Virus record (IMG/VR): IMGVR_UViG_3300022851_001239
Coordinates: 1 to 49,775 of that record
From: a virus
DNA: 49,775 nt
Reading direction: 5' to 3' (one strand)
This document shows positions 1 through 49,775 of the stretch, in pieces. A model generated the notes under the pieces. The model did no database searches and was not told the DNA's origin. It saw nothing but the letters and a program-made list of their open reading frames with translations. The position numbers were made by a program, and so were the translations under genes. Within the stretch, counting starts at the first letter, position 1. Every line of letters begins with the position of its first letter.

Positions 1-117
1 TTTGGCCTTGGCAGCCTCGTCGGCCGCCGCTGTGAATTGTGGAATAACAATCGCCGCGAGAATCCCAATGATCACCACGACGATAAGAATTTCAACCAGG
101 GTAAATGCGTGTTTCAT
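1..117 (-). CDS. Type IV pilin / pseudopilin (N-terminal part, runs off the window)
   Basis: The first 39 codons are visible; the rest lies left of base 1. The sequence opens MKHAFTLVEILIV and continues as a long hydrophobic stretch ending near IPQFTAAADEAAKAK. This is the class III signal and N-terminal helix of type IV pilins and type II secretion pseudopilins: a very short leader, cleavage before Phe, and the Glu five residues later that is needed for assembly. The residue before the cleavage site is Ala rather than the usual Gly, which occurs in some planctomycete homologues. The subunit would be assembled in the inner membrane and cell envelope. It is most likely a host gene and marks the bacterial flank of the phage. 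Major pilin and GspG-type pseudopilin cannot be told apart from this fragment. Confidence 0.85.
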   Translation of the reverse strand, partial: MKHAFTLVEILIVVVIIGILAAIVIPQFTAAADEAAKAK

Positions 118-149
118 TTGTCAACCTCTCTTGTTAATCACGTTGACAA

Positions 150-1109
150 TCACAATGATTGCCGCCACAGATAGCACTGCTCAATCGCGTCAATAATTGG
201 CGTGGGTCGATAGTCCAAGATCGTTTCGCTCACACGCTTGAAGTAAGCAGGCACAGGCGCACCATCGTTGAGCATCCGAAGCGTCTGCACATCAATCTTT
301 GGCTCTTTGCCGGTGAACCAACCCTTGATCTGCTCCATGTACGCAATCGCATACAACACGATTCGGCTGGTCGCTTTCGTTGGCGGTGTCTTTCCAGATA
401 CCCGCGCAATCTTCTGCACGAACTCAAGCCAGCTCAGATACTCACCACCCAAAACAAACCGCTGGCCAGTGACATCGGTTTTCAAAATTCGCACATGAGC
501 CTTAGCCACATCGTCTGCAGGACAGAACTCAATTCGGCCACGCGGGATAGGCAAGAATCCGCCCTCCGCAATGGTCTTGAAGAAGAACACATAGTTGTTG
601 TGGTCATGCTCGCCAATCACGATGATCGGATGCACGATGTTCACCTTGAGGCTGCCCATCGCGTTAATCACGATGTTCTCGGCCATCTTCTTGTGCTTGA
701 TGTACGGGTTTTTGACGCCACTAATCTGGCCATCACGCACCGTGCAAAGCGTTGCACCTGTCGAGGTGTAGACCAGTTCCTTCACACCGCTTGTACGGCA
801 GGCATCGACAATCGCCTGCGTCACAACCACGTTGTCTCGGTACGACTGATCAGTGCTGCCGTGCCATGACGAAACATTGCCCGCAGCGTGCATGACTGCC
901 TGGATTTCATTCTGTTTGAAAACAGCTGACAGTGAAACACGGTCTGCAAGGTCAATGCTCACCACGTGAACGTCGATGCCATCCAGCCGTGACAAGTCCG
1001 TGGTCTTACGCACAGAGACGTGTGGCTTCACGCCATGACGGTTAAGCTCGCGGCAAATGTGCCAGCCAACGCAACCGCTTGCTCCGGTGACAAAGATGTT
1101 GTCGTGCAT
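150..1109 (-). CDS. NAD-dependent epimerase/dehydratase (extended SDR)
   Basis: This 319-residue protein has the size of the extended short-chain dehydrogenase family, which acts on nucleotide sugars or related carbonyl substrates in the cytoplasm. A Rossmann glycine motif (GASGCVG, residues 9-15) follows a beta strand at the N-terminus. Ser116 (VYTST) and Tyr136/Lys140 (YIKHK) fit the catalytic S-Y-K set. The start at 1109 was chosen because the Rossmann strand begins right after MHDN; upstream in-frame codons give 27 basic, non-conserved residues. It sits 32 bases upstream of the pilin gene and probably belongs to the host. The substrate cannot be read from the sequence; 3-beta-HSD-like and dihydroflavonol-reductase-like enzymes are alternatives. 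Confidence 0.82.
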   Translation of the reverse strand: MHDNIFVTGASGCVGWHICRELNRHGVKPHVSVRKTTDLSRLDGIDVHVVSIDLADRVSLSAVFKQNEIQAVMHAAGNVSSWHGSTDQSYRDNVVVTQAIVDACRTSGVKELVYTSTGATLCTVRDGQISGVKNPYIKHKKMAENIVINAMGSLKVNIVHPIIVIGEHDHNNYVFFFKTIAEGGFLPIPRGRIEFCPADDVAKAHVRILKTDVTGQRFVLGGEYLSWLEFVQKIARVSGKTPPTKATSRIVLYAIAYMEQIKGWFTGKEPKIDVQTLRMLNDGAPVPAYFKRVSETILDYRPTPIIDAIEQCYLWRQSL

Positions 1110-1121
1110 GAGAACGCCAAT

Positions 1122-1157
1122 CAAATAAATCTGCCCCACGCCATTAAGCGATGGGCA
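1122..1157 (-). terminator. Possible rho-independent terminator at the end of the late operon
   Basis: On the minus strand a hairpin with TGCCC/GGGCA as its base, a few bulges and a loop near TTAAT is followed by a T-rich stretch (ATTTATTT). It lies between the last phage-like gene (1218..1430) and the epimerase start, where the late transcript should end. The T tract is interrupted and the stem is imperfect, so the call is moderate. Confidence 0.4.
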
Positions 1158-1217
1158 AAATCTCACGGCCCGCCTCATGGGTGATCCCATAGTTTGGAGG
1201 CAGGCCGCGAGGGAGGG

Positions 1218-1430
1218 TCACTCGGGGGTTGCGACTTTTGCGACCTTGAAGTCAGGCGCAACCGCGCGGAACGCGATGTCAGCAGTGACGGTGTGGTCCG
1301 CTGCGTTACCGACTTCCAGAACCGCGAGGGTCTTTTTGTCGCCTTCGCTCAAAGAGCCGAACACGGTTTTTTCCTCATGGGAAAAAGTGCCGGTGTCGTT
1401 TGAAACCTTGAGTTCTCTGGTGATAGCCAT
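1218..1430 (-). CDS. Small phage protein, unknown function
   Basis: This 70-residue protein starts MAITREL and is rich in Thr, Val and Lys with alternating hydrophobic residues, as in a small beta-structured protein. No family is recognised. It is the last gene of the leftward late (tail) operon, so a small structural or tail-associated role is possible. The start at 1430 is favoured because the 18 codons upstream encode Arg-rich, non-conserved sequence. Confidence 0.55.
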   Translation of the reverse strand: MAITRELKVSNDTGTFSHEEKTVFGSLSEGDKKTLAVLEVGNAADHTVTADIAFRAVAPDFKVAKVATPE

Positions 1431-1488
1431 GATCGAATCTCCTGCCCTGATCGGGCGTCTATCCCGGATCGCGCCGGGTCGCATTGAT

Positions 1489-1872
1489 TCACGCGGCTAC
1501 TTTGCCACGCTTGTATTTTTCCAATGGGCCGATTCGCCAGCGCGACCCTTTCTCTTTCTTATTGCGTTCAAAGGCGTAGAACCGAAACATTCGCCATCGT
1601 CTGATCGAAACAAAGTCAAAGGCCATGGCTCTGTAGTCCGCCAGCATCGACGCCTTGTTGCGCCTGCTCTCATCGTCCCCAACTTTGTTCTCGCCCCGGT
1701 ATCCATGCACATAAATGACTTTGCCAAACAGCCAGGCCGTGACGACCGCGGTGCCGTGATAGTCCGGGTTGCCTGTCTTGAATCCGGGAACTTTACTCAT
1801 CCTCGTGACCCCGACCTGAACCAATGCCCACGGGGGCGTCAGCCATTGGGTCGCGGCGTAGTGTTTCATCAT
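1489..1872 (-). CDS. Hypothetical late-operon protein
   Basis: This 127-residue protein is not recognised. It is basic, especially in its last 40 residues (clusters of Lys and Arg), and rich in Trp, Tyr and Phe. It has no signal peptide or clear membrane segment. It lies between two small late genes downstream of the tail fibre-like genes. The basic tail might bind nucleic acid or envelope polymer, but nothing specific supports a function. A few upstream methionines (residues 1, 2, 25) leave the start uncertain. Confidence 0.5.
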   Translation of the reverse strand: MMKHYAATQWLTPPWALVQVGVTRMSKVPGFKTGNPDYHGTAVVTAWLFGKVIYVHGYRGENKVGDDESRRNKASMLADYRAMAFDFVSIRRWRMFRFYAFERNKKEKGSRWRIGPLEKYKRGKVAA

Positions 1873-1897
1873 CTGCCTCTGTTCAGTGACGCCGTCC

Positions 1898-2143
1898 TCA
1901 GCGATTGATCGCGCGGGCGTGTCGAGCTGTGATGTCGAGCAAATCCTTCACTTTGTGTGAGGGGGTGACGAGTTCGAGGTCTTTGGCCTGGACCACCGTG
2001 GTGGTTTCGTGAATTCTCCCGCCCGTTTTGAATCTGAGGCACGAGACCGTGACGTCTGGCCTGCCTTTGGCCTGATCCTTCGTGACGAAGCATGAGCGGC
2101 CTTTGAATCGCGCGTGGTCGAATCGCTTGTATCTACGTGACAT
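1898..2143 (-). CDS. Hypothetical small phage protein
   Basis: This 81-residue basic protein (MSRRYKRFDHARFKG start) is of no recognised family. It is preceded by GGAGCCTCCACC, which gives a good ribosome binding site a few bases before the ATG. It lies directly downstream of the putative tail fibre gene 2180..3217 in the late operon. Confidence 0.55.
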   Translation of the reverse strand: MSRRYKRFDHARFKGRSCFVTKDQAKGRPDVTVSCLRFKTGGRIHETTTVVQAKDLELVTPSHKVKDLLDITARHARAINR

Positions 2144-2179
2144 GGTGGAGGCTCCTGTTTGATGTAGCGTGAGGTGGGG

Positions 2180-3217
2180 TCAAGCCGCGTCGTACGTCAT
2201 ATCGATCAAGTTGATGATCCGGGAGAGCGCAGACGAACCCGCCGTGATCTTGCGGTGAATGTGGATGAAGTAGATATCGCCGGACGCCAGGCTCCCGATA
2301 TCCAAGCCCGTGGCCGCGGTGATGCCGGTGTTCCACGTGACTGATGTCGGGGCGGTTGATTCGTCCGCGATGGTCTGGCACGAGCCGGTTGAGCTGTCGC
2401 CGGTGGGTGCTTCCTTCGCAATCCTGATGCCCGGCACGGCGTCGACCGTGTCGGTGCCCGCACCCGCCGTGGCTGATGTACCGAGCTGCGCACGGCCCGC
2501 GGCCGGAACCGTCAGGACGGTGTCGGTTCGGCTGGCGTAGTAAACGATCTCCTGCGTCGTACCGCCCGCGTTTTTCACATGGGCAAAACCACTGTTCGGC
2601 CAGTCGGCGAAGCTGTCGGTCGTCTCGATCGTGCCAGCGCCCGAAGCCGCGAGCTGGTCGGTGTCGGCGGTGGCCTGGGTGCCGAGCGTCCCGATCATCA
2701 CCTTGAGGGATTCGACCGCGGCGTCGACGTTGTTGTTCCGGATCGCCACGATGCGGTATTCGTCATCACCGCTGCTGGCCTCGGAACTCGAGACATTGTC
2801 CAGCGCGACCGCGTTATTGAGTTGGTACGTCAGGGTGGTGGTTTCGGTGCCGGTCAGAGCTGTCGCGGAGGTCCGCGTCACCTGCACCCACTTGGAAACG
2901 TCAGAGCCTTCGATGAGCTTGGACTCGCCATTGAGGATCGTGACGGCTGACCCGACGGTCCCGCCCGGTGGGGTCCAGGTCAGGGTGTCGTCGCCCGTGA
3001 CCGTGAGGGTTCCGGCTCCAATCCCGTTCTTGCCCGCGACAAAGTCGATCGTGATGTTGGCGATCGCGCTGGCGCGTGAAGCGGCCAGCGACACCACTTC
3101 GGTCGAGCTGCGGTAGCCGCCGAGTGAGGCGTTGTCGTCGATTTGGGAACCGTCATCGCTTCCAGCGCCAGTGAGGTACAGGCGTAGCGAATCAGCGCGT
3201 GTTTGAGTGTCTGCCAT
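2180..3217 (-). CDS. Putative tail fibre / distal tail structural protein
   Basis: This 345-residue protein is rich in Thr, Ser, Ala, Gly and Asp and poor in Cys, with many short beta-like stretches, typical of phage fibre or baseplate-associated proteins. No enzymatic motif is visible. It starts MADTQTRAD; the ATG at 3217 has GGAG eight bases upstream and is preferred over an upstream in-frame start. It is in the distal-tail part of the late operon, downstream of the tape measure and propeller-like genes, where receptor-binding proteins often lie. The role is inferred from composition and position only. Confidence 0.5.
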   Translation of the reverse strand: MADTQTRADSLRLYLTGAGSDDGSQIDDNASLGGYRSSTEVVSLAASRASAIANITIDFVAGKNGIGAGTLTVTGDDTLTWTPPGGTVGSAVTILNGESKLIEGSDVSKWVQVTRTSATALTGTETTTLTYQLNNAVALDNVSSSEASSGDDEYRIVAIRNNNVDAAVESLKVMIGTLGTQATADTDQLAASGAGTIETTDSFADWPNSGFAHVKNAGGTTQEIVYYASRTDTVLTVPAAGRAQLGTSATAGAGTDTVDAVPGIRIAKEAPTGDSSTGSCQTIADESTAPTSVTWNTGITAATGLDIGSLASGDIYFIHIHRKITAGSSALSRIINLIDMTYDAA

Positions 3218-3292
3218 CGTGTAGTCTCCGGGTGTTAGGTCCACCACGACCTCGCCGGGACTACATCGCAATCGTAACACACAGGGCGTAGC

Positions 3293-3823
3293 TCACGCCG
3301 AAGAAACTGTCAGGTCGCCGCCCGCGTAAGTAAGAGCTATCTCAGGAGGGTCGGGGTTTCTCACGACCATGGCCGTGAATTCGATGGGGTCTGCTTCACG
3401 GCCTACCGAGTCGATTGGTATCACTCTGAAGTACGCCTCAACCATGTCGGCCAACCATGCCGTGGGGTATTGGTAGACACCTCGTCCGTTCTCTACAACG
3501 TGAAGTTTGGTTATCCACGAGGAGCCCTGCAGGTGCTCAACCCTGTAGACGACCGAAGCATTGCCCGGCACGGCGTACCACTGCAGGACCATCCTGCCCG
3601 ATTCCTTGAGCTGATCAGCAATGACAGCCGGATCGTCGTAAACCTCAATTGCCGGAGGTTCAGAGTCGTCGCCGGTAACCATGACAAATTCCTCATCCAT
3701 GGTCACGATTTCAAGCCTGCCATGAAAGTAGACGTAAAACGTCGGAGCCGATGCTTCTGAAGTCCATCGCATGCGCCATGTACCTTGTGCGACTTTTTCG
3801 GGTTGTAGCTGGGTTGCGGACAT
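3293..3823 (-). CDS. Fibronectin type III-like tail protein
   Basis: This 176-residue protein contains patterns typical of fibronectin type III-like beta sandwiches, for example YRVEHLQGSSWITKLHVVENG followed by YFRVIPIDSVG, where a Tyr-x-Arg-Val strand and a paired strand with a conserved aromatic are seen. Such domains are common in phage tail tip and fibre proteins and bind surface carbohydrate weakly. The first 25 residues may be a separate strand region. It lies between two putative distal tail genes. The family assignment is by pattern and is tentative. Confidence 0.5.
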   Translation of the reverse strand: MSATQLQPEKVAQGTWRMRWTSEASAPTFYVYFHGRLEIVTMDEEFVMVTGDDSEPPAIEVYDDPAVIADQLKESGRMVLQWYAVPGNASVVYRVEHLQGSSWITKLHVVENGRGVYQYPTAWLADMVEAYFRVIPIDSVGREADPIEFTAMVVRNPDPPEIALTYAGGDLTVSSA

Positions 3824-3877
3824 GGTGACCTCCTGGTGATGGCTGTGGAATATCGTTTTTAAGGGGTTTTAATCACC

Positions 3878-5047
3878 CTAAATAACCGGCTGGTCGGCGT
3901 GGGCGGTGAATGACGAGCGTTTGACAGACTCAATGGTGCGAATGGATGGAAGCAACTTGGATTCGGGAGGCTGCGAGCGAAGACCAACCGGTAGCCATGA
4001 TTCGCTAGATTCCTGGTAACGCCACGGCCCGCGATGATCTGCGTTGCCCGCGTCAAAGCCGAATCCGGTGCCGCCGATGAGCTCTTCCTGTAGGTGGCCT
4101 AATGCAGTGAAGCTGCCGGGCAGGGTGCTGTAGTCGCCGCCTTCCCAACTCTTGGTGCTGCCGCTTGTGTAGACATACGCAAGGTTCAGCCCGTAGCTTT
4201 CAAAATCGACAATGCTTCCGGACGGGGAAACGCTAAACCAATCGCTATCGACAATACCACTCCAAAGCTGTAGGCGATAGGCGGTGGCCAGTGGGAACAA
4301 TGTGCCGAATTCAACGTATCTCGTGAGCGTTCCGTTCGCGTCACCGATGCCGCGATGAACCTTGAGCTTGTAACAAGTACCGGTGTCAGTAAAGCGATTA
4401 ACACGCTCCCATGTATCATCAGATTTAAGTCGCATCACATTGACATTGAATTCAAACAATTCTTCAAATGGCGGGTCATCAATTGGCGAGCCATAGAGGC
4501 GCATCTGGAATCCGCCAGCGTAAAGCTCGCCGCCAAAGACCACTAAAGAGTGGCATGGCCCCGAAGCATCACGTCCTGGGTTTGGACCAACCGCGTGCCA
4601 CTCTGTGCCGTCGTATCGGGCGATCCGCTTCACGGTCACGCCGCCGACGCTTCGTATAGACCCGCCGACATAGAGATCGTCGTCATACGAAACCATTGTT
4701 TCAATAAGGCCGTCGCCCGCGTAAGGAAGTTCTACCCATGTGTCGTTGTCATAAAAAAACAAGCTGTATTTAACGCCCAGCGAAACAACCAGCTTGCCAC
4801 GCCACATGCACATGGCTCGTACACTACTGGTGTTTGCGATGCTGATTGGCAGCGTTGCACCAATGTCCTCATAGACTTGCTCTGTGCTGTTCCAACGAAT
4901 GATGCTGGTGGTCTGATAAGACGTCGTACCGCCTCGATACATACCGAAATAGATATCCTCGTAATCAGGACGTACCACCCCGCCCCGCACCCCTGTTGGC
5001 GACCTGTACGGCACCCCTGTTGGTCCCATGATCGGCAGGCCAGTCAT
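3878..5047 (-). CDS. Beta-propeller-like distal tail protein
   Basis: This 389-residue protein has repeated units of the type Tyr-Asp-Gly-Thr-Trp / Asn-Asp-Thr-Trp-Val followed by a Leu-Tyr-Val-Gly-Gly strand (for example DDLYVGGSI and GELYAGGFQ). These resemble Kelch/beta-propeller repeats, which read as a wall of four-stranded blades. An N-terminal GPTGVPYRSPTGVRGG stretch looks like a short collagen-like or flexible linker. Its stop region overlaps nothing, and its ATG overlaps the stop of the upstream gene (5047..5589), so the two are probably translationally coupled. A role in receptor or glycan recognition is plausible but inferred. Confidence 0.55.
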   Translation of the reverse strand: MTGLPIMGPTGVPYRSPTGVRGGVVRPDYEDIYFGMYRGGTTSYQTTSIIRWNSTEQVYEDIGATLPISIANTSSVRAMCMWRGKLVVSLGVKYSLFFYDNDTWVELPYAGDGLIETMVSYDDDLYVGGSIRSVGGVTVKRIARYDGTEWHAVGPNPGRDASGPCHSLVVFGGELYAGGFQMRLYGSPIDDPPFEELFEFNVNVMRLKSDDTWERVNRFTDTGTCYKLKVHRGIGDANGTLTRYVEFGTLFPLATAYRLQLWSGIVDSDWFSVSPSGSIVDFESYGLNLAYVYTSGSTKSWEGGDYSTLPGSFTALGHLQEELIGGTGFGFDAGNADHRGPWRYQESSESWLPVGLRSQPPESKLLPSIRTIESVKRSSFTAHADQPVI

Positions 5048-5589
5048 TACTCATCCTCCGGAATTTCCACCCATGCACGGGCGTCTTCGTTCTGATCCAT
5101 CATCGTGAGGTCAGTTGTAATGGCCTCGATCGACGCGGTGATGCCAGTGATCCTGCTGCTTGCCACTTGGATCAAGTCACCGACGGCGTAGGCAGGTGCA
5201 ACCTTCCATTGGCCTGTGATCTCGTCTGTAGTTTCGACGTTCACGGTCTGGGTATCTACCGTTGTGATGGATACGAGGTGTGCGTACCGGGTTAGTCCGT
5301 GCTGTAGCATGCGGGGCTTGGCCACGTACAGGTCTGTGGCTCCGAGGATCAGTCCATCCCATGTGTTGACCACTAAATAGTCGTTCGCAATAGACTTGAT
5401 CTTGGCGAGAAACGTGGTGGCTGGTGCGGTGTAGTTCGGACGTCTCGTCAACAACCCATACGCACCAGCCACCGCGTTCTGTCCGCCTGATGACTGCAGC
5501 GCACGCACGGCCGAACGCACAGTGTTCTCGCTGCGGGCGCTGACTGGCTGGCCGGGCCTGACGTCAGGGATGTTGGTTCCAAAGGGCAT
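5047..5589 (-). CDS. Hypothetical tail-module protein
   Basis: This 180-residue protein is not recognised. Its N-terminus (MPFGTNIPDVRPGQPVSA) resembles the start of phage minor structural proteins with extended arms. The middle is beta-rich with many Thr and Val, and the C-terminus is acidic. It overlaps the next gene by one base and follows gene 5599..6414 by nine bases, so it is co-translated with the distal tail genes. Confidence 0.55.
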   Translation of the reverse strand: MPFGTNIPDVRPGQPVSARSENTVRSAVRALQSSGGQNAVAGAYGLLTRRPNYTAPATTFLAKIKSIANDYLVVNTWDGLILGATDLYVAKPRMLQHGLTRYAHLVSITTVDTQTVNVETTDEITGQWKVAPAYAVGDLIQVASSRITGITASIEAITTDLTMMDQNEDARAWVEIPEDE

Positions 5590-5598
5590 GACGTTCCT

Positions 5599-6414
5599 TT
5601 ACGCGGTGCGTTGATGGGTCAGGGCGAGGAAATTGCCATCTGGGTAGGGCTTGACCTGCTGGTCTGCCGTGTAGAGCCCTTGATATCCGTTTTCCTCACC
5701 TCGCCAGAACAGGTTCCAGCCTGATGGTTTGATCGTAAAGCGATACGTGACTTTCCACGCAGCTGGTCCCTCGGCGAATATCTGACGTGACAAATTGATT
5801 GACGAGTACAACAAGGTCTCGGGGGCAAAAGTCCAGCCAAGTGAGTTCGAAGTCACAACCGCACGATTCACATTGCCCAACAGTTTGTAACTGGCGTCAG
5901 AGATGTAGGCCGTGCGGCTGATCGTATAGACCCAATCCATCATGACGTTGATCTTGCCCGGTGCTTCGACGTCTTTTGCCTCGGTGCCATCACTGCTGCC
6001 CCACCGCAAACCCTCGGCCGGCAACGTAATGAACTCCGCCGATGGCTGCAGGTCTTCGTCAACGAGTACATCCGAATCCTCTGGGCTACCTGCCTGGGCT
6101 TCGGCGTATTGGACGGTCAGAATCGCGTGCTCGTAAGCGTTGGCGGTGTCGGCCTTGTCGATGCGTCCGCCGTTGGTGATGTAGCGATGAAACTTTTGAA
6201 TTTCGAGTGAACGAGCCAGTGCCGATGATCGTCCTGGATAACGGTGTGGGAGACGGATGGCGTTACCCAGCAGTTGGGCAGCCAGCGTGGCGCGATCTGA
6301 CCACGCGCACTTGAGAATGCGGGTGGCTTGAAAATTGCCGTCGCCGTGTGATTCGGTGGGCGAGTCATCCATCTCGTCCAGATTGATTGTGATGTTTGCT
6401 TCTGCGAGTGCCAT
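5599..6414 (-). CDS. Putative distal tail protein, unknown family
   Basis: This 271-residue protein lies immediately downstream of the tape measure gene, the position of the distal tail protein (Dit) in many siphoviruses. The sequence shows alternating beta-like segments and several Trp/Tyr residues near the C-terminus (GWNLFWRGEENGYQGLY). No clear Dit motif is seen, so the role rests on gene order. Nine bases separate it from the tape measure stop. Confidence 0.5.
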   Translation of the reverse strand: MALAEANITINLDEMDDSPTESHGDGNFQATRILKCAWSDRATLAAQLLGNAIRLPHRYPGRSSALARSLEIQKFHRYITNGGRIDKADTANAYEHAILTVQYAEAQAGSPEDSDVLVDEDLQPSAEFITLPAEGLRWGSSDGTEAKDVEAPGKINVMMDWVYTISRTAYISDASYKLLGNVNRAVVTSNSLGWTFAPETLLYSSINLSRQIFAEGPAAWKVTYRFTIKPSGWNLFWRGEENGYQGLYTADQQVKPYPDGNFLALTHQRTA

Positions 6415-6423
6415 GGTGTTTCC

Positions 6424-8769
6424 TTATGAATAGACGGCGTTGGCCGGGCCTTCGAGACGACCGTCACCGTACTTGTCCATCCACTGTTTGGTGTACTGCT
6501 CAATCTTCGTCAGCGTCTTGGTGGCCGTTTCAGTGGCGTTGGTCTGGCGTCGCTGGTAGTTCAGTGCCTGATCTTTCAGAGCCTGCTCTTGAATCCTGCG
6601 GCTCAAATCTTCAAGCCCAACCATCTGAGAGCCACCTGATGCGTCACCGAATGATGGCGAACCACCGCCCTCTTCATCGGTTTTCTTGCCCGGTTTTTGA
6701 TCGTCCGGAACTGGGATTGTGAAGTTGAGTTCACGAAGTGCGTCCTCAAATTTCTTTTTGAATTCCGGCGGGATCATGTCCTTGAAGAACGTTTTGATCG
6801 TGTCGCCCAGCGGGGTTTCTCCATCATCCTTGATCAATTCATTTACGAGCTTGGCGTCACGATCGGCAGAGACGCTGGCCAACTGATCGCGGAAGGCCGC
6901 AAAGGGCTTGGAGGCATCGGCCTGTGCGTTTTTATACTGCGATTCGTCGGCGGTCTTGTTTGCATCGTCGATGCCTGCGAGCTGGAACGCTTCGTCCGCT
7001 CGCTCCTGTATCTTGATCCGATGGTCGGCGAGGTAGTTGGTTTTGAGGATGTCGAGACGCCCCGCTTTTTCCTCTGCGGAAATGCTGGGGTTAAATTCAA
7101 TTTCTTTTCTGGCTGTCTCGTACACGGCGGCGTCACGGCCTTGCTCCATCACGCTCTTTGTGCCTGCCCATGCGGTCAAAAGCCATCGTCCGGTGTCCCG
7201 ATAGGCTGATTTCATGCCGTGCAACATCTTTAACCACGCCATCGTCATGCTCTCGGTCACGGTGTTCCATGCGCCAAGCAATCCCTCGGCGACGGCGTCG
7301 AAGCCGCGCGCCCATGTGGCGGACAAGTTCTGTGTGGTCGCAAAGACCTTGCGGATGAAGTCACCGAGCGTGGCAAACCCCGATCCGATCCGCTTCGTCA
7401 TTGTTTCGCCGTTGCCGGTAAGCGCAGCCATGCCGACAGCCACAACCCCAAAGGCCGCAACTAACGCACCCACCGGCGTTGTCGCGACACCCATGATGGC
7501 GATCCCCAACTTCAAGAATGATGCGGTCAGGGCGGCAATCGTTGGGATGCCAATCCCAAGTGCCAACACACCCGCGCCAACAAGACCAATGCCTGTCAGC
7601 AGGCGGCTGTTCTCGTTAATCCACTGGACCGTGAAATGCCTTACCGTCTTGATCGCGGCTACCGCGTGGTTGATCTTTGCCGTGAGCTTGCTCACATTCT
7701 TCGCCGCGTTGTTCAGGTAGTTTTTCAGCGGGAGCTTAAAGGTCTCAAAAACTGAGATGTTAAAGCCCTCAACCGCCGACTTAAGACGGACGAAACCCCC
7801 GTATACGTTGTCGAGTTGCTTGTCTGCGATATCTTGGGCCACGCCTGCGGAGTTCTCCAGTTCCTTCTGGAATCTACGCAACTCATCGCCTGATGCTGCG
7901 AGCAAGACCTGAAATCCTGGGCCTGCACGCTGGCCAAAGTTCTGCATGGCGAACGCGGCCTTGTCAGCCTCGCCCATTCCCTTCATCGCATGATTGGTTT
8001 CGTCTATGATCTGAGCCATTGGCTTGAGCGAGCCATTCGCGTCCACGACGCTAATACCAAGTTTATGAAAGTTCTTCTGTACCGCACTGGTAGACAACTT
8101 GCCCAAGATGCCACGCAGTGACGTACCGGCCAGTGATGCCTGCAAGCCCGCATTCGACAGGGCCTGCAGGGCTGCGACCGTTTCTTCGAGCGACTTACCC
8201 GAAGCGTTGGCAACTGGACCGACGTACTTCAAAGCCTCGCCTAACTGGGTTAAGTCGGTATTAGATGTCACAAAGGCTTGTGTCAGGATGTCGACGGTTG
8301 ACTCAAGTTGGTCGGCTTCAATCTCCATCCCTCGCATGGTCTTGGCCACGATGTCGGCGGCAGATGCCATGTCGAGTTGACCGGCAGCTGCGAGGTTAAG
8401 GGTCGCGGGCATTGAGGCGATGGTTTCATTAACGCTGAAACCCGCGAGTGCCAGACTGGCCATGGCGTCTGCAGCCTGCGATGCTGAGAATTGGGTTGTG
8501 CGACCAAGTTCTTGGGCGGTCTGTGAAAGCAGTTGAAGTTGGGCGGAGGTGGCTCCGGTGATGGCCCCGACCTTGCTCATGGACCGTTCAAAGGCCGCGC
8601 CCTGAATGATCGCACCAGTGAATAATGCCCCGCCGGTCAAGGGAGCGAGCAATGCGCCTGTACGCGCGGCCATGCTCCCGATCTGGCTGGCGATACGACC
8701 AAACCCTGCACTGAGTTTGCTTGAATCCAGCCTGAGCCGAACGAATGCCTCGCCTGCCATGAAACTCAT
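6424..8769 (-). CDS. Phage tail tape measure protein (TP901 type)
   Basis: At 781 residues this is the longest gene in the window. Residues about 60-290 match the TP901 tape-measure core: AAFERSMSKVGAITGATSAQLQLL, then QLGRTTQFSASQAADAM and the run of Ala/Leu helices ending at AASGDELRRF, which is the hallmark of the family. A hydrophobic central section (about residues 395-450, LTGIGLVGAGVLALGIG) gives two to three membrane-type segments used during DNA entry. The C-terminal third is charged and coiled-coil-like. The protein sets tail length and exits into the host envelope. Its ATG overlaps the stop of the frameshifted chaperone extension (ATGA). A tape of this size suggests a medium-length tail. 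Confidence 0.93.
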   Translation of the reverse strand: MSFMAGEAFVRLRLDSSKLSAGFGRIASQIGSMAARTGALLAPLTGGALFTGAIIQGAAFERSMSKVGAITGATSAQLQLLSQTAQELGRTTQFSASQAADAMASLALAGFSVNETIASMPATLNLAAAGQLDMASAADIVAKTMRGMEIEADQLESTVDILTQAFVTSNTDLTQLGEALKYVGPVANASGKSLEETVAALQALSNAGLQASLAGTSLRGILGKLSTSAVQKNFHKLGISVVDANGSLKPMAQIIDETNHAMKGMGEADKAAFAMQNFGQRAGPGFQVLLAASGDELRRFQKELENSAGVAQDIADKQLDNVYGGFVRLKSAVEGFNISVFETFKLPLKNYLNNAAKNVSKLTAKINHAVAAIKTVRHFTVQWINENSRLLTGIGLVGAGVLALGIGIPTIAALTASFLKLGIAIMGVATTPVGALVAAFGVVAVGMAALTGNGETMTKRIGSGFATLGDFIRKVFATTQNLSATWARGFDAVAEGLLGAWNTVTESMTMAWLKMLHGMKSAYRDTGRWLLTAWAGTKSVMEQGRDAAVYETARKEIEFNPSISAEEKAGRLDILKTNYLADHRIKIQERADEAFQLAGIDDANKTADESQYKNAQADASKPFAAFRDQLASVSADRDAKLVNELIKDDGETPLGDTIKTFFKDMIPPEFKKKFEDALRELNFTIPVPDDQKPGKKTDEEGGGSPSFGDASGGSQMVGLEDLSRRIQEQALKDQALNYQRRQTNATETATKTLTKIEQYTKQWMDKYGDGRLEGPANAVYS

Positions 8770-9074
8770 CGTTGTGCCTTTCGCCCGTAGTCGTAGGTCT
8801 GCCTGAGAAACGCCCGCGAGTCAGCCCTAGACGCAAATGCCCGGGGCTTGCGGCTGGAAATATCAGGGCGTTCAAAGGGTTGATCGGTGTCGATACGAAA
8901 CGGATCGGGCGGCAGGTCACGGCGGATGCCCAAGTACATCAGAACTTGTGGCCAGGTCAGATCGGCGATTTCACTGGGCGTCCATCCAAACTCGCGGGCG
9001 AGCCGGATCAGTACGGCGTCAATCTTTACCGGGTTCGGCTGGTCCTGTGTGGCTTTTGGTCCCAGCCACAGGGG
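8766..9074 (-). CDS. Tail assembly chaperone extension (T-like part, reached by frameshift)
   Basis: This frame opens after a stop at 9075-9077, has no convincing start codon or ribosome binding site, and runs to a TGA that overlaps the tape measure ATG. The sequence VLIRLAREFGWTPSEIADLTW is typical of the C-terminal parts of phage GT-type chaperones. Relative to the upstream chaperone gene (9019..9495) it is in the +1 (equivalently -2) frame and overlaps its last 18 codons. The expected product is a fusion made by a fraction of ribosomes. Candidate slip codons are GGG-A (9061-9063) and CCC-G just before the upstream stop, where the same tRNA could re-pair one base ahead. It holds the unfolded tape measure during tail tube assembly. 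Confidence 0.75.
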   Translation of the reverse strand, partial: PLWLGPKATQDQPNPVKIDAVLIRLAREFGWTPSEIADLTWPQVLMYLGIRRDLPPDPFRIDTDQPFERPDISSRKPRAFASRADSRAFLRQTYDYGRKAQR

Positions 9075-9495
9075 CTACGACCTCATCTTTCAACTCGCTC
9101 AAGACCTGAATCTTTTCACCGATCTCGGTCATAAACTGCATGTCGGAAAGTGGGAACATCTGGTCAATGTCATCGAGTGTGAGTTTGGGCTGGGCGATCC
9201 TCATGGACAACCAGATCAAACGGACAATGAATTCCGGGTCTTGATTCATGCCGCCGAGTTGCTCGAACGTGATGGTCCGGGCTTCGCGGTATGCACGATC
9301 GACGAACATCGCCTTCTCGTTGATCGTTAAGTCGGATTCATTACGAATCGCCCCCTTGGCGCTGGCGACAATCTGGTCGCGAGCCCATTGAACAAGTTGG
9401 CCGAGGCTACGCATGGTCAAGGGGCTGAGAATCCAGGTCTTGCCCTGAATCTGGACCTCTGATGTTGGTGCTGTGGCTTTGGTGATATCAGACAT
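9019..9495 (-). CDS. Tail assembly chaperone (G-like part)
   Basis: This 158-residue protein sits between the tail tube gene and the tape measure, the fixed place of the gpG-type chaperone. It is helical and charged, begins MSDITKATAPTSEVQ, and has a core with WILSPLTMRSLGQLVQWARDQ and an acidic helix TLDDIDQMFPLSDMQF. The final 18 codons overlap an open +1 frame (8766..9074) that has the hallmarks of the T extension. The pair therefore looks like the lambda G/GT system, with the short form as major product. It acts in the cytoplasm and is not part of the mature virion. Confidence 0.75.
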   Translation of the reverse strand: MSDITKATAPTSEVQIQGKTWILSPLTMRSLGQLVQWARDQIVASAKGAIRNESDLTINEKAMFVDRAYREARTITFEQLGGMNQDPEFIVRLIWLSMRIAQPKLTLDDIDQMFPLSDMQFMTEIGEKIQVLSELKDEVVAPVAGTKSHTGPAEPGKD

Positions 9496-9542
9496 GGTGG
9501 TGCTCGCGGTCAGGGGTATGAGGGATCAGGGCGATCGGAGAA

Positions 9543-9935
9543 TCAGGCTGCCGATGCGTCCTGGGCGAATTCACAGGCGAACACGATGGTGTCGGCGTCT
9601 TCAACCGATACCGTGCGGTCGATCTTGCCGATGCGAACGCTCTCGCCGTCAAGCATGAGAGTCGAGCCGTCGTTGGTGATGTCGATGGTCCCACGGTCGC
9701 CTTCAGCAAACGGAAGGTCATCGTCTTTGGCGACGTAGCACTCAAACGAGCCGGTCAGGTCTTCGCGGCCGGTGTGACGGCCGGTCTTGCCGTTGGTGTC
9801 GGATGAGCCATAATCCTTGAGGTCGGGATCGCGGCTGAATTGAATGTTACGGATGTCAGGAACGGCCGTGGTGGTGTCGCCGCTGTTGGTCCAAGATACA
9901 GAACCGAACTTTGCTGATTTCACGTTGTCAGGCAT
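9543..9935 (-). CDS. Major tail (tube) protein
   Basis: This 130-residue protein is beta-rich with the pattern of siphovirus tail tube subunits: a short N-terminal arm (MPDNVKSAKFG), VSWTNSGDTTT, a middle FECYVAKDDDLPFAEGD and a C-terminal TVSVEDADTIVFACEF. AAGGAGTCTGGC gives a strong ribosome binding site before the ATG, in line with a highly made protein. It lies between the tail terminator-like and chaperone genes, the usual tube position. Family membership is inferred from order, size and fold pattern. Confidence 0.65.
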   Translation of the reverse strand: MPDNVKSAKFGSVSWTNSGDTTTAVPDIRNIQFSRDPDLKDYGSSDTNGKTGRHTGREDLTGSFECYVAKDDDLPFAEGDRGTIDITNDGSTLMLDGESVRIGKIDRTVSVEDADTIVFACEFAQDASAA

Positions 9936-10011
9936 GCCAGACTCCTTGGGGCGATGTTTTTAAGCTCGCAGGTGTGCCGCATTGGCTCTAGCTGAAAATC
10001 TAACACGGGTA

Positions 10012-10515
10012 TCAGGCGAAGGACGGGGAATCTGCAATCAGCTGGTCGGCCGAGTTGAGTTGAAGCTGGACTGCGACCTGCATGATGGTGTCGAAGCCAG
10101 TCGGTGATTCGGTGTCGATGATTGCGACCGGCGCGGATGACCACTTGATCTGCCGGACGAAGTCGAGGCCGAGTTCAAGACCGTAGGTCTTTGAATAACG
10201 GGCGATGGCCTGCATGAGTTCGAACTGCGCGGGCCACACCTGTTGGGCTGCGTTGTCCGTACCTGAGAACACGACGAAGTCGAAGTTCATCGTCATGAAG
10301 CTCGTGTGCGTCGTGGCGAACAGGTTGATGTCGGTCAGGCCCTTGGGGAAGATCTCGAGCTGTGGGACATCCGCGCTCTGCAGACGGTCCTTCTTGGCCC
10401 GACGCTGGTTCCACTTCACGCGATTGCCGGGCTTGAACCGTGCCGTGAGTTTGGCGTCGTCCTCGACGATCGCCCATAGCTTTGTGTAAGTTGCTTCAAA
10501 TGGGTTCGATGCCAT
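10012..10515 (-). CDS. Putative tail terminator / tail completion protein
   Basis: This 167-residue protein is located between the virion-morphogenesis gene (10521..11015) and the tail tube gene, where the tail terminator (gpU-like) is normally found. The sequence combines an N-terminal helix (NPFEATYTKLWAIVEDD), a beta hairpin containing PQLEIFPKG, and FDFVVFSG, followed by long helices and a final strand TIMQVAVQLQLN. This alpha/beta order is compatible with gpU-like proteins that cap the tube. A GGAGGCTAGACCCC site precedes the ATG. Confidence 0.55.
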   Translation of the reverse strand: MASNPFEATYTKLWAIVEDDAKLTARFKPGNRVKWNQRRAKKDRLQSADVPQLEIFPKGLTDINLFATTHTSFMTMNFDFVVFSGTDNAAQQVWPAQFELMQAIARYSKTYGLELGLDFVRQIKWSSAPVAIIDTESPTGFDTIMQVAVQLQLNSADQLIADSPSFA

Positions 10516-10520
10516 GGGGT

Positions 10521-11015
10521 CTAGCCTCCTGTGGAACGGCGGTATGCCATTCGAATATCGCGTTGCATGCCGGTGATGGTCCCATCGTCTGGCATGGCCA
10601 AGATTTCACGACGAGGTAAACGACCGCCGCCACGTTGATGCGCCTCGGCGATCTGTGAAATCGTGATGTTGTCGTTGTTGTGCTGGTCGCTGCCACCAAA
10701 ACCAACATCGAGAAAGAGCTTCTTCCGTCGGTAGAGGTTGCCTGGGCCGTTCAGGGTCATGCCGTTGAACAGGACGCCTGTGTCGCGGAGAATCTTGATC
10801 GATGATTTGTTTTTATTCCGGCGGCGGGCGATCGTGAATGGCGATAGTGGTTTCCAATCCCCACCACCGGCTGCGAACGTCCGAAATCGCCTGCGGGTGA
10901 ATGCCAGGTATCGAATGCCCCACTGCTTGTACATCGCGTCCCATGCAGGGCCACGTCCTACACCACGAGACCAGTTGAGCAACGGAGACAAGTTCAATCT
11001 GTAGTTTTGGGCCAT
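10521..11015 (-). CDS. Phage virion morphogenesis (Mu gpG-like) protein
   Basis: This 164-residue protein shows the pattern of the Mu gpG/PF05069 family: an N-terminal helix, FRTFAAGGGDWKPLSPFTIARRR, ILRDTGVLFNGM and, near the end, EAHQRGGGRLPRREILAMPDD, which is the conserved basic loop followed by the hydrophobic/acidic turn. Family members act at head-tail joining or tail completion. It is five bases upstream of the tail terminator-like gene. It is separated from the other head-completion gene (DUF1320, 16443..16868) by the glycosyltransferase cassette, which looks like a later insertion. Confidence 0.75.
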   Translation of the reverse strand: MAQNYRLNLSPLLNWSRGVGRGPAWDAMYKQWGIRYLAFTRRRFRTFAAGGGDWKPLSPFTIARRRNKNKSSIKILRDTGVLFNGMTLNGPGNLYRRKKLFLDVGFGGSDQHNNDNITISQIAEAHQRGGGRLPRREILAMPDDGTITGMQRDIRMAYRRSTGG

Positions 11016-11022
11016 CTGGTGC

Positions 11023-11616
11023 TCACTTGATAAAACGAACGCGTGTACCTTGATGGGCGATCAACGCAATCAATTGGTCGACGATCCCCCGTTCTCGAAC
11101 CCATCGGGTTTCTTCACGGTGGATGGTCTCGCGGCCTCGATAATCTTCCTTGCCTGCCATGTCCATGCCGTAGATGTCGAGGTGTCGTGGAGCCAGATGC
11201 CAGGCCATCCCCAGCGCTGCCGTACCGTTGGTCATCCACCACCGTGGGCGTTGGGCCATCGGAGGTTGCTGTCCCTGGTCCATGAGAATTCGTCGTTCCT
11301 TCTGAAATCGCCCTGTTTGCTTGGGGAGCAATCGCGGGACTTTCAATTCAAGCGCCGAGGTCGTCCACATCATCGGACTGCCGATCGGAAGAATGCGCTC
11401 ATAGTCCATGGTGTCGATCAGCGCCCACGCATCGCATTCCCATAGTTCCACGACATCGCGTACACCGACGACGAAGTCGTACCCACCTGCTTCCTTACCG
11501 GGAAAAAGACGATTCGATGGTCCGCGTGAGATCACTGCCACATGATCAGGGTCTCCGCATTCTCGAACCCATTGGGGACGGGCCTTACCTGGAATTGAAG
11601 GTGGTGTCGTTTCCAT
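11023..11616 (-). CDS. DUF115-like putative glycan-modifying protein
   Basis: This 197-residue protein begins METTPPSIP, has an early VAVISRGPSNRLFPG segment (a GPS motif of nucleotide-binding type), a middle VVGVRDVVELWECDAWALID, and a C-terminal TNGTAALGMAWHLAPRHLDIYGMDMAG. The last pattern (small residues, then Ala-Leu..Ala, then strand, Tyr-Gly-x-Asp) resembles DUF115/sialyltransferase-like proteins that modify surface or flagellar glycans. It is the last gene of the sugar-gene cassette at 11.0-16.4 kb. The start at 11616 removes 34 Arg/Cys-rich residues that overlap the upstream gene in another frame. Confidence 0.55.
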   Translation of the reverse strand: METTPPSIPGKARPQWVRECGDPDHVAVISRGPSNRLFPGKEAGGYDFVVGVRDVVELWECDAWALIDTMDYERILPIGSPMMWTTSALELKVPRLLPKQTGRFQKERRILMDQGQQPPMAQRPRWWMTNGTAALGMAWHLAPRHLDIYGMDMAGKEDYRGRETIHREETRWVRERGIVDQLIALIAHQGTRVRFIK

Positions 11617-11618
11617 GT

Positions 11619-11990
11619 TCACCCCTTGGCAGCCAGTTTGATGATCGTGACGATACCTGCACCGGTCCCGGTGACAACGAGTGTCACGGCCGCGACAATG
11701 ACGGTTCGATGGAACCATCGTTGTGAACTCACCCAGTCTTCAAGGCGGGTGAAACGCTGGAGAAGTCCGGGTTTGTCGTCGCGGTTGCCGTGGATGATGC
11801 GCTCGTGCTGCTCGACGGTTTTGGTCAGGGCGCTAACGCTGTCAACAAGCGCAACAAGCTTGGCGTTGACATCACTGGCAAGATCAACGTCTTGTCGCAT
11901 CGCCTGCAGTGCGTTGTGGACCTCGTCTCGCAGTTGTGTCATTTCCTGCCGGATGCTCACCGGGTCTTGGTGTTCTTCGCCGATGCTCAT
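11619..11990 (-). CDS. Coiled-coil membrane protein, XhlA/holin-like topology
   Basis: This 123-residue protein has a long amphipathic helix (about residues 10-75) with heptad-like Leu/Val/Ile, then LLQRFTRLEDWVSSQRW, and one transmembrane helix (VIVAAVTLVVTGTGAGIVTII, about 98-118) with a short basic end. This layout matches XhlA-type and holin-associated phage proteins, which sit in the inner membrane with a cytoplasmic coiled coil. It starts with MSIGEEHQD. It overlaps the next gene by four bases. It could equally be a membrane anchor for the neighbouring glycosyltransferases. Confidence 0.5.
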   Translation of the reverse strand: MSIGEEHQDPVSIRQEMTQLRDEVHNALQAMRQDVDLASDVNAKLVALVDSVSALTKTVEQHERIIHGNRDDKPGLLQRFTRLEDWVSSQRWFHRTVIVAAVTLVVTGTGAGIVTIIKLAAKG

Positions 11991-12637
11991 TGGTTGAACC
12001 GTTCATCTTCGGGGTTAATGACTTCGCCTACGAAACCGCCGACCACTCCATGATCGGGGAAGGGCACGGCGGGCCACGGAAAATCTTTCGAATCAACAAG
12101 ATCGGCGCGTGCGTGTCGCAGGCAACGGCCCTTCACGCGAGGCCAGATGACCGACCGAAGGAAGTGCTGGTCATCACCCCATTTGGACTTCCGTGACCAC
12201 TTTGCTATCTGCTCAGCCATGTCCATGATCACGCCACCACGGATGCCCCACATGCCGCCATGAAGGGGGAAGATGCGGTGATGGATGTGGTCGTGCATGG
12301 CGTGGCAATCAAGACCGCTATCAACCCATGCCGCGACGGCTGCGGATTCTCTGATGTTCAACGTGCTATCTGCGTCGCGGAAGATCGCGTATTCAACATT
12401 GCGGGATGAGGCTGCGAGGAACCGCCAGAACATGCCTGTTGATCCCTGGGCCTTACCCATTGGCCGGACATACCCAACGTTAGCGAGTTGTCGCACGGTG
12501 TCCTCGGGAACGTCAGACGCGACGTAGAAGATGCAGTCCCAGCCTGGATAGACGGTTTGAGCGGTGCGGCCATTGCGGATGGCTCCGACGAGATATTTGG
12601 GATCGGTGCCATAGACCGAAATCGCGATGGCATTCAT
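11987..12637 (-). CDS. Glycosyltransferase (GT-A-like), phage-encoded
   Basis: This 216-residue protein shows the GT-A nucleotide-sugar fold pattern: an initial strand AIAISVYG, a later GWDCIFYVASDVPEDTV, FWRFLAA followed by AIFRDADSTLN, where D-A-D is the metal-binding DxD motif, and MWGIRGGVI downstream as acceptor-side strand. A HH motif (HDHIHHRIFPLHGG) is near the active site. It overlaps its neighbours by four bases on both sides (ATGA type), so it is translated with the cassette. Substrate and acceptor are unknown. Confidence 0.7.
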   Translation of the reverse strand: MNAIAISVYGTDPKYLVGAIRNGRTAQTVYPGWDCIFYVASDVPEDTVRQLANVGYVRPMGKAQGSTGMFWRFLAASSRNVEYAIFRDADSTLNIRESAAVAAWVDSGLDCHAMHDHIHHRIFPLHGGMWGIRGGVIMDMAEQIAKWSRKSKWGDDQHFLRSVIWPRVKGRCLRHARADLVDSKDFPWPAVPFPDHGVVGGFVGEVINPEDERFNQ

Positions 12638-13449
12638 ACGGCATCTCCTTCACGATGGTGGATGCGGTCGATCCAGAATTCGGCTTCAAGCAAAGGCTGC
12701 ACGTTCTGCCATCGCGGATCGAGGTCGCGTTCGATTCGATCAAGCCATGACGGGGTGACGTCGTTCCAATCCTCGACCAAGGCAATCGGCAGGCCACGCG
12801 AGACGAACGGTATCAATGCCTTGGATGGTCGGCAGATCGGAATGGTTCTGAGGTACAAGGCTTCCCAGAGTCGGTGGGTATCAGGGCCGTTGCCTGGCGG
12901 ACAGACGACGAAGCGATGTCGACGAAGTCGTCGAACGTATTGCGAGAAATCAATCTCCATCCAGTTGGCCCGCAAGGTCGTGTACTTGCCACCCTCGACC
13001 GTTGCCCAGTCTCGCTTTCGAAATACCCGATATGGTTCAATCCGTTCGGCCCTGTTTGAATAAATCGAATGGCAGCAGTAGAGCGGACGAGCTGATTTGG
13101 GCAACCGTGCCGCTTCCATCAGCGCATTGAAGTTTCCGTGCTTGATAGACGGATTCGCGATGCCAAGAGGCAAGGCGTGGACACGCCGATCATCGACATC
13201 GACGTTCACGCCCCACCACGCCTGTATGTTTGGCGGAGCGACCTGCATACCTTCGGCGGTGATACGAAGGTCCGAGTCCCCGGTGACCACAACGAACGAT
13301 CTCGATGGCATCTGGGCAGCTATGCGGAAGAGCCGCCGAACGTCATCGGTCTTGCACCAGATAACCCGACCTGCGGGAATGCCGATTTCACGATGGAACA
13401 CGCCGTCGCACAGGCGGGCGAAGTTGTGGCCGCAAAGGTGCGTCATCAC
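12634..13449 (-). CDS. Exostosin-like glycosyltransferase (GT47-type)
   Basis: This 271-residue protein has the GT47/exostosin C-terminal signature RHRFVVCPPGNGPDTHRLWEALYLRTIPICRPS: a strand, the PPGNG-type loop and the acidic helix that binds the nucleotide sugar. The N-terminal half contains DVDDRRVHALPLGIANPS and YCCHSIYSNRAERI. It overlaps the methyltransferase gene upstream and the GT-A gene downstream by four bases each. Family members transfer glycosyl units to glycan chains, and here the target may be virion or host surface sugar. Confidence 0.72.
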   Translation of the reverse strand: MMTHLCGHNFARLCDGVFHREIGIPAGRVIWCKTDDVRRLFRIAAQMPSRSFVVVTGDSDLRITAEGMQVAPPNIQAWWGVNVDVDDRRVHALPLGIANPSIKHGNFNALMEAARLPKSARPLYCCHSIYSNRAERIEPYRVFRKRDWATVEGGKYTTLRANWMEIDFSQYVRRLRRHRFVVCPPGNGPDTHRLWEALYLRTIPICRPSKALIPFVSRGLPIALVEDWNDVTPSWLDRIERDLDPRWQNVQPLLEAEFWIDRIHHREGDAV

Positions 13450-14177
13450 TCATCCTTGAGATCGTTGGCGGACTTGGTCTGAATTGGTGCGGGGCTAGTG
13501 ATTTCGGGTCGGCCTTTGCCATCGCCACCCTGAGGATCAAACGCCGCGATGATCCAGCTGTGGTGCTCCTGACCTTCCTCGATAACCGTGAATCTTCGAT
13601 CTTCACGAATTCGCTGGGCTGACTGGAAATGTTTGAGGTGGTCACAGTCATCCAAGGCGATGACACATGGATTGACCAGCATGCCCATCAAGTGCGAGAA
13701 CTCCAGCCAGCCGAGATGACCAGCCGAGTCCAGCAGGATGAAGTCCGGGCGTCCATCGCATCGCCTGAACGCTTCACCAAGTTGGTCATCTGGTCCACGG
13801 TGTGTCTGCTCGGCCAAGTACGCGCGTGCTCGTGCGTAGGCGTGATGATCTACCTTGATAGATTCGGGCACACCTTCGAGCATGTTGACGATGTCGGGCA
13901 GTGTCGGAAGATCGTCTCGTTCGATTGAAAGTCCGTGTAGTTGTATGGCCCGGACTTGGCGGCAGGTCGAACGCGCTACTTGAGCAAGGCGGAGGTTCAG
14001 TTCGATTGTGAAGAATTTGGCATTCGAGCCTTGCCGAATCAACTCACGACCGATCAATCGGGTTGAGCCTTCGCCGGTGTATGTACCAGTTTCGATGACA
14101 AACCGAGGGGTGTGTTTCCTCAGCGTCTTGACAACGGCTTTGGCGAACTCGGGCTGGATGTAGGTCATGTCTTTCAT
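13446..14177 (-). CDS. SAM-dependent methyltransferase, FkbM/Methyltransf_24-like
   Basis: This 243-residue protein has motif I RFVIETGTYTGEGSTRL (E-x-G-x-x-x-G), a following acidic strand FFTIELN, and a later FILLDSAGHLGWLEFSHL plus CVIALDDCDHLKHF, which is the order of class I SAM methyltransferases of small-molecule/sugar type. The ATG at 14177 has AAGGACTGACC upstream; a nearby ATG five codons earlier is less well placed. It lies inside a glycosyltransferase cassette, so sugar O-methylation or capping is a reasonable guess. The last 35 residues are low complexity. Confidence 0.68.
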   Translation of the reverse strand: MKDMTYIQPEFAKAVVKTLRKHTPRFVIETGTYTGEGSTRLIGRELIRQGSNAKFFTIELNLRLAQVARSTCRQVRAIQLHGLSIERDDLPTLPDIVNMLEGVPESIKVDHHAYARARAYLAEQTHRGPDDQLGEAFRRCDGRPDFILLDSAGHLGWLEFSHLMGMLVNPCVIALDDCDHLKHFQSAQRIREDRRFTVIEEGQEHHSWIIAAFDPQGGDGKGRPEITSPAPIQTKSANDLKDE

Positions 14178-14199
14178 GGTCAGTCCTTCCATCAGTCAT

Positions 14200-14997
14200 T
14201 CAGAGCAACTGAGCCGCCACGGTTTCGACCGATGGCGATGTGAATTCGGTGATGAGGTTGGTGTCTTTAACGCCTGCAGATTTAAGCCGAGTCAGCCAAG
14301 TAGGAACGGTCGGCCGTGAACCGTGGATGACGATCTGTGGGGTCTGTGTGGTCGCGGCCAGCCATGTCCCGCCTGAATCAAGTCCGATGTGTGCGACAGC
14401 GGATTCGATGATGCTCCGCCATTCCCTGATCGTGCCGGTGAATCTCAAAGCACCGGGGATGTCGCCATCACCGACAACCAGCGTGATGCCTCGGCCACGG
14501 AGGATGCGTGCGAGTTGGCTGTACTCATAACGTGACCACACACCGGGCTGGGTGTTGCCTGAGGCGTTGCACGTGACGTAGCGTCCGGGTGTTGGCTTGG
14601 GCGATGGCGATGATGTCACGACCAATTCACGACGAGCCGGGCATTTAACACCTGCGTGATGAAACATCTGTTCGATCAGGGTCATGGGAGCGAGGTCTTC
14701 CCATCGGTGATCGGGGAATACCTGGGGCTTGATGATGGCGTCGAAGTTGCGAGCACCGAAGGCTTTGATTTCTTCCCAGCGTTCACGCTCCTGCGCACGT
14801 CGTGTCACATGCGGCTTGAGCGGCCATGCCACGACCTCGTTCAAGTCCGGGTTGCCTCGCACGGCATCTGCGTAGGGTTCGAGCAGAATCCACGTGATGT
14901 GATCGTCCGGGTTCTGCCTGCGGTATTCGTGCAGGACGGCCGTTGCGATGATCACATCGCCCAGAACGCCAAATTGAAGGAAGGCCGTGGTTCTCAC
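14200..14997 (-). CDS. Glycosyltransferase family 9 (heptosyltransferase-like)
   Basis: This 265-residue protein begins with RTTAFLQFGVLGDVIIATAVLHEYRRQNP, a typical GT9 start (small-residue loop G-x-L-G-D-x). The C-terminal half has YVTCNASGNTQPGVWSRYEYSQLARIL and AHIGLDSGGTWLAAT followed by PQIVIHGSRPTVPTW, the nucleotide-sugar-binding loops of the GT-B fold. It is shorter than bacterial heptosyltransferases (usually about 320-350), so it is a compact version. Its ATG overlaps the stop of the upstream gene (ATGA). Confidence 0.75.
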   Translation of the reverse strand: MRTTAFLQFGVLGDVIIATAVLHEYRRQNPDDHITWILLEPYADAVRGNPDLNEVVAWPLKPHVTRRAQERERWEEIKAFGARNFDAIIKPQVFPDHRWEDLAPMTLIEQMFHHAGVKCPARRELVVTSSPSPKPTPGRYVTCNASGNTQPGVWSRYEYSQLARILRGRGITLVVGDGDIPGALRFTGTIREWRSIIESAVAHIGLDSGGTWLAATTQTPQIVIHGSRPTVPTWLTRLKSAGVKDTNLITEFTSPSVETVAAQLL

Positions 14998-15665
14998 ATC
15001 GCCTCCATAGGTTCAGAACCGGGGAACCGATCAGCCTGCCGCTTGAGGAACAACGCCCGATCTCGTGGGTCTTCGGCGTGTGCGCGGGTCAGGTGTTCAG
15101 GACGTTTGCCGCCAGGCTGGCGTGTCCAGTGATCGTGCTGGTGCTGGATATCACGACGTTCCCAATAGCAGTCTTGTTGGATGGCGACTTCTCTCAGCTC
15201 GCAGTCGACGTTGAAGTGGTAATAGGCTGGATGGAATGGTCCGTGGCCGTTGTATGCACGACGGATGAAGCCTGAACCGATCCACGGCGAGGTCGCAGCG
15301 TGTCGGTTGCCGGGGAATCCGTCGCCTGTGGGTTGCATCACGCCGTAGAGGTCGGGGAATCGCTTGGCAAAACCCTTGGCGATGTGCTGGGCTGTGTGGT
15401 TGGGGTCTGGGTGATGGTCGTCGCCGCCGGTCACGACGATGTCGGCACCGTGATTGCGGACGAGATATCGAGCAAGGTAATTAACAGCATCGCCGTACCC
15501 GATGTAATCAACCTGTTGAATGACGTCAGCAATGGCAAGGTACGGGTCTGGGTCAGCCGCGTGGTCGATGGCCACGGCTGTCATGAACCCACGTGCTTTC
15601 CATTCGGGAAGGGTGACAGCAGCTCGGTCAGGTCGTATTGATGGGATGGCAAACCAGATATTCAT
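14994..15665 (-). CDS. Putative glycosyltransferase (GT-A-like)
   Basis: This 223-residue protein starts MNIWFAIPSIRP, a strand and loop common in GT2/GT-A enzymes. An ADIVVTGGDDHHPDP segment holds acidic residues after a hydrophobic strand, compatible with metal and nucleotide-sugar binding, and a middle GSGFIRRAYNGHGPFHPAYYHFNVDCELREVA fits an acceptor-binding region. The ATG overlaps the end of the small membrane protein gene. The function is inferred from motif and cassette context. Confidence 0.6.
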   Translation of the reverse strand: MNIWFAIPSIRPDRAAVTLPEWKARGFMTAVAIDHAADPDPYLAIADVIQQVDYIGYGDAVNYLARYLVRNHGADIVVTGGDDHHPDPNHTAQHIAKGFAKRFPDLYGVMQPTGDGFPGNRHAATSPWIGSGFIRRAYNGHGPFHPAYYHFNVDCELREVAIQQDCYWERRDIQHQHDHWTRQPGGKRPEHLTRAHAEDPRDRALFLKRQADRFPGSEPMEAM

Positions 15666-15766
15666 TTTCGGGCCTTTCGGACAATGTGCAAAGAGATTCG
15701 GGCGGACACATAGAAAACCGACGCGACGATCAGGGCCGCGACCGTGATGAAAACGAAGGCGCTCAT
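15662..15766 (-). CDS. Small single-pass membrane protein (34 aa)
   Basis: This gene encodes MSAFVFITVAALIVASVF plus a basic tail ending RKARK. One N-terminal transmembrane helix of about 18 residues is followed by Arg/Lys-rich residues, giving an inside-positive topology with the basic end in the cytoplasm. Its ATG overlaps the stop of the upstream glycosyltransferase gene (ATGA) and its stop overlaps the next ATG (ATGA-type), so translation is coupled on both sides. This tight fit supports it being a real gene. It may anchor or help the adjacent glycosyltransferases; the function is unknown. Confidence 0.65.
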   Translation of the reverse strand: MSAFVFITVAALIVASVFYVSARISLHIVRKARK

Positions 15767-16413
15767 GCCCCACCTCGCGCATTCACTGCCTGCTTGTGCC
15801 GCCTGCTGCCCTGGGTCTGCCTGATGTAGATGTTGTCGCGTGGTCCGTAGTGGCGCTCTGACAGATCCACAGGACGGGCAGGGTCTTGGGCGTCGATCCA
15901 GTTAAATTCGGGGCCGAGTCGCTTGACCTTGAGTTCTGGCATGTCCTCAATGACCCGCTGGAGCAATGGCTGGTCCGACCACGTCTCGGGGTGTTGCTCG
16001 CACTGAGAAGCCCATCGCGAAAGCATCATCACGGCGTTTGCTGTCTTCTTCACCGCGATGGTCGCGGAGATCAGCTCACGGTCTTTGAAGTAGTGGACCG
16101 CGACGTCGAAGTCTTCGAGCGCTCCATCCAGATGCAGCGATGGGTCCGCAACCATTCGGGCGTCGGCGTCGAGGTACAGCAAGCAGTCGAATAGCCCGAG
16201 GTTGGCGTTGAGCAGCTGGTCCAGAATGAACGCGGGTTTCAGCTGGGTCGCGTGCTTCCAATTGCCGGGGTGGGGAAGCGATTGCACTGACCAGGAGAAT
16301 TGCCGACGGGCTTTGTTCTTGGCGTTGGAGCGCACAAACTCCATCGACTTTTGCAATGCCATCGCTTCGACTTCGTAGGGCGTTCCTTCGGTGTAATACG
16401 CGACGATGAACAT
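15763..16413 (-). CDS. Glycosyltransferase (GT-A, DxD type)
   Basis: This 216-residue protein starts MFIVAYYTEGTPYEVEA. The strand CLLYLDADARMVADPS carries the DxD motif, followed by an acceptor-side region YFKDRELISATIAVKKT and SDQPLLQRVIED, as in the nucleotide-diphospho-sugar transferases of the GT8/PF03407 type. The start at 16413 is preferred since the 30 codons upstream fall in the intergenic region. It is the first gene of the sugar cassette after the DUF1320 gene, with a 29-base gap. Confidence 0.7.
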   Translation of the reverse strand: MFIVAYYTEGTPYEVEAMALQKSMEFVRSNAKNKARRQFSWSVQSLPHPGNWKHATQLKPAFILDQLLNANLGLFDCLLYLDADARMVADPSLHLDGALEDFDVAVHYFKDRELISATIAVKKTANAVMMLSRWASQCEQHPETWSDQPLLQRVIEDMPELKVKRLGPEFNWIDAQDPARPVDLSERHYGPRDNIYIRQTQGSRRHKQAVNARGGA

Positions 16414-16442
16414 GGGCGTGTCCTTTCGTGGGCAGGTGTGGG

Positions 16443-16868
16443 TCAGACAACCCGAGGCGCGTTGCCCCGGTATTGAGTTGCTTTGGTGGCGTTCATCCGC
16501 CATTGGCCTGAGACATAGGCGTTGATCTCGCTATGCACAGCCATCTTCATGTTGGTCAGCCTCGCGGCCTCGCCCGTCATATTTCCCGCGTCGTCAAAGC
16601 CGCGCTCCTGGTAGAGCCAGATGCCTGCAAGTTTGGCCGTCCAGTCCACGACAACCGGCGGGGTCGATCCGGTGGTTGGGTCAGTCAGAGGTAAGGCGTA
16701 CTGTGTGTCACGAAGCCGGTCGTTCACGATGTTGGTCGCCCATGCCAACGCCCTATCCACACGGGTGGTGACGATGGTGTCTGCGACGTCGTTATCGAGG
16801 TTCGACCAGCGAGCGATGTTGGTCACGCCGAAAACATCTGTCACGTCGGATTGCGTGGCGTAGGTCAT
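16443..16868 (-). CDS. Head-tail connector protein, Mu gp36-like (DUF1320)
   Basis: This 141-residue protein starts MTYATQSDVTDVFGVTNIARWSN, the N-terminal signature of DUF1320 (Mu gp36) proteins, and has TTRVDRALAWATNIVNDRLR and VVDWTAKLAGIWLYQERGF as the following helices. Members are placed between capsid and tail genes and are thought to form head completion or connector rings. CAAGGATGACCCC precedes the ATG, directly after the capsid terminator hairpin, so the gene is either partly read through or has its own start. A glycosyltransferase cassette follows. Confidence 0.75.
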   Translation of the reverse strand: MTYATQSDVTDVFGVTNIARWSNLDNDVADTIVTTRVDRALAWATNIVNDRLRDTQYALPLTDPTTGSTPPVVVDWTAKLAGIWLYQERGFDDAGNMTGEAARLTNMKMAVHSEINAYVSGQWRMNATKATQYRGNAPRVV

Positions 16869-16881
16869 GGGGTCATCCTTG

Positions 16882-16911
16882 AAAAAAACCCGATGCCATG
16901 AGCACCGGGTT
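16882..16911 (-). terminator. Strong rho-independent terminator after the capsid gene
   Basis: On the minus strand the hairpin AACCCGGTGC / GCATCGGGTT (10 pairs with one G-T wobble, loop TCATG) is followed directly by a run of seven T. It lies between the capsid stop (16958) and the DUF1320 ATG (16868). It would limit transcription into the glycosyltransferase and tail genes relative to the capsid. Confidence 0.85.
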
Positions 16912-16957
16912 TTGGAACCTCTCGGGTTTCGATCTCGACGAGGTCGTGGTGGTGAAC

Positions 16958-18055
16958 TTAGAAGCCTGCGACGGTTGCCTTGCACCATGCGTACTTGGCG
17001 GCGATGGCGTGAAGCCAGTTGTTGCCCGCGAATTGCTCGATGGCGACCGGGTTGTGGCTCATTGCTGCGTAGCCAAACATGCCAAACACTTCCTGCAGAT
17101 CGCCGGTCATGGACAGTGCGTCAGAACCGTAATTGGCGACGCCTTGTGGAACGGCTTGAGAGCCGGTGAATACCTTCCACCATTCAGTGGATGGATCGGG
17201 GCAGAACACGATGTCGTCCGCACCGATCATGTCCTGGGGGTCGCCGTTGGCGTCAATGAAGTGTGCGTCAGACACGTTGTGCCAGGTCAGGTTCTGGAAG
17301 CCCTGCGGTACGTCGTTGGCTGCAAATGCGGCCTTGTTCAACTGCTGGTTGCGGTTGATCCATTCCTTGGCGATCGTGTTCTTGAAGATGTAGCCGGGGA
17401 TGTTTGCACCGTAGAAGGCGTGCATCATCGGCCAACCGCCCTTCTTGAGCATGGCCCGCTTCATGTTGGTGATTTGGGTCACGATGTCGGTGCCTGCGGT
17501 GGACCAGACTGCGCTGATGATGTTGCCACCGTCGAGGATATTCAGTTGGTTACGCTGACCGGCCGGGATTTCACAATCCACGGTCACAGCCGCACCGCTT
17601 GAACTTGGAAGGATGTTGCCCAAGCCGTCAGCGAACAGCTTGCCGTTGAGCAACATGTACTGCGCGGATGCCTGCATCAGATTGACCTGTCGTTTCTTGA
17701 AGTCGACGGTCTGACGCATGATTTCGCCTTCACCCATGCGTGAAACCTGACCGTTCTCAGGGTTTCTGATGTTGAGCAACTTCTGGCCGAGGAACTGCTG
17801 CGATTCAAACGAATGCAGGCAGGTGATGTTCTTCTCGCTGATGCCCTTCTGGCCGACACGGACAGCCGGTGAACCTTGGGACGCCAGACGAGCGAGATCG
17901 CGTTGGCCTTCAACCAGCAGGAATTTTGCGACGTTACCAGAGGCGCGGTCGGTTTCGGTGAGGAATGCGGGGGGAATCATCAGGGGCAAGCCAGATTTGG
18001 TGGTCTGGATCATCCGAGACAGGTTCACTCCTGAAAGTAGTTCGTCGATGTTCAT
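16958..18055 (-). CDS. Phage major capsid protein E family
   Basis: This 365-residue protein begins MNIDELLSGVNLSRMIQ and carries typical gpE/PF03864 features: FLLVEGQRDLARLASQGSPAVRV, HSFESQQFLGQKLLN and, near residues 145-205, a scaffold-interacting region followed by the P-domain strands. The middle (DIVTQITNMKRAML... FYGANIPGYIFKN) resembles the lambda gpE family. It is slightly longer than lambda gpE. It is downstream of the protease/scaffold and decoration-like genes, as expected, and is followed by a strong terminator. Confidence 0.88.
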   Translation of the reverse strand: MNIDELLSGVNLSRMIQTTKSGLPLMIPPAFLTETDRASGNVAKFLLVEGQRDLARLASQGSPAVRVGQKGISEKNITCLHSFESQQFLGQKLLNIRNPENGQVSRMGEGEIMRQTVDFKKRQVNLMQASAQYMLLNGKLFADGLGNILPSSSGAAVTVDCEIPAGQRNQLNILDGGNIISAVWSTAGTDIVTQITNMKRAMLKKGGWPMMHAFYGANIPGYIFKNTIAKEWINRNQQLNKAAFAANDVPQGFQNLTWHNVSDAHFIDANGDPQDMIGADDIVFCPDPSTEWWKVFTGSQAVPQGVANYGSDALSMTGDLQEVFGMFGYAAMSHNPVAIEQFAGNNWLHAIAAKYAWCKATVAGF

Positions 18056-18143
18056 GGCGTCAGCCCCTTTGCGTTTTGGTGTTTGCTTGTGCTTGCGTGT
18101 GGCCGGGCGTGGCGATTACGTTTAGCGTCAGGGTCGAAACGAA

Positions 18144-18842
18144 TTAGTGACCGTAGTTGTCGTCGAACACGAAGTTGCCGACGGCTCGCAGTGCGTCCTT
18201 GATGTAGGCCTGGAGCGAGGTGTCAGACGGCCAGTTGAGAATCTGGCTCGAATCAACGAGGCCTGCGGTGAGGAAGCGGTCGAGGCTCAGGTCGCGGCTG
18301 ACGTTGTCCTCGTCCACGGCCTTCATGCCCCATCCGTTGGGCAGGACCGTCAGGATGGTTTCAGAGCCGTCGTTGGGAGCGATGAAAGAGCCGATGACGG
18401 CGTCTGCACCGATGTCGGTGATGGTGATCACGCCGGTGCTGACGTTGACGCCCGAGTAGGTCACGACAGTTGCGGCGACCGTGCCTGCAGCTGTGGGTGG
18501 GCCTGTGAGCTTTAACGTGCCGGATGCGCCGATTCGGCGAACAATTTCAGTCGCGGTGGCGAGCGAAACTGTCAAGGCGGTGTTGCCTGAACCGTCTTCG
18601 TCGTGGGCGTCAAGTGTGACACCGATGATCGACGGCGCGAGTTTGCCGGATGCGGTGATGCGGCCCAGCAGAAGGCCTGCACGCAGTTCCGAGGTGATGG
18701 TGTTGAGAGCATCGCGGGTCTTGTCCCCGTCGATGATGTGAAGGCCGGGCAGATACTGTTCATTGCCCAGCGTGATTTGGCGATGCGAAGCAGTCCGTTC
18801 AGCCGAGAGGCCGGGGACGCCGTTGGTTGGTGAGTAGCTCAT
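18144..18842 (-). CDS. Head decoration-like protein
   Basis: This 232-residue protein lies between the I/Z-like protease-scaffold gene and the capsid gene, the place of gpD-type decoration genes. Its sequence contains GNEQYLPGLHIIDGD and alternating strands with many Thr, Val and Gly, as in decoration proteins and head fibres. The second half has repeated Ile-Thr and Asp-rich loops. It is longer than lambda gpD (110 residues), so it may have an added domain such as a head fibre. Function is from order and composition. Confidence 0.55.
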   Translation of the reverse strand: MSYSPTNGVPGLSAERTASHRQITLGNEQYLPGLHIIDGDKTRDALNTITSELRAGLLLGRITASGKLAPSIIGVTLDAHDEDGSGNTALTVSLATATEIVRRIGASGTLKLTGPPTAAGTVAATVVTYSGVNVSTGVITITDIGADAVIGSFIAPNDGSETILTVLPNGWGMKAVDEDNVSRDLSLDRFLTAGLVDSSQILNWPSDTSLQAYIKDALRAVGNFVFDDNYGH

Positions 18843-18907
18843 GCTTATCGACTCCGATTGGTTTGATTGATGTCAGACAGAACGATCACGGCCAGTCAGC
18901 CGATGGT

Positions 18908-19510
18908 TTAGAGCACGGTGCCTGTGGTGGTTGACTTGCCATCGTTGTGGGAGGCCACGATGGCATCGATTTCCTTGGTCGCGGCTTCGCGGCTCTTGGC
19001 CTTGTCGTCTTCGCCAGGGGTTTCGCGTGATGCCGCGATGGTCTGGGACTTGGTTTTTTCTTTCAAATCCTTAGGGTCGTTCTTCTTGAGCGCGTCGATG
19101 ATCTGGAAGGCCCGGCAGTCGGTGGCATCCTCTTCAGCAGAATTGAGGTCGAGCATGTAGGAGCCAGAGCACACGATTGGGCGAAGGGCATCGCGAACCG
19201 CTGGGGTGATTTTGCCGTCCGCGATAAGGCTGTTGAAGTCATCATCGATCTTGCGGACCGAGACGGCTTCGGTGTTGCGGTCAAGCTTGATTGGTTCGAG
19301 TTCGGCGACACGACCTGACAGGGTTTTGTTCTCTGCTCGAACACGGGTCAACTGTGATTCGAGGTCGGAAACCTTTGCCGGATTAACGGCCTTGGTCTTG
19401 GCATCTTCGAAGTGGCTCAGCACGAGTGCTTCACCTGCTTCATCTGTGATGTCGTCCGCGACCTTGCTGGCGTCAATGCCGAGTTTGAGGGCGAGTTCTT
19501 TCCACTTCAT
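18908..19510 (-). CDS. Nested scaffold protein (in-frame C-terminal product)
   Basis: This predicted second product begins at the internal ATG with the strong AAAGGAGC site. It would have 200 residues, mainly helical with a coiled-coil section around VSDLESQLTRVRAENKTLSGRV. A scaffold of this size would guide capsid shell assembly and then be removed by the protease form. The reading frame is the same as the full protein; the separate start is inferred from the ribosome binding site and from knowledge of the Mu I/Z and lambda C/Nu3 pairs. Confidence 0.6.
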   Translation of the reverse strand: MKWKELALKLGIDASKVADDITDEAGEALVLSHFEDAKTKAVNPAKVSDLESQLTRVRAENKTLSGRVAELEPIKLDRNTEAVSVRKIDDDFNSLIADGKITPAVRDALRPIVCSGSYMLDLNSAEEDATDCRAFQIIDALKKNDPKDLKEKTKSQTIAASRETPGEDDKAKSREAATKEIDAIVASHNDGKSTTTGTVL

Positions 19511-20101
19511 GGTCTGCTCCTTTGGGGGCTGGTTACGTACTCGTTCTTTGAATTCGAGGACAGGGACTTCAATGGGATCGCCCTGAGATGCGGCGATTGG
19601 GACAAAGCCTTGTTGCCTGTTGATGACTGGTGTGGTGGTGAGGGCAACATGCAAGATGGGCCAATCCCATTTCTTGCCGTTGCCGTCGGTGAAATCTGGT
19701 GGGCTGTAGATCGAGACCTCGGATCGGGCGGCGGCGGCGATGCCGTCTTCGCCAATCATTTCGACCTCTCCGTAGAGGATGCCGTCACGGACGAACGCAC
19801 TGAGCACGTAACCACGATTCTTGTCGGCGTTGCCTGTCAGGTCGTGGCCCTGGGGGATGGATACCTTGTTGCCGGCCGCGATGAATGCATTGGTCGTGTC
19901 GGCCCAGTGCTTGAGGCGTTCTGGCGTGACCGTGAATGACTGGACGCGATCCTTGCCGACTTTGACGAAGTCGCCGGTTCGCATCAGGTCTTTGATATAG
20001 CGTTGGCGTGGCACCCCATCAGATGAGGACTGGGCCGCTGAGGCAGAGAATTTGCCGCCTGGACCACAGAAGATGCCGCCATGTTGGAGTTGCTTCCACA
20101 T
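18908..20101 (-). CDS. Phage protease/scaffold (Mu gpI-like) with nested scaffold start
   Basis: This 397-residue protein fits the Mu I-like protease family (PF10123). Residues about 50-180 show the protease pattern: VTPERLKHWADTTNAFIAAGNKVSIPQGHDLTG (His-containing strand), GYVLSAFVRDGILYGEVEM, EVSIYSPPD and WPILHVALTTTPVI (the serine-type region). The C-terminal 200 residues are a long charged helix region (SDLESQLTRVRAENKTLSGRVAELEP) typical of a scaffold. At 19510 a second in-frame ATG (MKWKELALKLG) is preceded by AAAGGAGC with six bases of spacing, so a scaffold-only product is expected, as with Mu I/Z and lambda C/Nu3. The upstream start has only a weak ribosome site. Confidence 0.75.
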   Translation of the reverse strand: MWKQLQHGGIFCGPGGKFSASAAQSSSDGVPRQRYIKDLMRTGDFVKVGKDRVQSFTVTPERLKHWADTTNAFIAAGNKVSIPQGHDLTGNADKNRGYVLSAFVRDGILYGEVEMIGEDGIAAAARSEVSIYSPPDFTDGNGKKWDWPILHVALTTTPVINRQQGFVPIAASQGDPIEVPVLEFKERVRNQPPKEQTMKWKELALKLGIDASKVADDITDEAGEALVLSHFEDAKTKAVNPAKVSDLESQLTRVRAENKTLSGRVAELEPIKLDRNTEAVSVRKIDDDFNSLIADGKITPAVRDALRPIVCSGSYMLDLNSAEEDATDCRAFQIIDALKKNDPKDLKEKTKSQTIAASRETPGEDDKAKSREAATKEIDAIVASHNDGKSTTTGTVL

Positions 20102-20182
20102 GGGCGGGACTGTAATGCCTAATTTTTCGATTCAAAGGGGTTGCGCTGGAAGAAATGGGAAACTACTGGACGGCGCGGGAAT

Positions 20183-20389
20183 TTACAGGACTTGTTTGCC
20201 ATCAGATTCGTTGAATGGCATGCCCGAAGCAATGGCATTGACTCGTGCTCGGTTGAAAATCCATCGGCCACCGTGACGCACTGCAGGAAGCTCGCCTTGC
20301 TGGGCCTGCCGGTAGACGGTTTCGAGGTGAAGGGACAGCGTCATGGCCGCTTCCTTCGCGTTCATCGGGGGCTGCTGTTTCTCGTTCAT
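20183..20389 (-). CDS. Helix-turn-helix protein, excisionase-like
   Basis: This 68-residue protein has MNAKEAAMTLSLHLETVYRQAQQGELPAVRHGGRWIFNRARVNAI, which fits the excisionase/MerR-type winged helix (HTH_17): a first helix, a turn with a recognition helix and a beta wing with Trp. The ATG at 20389 is chosen because GGAG lies six bases before it; upstream in-frame starts (TTG at 20404, ATG at 20395) are too close to that site. It is unusual that a DNA-binding protein of this kind sits inside the head gene region. It may act in excision control or late-gene regulation. The exact role is open. Confidence 0.7.
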   Translation of the reverse strand: MNEKQQPPMNAKEAAMTLSLHLETVYRQAQQGELPAVRHGGRWIFNRARVNAIASGMPFNESDGKQVL

Positions 20390-20404
20390 GCTCATCTCCA
20401 CCAA

Positions 20405-20458
20405 GATTTAGGGTTCGTCCTCAAATTCTACCATGTTTGGCAATAATGGAGTAGAGAT
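20405..20458 (-). promoter_or_regulatory. Possible promoter upstream of the HTH gene
   Basis: On the minus strand an extended -10 like TGGTAGAAT (bases near 20428-20436) is followed within 50 bases by the HTH gene start; no clear -35 box was found. The spacing and the lack of other genes in the gap are consistent with a small separate promoter, but the evidence is weak. Confidence 0.25.
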
Positions 20459-20737
20459 TTATGTTGACTTGGATGAAGAATATGGGTAGCTGGCGTACGG
20501 CTCATTGTTGATGGTCAATTGCTGAACAGCGAGAGGTTTCTTCGGGCGCTTCATCGGGTGCCTCGATCCGTTGACATCCTTTTCCCAACGTACCCCATTG
20601 TCACCCTCAATGGGGTAGCGGTGATCTAGTTGGTTGTCGATGATCTCCTCTGGGATGCCTTCGGGGAAGGCTACACATACCATCGGGGCTCGGCAGTGTT
20701 TGCACTCGATACATTGGGAGTGATAGGTCAAGGTCAT
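20459..20737 (-). CDS. Zinc-ribbon-like small protein
   Basis: This 92-residue protein starts MTLTYHSQCIECKHCRAPMVC, which gives a run of closely spaced cysteines (C-x2-C-x2-C-x5-C) as in small zinc-binding proteins. The rest is polar, with a Lys/Arg-rich middle (RHPMKRPKKPLAV) and a Ser/Tyr-rich tail. It overlaps the MuF gene stop by four bases, so it is co-translated with head genes. Metal or nucleic-acid binding is likely; a specific role is unknown. Confidence 0.55.
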   Translation of the reverse strand: MTLTYHSQCIECKHCRAPMVCVAFPEGIPEEIIDNQLDHRYPIEGDNGVRWEKDVNGSRHPMKRPKKPLAVQQLTINNEPYASYPYSSSKST

Positions 20738-22293
20738 AGCGGCGGTCCTCCATACTTATTGTACAAGTCGAGGATGCTTTTGCTGTAACGTTTTCCGGTC
20801 AATCGGCCAGAAAAAACCTCGGCCACAAACTCATAGGGATCAACCGAGGCGCGTTTGCTGACCTGCTGACGGATCATCGCCTTCGTTTCATTTGTCATGT
20901 TCCGAATGGACTTGTGCTTGAACATCTTGGGAGAGTGCTTGTGATGTAGTGCGTGACCAGCTTCATGAAACATCGGGTGGTGTGGGTGGTTGGTTGACCA
21001 ATGACGTTTGAGATATTCCTTGTGCGAAGTCTTGCCCTTATTTTTCCTTGTCTCTCGCCAGAATGAGTTCTTCGGATTTATGAGTATCTGGTCGATTTCA
21101 GGGGCAAACGCAGCGACCGATTCTCTTCTATTGGGGAAACGTTGATTGAAATCATCGACCACTCGCCATATCGCAGGAACATCGTCGATTCGCCGGAGCA
21201 TGAAGTCCAGTCCTTCAGCCAACGTACGGCCAATGCGAACCTTCCCGTGCGTATAGATTCGGATGCCTTGGTCACTTGCCCATTGCTCTATTTCTCTGGA
21301 TGAGCCGAACCGAGGCCACTCGGTTGGCATGGTTCTGGGCATCTGAACGGTGTCGCGAAAAACGTTGCCGGGGTTAAACGAAAAGCCCTTGTCCGGTTCC
21401 GGATAGATGGTCTGGCCGTCGATGACTTTCGGCTGCGGGAATGACTCTTGCGCGAGTTCGACCTGGTCGTCGAAAATCTCGATGGTCGTACACCTGCAGT
21501 TAAACCCGTTGGGCGGGGTCAGGGTGTTCCAGATGGGATCGTTCTTCCGCGCTTTCGTGCCATCCAGCAGTTCGTGAGCGGGCCGAACGCGGTCGTCGCC
21601 GACAGTCACGTACTCCCAGCCCCACATGATTTCATCGATATCTGGGTCTTGCGCTGCCTGCCATCGTCCTGCTGCATAGGCTTGCTGGACCTGCGTTCGG
21701 AATATCGTTTCGATCTTGTGTGGTCGGGAGATGATCCTGCCTGATTGATCCTTCACTTCGTCGATGCCAAGTTTGCCGAATACTGTGGCGAGCCTTTTGG
21801 TTCCGCCGCGCACGTGCGAGCCCTGTTCGACCAGCCTTGCCATGGTTTCCTGAACTTTTCGGTCTGTGTAAAGGCCAAGATTTCGGGTGGCTCTGACGGC
21901 GTCTTCTCCGTACTTCTCACTCAGAGAGTCCATCTGTTGGTCGTTCAGGTTGAGGCGTCGCTGCAGGAATTCTACGGCTCCGGCGTATGGTCCCGATTGG
22001 GCTAAGACAAGGGCTTGTTCACGTAGTCGTGGCGATGCTGATTCGATCATGCGATAGCGGCCACGGAGATCTGCTGCCACCATTGCAGATGTGAGGATTG
22101 GAGCGATCTTGATGATGGCAGATGCGACGGAACGCCTGAGGCTTTCGGTGTCGTTGGTCCTTAGCGCCCGGCGTGCGGCTGCACGAATAGAGCGGACTGC
22201 TGTACCCGCTGCCCTGATGCCCGGGCTTTCGAGTTCGATGCGGTCTCGCTCATACACTGCAGCGCGTCGACGTGCGTAGCGGCTAGATGGCAT
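20734..22293 (-). CDS. Phage head morphogenesis protein (MuF) fused to a zincin metallopeptidase domain
   Basis: This 519-residue protein is a fusion. Residues about 150-300 match the Mu gpF/SPP1 gp7 minor head family: VGDDRVRPAHELLDGT, IWNTLTPPNGFNCRCTT and IYPEPDKGFSFNPGN. The C-terminal part (from about 330) has a separate domain with FHEAGHALHHK (HExxH at 443-447) and, 44 residues later, YEFVAEVF (487-492). This is the zinc site and the third ligand region of zincin metallopeptidases, in the arrangement seen in LF-like effector toxins. MuF proteins with C-terminal toxin domains are a known class; the domain may be released into the host cell with the DNA. The fusion has no stop between parts and is followed by a small zinc-ribbon gene. 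Confidence 0.85.
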   Translation of the reverse strand: MPSSRYARRRAAVYERDRIELESPGIRAAGTAVRSIRAAARRALRTNDTESLRRSVASAIIKIAPILTSAMVAADLRGRYRMIESASPRLREQALVLAQSGPYAGAVEFLQRRLNLNDQQMDSLSEKYGEDAVRATRNLGLYTDRKVQETMARLVEQGSHVRGGTKRLATVFGKLGIDEVKDQSGRIISRPHKIETIFRTQVQQAYAAGRWQAAQDPDIDEIMWGWEYVTVGDDRVRPAHELLDGTKARKNDPIWNTLTPPNGFNCRCTTIEIFDDQVELAQESFPQPKVIDGQTIYPEPDKGFSFNPGNVFRDTVQMPRTMPTEWPRFGSSREIEQWASDQGIRIYTHGKVRIGRTLAEGLDFMLRRIDDVPAIWRVVDDFNQRFPNRRESVAAFAPEIDQILINPKNSFWRETRKNKGKTSHKEYLKRHWSTNHPHHPMFHEAGHALHHKHSPKMFKHKSIRNMTNETKAMIRQQVSKRASVDPYEFVAEVFSGRLTGKRYSKSILDLYNKYGGPPL

Positions 22294-22343
22294 GGTCGTC
22301 CTTATCTATCAATAACCTATCAATCCACGCGGAGTTGATAGGT

Positions 22344-23780
22344 TTATGGCTTGGCGGCCTTCTTGCCCTGCTGCTTCTTTTTCTCATCGAGTTCGGCCTG
22401 GCGTTTGGCTTCGACCGCAGCGGGGTCATCCACTTCATCGAGATCGTCGGCCGCGTCATCCAGAACATCATCGACGTCAACCCCGGCCTTCCGTGGAATA
22501 CCAAGAGAGTCGACCATTTCTTGCACGCTGAGGATCTGCATGAACAAGTCGGCGTTGGCCGGTTGCCTGAAGAACTCTTTGATCATGTCGCGGATCAATG
22601 CAGGTGTCTCATCGTGGAGTGGCGGGTATTTGAACACCACCGTTCCTCGAGCTTCTTCCCCGTAGTTTACGATCAGTAACGGGTCGATGAACTGGTCGTT
22701 CATCACGACCTCGATGTCGGATGCGAGCATCTGTGCGATTGCGATGGTCAGTCCGACGTTCGATTCGGTCTCGGCCTTCGTGCCGCCCGTGCCTTCGGCA
22801 AACGCACGTTCTGGGGTGAACCAGCCTCGCGCCATCAGGGCTTCGAAGTGCTCAAGCATGGCGATGAAGTCTGAGCCATAGCTGTTGGATGGTTCGAGGA
22901 ACGTGATGAGCCATGCTTTGAAGCCCTTCATGTCGACACCCGTCTTGGCTGCGTCTTCTGCCCAACGTGCGAGGGTATTGGGCATGACCACGCCGTTGCC
23001 GCTGGATAGCTGCTGGACGACGCTCTGGGCAATGACCTGGTTGTCGACCGGCTGGCCGTCACCGTCGATGCTTGTGCCTTCGGGGTATTCGACCATCGGG
23101 ATCGGGCTGGACGCTAGTGCCGAGTAGTTGCCCATGCGCCTGTTGTTGGCCAGCCAGCTGGACCATACTTGGCGAACATTTTCCTGCCGTGGTCGCCCGT
23201 AGTAGTCTGTGCCTTCCTGATCGTTCACGAACAACAACGTGTCTTCGGCACTCAGTTCCACGCCCTGATTCTTCACGCCCCGGTATTCACCGTGATCTTT
23301 ATCGATCATGATTTCGGTCAAGTCCTGCAAGAGTGGCTTGAGCTTCTTGTAGCCGAGTCGTGATTGCGGAAGTGGATTGCCCTTGCTGGTCCGGCTTACC
23401 GGCTCCCACACCTTCTCGAAGGCCTGAAATCCGCGTGAGACACCTAGCAGCATGTTCTTGAGCAGGCGGTGCCAGTGTTTTTTGACTTGGTCGAAGACGA
23501 AATCAACACGATCCTTGGGGGTGTCGTTGTCGCTGCCCTCAACTGTCACCTGCACGGAACGCAGGGGCGCGAATTGCACCATCATGGCGATTGCGATGAT
23601 GGGATTGGTTTCCATTCGACGATAGTTCGCGTAGGTTCCGGGCTGCTCGTCACCTTGGTCAAGTTGGCCCAGCGTGACGCCTGAGGCGAACATCCGACCG
23701 CGTCGCGGGTCTTGAGGTTTGGTCAATTCGGCCTTGCTGGCCTGCACTTTGGCTTTAGATTTGGTGGCGGCTTTGACCAT
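22344..23780 (-). CDS. Phage portal protein, Mu gp29-like (DUF935)
   Basis: This 478-residue protein shows DUF935 features: a basic N-terminus, then YANYRRMETNPIIAIAMMVQFAPLRSVQVTVEG, LKNMLLGVSRGFQAFEKVWEP, and EDTLLFVNDQEGTDYYGRPRQENVRQVW. The stem and wing helices are followed by FTPERAFAEGTGGTKAETESNVG. The C-terminus is acidic with DVDDVLDDAADDLDEVDD, then Lys/Gln-rich. It forms the dodecameric ring at the capsid vertex through which DNA passes. It lies between the large terminase and MuF genes, as in Mu-like heads. The length is close to other DUF935 portals. Confidence 0.88.
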   Translation of the reverse strand: MVKAATKSKAKVQASKAELTKPQDPRRGRMFASGVTLGQLDQGDEQPGTYANYRRMETNPIIAIAMMVQFAPLRSVQVTVEGSDNDTPKDRVDFVFDQVKKHWHRLLKNMLLGVSRGFQAFEKVWEPVSRTSKGNPLPQSRLGYKKLKPLLQDLTEIMIDKDHGEYRGVKNQGVELSAEDTLLFVNDQEGTDYYGRPRQENVRQVWSSWLANNRRMGNYSALASSPIPMVEYPEGTSIDGDGQPVDNQVIAQSVVQQLSSGNGVVMPNTLARWAEDAAKTGVDMKGFKAWLITFLEPSNSYGSDFIAMLEHFEALMARGWFTPERAFAEGTGGTKAETESNVGLTIAIAQMLASDIEVVMNDQFIDPLLIVNYGEEARGTVVFKYPPLHDETPALIRDMIKEFFRQPANADLFMQILSVQEMVDSLGIPRKAGVDVDDVLDDAADDLDEVDDPAAVEAKRQAELDEKKKQQGKKAAKP

Positions 23781-23843
23781 CTGGCTTGATCCTCGTGGGT
23801 GTGCTGTTGGGTTGGTGCCATGTTAAACCCACGTCGCGGGGAA

Positions 23844-25298
23844 TCACCGCCTGATTTTCACGAAGCCAATTTTGCCCGGCTTGGTCTTGGACTCAACCTT
23901 GATCGGGCGAATCATCTGGACTCGGTATCGCTCGGCGTCTGATGCGTGACTCAAGCTCGCCTCTGATTTGTCTATCTGGCCATTCTCATCGAGCTTGAGC
24001 TTCTTGAAGTCTTCGACCAACCGTTCACACCGTGGGTGCACCAAGTAGTGGGTGCGATCCTTCGTGATCTTCAGCGCGTCGTTGAAGGCATCGAGTGATG
24101 CCTTGACGTTGGGTGCCGCTTTGGGGACACGGCGTCGGTAGTCGAATCCATGGGCCTGCAGTTCACGGAATATCCGCTGGTAGCACGATTCTGATGTCAC
24201 CATCGACCCGGTGTTGCCTGATGGGTCACCGTAGACGTGTATTGGCTGGGTCTTGATGATACCCATTGATTCGAACCGCTCGACGAAGACGTTCATCGTG
24301 TCCTCGACATCCCAACGTGAGCCATGGAGTTCGTGCACGGCCGTGAAGGTGTCGGTCATCGGATCATGCTGGCCGACCACGCAGTGCATGCCGGGGTTGA
24401 GGTTGAAGTCCCACGCCATGTCGACGGGCAGGTCCGGGCGAATCTCAAGCGATGAGTCGATGTTGCGTGCCTGGTCGAAATGACGGAAGACGCGGCCGGC
24501 CGATGAAGTAAGAGGTCGTTCTGTGTACAGGGCTGCCCATACTTCCTCGCCTACAGCGCGAGACATTCGTTCGTAATCTTCGCGGCTGTAACGTTCGGGG
24601 CAGAGTGATTCGCCTGGGGCGCGTCCCATCGGATCGCCTTCTTCTGCCAGTGCGGGCAGGCTGATGACCGTCCAGTCGTCCTGATGCTCCTCAATGAGCC
24701 AGCCGCAAAGGTCATCGGCGTCCCAGCGTGTCATGGCCACGACGATGGATGCGCCGGGTTCGGCTCGGGTGTAGAACGTGGAGTTAAACCAGTCGCGGAC
24801 CTTCTGCCGGTTGGTCAAGCTGTGAGAGTCTTCCCAGTTCTTATAGCAGTCGTCAATGACGCCAAGGTCAAAGCCACGGCCGCCCAACGGACCGCCTGCA
24901 CCGACCGATACCATGCCTCCGCCTTCTGGGGTCAACCACTGCCCTGCAGCGTCCTTGTCTGGTCTGAGCTGTACGCCACACAGTGGTTCATTCATTGCTA
25001 CGTCGCGGCATTGCCTGCCAAAGTCACGGCTCAGAGATTCAGCGTATGTGGCCAGCATGACCCGCCAAGCCGGGTTACGCTCCAATGCCCACAACGGGAG
25101 CCATTTCGATATCAGCTGGCTCTTACCGATTCGAGGAGGGGCATTCAGGATGATTCTTGCTCCCCCACGTTCGATCAGCGGCGTGATGATTTCGCTGGTG
25201 TACTGGAGCCATGCGTAGGCGATCCACTGCCCGTGGCTTACTCGTTCGCCATAGGTGTCGGGGTACGCACGCCAGTAGTCCTGGTCGGTGACGGTCAA
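23844..25298 (-). CDS. Terminase large subunit
   Basis: This 484-residue protein has the ATPase and nuclease parts of phage terminases. Walker A-like APPRIGKS lies at about residues 53-60, and Walker B GVIDD at about 146-150. The motif III region is SIVVAMTRWDADDLCGW. In the nuclease half DMAWDFNLNPG and YGDPSGNTG give acidic residues typical of the RNase H-like fold, and LSHASDAERY follows near the end. The enzyme cuts and pumps DNA into the prohead through the portal. It overlaps the small subunit by four bases. Confidence 0.92.
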   Translation of the reverse strand: MTVTDQDYWRAYPDTYGERVSHGQWIAYAWLQYTSEIITPLIERGGARIILNAPPRIGKSQLISKWLPLWALERNPAWRVMLATYAESLSRDFGRQCRDVAMNEPLCGVQLRPDKDAAGQWLTPEGGGMVSVGAGGPLGGRGFDLGVIDDCYKNWEDSHSLTNRQKVRDWFNSTFYTRAEPGASIVVAMTRWDADDLCGWLIEEHQDDWTVISLPALAEEGDPMGRAPGESLCPERYSREDYERMSRAVGEEVWAALYTERPLTSSAGRVFRHFDQARNIDSSLEIRPDLPVDMAWDFNLNPGMHCVVGQHDPMTDTFTAVHELHGSRWDVEDTMNVFVERFESMGIIKTQPIHVYGDPSGNTGSMVTSESCYQRIFRELQAHGFDYRRRVPKAAPNVKASLDAFNDALKITKDRTHYLVHPRCERLVEDFKKLKLDENGQIDKSEASLSHASDAERYRVQMIRPIKVESKTKPGKIGFVKIRR

Positions 25299-25807
25299 GC
25301 CTCACCGCCCTTGGTCTTCGACGTCACGGTCTTGGTCGTTAATGCCCGCGACTGCTGCTTGGCTATCAATCTCAGGGCGGCGGCAGTCTCGGGTCTCTGC
25401 TTCAATCCGTCGAGCACAGCGTGGGCATGTCGGGCTTCAATCTCAATCGGACCGCCACCCGTGCCAAATACTTCCATCTGAACCGGAGCTTCGAGGCCCA
25501 TAAGCCGATCGATGCGGGTCTGCGCTCTGATTCGGTCGCGGATGTGGGCCTTGGGGTCACGGATGATCTGCTCATAACGGGCGCGGGATTCGGCTCGTTG
25601 TTCTTCGATACTGATCTGGGATCGGACGAGCATTATCTCTCGTGCGCGACGCACGTATCGCTCGACGCTGCGTGGCGACATGTCGAATTTCTTTGCCATC
25701 GCCCGCTTGATTTGCCCGTTCAGAAGACCCTTGGCAATAAGAGTTTGGCAGGCATCGACTCGTTTGTCCTGTTCGTCTTGGTTTGGTTTATTCGGTGCTT
25801 TGGCCAC
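25295..25807 (-). CDS. Terminase small subunit-like protein
   Basis: This 170-residue protein opens with a helix-turn-helix region (CQTLIAKGLLNGQIKRAMAKKFDMSPRSVERYVRRAREIM) followed by a charged helix (RYEQIIRDPKAHIRDRIRAQTRIDRLMG). This fits terminase small subunits that recognise the packaging site. It uses GTG as start and has no clear ribosome binding site; TACAAT lies six bases upstream of the GTG, so a leaderless start is possible. It is the first gene of the late operon after the terminator at 25922-25951. Confidence 0.78.
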   Translation of the reverse strand: MAKAPNKPNQDEQDKRVDACQTLIAKGLLNGQIKRAMAKKFDMSPRSVERYVRRAREIMLVRSQISIEEQRAESRARYEQIIRDPKAHIRDRIRAQTRIDRLMGLEAPVQMEVFGTGGGPIEIEARHAHAVLDGLKQRPETAAALRLIAKQQSRALTTKTVTSKTKGGEA

Positions 25808-25867
25808 GCTTGGGATTGTAAAGCAGGGTCAATGCGTGGCATGGGGAAAGTGGCAGAGCCAACCCGA

Positions 25868-25895
25868 AGACCCCGGGGGAGTACCCCGCGGGGCT
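25868..25895. repeat. GC-rich palindromic cluster next to the terminase gene
   Basis: The stretch contains CCCCGGGGG and CCCCGCGGGG with a GTA between, so it can form several overlapping hairpins. It lies about 60 bases upstream of the small terminase start. Packaging sites (pac or cos) are often next to terminase genes, and this is a candidate, but the location is the only support. Confidence 0.3.
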
Positions 25896-25921
25896 ACGAG
25901 TTCGGTGGCTTTGGTTGCATT

Positions 25922-25951
25922 AAAAAACGTCCTGCCTGGTGGCAAGGACGT
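25922..25951 (-). terminator. Strong rho-independent terminator before the late operon
   Basis: On the minus strand ACGTCC(T)TGCC pairs with GGCAGGACGT around an ACCA loop, giving 10 pairs with one bulged T, followed by six T. It ends the leftward early operon (genes 25988..27786) and separates it from the terminase genes. Confidence 0.85.
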
Positions 25952-25987
25952 CTTCGATGCTATCACGGGCGGTGGCGTGGCGTGGGT

Positions 25988-26446
25988 TTACTTCGCCGCG
26001 ATGATTCGTGCCAACTCGCGGTCTACTCGCTTGCAGAATGCGGATCGTTCGGTTGGGGTGAACGCCACATCGTCAGGCAGGTCTATCGGCCACAATCCGA
26101 TCTTGCCCATCGCGGGTATCGGTGTGGCGAGTGCTCGTGGGTTGGTCGTAATGATGCAGTGTGGGCCTGATGCGTAAGGGTCGTCCGTGACTTTCGGGTC
26201 GGTCATGGCCACGCAATCCACGACGTCAACGATGCCGATCACTGCGCCGAATGTCAGGTCTAGACGATTAGCGGTCGTTCCATCAGGCAGTTCGAGTTCG
26301 TGGTCACGCGGGTCGCACTTGCCTGCGTGGATCAGAAGCGGGCCACGGTAGTGCATTGGCCGGGAACGGTTCTCGATTCGCTTGTTGCCGTGGATCAGCG
26401 CCTGTGCCCAAGGCTGGCGGACAGTCAGGGTCTTGTACGTGCTCAT
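25988..26446 (-). CDS. ASCH-domain protein
   Basis: This 152-residue protein starts MSTYKTLTVRQPWAQALIHGNKRIENRSRPMHYRGPLLIHAG, the characteristic start of ASCH-domain proteins (PUA-like fold that binds RNA or modified bases). Later GAVIGIVDVVDCV and GKIGLWPIDLP are the remaining core strands. Phages carry such proteins, and a role in RNA binding or modified-nucleotide handling has been proposed; the present one is not specific. The leader holds a hairpin with loop TTACAG, 19 bases upstream of the ATG. Confidence 0.82.
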   Translation of the reverse strand: MSTYKTLTVRQPWAQALIHGNKRIENRSRPMHYRGPLLIHAGKCDPRDHELELPDGTTANRLDLTFGAVIGIVDVVDCVAMTDPKVTDDPYASGPHCIITTNPRALATPIPAMGKIGLWPIDLPDDVAFTPTERSAFCKRVDRELARIIAAK

Positions 26447-26465
26447 GGATCATTCCTTTGGTTGT

Positions 26466-26479
26466 GGCGCTGTAACGCC
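26466..26479 (-). promoter_or_regulatory. Leader hairpin with TTACAG loop (copy 3)
   Basis: On the minus strand GGCG-TTACAG-CGCC forms a 4-pair stem with a six-base loop, 19 bases before the ATG of the ASCH gene. The same loop with different stem bases occurs in two other leaders (28548..28561, 28840..28855). Confidence 0.6.
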
Positions 26480-26485
26480 GGGGGG

Positions 26486-26776
26486 TTATTCTTCGTCTGA
26501 TTCTGTCGATAGCAACGTATAGGCTGTCGCCCTGCCGTCCGGCGTGTTGCTGACCATCGCACGGACCATCATGCGGACTACCCGCCAGATGTGCCAACGG
26601 TGGACGATGACCCGTGATCCGGGCATGTCGCGGGCGATCTGCTCCTGCGCCTGCGTGATGAGGTTCTCTTGCTCGTTCATATCTGGCTGGACCATGCCAA
26701 GCGATGCCGCAAGACTGTACTCGTCGGCGCGTGGGAGCCATATGACGACGTTTGAAATTACAGGTTTATCTTTCAC
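26486..26776 (-). CDS. Hypothetical early protein
   Basis: This 96-residue protein is not recognised. It is acidic to neutral, with two amphipathic stretches (VVIWLPRADEYSLAASLGM and WHIWRVVRMMVRAMV). It lies between the ASCH gene and gene 26780..27295 in the early operon. It has no signal peptide. Confidence 0.5.
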   Translation of the reverse strand: MKDKPVISNVVIWLPRADEYSLAASLGMVQPDMNEQENLITQAQEQIARDMPGSRVIVHRWHIWRVVRMMVRAMVSNTPDGRATAYTLLSTESDEE

Positions 26777-26779
26777 GGC

Positions 26780-27295
26780 TCACCCTTCGATCTGCGGGAA
26801 AGCGTTTTTCCAGCGGCGGTTTGCTTCTTGCTTTTCTTCGACGGTTGCGTCTCGCATTTCCACCCAGCCGATTGATTGCATGTTTTGCTTCGCCATTCGC
26901 ATTTTTCCGTTGGCCAATTGCAGCAGGTAGAAGCCATCAGCCATATCAAGGAGCGGACACGCGCCTTTGCCTGCTTCGGCTTGGCGCTTGTTCATAGCCC
27001 TTCGTGCTCGGCGAAGTCGTTTTAACACGGCGTGCGATGTGCAAAGCTGGTCCAACAGCCATGTTCGGCAGCCTGCCATTGTTCCTCTAAGGCCATCGAC
27101 GGTGTAGTTCGCGGTCCCGTAGGCGTCGCCGTGATTCGCCACTCGGACTTCGAGGGATTCGTCTAAGCGATCGTGGTAGACAGTGATGTAATATGTGCCG
27201 GTTTGAGCCTTGCGTGTTTCGACCGAGCATCCGAGTTCTTCGGCAAATCGTTCGATGGTGGCGTGGTCGCGGGTTGGGCTGATGTTGCTTTTCAT
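26780..27295 (-). CDS. Hypothetical early protein
   Basis: This 171-residue protein starts MKSNISPTRDHATIERFAEELGC. The ATG at 27295 is supported by GGAG seven bases upstream. A basic helix RRARRAMNKRQAEAGKG and a DMADGFYLLQLANGKMRMAKQN segment follow. No family is recognised. The leader carries two small hairpins (GCTGGC-AAA-GCCAGC and CGGC-AAA-GCCG), the first directly abutting the ribosome binding site. It is co-transcribed with the ASCH gene. Confidence 0.55.
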   Translation of the reverse strand: MKSNISPTRDHATIERFAEELGCSVETRKAQTGTYYITVYHDRLDESLEVRVANHGDAYGTANYTVDGLRGTMAGCRTWLLDQLCTSHAVLKRLRRARRAMNKRQAEAGKGACPLLDMADGFYLLQLANGKMRMAKQNMQSIGWVEMRDATVEEKQEANRRWKNAFPQIEG

Positions 27296-27301
27296 CGTTT
27301 G

Positions 27302-27346
27302 CTCCTGCTGGCTTTGCCAGCGAGTGTGGGGCTGTCGGCTTTGCCG
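27302..27346 (-). promoter_or_regulatory. Two leader hairpins with AAA loops before the ribosome binding site
   Basis: Two hairpins with AAA loops (GCTGGC-AAA-GCCAGC and CGGC-AAA-GCCG) lie in tandem on the minus strand. The first touches the GGAG of gene 26780..27295. They could tune translation or transcript stability. Confidence 0.4.
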
Positions 27347-27414
27347 ATGTTGGTGAGCGATATGCACGCCGTGGGTGTCCAGGCCTCGCAAGGCCCGGTG
27401 ACTCAGGGCGGGGT

Positions 27415-27786
27415 TTAGCGAAAGCCGAGAATTCTCACATCACCAAGGTCGATGATGATGGCCATGAGGCGGGGCTGGCGGGGCTGGGTCTGGATTGACG
27501 AAAAGACGTGGTACGCAAGACCTTCATCTTTGCGGGCGGGCGGGGCTTTGTCGTAACCTTGCAGATAGGTGTCTTTTGCTTCACGGCTCAGGTGTGAAAG
27601 ATCTGTGGTTGCTTCGTTCCAACTCGCCACGATTTCTTCGCGGGTCTGGCGGGTGGCGACGATCATGGCATCCACGACGGGTGCGTCAAACTGATCCAGT
27701 TCGCTGTAGTTTTCGGCGAGGAAAATTTCACGGGCAATGATGTTGCGTGCGGCGTTGATTTCGATGCTGGTTAGTTCTCTACTCAT
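27415..27786 (-). CDS. Hypothetical protein, first gene of the leftward early operon
   Basis: This 123-residue protein (MSRELTSIEINAARNIIARE start) is helical in the first 80 residues and ends in a strand-rich part (RLMAIIIDLGDVRILGF). No family is recognised. It is the first gene after promoter-operator P1 (27858..27886) and is probably expressed early or under regulator control. Confidence 0.55.
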   Translation of the reverse strand: MSRELTSIEINAARNIIAREIFLAENYSELDQFDAPVVDAMIVATRQTREEIVASWNEATTDLSHLSREAKDTYLQGYDKAPPARKDEGLAYHVFSSIQTQPRQPRLMAIIIDLGDVRILGFR

Positions 27787-27857
27787 GTCTGGTCTCCGGC
27801 GAATGGAGGTGTCCCGAATCTGGCGGGTCAGTTGCGATCACTCGATCACTGAAAACA

Positions 27858-27886
27858 ATTGTATAATAGATTTTACAACCAGTCAA
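27858..27886 (-). promoter_or_regulatory. Promoter P1 with palindromic operator
   Basis: On the minus strand a -35 TTGACT and a -10 TACAAT are 17 bases apart, a near-consensus sigma70-type promoter. Between and over the -10 lies an imperfect 20-base palindrome (TTGTATAATAGATTTTACAA on the + strand, 27859..27878), with TTGTA-x-AAT half sites facing each other. The flank GTCAAGCCT-x-TCGGC is also shared with the copy at 28871..28899. A tandem CGATCACT pair lies just downstream. The arrangement fits repressor control. Confidence 0.8.
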
Positions 27887-27909
27887 GCCTTTCGGCTGCT
27901 ATTCCAATT

Positions 27910-28116
27910 TTATTTTTTATCGAGCTTCCACCTGTATCCGATCGCGTCCGCCAGCTTTGTCAGGTTCGCCGCTGTGGGGTTGGCGTCGAGCGTGATGATC
28001 TTATGCACGCTCATGCGGGTGATGCCCGTGCGTTTGGACAACTCGGTTGCGGTGTAACCTTCTCGTTCGATCTGGGCGACGATCTGGGTGAGAAGGTCGT
28101 GGTCGGGTTTGGGCAT
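27910..28116 (-). CDS. XRE-family transcription regulator
   Basis: This 68-residue protein has a Cro/CI-type helix-turn-helix: LLTQIVAQIEREGYTATELSKRTGITRMSVHKIITLDANPTAANLTKLADAIGY, with the TATELSKRTGITRMSVHKI helices in the recognition position and the terminal helix after. The ATG at 28116 has AAAGGATTGACC upstream. The reading frame upstream is open and continues from the frameshifted gene 28117..28533 without a stop, so a longer fusion may exist. It lies on the transcript of promoter P2 and could bind the duplicated operators, giving autoregulation. Confidence 0.78.
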   Translation of the reverse strand: MPKPDHDLLTQIVAQIEREGYTATELSKRTGITRMSVHKIITLDANPTAANLTKLADAIGYRWKLDKK

Positions 28117-28533
28117 GGTCAATCCTTTGGGCGGTTGTTGTTCGATATGTCGCATCATGTCTTTGAGGTATGGCGGTGGGCTTTTGGCCGCTTGCAGGCT
28201 GTGGACGATGACGGGCGTAATTTTGAGGCTTGAATTGTAGAAGCGTTGAGCTTCTTTTGAACTGTACCCGAGTTCACGCACGACGTCACCGGGGTTGCGA
28301 ATCCAGCCGAGCAGTCGACCGGCCTCGACGTTGAGACGCTTGATCGCGTGTATGCCCCTCGCCGCTTGAGCATGGCCGCTATCTGCTTGTCATCCCGCCA
28401 GCGACGCGGGACGACGACGAATGCTTTTTTAGCGTGGCCTGATTCGATGATGGTGTAGGCGGTCAATCCCCGTCTCAGCCAGGACTTCACGCAATTGCTG
28501 GCCTGCGACTATTTCGTATTTAGCGTTGCTCAT
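28117..28533 (-). pseudogene. Frameshifted hypothetical gene upstream of the regulator
   Basis: From the ATG at 28533 the frame codes MSNAKYEIVAGQQLREVLAETG and then meets a stop. The continuation, GLTAYTIIESGHAKKAFVVVPRRWRDDKQ, is in the +1 frame, and after a second switch near 28355-28358 the original frame resumes as IHAIKRLNVEAGRLLGWIRNPGDV and runs on into the regulator. Both switch points are runs of four G (28468-28471 and 28355-28358). The pieces join to one sensible protein, so the gene has either two indels that cancel or two sequencing errors. The leader contains a TTACAG hairpin. The function is unknown. Confidence 0.6.
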
Positions 28534-28547
28534 AAATTTATCTTTCT

Positions 28548-28561
28548 GCGGCTGTAACCGC
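28548..28561 (-). promoter_or_regulatory. Leader hairpin with TTACAG loop (copy 2)
   Basis: On the minus strand GCGG-TTACAG-CCGC lies 14 bases before the ATG of the frameshifted gene. The stem bases differ from those of the other two copies but pairing is kept. Confidence 0.6.
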
Positions 28562-28573
28562 GTTGGTGCCGGT

Positions 28574-28813
28574 TCAATAATCAAGCCCGCGTGAAGCCAG
28601 ATAGTGACGCTGGCTGTCTCGTTTACGCTCTGCGTGGGTCGGGTGACGTGCTTCCATGTCGATGAGATGGCGGCGTGTGATATTGGCGGCATGCACGGCT
28701 TCATCAAAAGCTGATTCCGAAATGTCTTCTGCTTGGCGTTGTTTTAGCAAGGCGGTGTTGTGTGCGTCTTCTGCGGCTTTACGTTCTGGGCAGTGCGTGG
28801 TTGCGTTGCTCAT
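28574..28813 (-). CDS. Hypothetical small early protein
   Basis: This 79-residue protein starts MSNATTHCPERKAAEDAHNTALL and is mostly helical and charged, with two His/Arg-rich ends. No family is recognised. It is the first gene after promoter P2. The leader carries the TTACAG hairpin and a CAACCG repeat before AAAGGA. Confidence 0.55.
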   Translation of the reverse strand: MSNATTHCPERKAAEDAHNTALLKQRQAEDISESAFDEAVHAANITRRHLIDMEARHPTHAERKRDSQRHYLASRGLDY

Positions 28814-28839
28814 GTCATTTCCTTTGCTGTTGCGGTTGC

Positions 28840-28855
28840 GGTTGCTGTAACAACC
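28840..28855 (-). promoter_or_regulatory. Leader hairpin with TTACAG loop (copy 1)
   Basis: On the minus strand GGTTG-TTACAG-CAACC has five pairs and the six-base loop TTACAG, 26 bases before the ATG of 28574..28813. Two other leaders have the same loop with different stems. Confidence 0.6.
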
Positions 28856-28870
28856 TGTTTCGTTGCGACG

Positions 28871-28899
28871 ATTGTATAATAGATTTTACAAGGCGTCAA
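28871..28899 (-). promoter_or_regulatory. Promoter P2 with palindromic operator
   Basis: On the minus strand a -35 TTGACG and -10 TACAAT are 17 bases apart. The same 20-base palindrome as in P1 (28872..28891) overlaps the -10. Three bases near the -35 differ from P1, then GTCAAGCCT and TCGGC are again shared. It would drive the genes that include the XRE regulator. P1 and P2 are nearly 1 kb apart and probably controlled together. Confidence 0.8.
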
Positions 28900-28934
28900 G
28901 CCTATCGGCACGTTTATTCATATTTTGTTGCAAA

Positions 28935-28964
28935 TAAAAACCGCCCCGGATTACTCAAGGGCGG
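28935..28964 (-). terminator. Rho-independent terminator after the multi-TM lipoprotein gene
   Basis: On the minus strand CCGCCC pairs with GGGCGG across a 12-base loop, followed by TTTTTATTT. It ends the transcript of gene 28990..29697 just before promoter P2. Confidence 0.75.
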
Positions 28965-28989
28965 CTGCGTTACGTATCGGGCTGGTGGG

Positions 28990-29697
28990 TCAGGCGGTGC
29001 GCGGGTCGGCGGGTGGCGTGATGTCGCCGATCACCATATCAGTTATGCCTGATCCGGTGGCTTTGGCGACTTCCTTCTTGGTGAAGCCCGTGGGAACTTT
29101 GGCGATGCCTGCTCCGACGGCCATGCCCTTCTTGGCTAGACTGCCGTTGTGCCACCATCCCCAAGCGAAGCCAGCGAGAACGACCGGGATGATGATCCAG
29201 CTGTATTTTACGATCATGGTCGGGACGAAGAACATGCCCACGCCGATGCCGATCACGCTAAAACACATAAGTGTGCTGATCTTGGGGACGTAAAAAGATG
29301 CGATGAACATGCCGACGCCGATCAGGACAATCACACCGCCGATGTAGATCACGTAATCCAGTTGTTTGATTAGTTGATTGACTGCCGCCATCGCCCCAGC
29401 AAGCACACTGCCAGATTCACGCCTGGTGCTCGTGTCATTTGATTCGATGCCTGGCATGTTGACCGCCGGTGGTGTGATTGCGCCCGGCTCATTCACAGCC
29501 TTGCCTTCAAAGGTTTGGCGGGTGTAGTTTTCGGTGGTGGTGATGGGCGACTGTTTCACGCCGTCAATGTCGGGTTGTGGCGTCTCGGTCCGGCGAATGC
29601 CGCTTTCGTATGAGCTTTTGGCCATGGAGCTTGAGCCCGCGCAACCAGCCATGCTCAGTGTCAATGCTGCGATGATTACCAGAATGGTCTTGTGCAT
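28990..29697 (-). CDS. Lipoprotein with three transmembrane segments
   Basis: This 235-residue protein has a lipoprotein signal (MHKTILVIIAALTLSMAGC, lipobox ending in Cys19). Three hydrophobic segments follow at about 115-132 (YVIYIGGVIVLIGVGMF), 140-160 and 165-180 (IIIPVVLAGFAWGWW). The C-terminal part is Gly/Lys/Thr-rich. A lipoprotein with added membrane helices is unusual; it may be involved in lysis, exclusion of other phages or membrane modification. It has its own terminator and lies opposite the rightward lipoprotein gene, with only a short gap. Confidence 0.65.
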   Translation of the reverse strand: MHKTILVIIAALTLSMAGCAGSSSMAKSSYESGIRRTETPQPDIDGVKQSPITTTENYTRQTFEGKAVNEPGAITPPAVNMPGIESNDTSTRRESGSVLAGAMAAVNQLIKQLDYVIYIGGVIVLIGVGMFIASFYVPKISTLMCFSVIGIGVGMFFVPTMIVKYSWIIIPVVLAGFAWGWWHNGSLAKKGMAVGAGIAKVPTGFTKKEVAKATGSGITDMVIGDITPPADPRTA

Positions 29698-29713
29698 GGC
29701 CCCTGCTCCTGTA

Positions 29714-29758
29714 CGAAAACGGGGCCGAACCGATCACGCCCGTAACCAGTCCGGCCCC
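29714..29758 (-). terminator. Terminator-like hairpin upstream of the lipoprotein gene
   Basis: On the minus strand GGGGCCG and CGGCCCC are complementary over a 24-base loop and are followed by GTTTTCG. It lies directly before the ribosome binding site of gene 28990..29697. It could stop transcripts coming from the right. The T tract is short. Confidence 0.4.
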
Positions 29759-29887
29759 TTCCTGCCGCTGGTCGTAAATTAACACGGGGTCGGCGCGTGG
29801 AGTGGAAAATCATTGACGCCAACAATTGTTCAGCCGAAGATGTTCACGCACCTTTTTCACCATCTCATTTTTCCTGGGGATCAGCTG

Positions 29888-30202
29888 ATGCGAAAATTTA
29901 CTTTGTTCCTTTCAATTCTTTTGCTCATCAGCAGCACCGCTTGTCAGTCAAAATCAACATCTGGAACGTATGGAATACCTGTGGTCCTCGACCAACCACT
30001 CAAGGTGTTCCAAACCCTCTCAATGAGTGAACTCTCGAGCCATGACTTGCGTTTTATGCTGCATGCGTCCATTCGCAACCATTACGGATTCACTTACGCC
30101 CAGCTTTGGGATGAACTGTCGTACACAGACGATAGAAAGTTCGCTCAATCAATGTTGGGTCTGTGGCGGTCGTTTTCGTCGTTTTTGCGTTCGCAACCAT
30201 GA
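29888..30202 (+). CDS. Small lipoprotein, only rightward gene (moron candidate)
   Basis: This 104-residue protein starts MRKFTLFLSILLLISSTAC, a lipoprotein signal with lipobox ending in Cys19. The mature part contains LKVFQTLSMSELSSHDLRFMLHASIRNHYGFTYAQLWDELSYTDDRKF, which resembles the YARHG domain (a helix, Arg..Ile/Ala..His-Tyr-Gly-Phe, then a short aromatic helix), though degenerate. It is the only gene on the plus strand in the window and lies between two minus-strand operons. Such a position, opposite orientation and surface location fit a lysogenic-conversion gene, for example for phage exclusion. The start at 29888 was chosen for the signal peptide. Confidence 0.65.
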   Translation: MRKFTLFLSILLLISSTACQSKSTSGTYGIPVVLDQPLKVFQTLSMSELSSHDLRFMLHASIRNHYGFTYAQLWDELSYTDDRKFAQSMLGLWRSFSSFLRSQP

Positions 30203-30221
30203 TGGGGCCTTGTGAGTTGGA

Positions 30222-30908
30222 TCAGGTTGATGGTGCGTCTTGGTTGAAAATCGGCGTTTCTGGTTCGGCCGGCCGATATCGCCATACTTCCTGCAGGCAG
30301 CCTTCACGCGGTCCGTAGAGCTTGCGGGCCTGCTGATCGACGATCAGGTTGTCATCCTTCCACACGATCCCTGACATGGCATCTTCTACGCAGCGAATGA
30401 GTTTGGTGGCGTCGGGCTGGACGGCCGGGAATGGTGGCGCGTCGGCCCGCAGTTCTTGGGCCTTGCCTCGGTAGTGTCCTTTGGGTCTGAGTTGGATGAA
30501 CGTCCAGTGAACACGCAGCGGGCATTCGAGTGGTGGCTGTCGGAAGTACTTACGGGCCATGATCTGGCAGGAACGAATCCAGTCTTTATTGTTGCAACTG
30601 TCGACCATGTTGATGACGATCCGCCCGCCCTTGCCTTTGACGTATTCGCCATTGCCGCGTCTTAGGGGCATCGCGCTTTTGGAGCCTGCGGATTTGGGCT
30701 TGCCCGGGATGAAGAATTCTGAAACCTTCTCCCATCGTTCATCGTCGTGGTGCAAGGCGCGATGCTGTTCTTCGAGTCGGTCGGCTGCCTCCAGAACAGC
30801 CGCATTGATGCTGTGGTTTGTCACCGGAATGTGCCGGGCGAGGTTTCGCACGGTCTCGGCAAGTGTGGCGGTGGTTGATCGTGGTACTGGGTCTGCGATT
30901 TGAATCAT
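30222..30908 (-). CDS. rusA: RusA-family Holliday junction resolvase
   Basis: This 228-residue protein has an N-terminal extension of about 70 residues followed by the RusA core: SEFFIPGKPKSAGSKSAMP, then IVINMVDSCNNKDWI, VHWTFIQLRPKGHY, and AVQPDATKLIRCVEDAMSGIVWKDDNLIVDQQARKLYGPREG. The Asp residues of the QPDATK and WKDDN parts are the metal-binding acids of the family. It would cut branched intermediates from phage recombination and replication. The start at 30908 forms an ATGA overlap with the upstream gene. E. coli RusA has 120 residues, so the extension is notable. Confidence 0.82.
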   Translation of the reverse strand: MIQIADPVPRSTTATLAETVRNLARHIPVTNHSINAAVLEAADRLEEQHRALHHDDERWEKVSEFFIPGKPKSAGSKSAMPLRRGNGEYVKGKGGRIVINMVDSCNNKDWIRSCQIMARKYFRQPPLECPLRVHWTFIQLRPKGHYRGKAQELRADAPPFPAVQPDATKLIRCVEDAMSGIVWKDDNLIVDQQARKLYGPREGCLQEVWRYRPAEPETPIFNQDAPST

Positions 30909-31483
30909 TGCCTTGCCTCCTGCGGCGCTGTGGCCTGCGTCCTGTTTTCTTCGAGCTTGATCCGCGTGTATCGCCAATACGCTGACGTTTTCATCTGGTC
31001 AATCACGCGACGGTGAATGTGGTGGCGATGTAGTTGCGGGGCTTTACGGTGGATGAACGTCTTGATTTTTCCCTTGGCCCCTGGCACGGCCGTGATGATG
31101 CCCGCCCAATCAGGTATGTGCTCGATCAGTTCGATCGGCACGACGTAGAAGAATCGGCTGGGGCCGACTGTGTGGCCATTCTTGAGCAGGTCGTGCTTGT
31201 GTTCGGGCAAACGTTTGATCCTGCGCTTATCACGTTTTTTGCTGGTGGTGAAGAATCGACGCTCCCTGTGCTTCTTAGCGTCAGCCATGAGGTCGGCCTT
31301 GGTCAGCTTGATTTCGTACTCGACGAACAGCCCGCTTTTGGTCACGACCGCCATGTCGCATTCCCACCAGCCGCGAGGGGTGAAGTTTGGCATCATGAAA
31401 GACTGGTCGCCGTTGAGCATGGCGAACAAGGCGCATTGGACTGCGTGCTCGTTCAGTGTCGGTGGGCCTGCGGGTTGGATCAT
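30905..31483 (-). CDS. Putative PD-(D/E)XK nuclease-like protein
   Basis: This 192-residue protein has a WWECDMAVVTKSGLFVEYEIKLTKADLMADAKKHRE section with the spacing of a PD-(D/E)XK site (acidic residue on a strand, then E-x-K after a hydrophobic strand). The rest is basic (KKRDKRRIKRLPEHKHDLLK). A role in DNA processing fits its position between RusA and the early genes, and it resembles MmcB/VRR-NUC-like sets. The fold is inferred from the pattern only. Confidence 0.5.
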   Translation of the reverse strand: MIQPAGPPTLNEHAVQCALFAMLNGDQSFMMPNFTPRGWWECDMAVVTKSGLFVEYEIKLTKADLMADAKKHRERRFFTTSKKRDKRRIKRLPEHKHDLLKNGHTVGPSRFFYVVPIELIEHIPDWAGIITAVPGAKGKIKTFIHRKAPQLHRHHIHRRVIDQMKTSAYWRYTRIKLEENRTQATAPQEARQ

Positions 31484-31710
31484 TCTGTTTTCTCCAGTTC
31501 GATAATTCGTGCTTCTAGTAAGTCGATGCGGTATATGAGGCGGGCGATATTGGCCTTTGCGCCTCGCTTGTATTTCGGCGGCCGTTCACAATTGCAGTGG
31601 CTCATGATGTCTTCGTCATGCTCGTCGACGTGCATGGTGCCGAAGCATCCGGGAATGAAATACCGCTTGCCGTCGTGGGGGTCGCGGTGCCAGTGGCAAG
31701 GGCGGGTCAA
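31480..31710 (-). CDS. Small hypothetical protein with Cys/His
   Basis: This 76-residue protein starts MTRPCHWHRDPHDGKRYFIPGCFG and has SHCNCERPPKYKRG later, so it carries four Cys and many His that could bind metal. The end is a Leu/Ile/Glu helix. It overlaps neighbours by four bases on both sides. No function is assigned. Confidence 0.55.
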   Translation of the reverse strand: MTRPCHWHRDPHDGKRYFIPGCFGTMHVDEHDEDIMSHCNCERPPKYKRGAKANIARLIYRIDLLEARIIELEKTE

Positions 31711-32309
31711 CCTTCACTCGCTTTCTTAAGTAGCAGCTCGCCCGTCTTCTCGATCACCGACCACCAGAATTTCGCGGCCGGCGCACCCGCCATGATTCGG
31801 CGGTCGAAGTTCATCGAGACGGTCACGACGTGCTGGCCGTCAAGGGCAGGGCGGAGCTGGCCGAATGAAAACGAGATCGGCCAGGGCCACGCCGCCACCG
31901 AAGCGTCAACGCCCGTCTTGTTCGTGAGGTCGAGCATGACGGCGGTTTCGTGGTCAAAAGCATTAGTAAACGCACAAGTAAGGCTTTCGATACTGTTGCC
32001 GTGCCGAATTGTCGTCCCGATCTTGCTGTCATGAATCACGCCGTGGGTCCACCAGTATCCTTCTAGGTGGCTGTCTGTCGCCACGGCGATATCCCGCCGC
32101 TTGTACTGCTTCAACCTCGTCCCGCCCCACCACGTCCTGACGACCCGCCTGTTCGTGTAGGGGTACTGGGCCATGGCGTCGTGGATCGCGATCAGCAGGC
32201 AGGCCGAGACCGGGTGGTGCTGGGCCGGGACCACGACATCCGACATGAACGTGACGGTGCAGCCTTGCCGGATTCGCTCGAATAGTTTTGCATTGGTCCG
32301 CAGCGTCAT
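31707..32309 (-). CDS. Hypothetical protein
   Basis: This 200-residue protein is not recognised. It has many aromatic residues and three Trp-rich spots (RTWWGGTRLKQ, LEGYWWTHGV, AAKFWWSVIE). No signal peptide or clear motif is present. It overlaps its neighbours by four bases and is part of the tightly packed early cluster. Confidence 0.5.
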   Translation of the reverse strand: MTLRTNAKLFERIRQGCTVTFMSDVVVPAQHHPVSACLLIAIHDAMAQYPYTNRRVVRTWWGGTRLKQYKRRDIAVATDSHLEGYWWTHGVIHDSKIGTTIRHGNSIESLTCAFTNAFDHETAVMLDLTNKTGVDASVAAWPWPISFSFGQLRPALDGQHVVTVSMNFDRRIMAGAPAAKFWWSVIEKTGELLLKKASEG

Positions 32310-32605
32310 GACGTCGCCTCCTTCGTGGCCGCCTTAGCTTGTTCGTGGAGCTGGATGGCGTTTTCGATTTTGTCCAGCTTGTCAGCCATCTCGGCCATCG
32401 CGTTGGCGAACCCGGTCGTCCAGATCGAATGGAGGCGTTCGTCAGTCTCTATGTCTGGCCAGCCCAACAATTCGATCGGGATGTCGCCGTGGACCTTTTT
32501 GAACGTGGCCTTGATCCCGACGTTGATCGTCCCGCCCACCGTCATCACGATCTCCCATCGTCTGCGATGTGGCCATAACTTCCGTCGTGCTGTTTCGAGT
32601 CTCAT
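32306..32605 (-). CDS. Hypothetical small protein
   Basis: This 99-residue protein begins with a basic stretch (MRLETARRKLWPHRRRW), then two beta segments (TVGGTINVGIKATF) and a long helix (FANAMAEMADKLDKIENAI). No family is recognised. It overlaps neighbouring genes by four bases. Confidence 0.5.
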   Translation of the reverse strand: MRLETARRKLWPHRRRWEIVMTVGGTINVGIKATFKKVHGDIPIELLGWPDIETDERLHSIWTTGFANAMAEMADKLDKIENAIQLHEQAKAATKEATS

Positions 32606-32928
32606 GATGTTGATTCCTGTTCAAGTGCTTCAAGAAATTTTTCACCGTCTTGGCTGCCCGCTGATGAGTGAAGCGGTCCCATGAATTGCTCGACAGCTTG
32701 GCGGAACTCTGTGCCAAAACCCTGCCGCCTGTACTCACTGGTGACTTCGTGCCAATCAACGATGTTGCCGAGCAGCTTTGATGGAAAAACCATCATGGAG
32801 CAGCACACCATTGGCCTGTCCTCGTCGTGGCGGAACGCGACAAACAGGTCGCGGAGATAATTGTGGTCTGTGGGCTTGACCTTTGCGTGGAACACGTTGA
32901 GTCGCTTTGTGACTGCGATTTGTTTCAT
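32602..32928 (-). CDS. GNAT-like N-acetyltransferase (short), tentative
   Basis: This 108-residue protein has VDWHEVTSEYRRQGFGTEFRQAVEQFMG, where R-R-Q-G-F-G-T after a strand is the acetyl-CoA binding motif A of GNAT enzymes, followed by the usual helix. The protein is much shorter than full GNAT proteins (typically about 150), so it may be truncated or a distant relative. The substrate is unknown. Confidence 0.5.
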   Translation of the reverse strand: MKQIAVTKRLNVFHAKVKPTDHNYLRDLFVAFRHDEDRPMVCCSMMVFPSKLLGNIVDWHEVTSEYRRQGFGTEFRQAVEQFMGPLHSSAGSQDGEKFLEALEQESTS

Positions 32929-33131
32929 AACCTCACCCCTGCTGGCTTATTGTTTGCGATACGCTGGCGAGCCATCTGGACGCAGCGATTGATTTCATGG
33001 CTGCTCAAGCCCCTGCCGTCATTGGTCGTGGCCCCGCCGATGCGAAGCCGAACATCTTTTTCTGAAAAGCCCCTGGCCAGCAAGTTGACGGTCTGGTCCA
33101 CGACATTGGTTTCTAGTTCTGGGGTCAGCAT
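32925..33131 (-). CDS. Small hypothetical protein
   Basis: This 68-residue protein starts MLTPELETNVVDQTVNLLARGFSEKDVRLRIGG and is helical with a Gly-rich middle. No family is recognised. It overlaps the next gene by four bases. Confidence 0.5.
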   Translation of the reverse strand: MLTPELETNVVDQTVNLLARGFSEKDVRLRIGGATTNDGRGLSSHEINRCVQMARQRIANNKPAGVRL

Positions 33132-33433
33132 GTGGGTGCTCCTGATTGGGTGGTTTTGTCTTGGTACTCAAGTTCTCTTTGCTTGGTCTTGACTGCGAAG
33201 GTTGATCCTTCAAAGCGAGGCTCATGCAGCACGCGAATGCCTGCGTACTTGACTTCATTGTTGGTGAACACAAAGGAGCCTTTATGTACCGATTTGCCTG
33301 TAGATACTTTGAGCAGTTCAGTGTTGAAGTAGTGCCAAAGCATCGGGGACATCTTCACAAACTCGACAGTGCAGTCGTTTTCTTCGCATAGGCGAATGGC
33401 TGATTCGATCATGTCGCATATAGGTGTTTTCAT
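33125..33433 (-). CDS. Hypothetical protein
   Basis: This 102-residue protein starts MKTPICDMIESAIRLCEENDCTVEFVKMSP and is of mixed alpha/beta pattern. No family is recognised. It overlaps gene 32925..33131 by seven bases and is part of the same leftward early cluster. Confidence 0.5.
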   Translation of the reverse strand: MKTPICDMIESAIRLCEENDCTVEFVKMSPMLWHYFNTELLKVSTGKSVHKGSFVFTNNEVKYAGIRVLHEPRFEGSTFAVKTKQRELEYQDKTTQSGAPTC

Positions 33434-33436
33434 CCC

Positions 33437-33622
33437 TCACTCCCCTGCTTCGTGCTTGGCGGGTTCGGGGTGCTTGGCGAGGAGGGCGTTGAGCGTGTCA
33501 AGCATCATCTGGTGATCTTCGCCATTGATCCTGATTGTTGGTTTTGCACCATCAAATTCCGGCTTGTCGCATCCTTCATGAAATTCAACAATCTCATGCA
33601 CCCTCTCCAGCCCCTCCCTCAT
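33437..33622 (-). CDS. C-terminal part of a probable frameshifted phage gene
   Basis: In this frame the sequence LIARLQQQVREMREGLERVHEIVEFHEGCDKPEF forms a coiled-coil-like region and then ends with LLAKHPEPAKHEAGE. It has no good independent ribosome site; the ATG at 33622 is directly after GGAG, and GTG at 33631 has none. It continues gene 33594..33911 in the -1 frame, and the join is at a run of four C (GCAGCCCCTCC, near 33658-33662). Confidence 0.45.
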   Translation of the reverse strand: MREGLERVHEIVEFHEGCDKPEFDGAKPTIRINGEDHQMMLDTLNALLAKHPEPAKHEAGE

Positions 33623-33911
33623 CTCCCGCACCTGCTGCTGTAGGCGGGCGATGAGGGAGGGGCTGCTCGCGGGCAAGGGCGAGGAGGTCGGGGGCGGCGG
33701 CGATGAGGTGGGCGTTAGCATCACTCTCGCACTGGCCTGCGTACTTCGTGATACAGTCGATGGTTCTAATATTCTTAATTCCATCCACTTTGCCATAAGA
33801 GCCTTCAATGTTGCCGTGCCAATCACTGAAGCTTTCGTGCTTACGAAACGTCCACGGCCCCTGCGTATGCCCCTCAAACTGCGTCAGGTCGATCTGTGTC
33901 TTACTTGTCAT
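33594..33911 (-). CDS. Ea22-like phage protein (N-terminal part)
   Basis: The 105-residue product starts MTSKTQIDLTQFEGHTQGPWTFRKHESF and has ANAHLIAAAPDLLALAREQ, a common pattern of Ea22/DUF551-like phage proteins in which that helix leads into a longer coiled coil. After AREQ the frame becomes Pro/Ala/Gly-rich and loses protein character, whereas the -1 frame (33437..33622) continues as a coiled coil. AAGGAGACATCGG gives a strong ribosome site. The gene overlaps the stop of the Lar-like gene by 11 bases. Confidence 0.65.
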   Translation of the reverse strand: MTSKTQIDLTQFEGHTQGPWTFRKHESFSDWHGNIEGSYGKVDGIKNIRTIDCITKYAGQCESDANAHLIAAAPDLLALAREQPLPHRPPTAAGAGDEGGAGEGA

Positions 33912-34143
33912 CCGATGTCTCCTTGGGTTGCAGGGCGGGGTCGCTCGCTCCTGCTTGGGTGGTGGGTTTGGTCGGATTATTGTCATTCCACTGCCGAATA
34001 TCCTCGTCATGGTCCGGCGATGGCCCAGACATCTTTTCGCACTCGCGGCATTGCAAGACCAACCATTCGTTTTTTCCGTGGGGGACGATCTTGGGTTTTT
34101 GGCCACAGCCTGCGCATAGGTTCGGTTCTTCTGTTGTTCTCAT
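33901..34143 (-). CDS. Lar-like restriction alleviation protein
   Basis: This 80-residue protein has a zinc-ribbon: NLCAGCGQKPKI (C-x2-C) and LQCRECEKMSG (C-x2-C), followed by DIRQWNDNN, the W-N pair typical of the Lar family (PF14354). Lar reduces host type I restriction of phage DNA. The rest is disordered. It overlaps neighbours by a few bases. Related zinc-ribbon proteins cannot be excluded. Confidence 0.68.
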   Translation of the reverse strand: MRTTEEPNLCAGCGQKPKIVPHGKNEWLVLQCRECEKMSGPSPDHDEDIRQWNDNNPTKPTTQAGASDPALQPKETSDDK

Positions 34144-34535
34144 ACTCCACCGCCTTCCGTTGGGGCTGGGGAGAGGTCCGGGTGATCTGATTCATCCATC
34201 AATGGCCTGAAATGCGACGGATTGATTTCGTACCCGTCGCCGTGAGCGTCAAAATGCATACACTTGCCGTTTTCATACAGGCCGACGCCGATCCACCAGA
34301 ATGTGGTACTGATTCGTTGGAAATACTCAAAGCCCGTCCCATCCTTCGGAGCCTCCGCAATCGGCCTCCACCGATGAGCCTCCCGCAGCCGCTTGTTCTC
34401 GGCGGCGAGGGTGAGTAGGCGGGTGGAGGCTTTGTCGATCAGTCTTTCTATGTGATACAACACACCTTCCTTAATAAATTTCGCTGCCTCAACCTTCAAC
34501 GCCTTCGCCAGTTCTTCCGTCGTGGGTTCGTTCAT
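34140..34535 (-). CDS. DUF551-like phage protein
   Basis: This 131-residue protein starts MNEPTTEELAKALKVEAAKFIKEG. Middle AENKRLREAHRWRPIAEAPKDGTGF is typical of DUF551-type small phage proteins (the WRPI..AP.DGT motif). The ATG at 34535 has AAAGGACTGAT upstream and is preferred over the ATG at 34553. The function of these proteins is not known. Confidence 0.65.
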   Translation of the reverse strand: MNEPTTEELAKALKVEAAKFIKEGVLYHIERLIDKASTRLLTLAAENKRLREAHRWRPIAEAPKDGTGFEYFQRISTTFWWIGVGLYENGKCMHFDAHGDGYEINPSHFRPLMDESDHPDLSPAPTEGGGV

Positions 34536-34563
34536 ATCAGTCCTTTCATCCATTGGTTAGTTT

Positions 34564-36285
34564 TCACGCGACGCTTGAAATGCGCCTGATCTTCACATTC
34601 GCCTTGACGATGGCGCGGGCGACATGCGGGCAGACTGAATTGCCGATACCCGCGACCTGCTGTGTCGTGTTGCCCAGCATGACCCAGCCATCAGCCATGT
34701 CGCCGAATTGTGCTCGAAGCAGCTCGTGCGGCTTCAACATCCTCATCCCGATGTCAACGATGGGCAGGCGCTTGCCGTTACCCACGTGGGCCGTGACCAA
34801 TCCGATCCGGTCCTTCGTCACGACCGTGGGCATGGGCTTGGTGATGCTTTGGCCGTCGGTGCTGTTGCCGTAGTAGGTCTGGAGGAAAGCGGCGACCAGA
34901 GCGAAACGATTGCTCGTGTCCAGCGTGTTGATTGGATCGTTCAACGATGCGAACCGACTCTCATCGCCCTTCTGTGCGTGGTATTTGCTGAGACTGAGCG
35001 CCACGAGGCTGTGGTGATCGACCTGCGTGATCGTGCCGAGGGGCTGGCGCAGATCATTACCCACGACCCCGCCGTAGTGCTTGGCCAAGAACGCCTGGAC
35101 AACCGCATGGCCACCGCCCTTGGGCTTTGACGTAATCGTTGGGAACGGCTTTGCTCCGTCGTGGATACCGGCACTGCTGGCGTTCTGGACGCTGACGATC
35201 GACGGGACTACCAGCGCGGTTCCACCACGACTACCGGCGGTCACGGTATTGAATGGGCGGCTAAGGGGATAGGTTCTGCTTCCGCCACTCTCCCCGTGAT
35301 TTACATCAACAAGAAACGGGTCCGCTGCGTCAATCACAAACCGTTTAACCCCTGCCGCGATCCTAGCCATGGTCTTTGGCTTCAACGGCCTGCGCACCTG
35401 CACACCCGTTTGCTTGTAATACATCTTTGCCTCTGACTGCGTCATAAAGATCGACGGGCATGGCAGCGAGAAGTCGATGCACGATGCCGCCGTCTCCCAT
35501 GGCAGCTGCTCGCCATTCTTCACGGCTTCGCTCTTTGGGTCGCCGTGCGTGGGTGCTGGCCAAACGATTGCCTGATTGTCGCAGCGGGCGACGAGGAAGA
35601 ACCGTTTACGAATCGTTGGTGCTCCGTAGCCGCTGGCTCGTAGCTCGCGGAATTCAACACGGTAGCCAAGGCCGCGAATCAACACCGCGTCCGGAACCCA
35701 CTGGCCGATGGCCTGGCGAATCTCGGCCAGTGCCGGATTGTCGTAGCCACCCGGCAGGCCGGTGGTCAGGACACCAATGAACGCGGCGAATGTCTCGCCC
35801 CGCTGCGACCGGATCGGGAATCGTTTACCGTCACGATCTTCGGTCGGTCCCCAGTGTCGAAATTCTTCGACGTTCTCCAGCGTGATGACCCGCGGCCGAC
35901 GCAGGTGCATCCACGCGGCCGAAACCCATGCCAAGCCCCTGACCCGATCGGACACCGGCGCGGTTCCCCGTGCCTTGGAATGATGTGTGCAGTCGGGTGA
36001 GAAATGACAGTGCGCGATGGATCGGCCTGGGCAGACCTCACGGGGGTCAACCTCATAGACCGAGGCTTCGTAGCACACGGTCGCGGGGTGGTTAATACGA
36101 TGCGCCTCAATGGCCATGGGGTCGTGGTTGATCGCGACATCCACGGCATAGCCCGTGGCGGCTTCTTCGCCCAAGCCCCAGCCGCCCCAGCCTGCAAAGC
36201 TGTCGATGACGATTTCCTGATTGGACGACGGGCGACGGCGAGCGTTGATGCGTTGTTTGAAATTCGGCAGGGTTGCGGCAGTCAT
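34564..36285 (-). CDS. C5 cytosine DNA methyltransferase
   Basis: This 573-residue enzyme has motif I DSFAGWGGWGLG (28-39), motif IV SPDCTHHSKA (the catalytic Cys at about 100, with SPDC rather than the usual PPCQ), motif VI ENVEEF (138-143), motif VIII-like YGAPTIRKRFFLVA, and the C-terminal AGIGNSVCPHVARAI as motif X. Between residues 340 and 510 there are five repeated units of the form P-x-x-T-(I/V) followed by Leu/Val strands (PFNTVTAG, PFPTITSK, PLGTITQV, PINTLDTS, PMPTVVTK), which replace a normal target-recognition region. It probably methylates phage DNA against restriction. It follows the beta clamp gene. Confidence 0.9.
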   Translation of the reverse strand: MTAATLPNFKQRINARRRPSSNQEIVIDSFAGWGGWGLGEEAATGYAVDVAINHDPMAIEAHRINHPATVCYEASVYEVDPREVCPGRSIAHCHFSPDCTHHSKARGTAPVSDRVRGLAWVSAAWMHLRRPRVITLENVEEFRHWGPTEDRDGKRFPIRSQRGETFAAFIGVLTTGLPGGYDNPALAEIRQAIGQWVPDAVLIRGLGYRVEFRELRASGYGAPTIRKRFFLVARCDNQAIVWPAPTHGDPKSEAVKNGEQLPWETAASCIDFSLPCPSIFMTQSEAKMYYKQTGVQVRRPLKPKTMARIAAGVKRFVIDAADPFLVDVNHGESGGSRTYPLSRPFNTVTAGSRGGTALVVPSIVSVQNASSAGIHDGAKPFPTITSKPKGGGHAVVQAFLAKHYGGVVGNDLRQPLGTITQVDHHSLVALSLSKYHAQKGDESRFASLNDPINTLDTSNRFALVAAFLQTYYGNSTDGQSITKPMPTVVTKDRIGLVTAHVGNGKRLPIVDIGMRMLKPHELLRAQFGDMADGWVMLGNTTQQVAGIGNSVCPHVARAIVKANVKIRRISSVA

Positions 36286-36335
36286 TCGGGCGTATCCTCT
36301 CGATGTTGGTTCTCTGGATTGATGGACGATCTGAT

Positions 36336-37439
36336 TCAGTCCAAATTCACGGGCATGATCACGTAGGTGAAGTTGTCGGCGACGATGACGCCAGGTTTAT
36401 TCGCGGCCTTGAGATGCAGGGTGATCGTGTCAGTTTCAACGGCCTTCAAGCCGTTGAGCATGAACGTCGGGTTGAATCCAATTTCAACATGCTCGCCCTC
36501 AAGACTGACCAATGGCAGTTTGATTTCGGCATCACCCATCTCCGGTGCTCGTGATGTGACGACCACACCTTCTTGGGTGAAGCTCAGGCGCACTCCCTTA
36601 GACTCATCGCTGGTCAACAATGCGGCGCGGCGGGTTGCTGATGTCATGGCCTGTGTGTCGATCACCGCCTTGATGTTGTTGTCTTTGGGGATGACATCGC
36701 GGTATGGCGGAAAGTTGCCGTTCACGATGTTGGTCGTGAGGCTCATGCCGTCGTCGAAGAATACGACCTGATTTGATTCGACTTGGACCTTGATCAACGC
36801 CTCGTCATCGTCAAACAGCCGCTTGATCAAGCCCATTGCTTTAGCCGGAATGATTGTGCCAGCACGGGTATTGTCTCCCCCTGCCTTCATGGCCGTTCCT
36901 TTGGACACGGCGAGCCTGTGGCCATCCGTCGCAACAAACGTGAGCTTGGCCCCATCACGTTCCATCAACGCTCCATTGATGGCATAGCGTGTGTTCTGCT
37001 TGGCCGTGGCGAATGCGGTCTGGGTGATCATGCGATTGAGCACTTCAGATGAGATGGTGAACACGCTATCCCCGCCTGGTGCTGTGATTGCCGGGTAGTC
37101 TTCTGGCTTGAAGCCAAAAACCTTGTACTTGGAGTCTTTGGTCCGGATCGTGGCCACAGTGTTTTCGACTTCGAGCGTGATGGTCGGATCAGATGATTCC
37201 CGAACGATCTGGCTGAGTTTGTCGAACGGGATGACGGCCTTACCCTGCTCTTTAACTTCAAGCTTGCCGGTTGAAACCCGAAGTGAGATTTCAAGGTCGG
37301 TGGCTGCGATGTACAGCGTGTCGGTCGTGGCTTCGAGGTGGACGCAGGACAGAACGGGCTTGGGGCTGCGGGTGATGATTGCCCCGGCGACTTTGGCCAG
37401 GGCTTCGACGAGTGCGGTACGGTCTACGGTGAGAATCAT
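36336..37439 (-). CDS. dnaN: DNA polymerase III beta subunit (sliding clamp)
   Basis: This 367-residue protein covers the full clamp: MILTVDRTALVEALAKVAGAIITRSPKPVLSCVHLEA, then domain 2 starting FTISSEVLNRMITQTAFATAKQNTRYAINGALM, TFVATDGHRLAVSKG, and domain 3 ending KPGVIVADNFTYVIMPVNLD. The last strand (YVIMP) is diagnostic. Length is normal (about 366 in bacteria). It would tether polymerase to phage DNA and may bind other phage factors by clamp-binding peptides. It lies between a C5 methyltransferase and a HerA-like ATPase, so a phage copy rather than the host chromosomal one. Confidence 0.92.
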   Translation of the reverse strand: MILTVDRTALVEALAKVAGAIITRSPKPVLSCVHLEATTDTLYIAATDLEISLRVSTGKLEVKEQGKAVIPFDKLSQIVRESSDPTITLEVENTVATIRTKDSKYKVFGFKPEDYPAITAPGGDSVFTISSEVLNRMITQTAFATAKQNTRYAINGALMERDGAKLTFVATDGHRLAVSKGTAMKAGGDNTRAGTIIPAKAMGLIKRLFDDDEALIKVQVESNQVVFFDDGMSLTTNIVNGNFPPYRDVIPKDNNIKAVIDTQAMTSATRRAALLTSDESKGVRLSFTQEGVVVTSRAPEMGDAEIKLPLVSLEGEHVEIGFNPTFMLNGLKAVETDTITLHLKAANKPGVIVADNFTYVIMPVNLD

Positions 37440-37473
37440 GGGGTGCTTTCAGGGTTGGGGGTTGAATGATTGG

Positions 37474-39216
37474 TTAGAGATTGAATGAAGACATGAGGAC
37501 CTCGGACGCTTTGATTTCGCCCGAGCCCTGCGCAACGCCAAGGCTTCTCATGTTCGAGATGTAGGTTCCAAACGTGCCGGAATTTGTGATGCCAAGTTTT
37601 TCGGCAATGTCTCGCTGGTGGATCGTGGCTGGGTAGGCCTTGACCAGAAGATCAAGAATTTCACACTGCCGGGAATTGAGCTTGCCGCTGTTCTTCCACC
37701 AATCAATCAGAGCCTGGCCTGTGGGAAGGGCTTCAATATCGCCTGCCATCAGAACACCATCGCCCGTGATTATTCTGTCCTGGGCAGTTCCATCGAGGAG
37801 GCCTGCGGTTTTCATGGCTGAAAGATAGGTTCCAAAGGTGCCGGTCTTTCGTAGACCAACGAGTGTTGCGATAGTTCGGTCGTCGGTGGTCGGGTATCCC
37901 ATCTCTTGGCGACGAATGAGGGCCGCGAGAATCCGCTTTTGTGTGTTGTTCAGATGAACGTCAGGGATATTTCCAGTAGCTGGCTTCGATTTCGCCTGGC
38001 TGTGAGACATAGATGGCAATTTGGATGGCTTGGCTTGTTCAATCCTGCCTGTTGTTTCAATTGCATGCTCAAGCACGCCAACCATGTCGTCGGTTTGCTT
38101 GAGGCACTTCATCAGCGCGTCCACCGATTGACGAAGTTCGGGAATTGTCTTCTTGATCTGGGATTGAAGCTGGAGCAGTATGGGGTCAGGGTCATCAGCC
38201 TTGACGATCACTGCCGCCTGAAGCTGCTTTTGAAGATCGAGGATCTGTCGCTTCAATACAGCAGGATCATTTGCCTTGGCCTGTTCGAGCGATTCGGCCA
38301 TTTGGCTTTTGAGACCTTCAATATCAACGGCTGCCAGCGCCTTGGGTTTTACGATCTTGTCGCCAAACTTTGGTGTGGCCGATGAATCGAACGTCCACCG
38401 CGGACGAATCTTTACCCGGTTCAGAACGTCAAGGGTCGGGCTCCATATCCACGCCTCGCCCTGCTTGAGCTGATGCAGGCTGGACATCACGAGCTTGGAC
38501 TTCTCTCCGTCGTCGTGGACTTGAACCCATTCATCCATTGCCCTGCGGTCATGTGGGCCAACAAGTCGCAGGGCAATCATGGTGTCGGCCTGGCTCAGCA
38601 CGTCTTTGTTGATCTTGGCCGTGCGCTGTGAAATCACGCTCACGCCGATACCACTGGATCGACCACGGCGGACCAGGTCATCAATCGCCCCGAAGCATTG
38701 CTGTGTGCCTGGGTAGACCATTTGAGGCGCGTAAAGGTCCGCTTCGTCGATGACCAGGTGGACCGGGGATCGGTTGCCCGACTTGCCCTTGAGTTCATAC
38801 AGCCGTTCGGCGAAGGCCGCGACGAATTGGCGCTGGGCGTTCTTTGACAGATGACGGAGTGACAGGACGGCCGGGGTCGAATGTTCGACCAGAAAATCAG
38901 CGATGATGTGTCCGTGCGTGGCTTGAAGCGGCAGGTCACCGTGTTCGCCGCCCATGACGACAATCGGTAGGCCCGGACCTTTACCTGATGCGTCAGATCG
39001 CAGGCCCCACCAGACGTCCAGCGGGTCGATGATGACGACCTGCATGTTCATGGCCAGCATTTCCTCGGTAATCACGACCAAGCTGTTGGTCTTGCCCGAG
39101 CCACGCACGCCTACGGCTGCTGCGGTTGATGTGACGTACTGGGGCGAAAGCTGCATGGGCTTGCCCGAGTCGATGATGGTCCCGATATCAAGATGGTTCT
39201 TCATTTGGTTGCTCAT
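37474..39216 (-). CDS. HerA/FtsK-like ATPase with two C-terminal winged helices
   Basis: This protein of 580 residues has Walker A GVRGSGKTNS, VVIIDPLDVWWGL, Walker B HLVIDEADLYAPQMV, and GIGVSVISQRTAKINKDVLSQADTMIALRL, the sensor region of HerA/FtsK-type translocases. A coiled coil follows (about 310-400). The C-terminal part has two related winged-helix units: each ends GTFGTY(L/I)S-x-M followed by a Leu/Val-rich wing. HerA-type proteins move DNA for end processing or for packaging and segregation; a NurA partner was not seen. The ATG at 39216 (MSNQMKNH) is favoured over the ATG at 39240 because AGG is placed better. Confidence 0.8.
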   Translation of the reverse strand: MSNQMKNHLDIGTIIDSGKPMQLSPQYVTSTAAAVGVRGSGKTNSLVVITEEMLAMNMQVVIIDPLDVWWGLRSDASGKGPGLPIVVMGGEHGDLPLQATHGHIIADFLVEHSTPAVLSLRHLSKNAQRQFVAAFAERLYELKGKSGNRSPVHLVIDEADLYAPQMVYPGTQQCFGAIDDLVRRGRSSGIGVSVISQRTAKINKDVLSQADTMIALRLVGPHDRRAMDEWVQVHDDGEKSKLVMSSLHQLKQGEAWIWSPTLDVLNRVKIRPRWTFDSSATPKFGDKIVKPKALAAVDIEGLKSQMAESLEQAKANDPAVLKRQILDLQKQLQAAVIVKADDPDPILLQLQSQIKKTIPELRQSVDALMKCLKQTDDMVGVLEHAIETTGRIEQAKPSKLPSMSHSQAKSKPATGNIPDVHLNNTQKRILAALIRRQEMGYPTTDDRTIATLVGLRKTGTFGTYLSAMKTAGLLDGTAQDRIITGDGVLMAGDIEALPTGQALIDWWKNSGKLNSRQCEILDLLVKAYPATIHQRDIAEKLGITNSGTFGTYISNMRSLGVAQGSGEIKASEVLMSSFNL

Positions 39217-39294
39217 GCGTTCGCCTGTGGGAACAGGCATCGTTGTTGTGTTGAGACTTCGTCTATGCGACGAGCAACAAGCTGCGTCTGTGAT

Positions 39295-39603
39295 TCACTT
39301 CGTCACCTCCCACCACTGCCCGCACCCATCACGTCGGCCGTCCTGCCGCGCCTCCCCTCGCTTTTTCAAGTCGCAAAGTCGGCGGTTCACCTCGGCCTTG
39401 TCCATCTGCATGGCCTCAGCCAGTTCGATGTACGTGCGACCGGGCGTGAGTCGCAGCTGGTTGGCCACGAGTTGGCAGTTGTTCTGTCGTTGGCCGTTGC
39501 GGTTCACGCGATGGGCTGCGTCGTGGCTCGTCGCCGTTCCTTTGACGCGGGCAATGCGTGGCAGCTGGTCTGGTTGGTTGAATAGTCCGGGTTGGGTATT
39601 CAT
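39295..39603 (-). CDS. Winged-helix DNA-binding protein
   Basis: This 102-residue protein starts MNTQPGLFNQPDQLPRIARV. From LTPGRTYIELAEAMQMDKAEVNRRLCDLKKRGEARQDGRRDGCGQWWEV it shows a winged helix: helix, turn, recognition helix (AEVNRRLCDLKKRG), and a beta wing with Trp. AAAGGAACGCG gives the ribosome site. It lies between the DnaB/small membrane genes and the HerA-like gene and may regulate or assist replication. Confidence 0.68.
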   Translation of the reverse strand: MNTQPGLFNQPDQLPRIARVKGTATSHDAAHRVNRNGQRQNNCQLVANQLRLTPGRTYIELAEAMQMDKAEVNRRLCDLKKRGEARQDGRRDGCGQWWEVTK

Positions 39604-39758
39604 CGCGTTCCTTTCTTTGTGCTGATCCAAGCTCTCAAATCACCGGCCATCACGACGCACCAGATGAATCCACAGGCAAGAGCAAAGAGAAATAATCCAA
39701 GGGCAGCGTCAGCACGTTCTACGAATCCGTTGGGTCGGTGTTGTTGCCAAAGTTTCAT
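39600..39758 (-). CDS. Small membrane protein (52 aa)
   Basis: This gene encodes MKLWQQHRPNGFVERADAAL and then LGLFLFALACGFIWCVVMAG, a single transmembrane helix, with a basic tail. The ATG overlaps the DnaB stop (ATGA), and its stop overlaps the ATG of the winged-helix gene, so it is translated in a chain. No family is known. A membrane anchor for replication proteins is possible, but unsupported. Confidence 0.65.
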   Translation of the reverse strand: MKLWQQHRPNGFVERADAALGLFLFALACGFIWCVVMAGDLRAWISTKKGTR

Positions 39759-41182
39759 GGGTAAAGCACTCCCTGTGTGTCTTGAATGTCGGGTTGGTCA
39801 ATCGGATGGAGCACCAAGTTGTTGAAGCGGGCCAGCCGTGATTCAAAGTGCAGGCGAACGGTGTCAGTCGGACCGTTGCGTTGCTTGACCACGATGGCCT
39901 CGGCTTCGTTCGTTGGTGTGTAATCGGGTTCGCTGCGACGGTAGTAGTCTTCGCGGTGAAGCATGACTATGACGTCAGCGTCCTGTTCAATGCTGCCACT
40001 CTCACGCAGGTCGCTCATCATCGGGCGGCGATTACCACGGCCTTCGATCTGACGGTTCAACTGCGATAGCGCGATCACCGGAACATCGAGTTCCATGGCC
40101 AGCGTCTTCAAGCCCTTGGATATCTGGCTCACTTCCTGCTGGCGATTCTCTTGGCCGGGGCATGTCATAAGTTGCAGGTAGTCGATGAAAATCACCTGCA
40201 CTTCATCACGGGCCACGAGCTTCCGAGCTTTGGATCGCAGTTGCATCAGGCTGATCCCCGCCTGGTCGTCGATGAACAACGGTGTCTCTCTTAATTCGTT
40301 GGCCGTGATGTTGATCTGTGCGAATTGCTCGCCACTAAGTCGGCGTTTGCGAATTGCCTGAAAGTCAACGCCGGACTCGCTCGATACGATCCGTTCATTC
40401 AGAGATTTGCGGGACATCTCGAGCGAGAAGAAGGCCGTCGGAACTTTTGATACCCCAGCCAGGTGCATGGCGCATTGCATGGCAAACGCGGTCTTACCCA
40501 TTGATGGACGAGCGGCCATGATGATGAGTTCTGCGGGCTTCAAGCCGGTAAGCAGACCATCAAGATCAAGGAAGCCTGTAGGCAAGCCAGTAACCTCTCC
40601 GCCGTCACTGTTTTCAATTTCATCCAGCCATTCGTCCGTGACCTTGCCTATTCGGACAGTGTCGCTCTGTCCCTGCTGTGACTTCGAGGCAACGGCGAAC
40701 ATCTTGGCTTCGGCCCTGTCGATTTGGTCGGCTGCTTCATCATGTGAGTGGTAGGCGTCTTGCGTGATTTCCTCGGCCTTCTCAATGATGTCACGCAGGC
40801 GTGCTTTATCGACAACAATCTGTGCATAGTGGGCGGCGGCGGCGGCTGACGGAACAGCATCGACGAGGTTGATGAGATATTCGACACCACCGACATCATC
40901 GAGTTCTTCACGGTCGGCCAGGAATTGCCTGAGGTGGACGGCATCAACAGGCTTCGATTTATTCCGCAGGGTGACCATCGCGACATATATCGCAGCGTTC
41001 TTGGCGTGATAAAAATCTTCGGGGCTTGGGATGATGCTCGCCACGTCGTCAATGCAATTGGGGTCAAGTAGCATCGCACCCAGTACGGCAGCTTCGGCTT
41101 CGACGGATTCGGGCATGTGGGCGTCGCCCCGCCGTACTGGCTCGCGCCGTTTAGATTTGTCGTTCCTTCGGTTCAACTTCAA
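39755..41182 (-). CDS. dnaB: Replicative DNA helicase DnaB
   Basis: This 475-residue helicase starts with a TTG codon directly after the loader stop; a TTG two codons downstream or ATG at residue 23 are alternatives. The N-terminal domain (MPESVEAEAAVLGAMLLDPNC ... LVDAVPSAAAAAHYA) is complete. The RecA-like domain has Walker A ARPSMGKTA (about 224-231), FFSLEMSRKSLNERI, Walker B QVIFIDYLQLM and the arginine finger region RRPMMSDLRESGSIEQDADVIVMLHR. It unwinds phage DNA with the DnaC-like loader next to it. Length is close to host DnaB. Confidence 0.95.
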   Translation of the reverse strand: MKLNRRNDKSKRREPVRRGDAHMPESVEAEAAVLGAMLLDPNCIDDVASIIPSPEDFYHAKNAAIYVAMVTLRNKSKPVDAVHLRQFLADREELDDVGGVEYLINLVDAVPSAAAAAHYAQIVVDKARLRDIIEKAEEITQDAYHSHDEAADQIDRAEAKMFAVASKSQQGQSDTVRIGKVTDEWLDEIENSDGGEVTGLPTGFLDLDGLLTGLKPAELIIMAARPSMGKTAFAMQCAMHLAGVSKVPTAFFSLEMSRKSLNERIVSSESGVDFQAIRKRRLSGEQFAQINITANELRETPLFIDDQAGISLMQLRSKARKLVARDEVQVIFIDYLQLMTCPGQENRQQEVSQISKGLKTLAMELDVPVIALSQLNRQIEGRGNRRPMMSDLRESGSIEQDADVIVMLHREDYYRRSEPDYTPTNEAEAIVVKQRNGPTDTVRLHFESRLARFNNLVLHPIDQPDIQDTQGVLYP

Positions 41183-41871
41183 TTCCTTGCACGAAAGTCA
41201 TTGGCGTTGCATTCGATGATGCCGCCGTTTTCTTTGATCCTCGACACCATGGCCGGTCCGATTGCCTGGCAGAAGACATTGGCGCTTTGGTTGGCGATCA
41301 GGATCGTGGATTTCATCGCCCCGTATCGCTTGTTCAAAATCGCGTGAAGCATGTTGTTTTCCCAGTCAGATTCACCACGCCGGTCGGCGTCGTCGATGAC
41401 CAGAAATTGTGGGATGGTGTAGCTGTTGAACAGTTCAAGCTCACTGATGCCTGCCCGTGACTGGTAGGGACTTCGCATGGTGAGGATCATCGCGCCAATG
41501 TCGGTGAACATCGCTGAGGGCCGCGTCATCTTCCAGATCGACTGCCGCATGACCTCGACGGCCATCTGTGTCTTGCCGCTGCCTGGGTCTCCGACGATCG
41601 CGACGGTCGCGCCTTCGTCATGGTTCGTCATCGCGATGGTGCGGTTCAACTGCCTGCCCCACTCGCCCTTGAAGTTCAACCCGTTGTTATGAATTCGCTG
41701 ACGGTGACGGGCCGATACCTTTGTGCCGTTCCAGCAGGATCGACGCGTGTGCTCAAGGACGATGGCGTCGTATTCTGTTTTTCGATCAGCATTTGATGGG
41801 TTTAAGTGTGAGGTTGTCACCGGTGTAGCGGCCTTCGTTTTGCTTGGTTCGTTGTCGTTCTTTCGAATCAT
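41179..41871 (-). CDS. DnaC-like helicase loader ATPase
   Basis: This 230-residue protein has Walker A VGDPGSGKTQM (about 94-101), AMFTDIGAMILTM, Walker B FLVIDDADRR, and ILIANQSANVF as sensor 1, which fits DnaC/IstB-type AAA+ loaders. It overlaps the upstream initiator-like gene by 86 bases, and AAAGG lies a few bases before the ATG. The gene order initiator - loader - helicase is typical of phages with their own replisome. Confidence 0.82.
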   Translation of the reverse strand: MIRKNDNEPSKTKAATPVTTSHLNPSNADRKTEYDAIVLEHTRRSCWNGTKVSARHRQRIHNNGLNFKGEWGRQLNRTIAMTNHDEGATVAIVGDPGSGKTQMAVEVMRQSIWKMTRPSAMFTDIGAMILTMRSPYQSRAGISELELFNSYTIPQFLVIDDADRRGESDWENNMLHAILNKRYGAMKSTILIANQSANVFCQAIGPAMVSRIKENGGIIECNANDFRARN

Positions 41872-42688
41872 GGTTCTTGCCTTTCATGGCTTGGGGCATA
41901 CGGTGTTCGACTCGGCATGTTTCAATCACACGGGAGATGTAGGCGTTCCAGCCTGTGGTCTTCATCTCAATGGGCATGACCTTGATGGCGGCTGCGATGA
42001 AATCGCTGGGGTCTACTGGTTGGTCGTTCACGCTGACCGGATTCTGATCAAGGATCGAACGGAACCGTGCGATTTTGGCGTCTTCGTGCTTTAGGGTCTG
42101 GCGTCCGAGGAAGGTTTCGAGCGCTGCGTAATCAGGAGCGGTGGCGTACTCGACTTTGGTTGGTGGCTTGGGCCTCTGGGTGGTCGTCTGCGTGGCAGAT
42201 TTGGATTGGGCTTGTTTTCGCTCGCGATAACGTCTGTTGCGTTCCGCCCTAAGCTCTTTGCTTCGGCTGGCCCATTTGGGTTCGTCGCTTTGGTTTGTGT
42301 CGTAGCCTTTTCGCTCGCTATCGATGACGTTATGGATGCAAAATTTTGGAAAGCGTGCAGTCTTGGCGTTGTGGTCGAACTCGATCCATCCACACTGCTC
42401 CATCGCAACTGATAATCCGGGGGCGATAGTGTCAACAGATTTTGGGATGGTTGAATCCATCACCACGTCATCACCATCTACTTTCCCAAAGTCGTTAGCA
42501 TCACCCCATAAGTCATGAAGAAAACCCACAAGCAAGTAGGTTGTGTGGACATGGTTTTTAATCTCGTCTTGACCCTGCATACCGAATCGTTGCATGAAAG
42601 CCTCATTCGCCATGAGGCAAGTAGCCATCTGACGAACAATAGAATGATTCTTTAATCGGGTACGCATTTTGATCCACTCACCTGCCAC
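41786..42688 (-). CDS. Putative replication initiator / replisome organizer
   Basis: This 300-residue protein starts at GTG after GGAG. The N-terminal 110 residues are helical with Trp, His and Phe (GEWIKMRTRLKNHSIVRQMATCLM, LVGFLHDLWGDANDFGK), then CGWIEFDHNAKTARFPKF. A basic linker (RAERNRRYRERKQAQ) leads to a C-terminal helical domain (TLKHEDAKIARFRSILDQ ... GWNAYISRVIETCR). This fits replisome-organizer proteins that bind the origin and hand over to DnaC. Its layout is partly repeated in gene 42732..43046. The origin itself could not be identified. Confidence 0.6.
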   Translation of the reverse strand: MAGEWIKMRTRLKNHSIVRQMATCLMANEAFMQRFGMQGQDEIKNHVHTTYLLVGFLHDLWGDANDFGKVDGDDVVMDSTIPKSVDTIAPGLSVAMEQCGWIEFDHNAKTARFPKFCIHNVIDSERKGYDTNQSDEPKWASRSKELRAERNRRYRERKQAQSKSATQTTTQRPKPPTKVEYATAPDYAALETFLGRQTLKHEDAKIARFRSILDQNPVSVNDQPVDPSDFIAAAIKVMPIEMKTTGWNAYISRVIETCRVEHRMPQAMKGKNHDSKERQRTKQNEGRYTGDNLTLKPIKC

Positions 42689-42731
42689 GTTTGAAACTCC
42701 TTCGATATTTCGCTACTTCGTTAAGGCAGAT

Positions 42732-43046
42732 TCATTTGTTGCTTGTTCTTGCTTGTTTGCGTTTGCGATATCGACGCATGCGCATTTTGGTCATATGTCT
42801 CGCCCGAATATCTGCGGCCGGAAGTGCTTCGACTTCACGAAATCCGGCATGCAACATGGCTTCGCCAAATCCATCATGTCTGACAACGTGATTGATGATC
42901 GAGGTCTTGATCTGCATGGTGACGTTGCCTGGGTATTGCTGTTCTTTCCAGCACCAGAACCTGACGAGTTTCCCAATCGCTTCGTCGGGACTGATGCTCA
43001 ACACGTCCGCGGTCGAGGTATCGAATTTGATCCAGTTGTCTGTCAT
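42732..43046 (-). CDS. Small initiator-like protein
   Basis: This 104-residue protein begins MTDNWIKFDTSTADVLSISPDEAIGKLVRFWCW and ends MRRYRKRKQARTSNK. It shares with the next gene the Trp-Ile-Lys start, the helical region and the basic R-Y-R-x-R-K-Q-A linker but lacks the C-terminal domain. It may be a paralogue that arose by duplication and was shortened. AGGAGAACAAC precedes the ATG at 43046, which is chosen over an upstream ATG. Confidence 0.6.
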   Translation of the reverse strand: MTDNWIKFDTSTADVLSISPDEAIGKLVRFWCWKEQQYPGNVTMQIKTSIINHVVRHDGFGEAMLHAGFREVEALPAADIRARHMTKMRMRRYRKRKQARTSNK

Positions 43047-43066
43047 GTTGTTCTCCTGTTGTGAGT

Positions 43067-43528
43067 TCATCTAGTTGGTACGAGGTTGCCTTGGTGGTCG
43101 TATCGCACCGAGCAGCTGCGTTGCTGGTCGTCGCGTGCACGACGTGAGGCTTGGGCGATCCACCCGTCACGCTCTGGGCTGCCCTGTCGTTTCCAGAGGG
43201 CAAAATGCCCGAGACACAACCCGCCTTCGTGGAGAAGAATCTTGCAATGCAAGACTTTGCATTTGCCCCGGTTCGGCTCGGTTGAGTTTTTTCGCCAGTC
43301 TGCTGGCTTGGCTGAAAAATCTGTATTTGGGATCGTGGTGGCGACACCCTCTTGGTTGATTTTGATGGTCTGTCGCCACGTACATTCGGTGCATTCGGCG
43401 CTGATGTGCTCGGTTCCAATTTGATTGTGTGCGCCACGTTCACGGAATGCCCGGGCGTGGCAGCGTGGGCAGTTGATGGTGAGCATGATGTTGGATACGA
43501 CCTGCGGGTCGATGGTGTCTGAGTACAT
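43067..43528 (-). CDS. Zinc-finger protein, unknown role
   Basis: This 153-residue protein has CPRCHARAF and CTECTWRQT, a typical four-Cys zinc ribbon, then CKVLHCKILLHEGGLCLGHFALW, a second Cys/His site as in HNH-like or zinc-binding domains. It starts MYSDTIDPQVVSNIM. It lies at the start of the replication genes. DNA binding is likely; no specific function is known. Confidence 0.6.
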   Translation of the reverse strand: MYSDTIDPQVVSNIMLTINCPRCHARAFRERGAHNQIGTEHISAECTECTWRQTIKINQEGVATTIPNTDFSAKPADWRKNSTEPNRGKCKVLHCKILLHEGGLCLGHFALWKRQGSPERDGWIAQASRRARDDQQRSCSVRYDHQGNLVPTR

Positions 43529-43563
43529 GGGGTTGTCTCGTTTGTGTCGTTGAGTAGTCAATG

Positions 43564-43628
43564 CTGCGGGAAGGGTTCGAACCTCCAACCTCTGTTTACC
43601 AGTGCCCGTCCTCGTTGAGCTTCCGCAG
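43564..43628 (-). ncRNA. tRNA-like element (possibly degenerate tRNA)
   Basis: On the minus strand the stretch has an acceptor-like stem CTGCGG/CCGCAG, a D-arm-like GCTC...GGGC with a GG-containing loop, and a T-arm GGAGG-TTCGAAC-CCTTC. The anticodon region is too short (a three-pair stem, five-base loop), so a standard tRNA cannot be drawn and the total is only about 65 bases. It lies alone in the 141-base gap between genes. Confidence 0.3.
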
Positions 43629-43669
43629 ACCAGCCCTGTTTAACGTCCGTGGTAAGACGACCATTGGGA

Positions 43670-44731
43670 TTAGAAGTTGATGGTGACGTGAGGGATGCGG
43701 CCGTCGCGGATGGCTTGAGCGACAACGATTCCGACGTCATTGCCGCCAGTTGATTTAGTTGCGTCATTGATTGACTCGATAACGCTTTTCATCACAGACT
43801 CGACATGCTTGGCGTTCGCCGCTCGCTTCTCGTCTGCTTCACGCTTGGCCTGTGCTTCGCGTTCAACCTTCGCCTTGGCGTTGGCCTCCGCTTCTGCTGC
43901 TCGTCGCTCTGCGGCTGCTGTTGCGGACTGGGCGTCGGCTTCACGTTTGGCTGCTGCTTCACGTTCGGCCTGTCGTTCGGCGCGTGCCTTGGCCTCTGCT
44001 GCGATTTGCTTGGCCTGCGCGTCGGCCTCTGCTTGGGCTTTGGCTTTTGCTGCTGCTTCGGCGGCGATACGGGCCTCGCGGTCTGCTTGTTCACGCTTCG
44101 TCGCTTCTTCACGCAGGCGGGCGAGTTCGGCCTGTTCGGCGTCGTGCTTTTGGCGGGCGGCGAGACCAGCTTTCAAGTCGGCCAGATCGTTGTCACGCAG
44201 CGTCGTAGCTTCGGCCATGCGTTCAGCGAACACGCCGGGCAGGATGTCGATGCTTTCCAGTTCCGTGATGGCCGTCTGCATGGCGATGGCGGATGAGTTG
44301 ATGGTGATGCCCATGGCCTTCTGGCAGACATTGTCAATCGCCTCCTGAATCGCCTGCTTGCGTGCCGTCTCTTTGTCCTCGATGGCCTTCAACGGTTCGT
44401 CGTGGACGGCGATCATTTCTTCGATCTGTGTGGAGAACGTCTTGGCTGTCGCGTCAACCTTGCGGCCGTATTCCAGCGATTCGGCTTTGAGCGACTTACG
44501 CTTGTTTTCAATCGCGGTCTTGACCTTGCGGAACTGGGCGACATGCGAGCGTGCCATCTTGTTGCCTTTGGGTGATTCGTAATCAAAGACGGCGTTGTCG
44601 TTGTCCTTCCTCAACTCGTCCAATTGCTTGTCAACATCGGCATAGGCGATGCGGACCATTTCTTCGACAGTCATGATCGTGATCGCGGTTTCGGGCTGGT
44701 CTATCACTTCTGTTGTTTCGGGCGTGCTCAT
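43670..44731 (-). CDS. Coiled-coil, Ala/Glu-rich phage protein
   Basis: This 353-residue protein has an N-terminal globular part (about 1-190) and then a long uninterrupted coiled-coil region (about 195-310; Ala, Glu, Lys, Arg and Gln rich with repeats like EAEANAKAKVEREAQAKRE). The end (MKSVIESINDATKST...VVAQAIRDGRIPHVTINF) is a short domain. It lies next to the RecT-like and exonuclease genes, a common place for such proteins in phage recombination operons. The function is unknown. Confidence 0.6.
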   Translation of the reverse strand: MSTPETTEVIDQPETAITIMTVEEMVRIAYADVDKQLDELRKDNDNAVFDYESPKGNKMARSHVAQFRKVKTAIENKRKSLKAESLEYGRKVDATAKTFSTQIEEMIAVHDEPLKAIEDKETARKQAIQEAIDNVCQKAMGITINSSAIAMQTAITELESIDILPGVFAERMAEATTLRDNDLADLKAGLAARQKHDAEQAELARLREEATKREQADREARIAAEAAAKAKAQAEADAQAKQIAAEAKARAERQAEREAAAKREADAQSATAAAERRAAEAEANAKAKVEREAQAKREADEKRAANAKHVESVMKSVIESINDATKSTGGNDVGIVVAQAIRDGRIPHVTINF

Positions 44732-44769
44732 GTTGGTTCTCGGTAAAAGGGTTGAATGAAAATTCCACC

Positions 44770-44794
44770 GCGTGCCGAATGGTTAGCGGCACGC
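44770..44794 (-). other. Stable inverted repeat in the leader of the coiled-coil gene
   Basis: On the minus strand GCGTGCCG pairs perfectly with CGGCACGC over a nine-base loop. It lies upstream of the start of gene 43670..44731. No direct T run follows, so it may be an mRNA structure or an imperfect terminator of the upstream gene. Confidence 0.5.
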
Positions 44795-44814
44795 AGCGGA
44801 AGAAAAGAGCGGGG

Positions 44815-45534
44815 TTATTGCAGGATGCCTTCTGCGTAGGTTTCGGCGTGAAACTCGACGTTCTTGATTGCCGTGTCGATGTCGATGGATGGTGCGCCTG
44901 CGTGTTCGAGCGACTTCTTGAATTCGCCGCCGCGTGAATCCTGCTTGGTCGAACGCCATGAGCCGATGGTCGTGATGCCCAGCGACTTCGCGGCCTTGAC
45001 CACGGCGTCGGGGATGATGCCGTCCAGTGACTTGAGCTGCCAATCGCCGTCGGTTGCTTCGTCTGCCTGGTCGAGCAACGGTCCGTCGCTGGCTTCATCA
45101 CCTTCGTCGTCGTGGTCTTCTTTGGCTTCGATGGCCGTGCCGGTGCGTGCGATCTTGAGCGTCGCGGTCTTGTACTTGAAGTGCGTGATCTTCTCGACGT
45201 CGATGTTGTTGATGTTGAACGTCAGGCCTGCCGAGAATGATCCGGGCGAGGTATTGAACCCTTTGATGTCGCATGATCCTGCGAACTCATCGTCCTTCAT
45301 GGATTCGATATGTGTCTGGCCTTCGATCTGTTTACCTTCGCCGCCTTCGAGGATCAGCACGACATCGTGGCGTGAGTTACTGAACGCGATGTCAGCGTTG
45401 TTGATGTTCATGTTGTCGCGGTCGACCGAGAACCCGAGCCTGCATGTGTTCTTGCCAAACCCAAGTCCTTTGGTTTCGACCGGGATTTCCAGTTCAAACT
45501 TCTCTGCCGCCTTGCTGTCTGTAGTCTGAGTCAT
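44815..45534 (-). CDS. Hypothetical protein, beta-rich with acidic linker
   Basis: This 239-residue protein begins MTQTTDSKAAEKFELEIPVETKG and has a beta-rich domain of about 125 residues (LGFSVDRDNMNINNADIAF, FNINNIDVEKITHFKYKTATLKI), an acidic linker (EAKEDHDDEGDEASDGPLLDQADEATDGD), and a small C-terminal helix domain. The fold and acidic linker remind of single-strand DNA-binding proteins, but no motif confirms it. GAGGACAACGCA precedes the ATG. It is in the recombination module. Confidence 0.5.
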   Translation of the reverse strand: MTQTTDSKAAEKFELEIPVETKGLGFGKNTCRLGFSVDRDNMNINNADIAFSNSRHDVVLILEGGEGKQIEGQTHIESMKDDEFAGSCDIKGFNTSPGSFSAGLTFNINNIDVEKITHFKYKTATLKIARTGTAIEAKEDHDDEGDEASDGPLLDQADEATDGDWQLKSLDGIIPDAVVKAAKSLGITTIGSWRSTKQDSRGGEFKKSLEHAGAPSIDIDTAIKNVEFHAETYAEGILQ

Positions 45535-45636
45535 TGCGTTGTCCTCTACGTGAAAAATGGTTTCGATATCCGTTTCGATCCAAAGCCTGCCCCAGCCGTG
45601 AAGCCGGGAGCAGATCGCCCGCAAAACGATGCAGGG

Positions 45637-45894
45637 TTATTTTTTATTCAGGGTCGCCATGTACGGCGGCGGGTATTTGTCTGCCGTGCAGATTTGGTAA
45701 ACCGTTCGCTTGGGCTTCAACACGATCACACCCTTGCGCCGAAGCAAAGATCGTGCTTTGCGATAGGCGCTGCGATTCGCCCTTGTCGATGACAGGCTGG
45801 TGTGTTTTGCCTGGTCGATTTCGTCTTGGCGAATACCTCTGACTGTGAGGTACTTGCCTTTGGTGTTGTTCATGCCTGCTGATGCCGTTCCCAT
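45637..45894 (-). CDS. Small basic protein, unknown
   Basis: This 85-residue protein starts MGTASAGMNNTKGKYLTVRGIRQDEIDQAKHTS and is rich in Arg, Lys and Thr with a central RSAYRKARSLLRRKGVIVLKPKRT. This suggests DNA or RNA binding. AGGAGCAACAC gives the ribosome site. It lies downstream of the intergenic region 45895..46250. Confidence 0.55.
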   Translation of the reverse strand: MGTASAGMNNTKGKYLTVRGIRQDEIDQAKHTSLSSTRANRSAYRKARSLLRRKGVIVLKPKRTVYQICTADKYPPPYMATLNKK

Positions 45895-45927
45895 GTGTTG
45901 CTCCTGCGTGTGGTTTGTGATTGAAAT

Positions 45928-45987
45928 CAGGGCGGTGGGAATCGAACCCACCCACGTCTTGCGACGCCCCTTTGCCCGTCCCGCCTG
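45928..45987 (-). ncRNA. tRNA-like element (T-arm and acceptor-like stem)
   Basis: On the minus strand the T-arm-like GTGGG-TTCGATT-CCCAC is followed by CGCCCTG, which pairs with an upstream CAGGCGG with one bulged C. A CGTC-GCAA-GACG hairpin lies between. The length is about 60 bases, too short for a full tRNA, and no anticodon arm is found. Confidence 0.3.
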
Positions 45988-46180
45988 TACTTTCCCAAGC
46001 GGGTGACGCATCTGTGTCCGATGCCGGCGTGTGGTTAGAGATTTTTCATGGTGCGTCCTTTCGATGGATTCGCTTGGTATTCAGTTTGGCATTTAGTTCA
46101 ATGCGCCGAACCAGGTTCCCCCGATGCGGCGCTGATCCAGCCGTCGTTGTCGTGTGGAGCCGCTAGGATCGGGCGGCGGG

Positions 46181-46211
46181 AAAAAGCAGGTCGTCCTGGT
46201 CGCTCCTGCTT
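46181..46211 (-). terminator. Rho-independent terminator after gene 46251..46601
   Basis: On the minus strand AAGCAGG pairs with CCTGCTT over a 14-base loop and is followed by TTT (the stem end and tract together give five T). It lies 40 bases after the stop of 46251..46601. Confidence 0.6.
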
Positions 46212-46250
46212 CCACCAACGGGGCACTGGGACGGCTCTACCCATCAAGGA

Positions 46251-46601
46251 TCAACCTGCGTTGGGGGTTGTCGTGTGCTCGACATACACGCGGATATAAA
46301 CACATCCTTCTTGTCGTTTTGCCGCGAAATATGTTTTGCCCGAGCACTCGGATTCAAAGCCTTTGGCTGCAAAATCATCCTTGATCAGTTTCAGGCCACG
46401 CTGTCCACCTTTGATCTTGCTTTCGTGTGCCATGTTGATCGTTCCCGGCACTGGTACATTGATGTCATTCATGACCATCTGTGCCAGCTTCAAAATCGCC
46501 TGCGCTGCCTGATGTCGTACCGTCGCGTTATGGTCAACTTCAATGACCGCAGTGCTGAGTGATTTCGTTAGGTCATCCTGATTTAGAATCTTCTTGGCCA
46601 T
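46251..46601 (-). CDS. Hypothetical early protein
   Basis: This 116-residue protein starts MAKKILNQDDLTKSLSTAVIEVDHNA after CAGGAGGCTGTC. It has helices in the first half and a strand-rich end (YFAAKRQEGCVYIRVYVEHTT). No family is recognised. It is co-oriented with and directly downstream of the RecT-like gene. Confidence 0.55.
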   Translation of the reverse strand: MAKKILNQDDLTKSLSTAVIEVDHNATVRHQAAQAILKLAQMVMNDINVPVPGTINMAHESKIKGGQRGLKLIKDDFAAKGFESECSGKTYFAAKRQEGCVYIRVYVEHTTTPNAG

Positions 46602-46649
46602 GACAGCCTCCTGTGTTTGAGTTCACCGCGACGATGCGGCGTGATGGGT

Positions 46650-47642
46650 TCAGCCGAGCTTTACATGCCCGGCGTCGATGTCCTGGCCAATAGCCTCGGC
46701 CTGCTTGTCCGTGAGTTCGGCCAGCGTCTTCTTCTTGACGTTGCGTGCGTACTTGGTGACTGCGGCCTCTGCTTCTTCAACCGTGCACGATTCAAGGTTG
46801 GCCAGCTGCGAGAACAGCGCGGTCACGGCCTCGGACAGCTTGGGTTCCGCGGGTTCATCAGCTGTGCCATCAGATGTGTTGGCTTTTGGATCAGGTTGGG
46901 CGTCAGCCTTGGATTCATGGTCAGCCGTCTCGGCTTCGTCGTTGTTTCGCAGGCTCATCTTGTGGCCGCTGGTATCGGCAATCTGCTGTCCACCTCGAGC
47001 CGACGACGCGGCAAACTTGGCTGGACCGTGGATGTCTTCAAGTTCGTCAAACGTTGACATGCCGAGAATGACTTCCGGGCAGTAGCGGCGGATGAGGAAC
47101 ACTGCTGCGCGGTAGCAGAACATCTGCTCAGGAATCGTCATCCACTTCGAGCCGCCCCGCTTACTCCAACCTTCTTTCTCAACCATGTCCCATGTGATGA
47201 CGGCCTCGCAGCGTTCACCTGATTTCTTGTGTGTGGCGAAAGCTGTGCAGGCGACAACCTTGTTCTTGGTGTCACGCTCGAATGCGTACATGATCGGGCC
47301 GGAGAATGGGCCGCGTTCGTTGGCCAGAGCGATCACGAGTTTGGCCTCCATGCCTGGGCGGCCTTGCACGATGTATGTGTTTTGAAAAAACATCATGGGG
47401 TCAATCTGCATCCGCATAGCCATCTGCATCCCGATGATGCAGTTAGGCATATTTCCCCGATACTGCGTAGGCAGCATGTCAGATTCCGAGTACACACGGG
47501 CGACGCGCTGGGCGTGTGCGAATTTGTCGGGGTTCATCAGCATTTCAAAGCTTTCGCTTCGTGTTGCGATGACCGGCATGTTGTTGATGATGTCGTCACT
47601 TGAGACTTGTTCTAGGGATGTGTTTTCGGTGGTGGTAGTCAT
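46650..47642 (-). CDS. RecT-like single-strand annealing protein
   Basis: This 330-residue protein has the RecT-family core: FEMLMNPDKFAHAQRVARVYSES, NMPNCIIGMQMAMRMQIDPMMFFQNTYIVQGRPGMEAKLVIALANERGPF, ERCEAVITWDMVEKEGW and EQMFCYRAAVFLIRRYCPEVILG. The C-terminal 110 residues are acidic and Ala-rich. The protein anneals complementary single strands made by its partner exonuclease in phage recombination and replication. The exonuclease gene (47664..48842) is directly upstream, so a two-gene SynExo unit. The ATG at 47642 is preferred over a TTG five codons upstream. Confidence 0.8.
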   Translation of the reverse strand: MTTTTENTSLEQVSSDDIINNMPVIATRSESFEMLMNPDKFAHAQRVARVYSESDMLPTQYRGNMPNCIIGMQMAMRMQIDPMMFFQNTYIVQGRPGMEAKLVIALANERGPFSGPIMYAFERDTKNKVVACTAFATHKKSGERCEAVITWDMVEKEGWSKRGGSKWMTIPEQMFCYRAAVFLIRRYCPEVILGMSTFDELEDIHGPAKFAASSARGGQQIADTSGHKMSLRNNDEAETADHESKADAQPDPKANTSDGTADEPAEPKLSEAVTALFSQLANLESCTVEEAEAAVTKYARNVKKKTLAELTDKQAEAIGQDIDAGHVKLG

Positions 47643-47663
47643 GGATGGTTCCTTCAAATGGGG

Positions 47664-48842
47664 TTACTTGGCGTCCTGCGCGACAACCGCGCGGGATTCG
47701 TTGAGACGTTCGGATCGTTTGGTTTCGATGGCGTTGATCTGATTGAGTTGGTCGAGCAATTCCATCGCAGCCACGCCCTTTTGGCCTCGTGGTGCTTTGG
47801 ACTTCACGATCTGTTGCAGGGTCGTGAGGCTGATCTTCACGGCCGCAGCCACTTCCTCGGCGGTGAATATCTGCGTCAACGTCGGCCATGCAACGAGCGG
47901 CAGGATAGTTCGGCGGTCGTTGGTGCTGATGGCTAGTTGACGCCCTTCTGATCCAACGACCGCCCCGCTGACTCGGATGTGCTGCTTGATCGCACTGGTC
48001 ATCTGATCAGCCTGCTTGGCCACCATCTGGGCTTGGTTGTAAAGGTCGATGATCTTCTGCGGCTGCAGCTGGGGCAGAGCCTTGATCACCACGTCAACAA
48101 TGTCCTCGTCGGCGAAGTCTTGGACCGATGCTCGCGTGATGGTCGTACGGGCCGGGCATGAATAGAATCGTCGGCAGCGTGTGCAATGCGTGCCTGGCTT
48201 GTACGTGCCGTCCCAGTTGATGACCCGGTCCTCAATCTTGGCCGTCCAGCCTGCGAGCCTTGTGCGCGTCCATTCCTGGACTTCGATAGATTGCTCACGC
48301 AGCCAGATGATGCCGGTGATGATCACCTCGGCGTCTGGGTGGTTCTGCCATGCGGATTCGGCATAACCCGCCGTCTGCTCGCTGTAGTCCGAATCTTTCC
48401 AGCCTGATTTCCAGTCGGCGATAAAGACCACTCGCCCGCCGTCAATCACGACGTCTGCAGTGCCGGGGAGCATCACGCCCTGAGCGAGTTGGGCCACCAT
48501 CTTGACTTCGGCTTGTGCAGGGACGTCTTGAAGTTCGGCCGGCAAGCGTTCACGGATTTTGTGGTACAGGTTCCATGCGGTTGAAACCAGATACGGGATG
48601 GAGTCAGGTTCGCAGCTATGTTTGGTTGCCAGAGCCGCGTGGTCGATGTCATCAGGGTGTTCGATATCGCCGCGAACCAGATCCGCCACGCCTTCGTGGA
48701 CGGCGTTACCAAGTTGAGCAGGTTCGCCCGCGTCGTCGATCATGACCTCGCCTTCGACAACGCGCACCGAGCCGGGGCAGGTCATGGCCAGGGGCAAGGC
48801 TGATGGCCGGAGTTTGAGTTGTGGGAGTGCGTGAGCGATCAC
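47664..48842 (-). CDS. PD-(D/E)XK exonuclease, RecB/Cas4-like (DUF2800-like)
   Basis: This 392-residue protein has LRPSALPLAMTCPGS at the N-terminus, GNAVHEGVADLV, GTADVVIDGGRVVFIADWKSGWK (the D and the D-W-K part of the active site), QTAGYAES and, later, CTRCRRFYSCPAR. The first Cys (in TCPGS) plus the C-x2-C-x5-C late in the protein match the Fe-S layout of Cas4/AddB nucleases. The C-terminus has a helical extension. With the RecT-like protein it forms a recombination pair that processes double-strand ends. The fold call is by motif. Confidence 0.75.
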   Translation of the reverse strand: MIAHALPQLKLRPSALPLAMTCPGSVRVVEGEVMIDDAGEPAQLGNAVHEGVADLVRGDIEHPDDIDHAALATKHSCEPDSIPYLVSTAWNLYHKIRERLPAELQDVPAQAEVKMVAQLAQGVMLPGTADVVIDGGRVVFIADWKSGWKDSDYSEQTAGYAESAWQNHPDAEVIITGIIWLREQSIEVQEWTRTRLAGWTAKIEDRVINWDGTYKPGTHCTRCRRFYSCPARTTITRASVQDFADEDIVDVVIKALPQLQPQKIIDLYNQAQMVAKQADQMTSAIKQHIRVSGAVVGSEGRQLAISTNDRRTILPLVAWPTLTQIFTAEEVAAAVKISLTTLQQIVKSKAPRGQKGVAAMELLDQLNQINAIETKRSERLNESRAVVAQDAK

Positions 48843-48880
48843 TTTGTCATTTCCTTGGTTGATTGATGGTTGGACTTGTT

Positions 48881-49201
48881 TCAGCGGTTACGAGGGACGA
48901 ACGGCACGGCGATCAGCGAAATTGGGATGGCGATAATCAGGCAGATGGCAAACAGGGCCACCAGCGGGATGGCGATCAAAGGCCTGCTCCACCTGCCCTG
49001 CCTTGGCTTGCGTTGGGCGATGGCCTCACGGCGGGCCATAAAAGCAGGCTTGAGCAAGCCGGGGCAGTTTGAGTTGTATGGTTCAGCCGATTCGACAATC
49101 CTGCCGCCCTTGGCGAGATATTGGACTGAGCAGTTTTCGCCTGAGCCGAGGATGATGACCGGCACTGGTCCGCGTCGTGATTCAGTTGCTTGAGATTCCA
49201 T
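48881..49201 (-). CDS. Small protein with C-terminal membrane segments
   Basis: This 106-residue protein starts MESQATESRRGPVPVIILGSGENC after GGAGCGAAGA. The C-terminal part (LIAIPLVALFAICLIIAIPISLIAVPFV) is one long or two short membrane helices, flanked by basic residues. No family is recognised. It overlaps gene 48976..49386 strongly in another frame. Confidence 0.55.
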   Translation of the reverse strand: MESQATESRRGPVPVIILGSGENCSVQYLAKGGRIVESAEPYNSNCPGLLKPAFMARREAIAQRKPRQGRWSRPLIAIPLVALFAICLIIAIPISLIAVPFVPRNR

Positions 49202-49386
49202 TCTTCGCTCCGGTAAACGTGGATGGGGTAGAGTCCATCGAGGTGTGCGTTCAGAAAAGACAGGCCGGTCATACAGTGCTCGTTCGCTGCGTTGACGCAT
49301 ACGTGGTCGTCGTGACGAAATCGCGAGAGCAGGTTCTTGTTCACCTGCCAGTCGCGGTAGTTGTCGAAGGTGAGTAGCGGGGTCAT
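48976..49386 (-). CDS. Hypothetical protein with a doubtful C-terminal half
   Basis: The first 65 residues (MTPLLTFDNYRDWQVNKNLLSRFRHDDHV ... YPIHVYRSEEWNLK) look like a real protein. The last 70 residues lie in a region that overlaps gene 48881..49201 and are Ser/Ala/Gln-rich, so they are probably not coding. Either the gene should end near 49190 after a frame change or it is a long overlap. No function is recognised. Confidence 0.45.
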   Translation of the reverse strand: MTPLLTFDNYRDWQVNKNLLSRFRHDDHVCVNAANEHCMTGLSFLNAHLDGLYPIHVYRSEEWNLKQLNHDADQCRSSSSAQAKTAQSNISPRAAGLSNRLNHTTQTAPACSSLLLWPAVRPSPNASQGRAGGAGL

Positions 49387-49676
49387 CGTGCTTGGGTCCA
49401 GATCAGGACCAGCAACATGCCTGTGGCGATTGAGTGCGGCGCGGTCCTGAACCGAAAGTCTGGAAGGTGTTGGAAGGCATGTAATTCAGTCGTGCCGAAA
49501 CTGATCGTGTAATTGCCCTTAAACTCGACGCATACAGCCGTGGTAATTGGCATAGACATATCAACCGACTCAATACTTACACCCTTCTGATTGCCGAGCA
49601 TTTCCAGTACGCGCTCGCCGATGTCTTCCGCGTTTTTCAGGTCTTCAATCGCTTTTCGTGGTGCTGCGCAAATCAT
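49383..49676 (-). CDS. Hypothetical small protein
   Basis: This 97-residue protein starts MICAAPRKAIEDLKNAEDIGERVLEMLGNQ, then has beta strands (AVCVEFKGNYTISFGTT). No family is recognised. Its ATG overlaps the stop of the gene to the right (ATGA). Confidence 0.5.
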   Translation of the reverse strand: MICAAPRKAIEDLKNAEDIGERVLEMLGNQKGVSIESVDMSMPITTAVCVEFKGNYTISFGTTELHAFQHLPDFRFRTAPHSIATGMLLVLIWTQAR

Positions 49677-49775
49677 TGAGATGCCCTTTCATTCAGGCGT
49701 TGCATGATGGAAGCTTCGATCCACTGCGAAACGTCTGTTTCGCTCAGGTAGTCGATGCCAAGTTCAAGGTCGTCG
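49673..49775 (-). CDS. C-terminal fragment of a hypothetical protein (runs off the window)
   Basis: The last 33 residues are visible, with ELGIDYLSETDVSQWIEASI and RLNERASQ at the end. They are helical and acidic. The stop overlaps the ATG of the next gene. The family cannot be told from this piece. Confidence 0.5.
   Translation of the reverse strand, partial: DDLELGIDYLSETDVSQWIEASIMQRLNERASQ

Follow-up and report, generated by a model that had tools for sequence, protein, structure and literature searches.

A GT114-containing glycosyltransferase and O-methyltransferase cassette inserted between head-completion genes of a phage, with a probable role in virion glycosylation

Nine tightly coupled open reading frames (ORFs) on the minus strand, at positions 11023-16413 of the window (the whole stretch of DNA analyzed, 49,775 bases from an IMG/VR virus record), form a cassette inserted between the genes for a head-tail adaptor and a Neck1 protein. 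We consider it probable that this cassette is a late-expressed virion-glycosylation module, building a short, O-methylated sugar chain on a protein of the virion; the timing of expression, the acceptor, the sugars and the place of the glycan on the virion are what we infer. The original prediction had described a set of glycan genes between two virion genes, and both borders indeed match virion families. The four-base overlaps that it described as running almost throughout the cassette are seen at 6 of the 8 internal junctions, with gaps of 22 and 2 nt at the remaining two. All cassette ORFs are intact, and only 60 nt of positions 10521-16868 are non-coding. The features, with the evidence for each, are as follows.

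16443..16874, minus strand: head-tail adaptor (Mu gp36/DUF1320), upstream border (Phage_Mu_Gp36, Pfam PF07030, E = 1.3e-9; PHROG phrog_195, E = 1.2e-13)
15763..16413, minus strand: g1, GT-A-type glycosyltransferase (Nucleotid_trans-like) with an LDADA motif (family match and invariant DxD)
15662..15766, minus strand: g2, 34-residue protein with a single transmembrane (TM) segment, ATGA-coupled on both sides (hydropathy and overlaps)
14994..15665, minus strand: g3, GT-A glycosyltransferase of a widespread viral family, GVMQPTGD motif (108 viral loci; model)
14200..14997, minus strand: g4, GT9-like glycosyltransferase with a strain-variable tract in codons 21-93 (Pfam GT9; 3tov; variation)
14719..14935 (217 bp), minus strand: the strain-variable tract in g4 (50 of 51 differences from record L002)
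13446..14177, minus strand: g5, SAM-dependent O-methyltransferase (profile to 3ntv, E = 6e-8, and catechol O-methyltransferases)
12634..13449, minus strand: g6, GT114 glycosyltransferase, homologue of PBCV-1 A075L (phmmer E = 6.6e-25; profile E = 7e-56)
11987..12637, minus strand: g7, GT-A glycosyltransferase, FRDxDS and GGMWG motifs (phage homologues and model)
11619..11990, minus strand: g8, coiled-coil protein with a C-terminal TM segment (hydropathy)
11023..11616, minus strand: g9, MptE-like/DUF115-type putative glycosyltransferase, GPS motif (family alignment)
10521..11015, minus strand: gpG-like tail completion/Neck1 protein, downstream border (PHROG phrog_222, E = 1.1e-8)
150..1112, minus strand: NAD-dependent sugar epimerase-like gene at the contig edge (Pfam Epimerase, E = 1.2e-28)

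Comparison with phages lacking the cassette, the check that the original prediction had proposed, located an empty site. Four syntenic but distant phages show it: Bacillus phage Eoghan, Rossellomorea phage phiT1, Gordonia phage Orchid and Rhodococcus phage Reynauld. Their portal proteins are 20-22% identical to that of the window, and their genes in the adaptor and Neck1 places touch or overlap each other; in some of these phages the annotation names just one of the two. The gene order portal, capsid, adaptor, Neck1, tail terminator is common to the window and all four, and the Neck1 protein of the window shares 35% identity with Eoghan gp18. Because adaptor and Neck1 adjoin in these relatives, while 5,427 nt lie between them in the window, we regard the cassette as an insertion. 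In GC content and GC3 the cassette does not differ from the rest of the window, so that composition gives no hint of recent insertion, and a scan for promoters and terminators found sites no more numerous than in shuffled sequences.

A single-sequence search of the PDB with g6 returned A075L of PBCV-1 as its sole match, and a g6 profile gave no significant match beyond A075L. A075L is the proven capsid-glycan xylosyltransferase of PBCV-1, acting on the capsid protein Vp54, and GT114, the family founded on it, supersedes an earlier exostosin/GT47 label (PMC11571054). Residues Asp73, Arg158, Arg208, Glu211, Asn202 and Gly203 of A075L are equivalent to D60, R136, R193, E196, N187 and G188 of g6, which retains the catalytic base Asp, both phosphate-binding Arg, the ribose-binding Glu and the acceptor-side KTD motif; K33 and D35 correspond by motif to the A075L acceptor contacts Lys34 and Asp36. 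The reaction of GT114 is the transfer of xylose to O4 of a fucose in a core glycan. Homology to A075L and the conserved catalytic residues thus place g6, labeled GT47-like in the original prediction, in GT114, whereas the other identities proposed there hold once homologues are used. The reaction type is likely the same as that of A075L, but acceptor and donor specificity may differ, because the uracil contact Asn148 is replaced by His127 and the rhamnose contact Thr112 by Ala98. The two proteins share 33% identity over 201 residues, as close as g6 is to most of its phage homologues; in a tree with unresolved deep branches, A075L is the row nearest g6. A search for GT114 in 50,697 phage records found just two unannotated environmental records.

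Single-sequence Pfam matches of the cassette genes are weak, and for this reason families were built from related loci. The g1 family matches Nucleotid_trans (E = 6.8e-8), a match found in 4 of 11 homologues, and one of the four g9 family members matches PF01973 (MptE-like/DUF115, E = 1.3e-5). The g3 protein is 35-45% identical to 35 aligned homologues, and its AlphaFold model (pLDDT 95) adopts a GT-A fold whose best PDB matches are glycosyltransferases; g7, which shares 34-42% identity with phage homologues, is modeled with a glycogenin-like GT-A fold (pLDDT 86). The match of g4 to Pfam Glyco_transf_9 (GT9; E = 2.3e-4) scores 21.0 bits against a cut-off of 22, and g4 also matches PDB 3tov (E = 1.2e-3). 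The g5 protein has a small, COMT-like O-methyltransferase fold, and its homologues stand directly upstream of GT114 genes in jumbo and T4-like contigs. Neither of the small single-TM proteins has recognized relatives: g2 has none beyond the same phage, and g8 matches only XhlA in Pfam (E = 0.08). A coiled-coil TM protein resembling g8 (phrog_7360, positions 3799-4119 of L004, marine virus AG-345-D19) stands among glycosyltransferases. No polytopic membrane protein or flippase is encoded in the cassette. Pfam matches of g6 to HTH, g7 to RGI_lyase and g9 to UFC1 are weak and partial, and were rejected as spurious.

Members of five cassette families (g1, g3, g6, g7 and g9) recur elsewhere in the collection searched, which is viral only. 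A motif scan with g3 found 108 viral loci. Fifteen loci hold both g1 and g3; in 14 of them g1 lies upstream, and in 13 it directly adjoins g3. Twenty-six loci carry at least two cassette families, of which 18 are left once loci with a gene in common at 70% identity are dropped. In these 18 loci, the two genes of each of the 45 pairs are co-directional, as is expected in phage operons, and 38 of the 45 pairs stand in the window order (binomial about 2e-6, for pairs that are not independent, in loci chosen post hoc through motif searches or, in some cases, as the best match). Two loci, L199 and L238, hold g1-g3-g6-g7 in window order, and in both a sulfotransferase-like gene, named by eye, lies between the GT114 gene and g7 (1552-2151 and 8551-9216, respectively), which suggests a sulfated glycan. 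For the few contigs with visible virion genes, the slot varies: the families lie between portal and MuF in L200, after the major head protein in L213, which has the nearest portal and MuF relatives found outside this phage itself, and after tail genes in L233 and L243, in addition to the adaptor/Neck1 slot of the window. The L200 locus (3752-12851) is a much larger sugar island, containing two epimerases, a pyruvyltransferase-like gene, g1, g3, g7 and a g9-like gene. Single-sequence scans with g4, g5 and the major capsid protein returned near-identical contigs only; g3 found no match in 50,697 phage records, nor in 297 genomes of the phylum of G001 in a scan run without a positive control.

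The record L002 represents the same phage, and we compared it with the window over 12,472 bp. Nearly all of the differences fall in the 217-bp tract of g4, which spans codons 21-93 of 265 in the N-terminal half of the protein, the half that faces the acceptor in GT-B enzymes. Length and frame are kept between the two records, and dN is 0.15 and dS 1.29, giving a dN/dS of about 0.11 and therefore indicating purifying selection between alleles. The tract looks like an allele swap and is consistent with one recombination with a diverged relative. The difference may instead be an assembly bubble between co-occurring strains, in which case two alleles would still exist. A diversity-generating retroelement was rejected as the source, the changes being mostly at third codon positions and mixed in kind.

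The late block of the window begins, on the minus strand, with terminase, portal, MuF, a protease/scaffold-like gene, a 232-aa protein, major capsid and the head-tail adaptor, and continues after the cassette with Neck1, tail terminator, tail tube, chaperone and tape measure; the protease, the 232-aa protein (in the position of a decoration gene), tail terminator, tail tube and chaperone are named by position only. The replication block encodes DnaB, DnaN (recognized from its translation), RecT-like, RusA, HerA-like and replication-initiator proteins and a C5 DNA methylase. This methylase, a C5-cytosine enzyme of 573 aa, lies in the early block (34564-36285), and two ORFs (41786-42688 and 42732-43070) match one PHROG replication-initiator family and represent either one split gene or a tandem duplication. 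The window ORFs scanned yielded neither an integrase nor a transposase. The description of the phage as Mu-like thus stands for the head genes and fails for the remainder, where DnaB, DnaN, a RecT-like protein and an initiator are found instead; with replication genes of non-Mu type and neither integrase nor transposase found, the suggested action in the lysogen gains no support. The epimerase-like gene at the contig edge possibly supplies nucleotide sugars or belongs to a host flank, its membership in the phage being uncertain. Searches for the host gave only distant matches of mixed phyla by DnaN in genome contigs (best 28-31%) and no match by a portal scan, and no tRNA was found in the window.

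On the favored reading, a virion glycan would be made as follows. The module, placed between the adaptor and Neck1 genes, would be expressed together with the virion proteins; soluble glycosyltransferases in the host cytosol would then attach sugars sequentially to a protein of the capsid or tail, or else to a precursor not yet assembled. The GT114 enzyme would add one residue to an oligosaccharide already begun, as A075L does in chloroviruses, and the g5 O-methyltransferase would cap or decorate a sugar. The original prediction had left the choice between virion and host surface. A glycan cassette in a late virion operon is borne out, and we favor the virion because of the empty site, the action of A075L on Vp54 and the retained catalytic residues, as well as the lack of a polytopic protein or flippase, the recurrence in or beside virion genes and the precedent of cluster O mycobacteriophages. 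Against it, the T4-like and cyanophage homologues sit in sugar islands that do not adjoin virion genes.

The late-operon location could also serve modification of the host surface, at a late stage of infection or in a carrier state, which might, for example, keep released particles from sticking to debris or exclude other phages. Enzymes of family GT9 typically act in the assembly of lipopolysaccharide cores, and the cassette holds two single-TM proteins, but there is no flippase or bactoprenol glycosyltransferase, no integrase was found, and the sole characterized GT114 member works on a capsid protein; the tightly coupled place amid head-completion genes and the recurrent insertions in virion modules also agree better with a virion product, and we consider a host-surface role unlikely. 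Glycosylation of the phage DNA, protecting it from nucleases, appears very improbable. Phage glycosyltransferases for DNA bases are common and the genome carries a cytosine methylase, but no thymidylate-synthase-like, hydroxymethylase or base kinase gene was found among the window ORFs scanned, the cassette lies in the late virion operon outside the replication block, and GT114 together with an O-methyltransferase with COMT-like relatives indicates sugar-chain chemistry. The mosaic content across phages and the cassette genes without relatives would suit morons, passenger genes that arrived together and are either decaying or retained for reasons unrelated to the particle. Their intact, tightly coupled ORFs, the purifying selection between g4 alleles and an order mostly kept across the 18 dereplicated loci speak against this explanation, however, and make it rather improbable.

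A broader picture may also be proposed, which we regard as tentative and open to considerable doubt: a transferable virion-glycan module, built around the GT114 enzyme shared with chloroviruses, would circulate among uncultured tailed phages, enter several virion slots and, among co-circulating strains, change glycotype by exchanging short stretches of allelic sequence in the acceptor-side domain of its glycosyltransferases. The g4 tract suggests that the glycans of phage particles may vary at the strain level as surface antigens do.

Sugar genes of such variety at this place, called unusual in the original prediction, have a counterpart that qualifies this statement: in cluster O mycobacteriophages, three glycosyltransferase genes and one for an O-methyltransferase lie between portal and protease genes (PMC4351075). 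These glycosylation genes are reported, in a passage of PMC11600133 that cites Freeman 2023, to modify capsid and tail tube. As in the cluster O phage Corndog, the window sets glycosyltransferases and an O-methyltransferase within the virion gene block of a tailed phage. The likeness is one of gene content and of placement among head genes, with four genes in the portal/protease slot of Corndog and nine in the adaptor/Neck1 slot here. By this analogy, a virion glycosylation cassette is a kind already known. Gtr serotype-conversion clusters of temperate phages share phage-encoded glycan modification, whereas their flippase, bactoprenol glycosyltransferase and integrase were not found here. The sugar islands of T4-like, jumbo and cyanophage contigs (L111, L120, L151 and Synechococcus phage S-SRM01) all have g7 homologues, and the first three also have methyltransferase-GT114 gene pairs with little or no gap; these islands are larger than the cassette and, in the stretches seen, do not lie between virion genes, and that of S-SRM01 also makes nucleotide sugars. 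PBCV-1 offers soluble virus-encoded glycosyltransferases and O-methyltransferase activity (PMC11571054, PMC9614988), and its A075L is the homologue of g6, but it is a eukaryotic algal virus with scattered glycosylation genes and a different acceptor pocket. As far as the literature searched shows, the GT114 link to chlorovirus capsids, the recurrent order with a shifting slot and the allele swap are new. Phage virion glycosylation has been demonstrated experimentally in few systems. Here, a recurrent gene set across unrelated phages is anchored by a structurally solved enzyme and is shared with a giant-virus capsid pathway, which makes predictions of acceptor and sugar testable.
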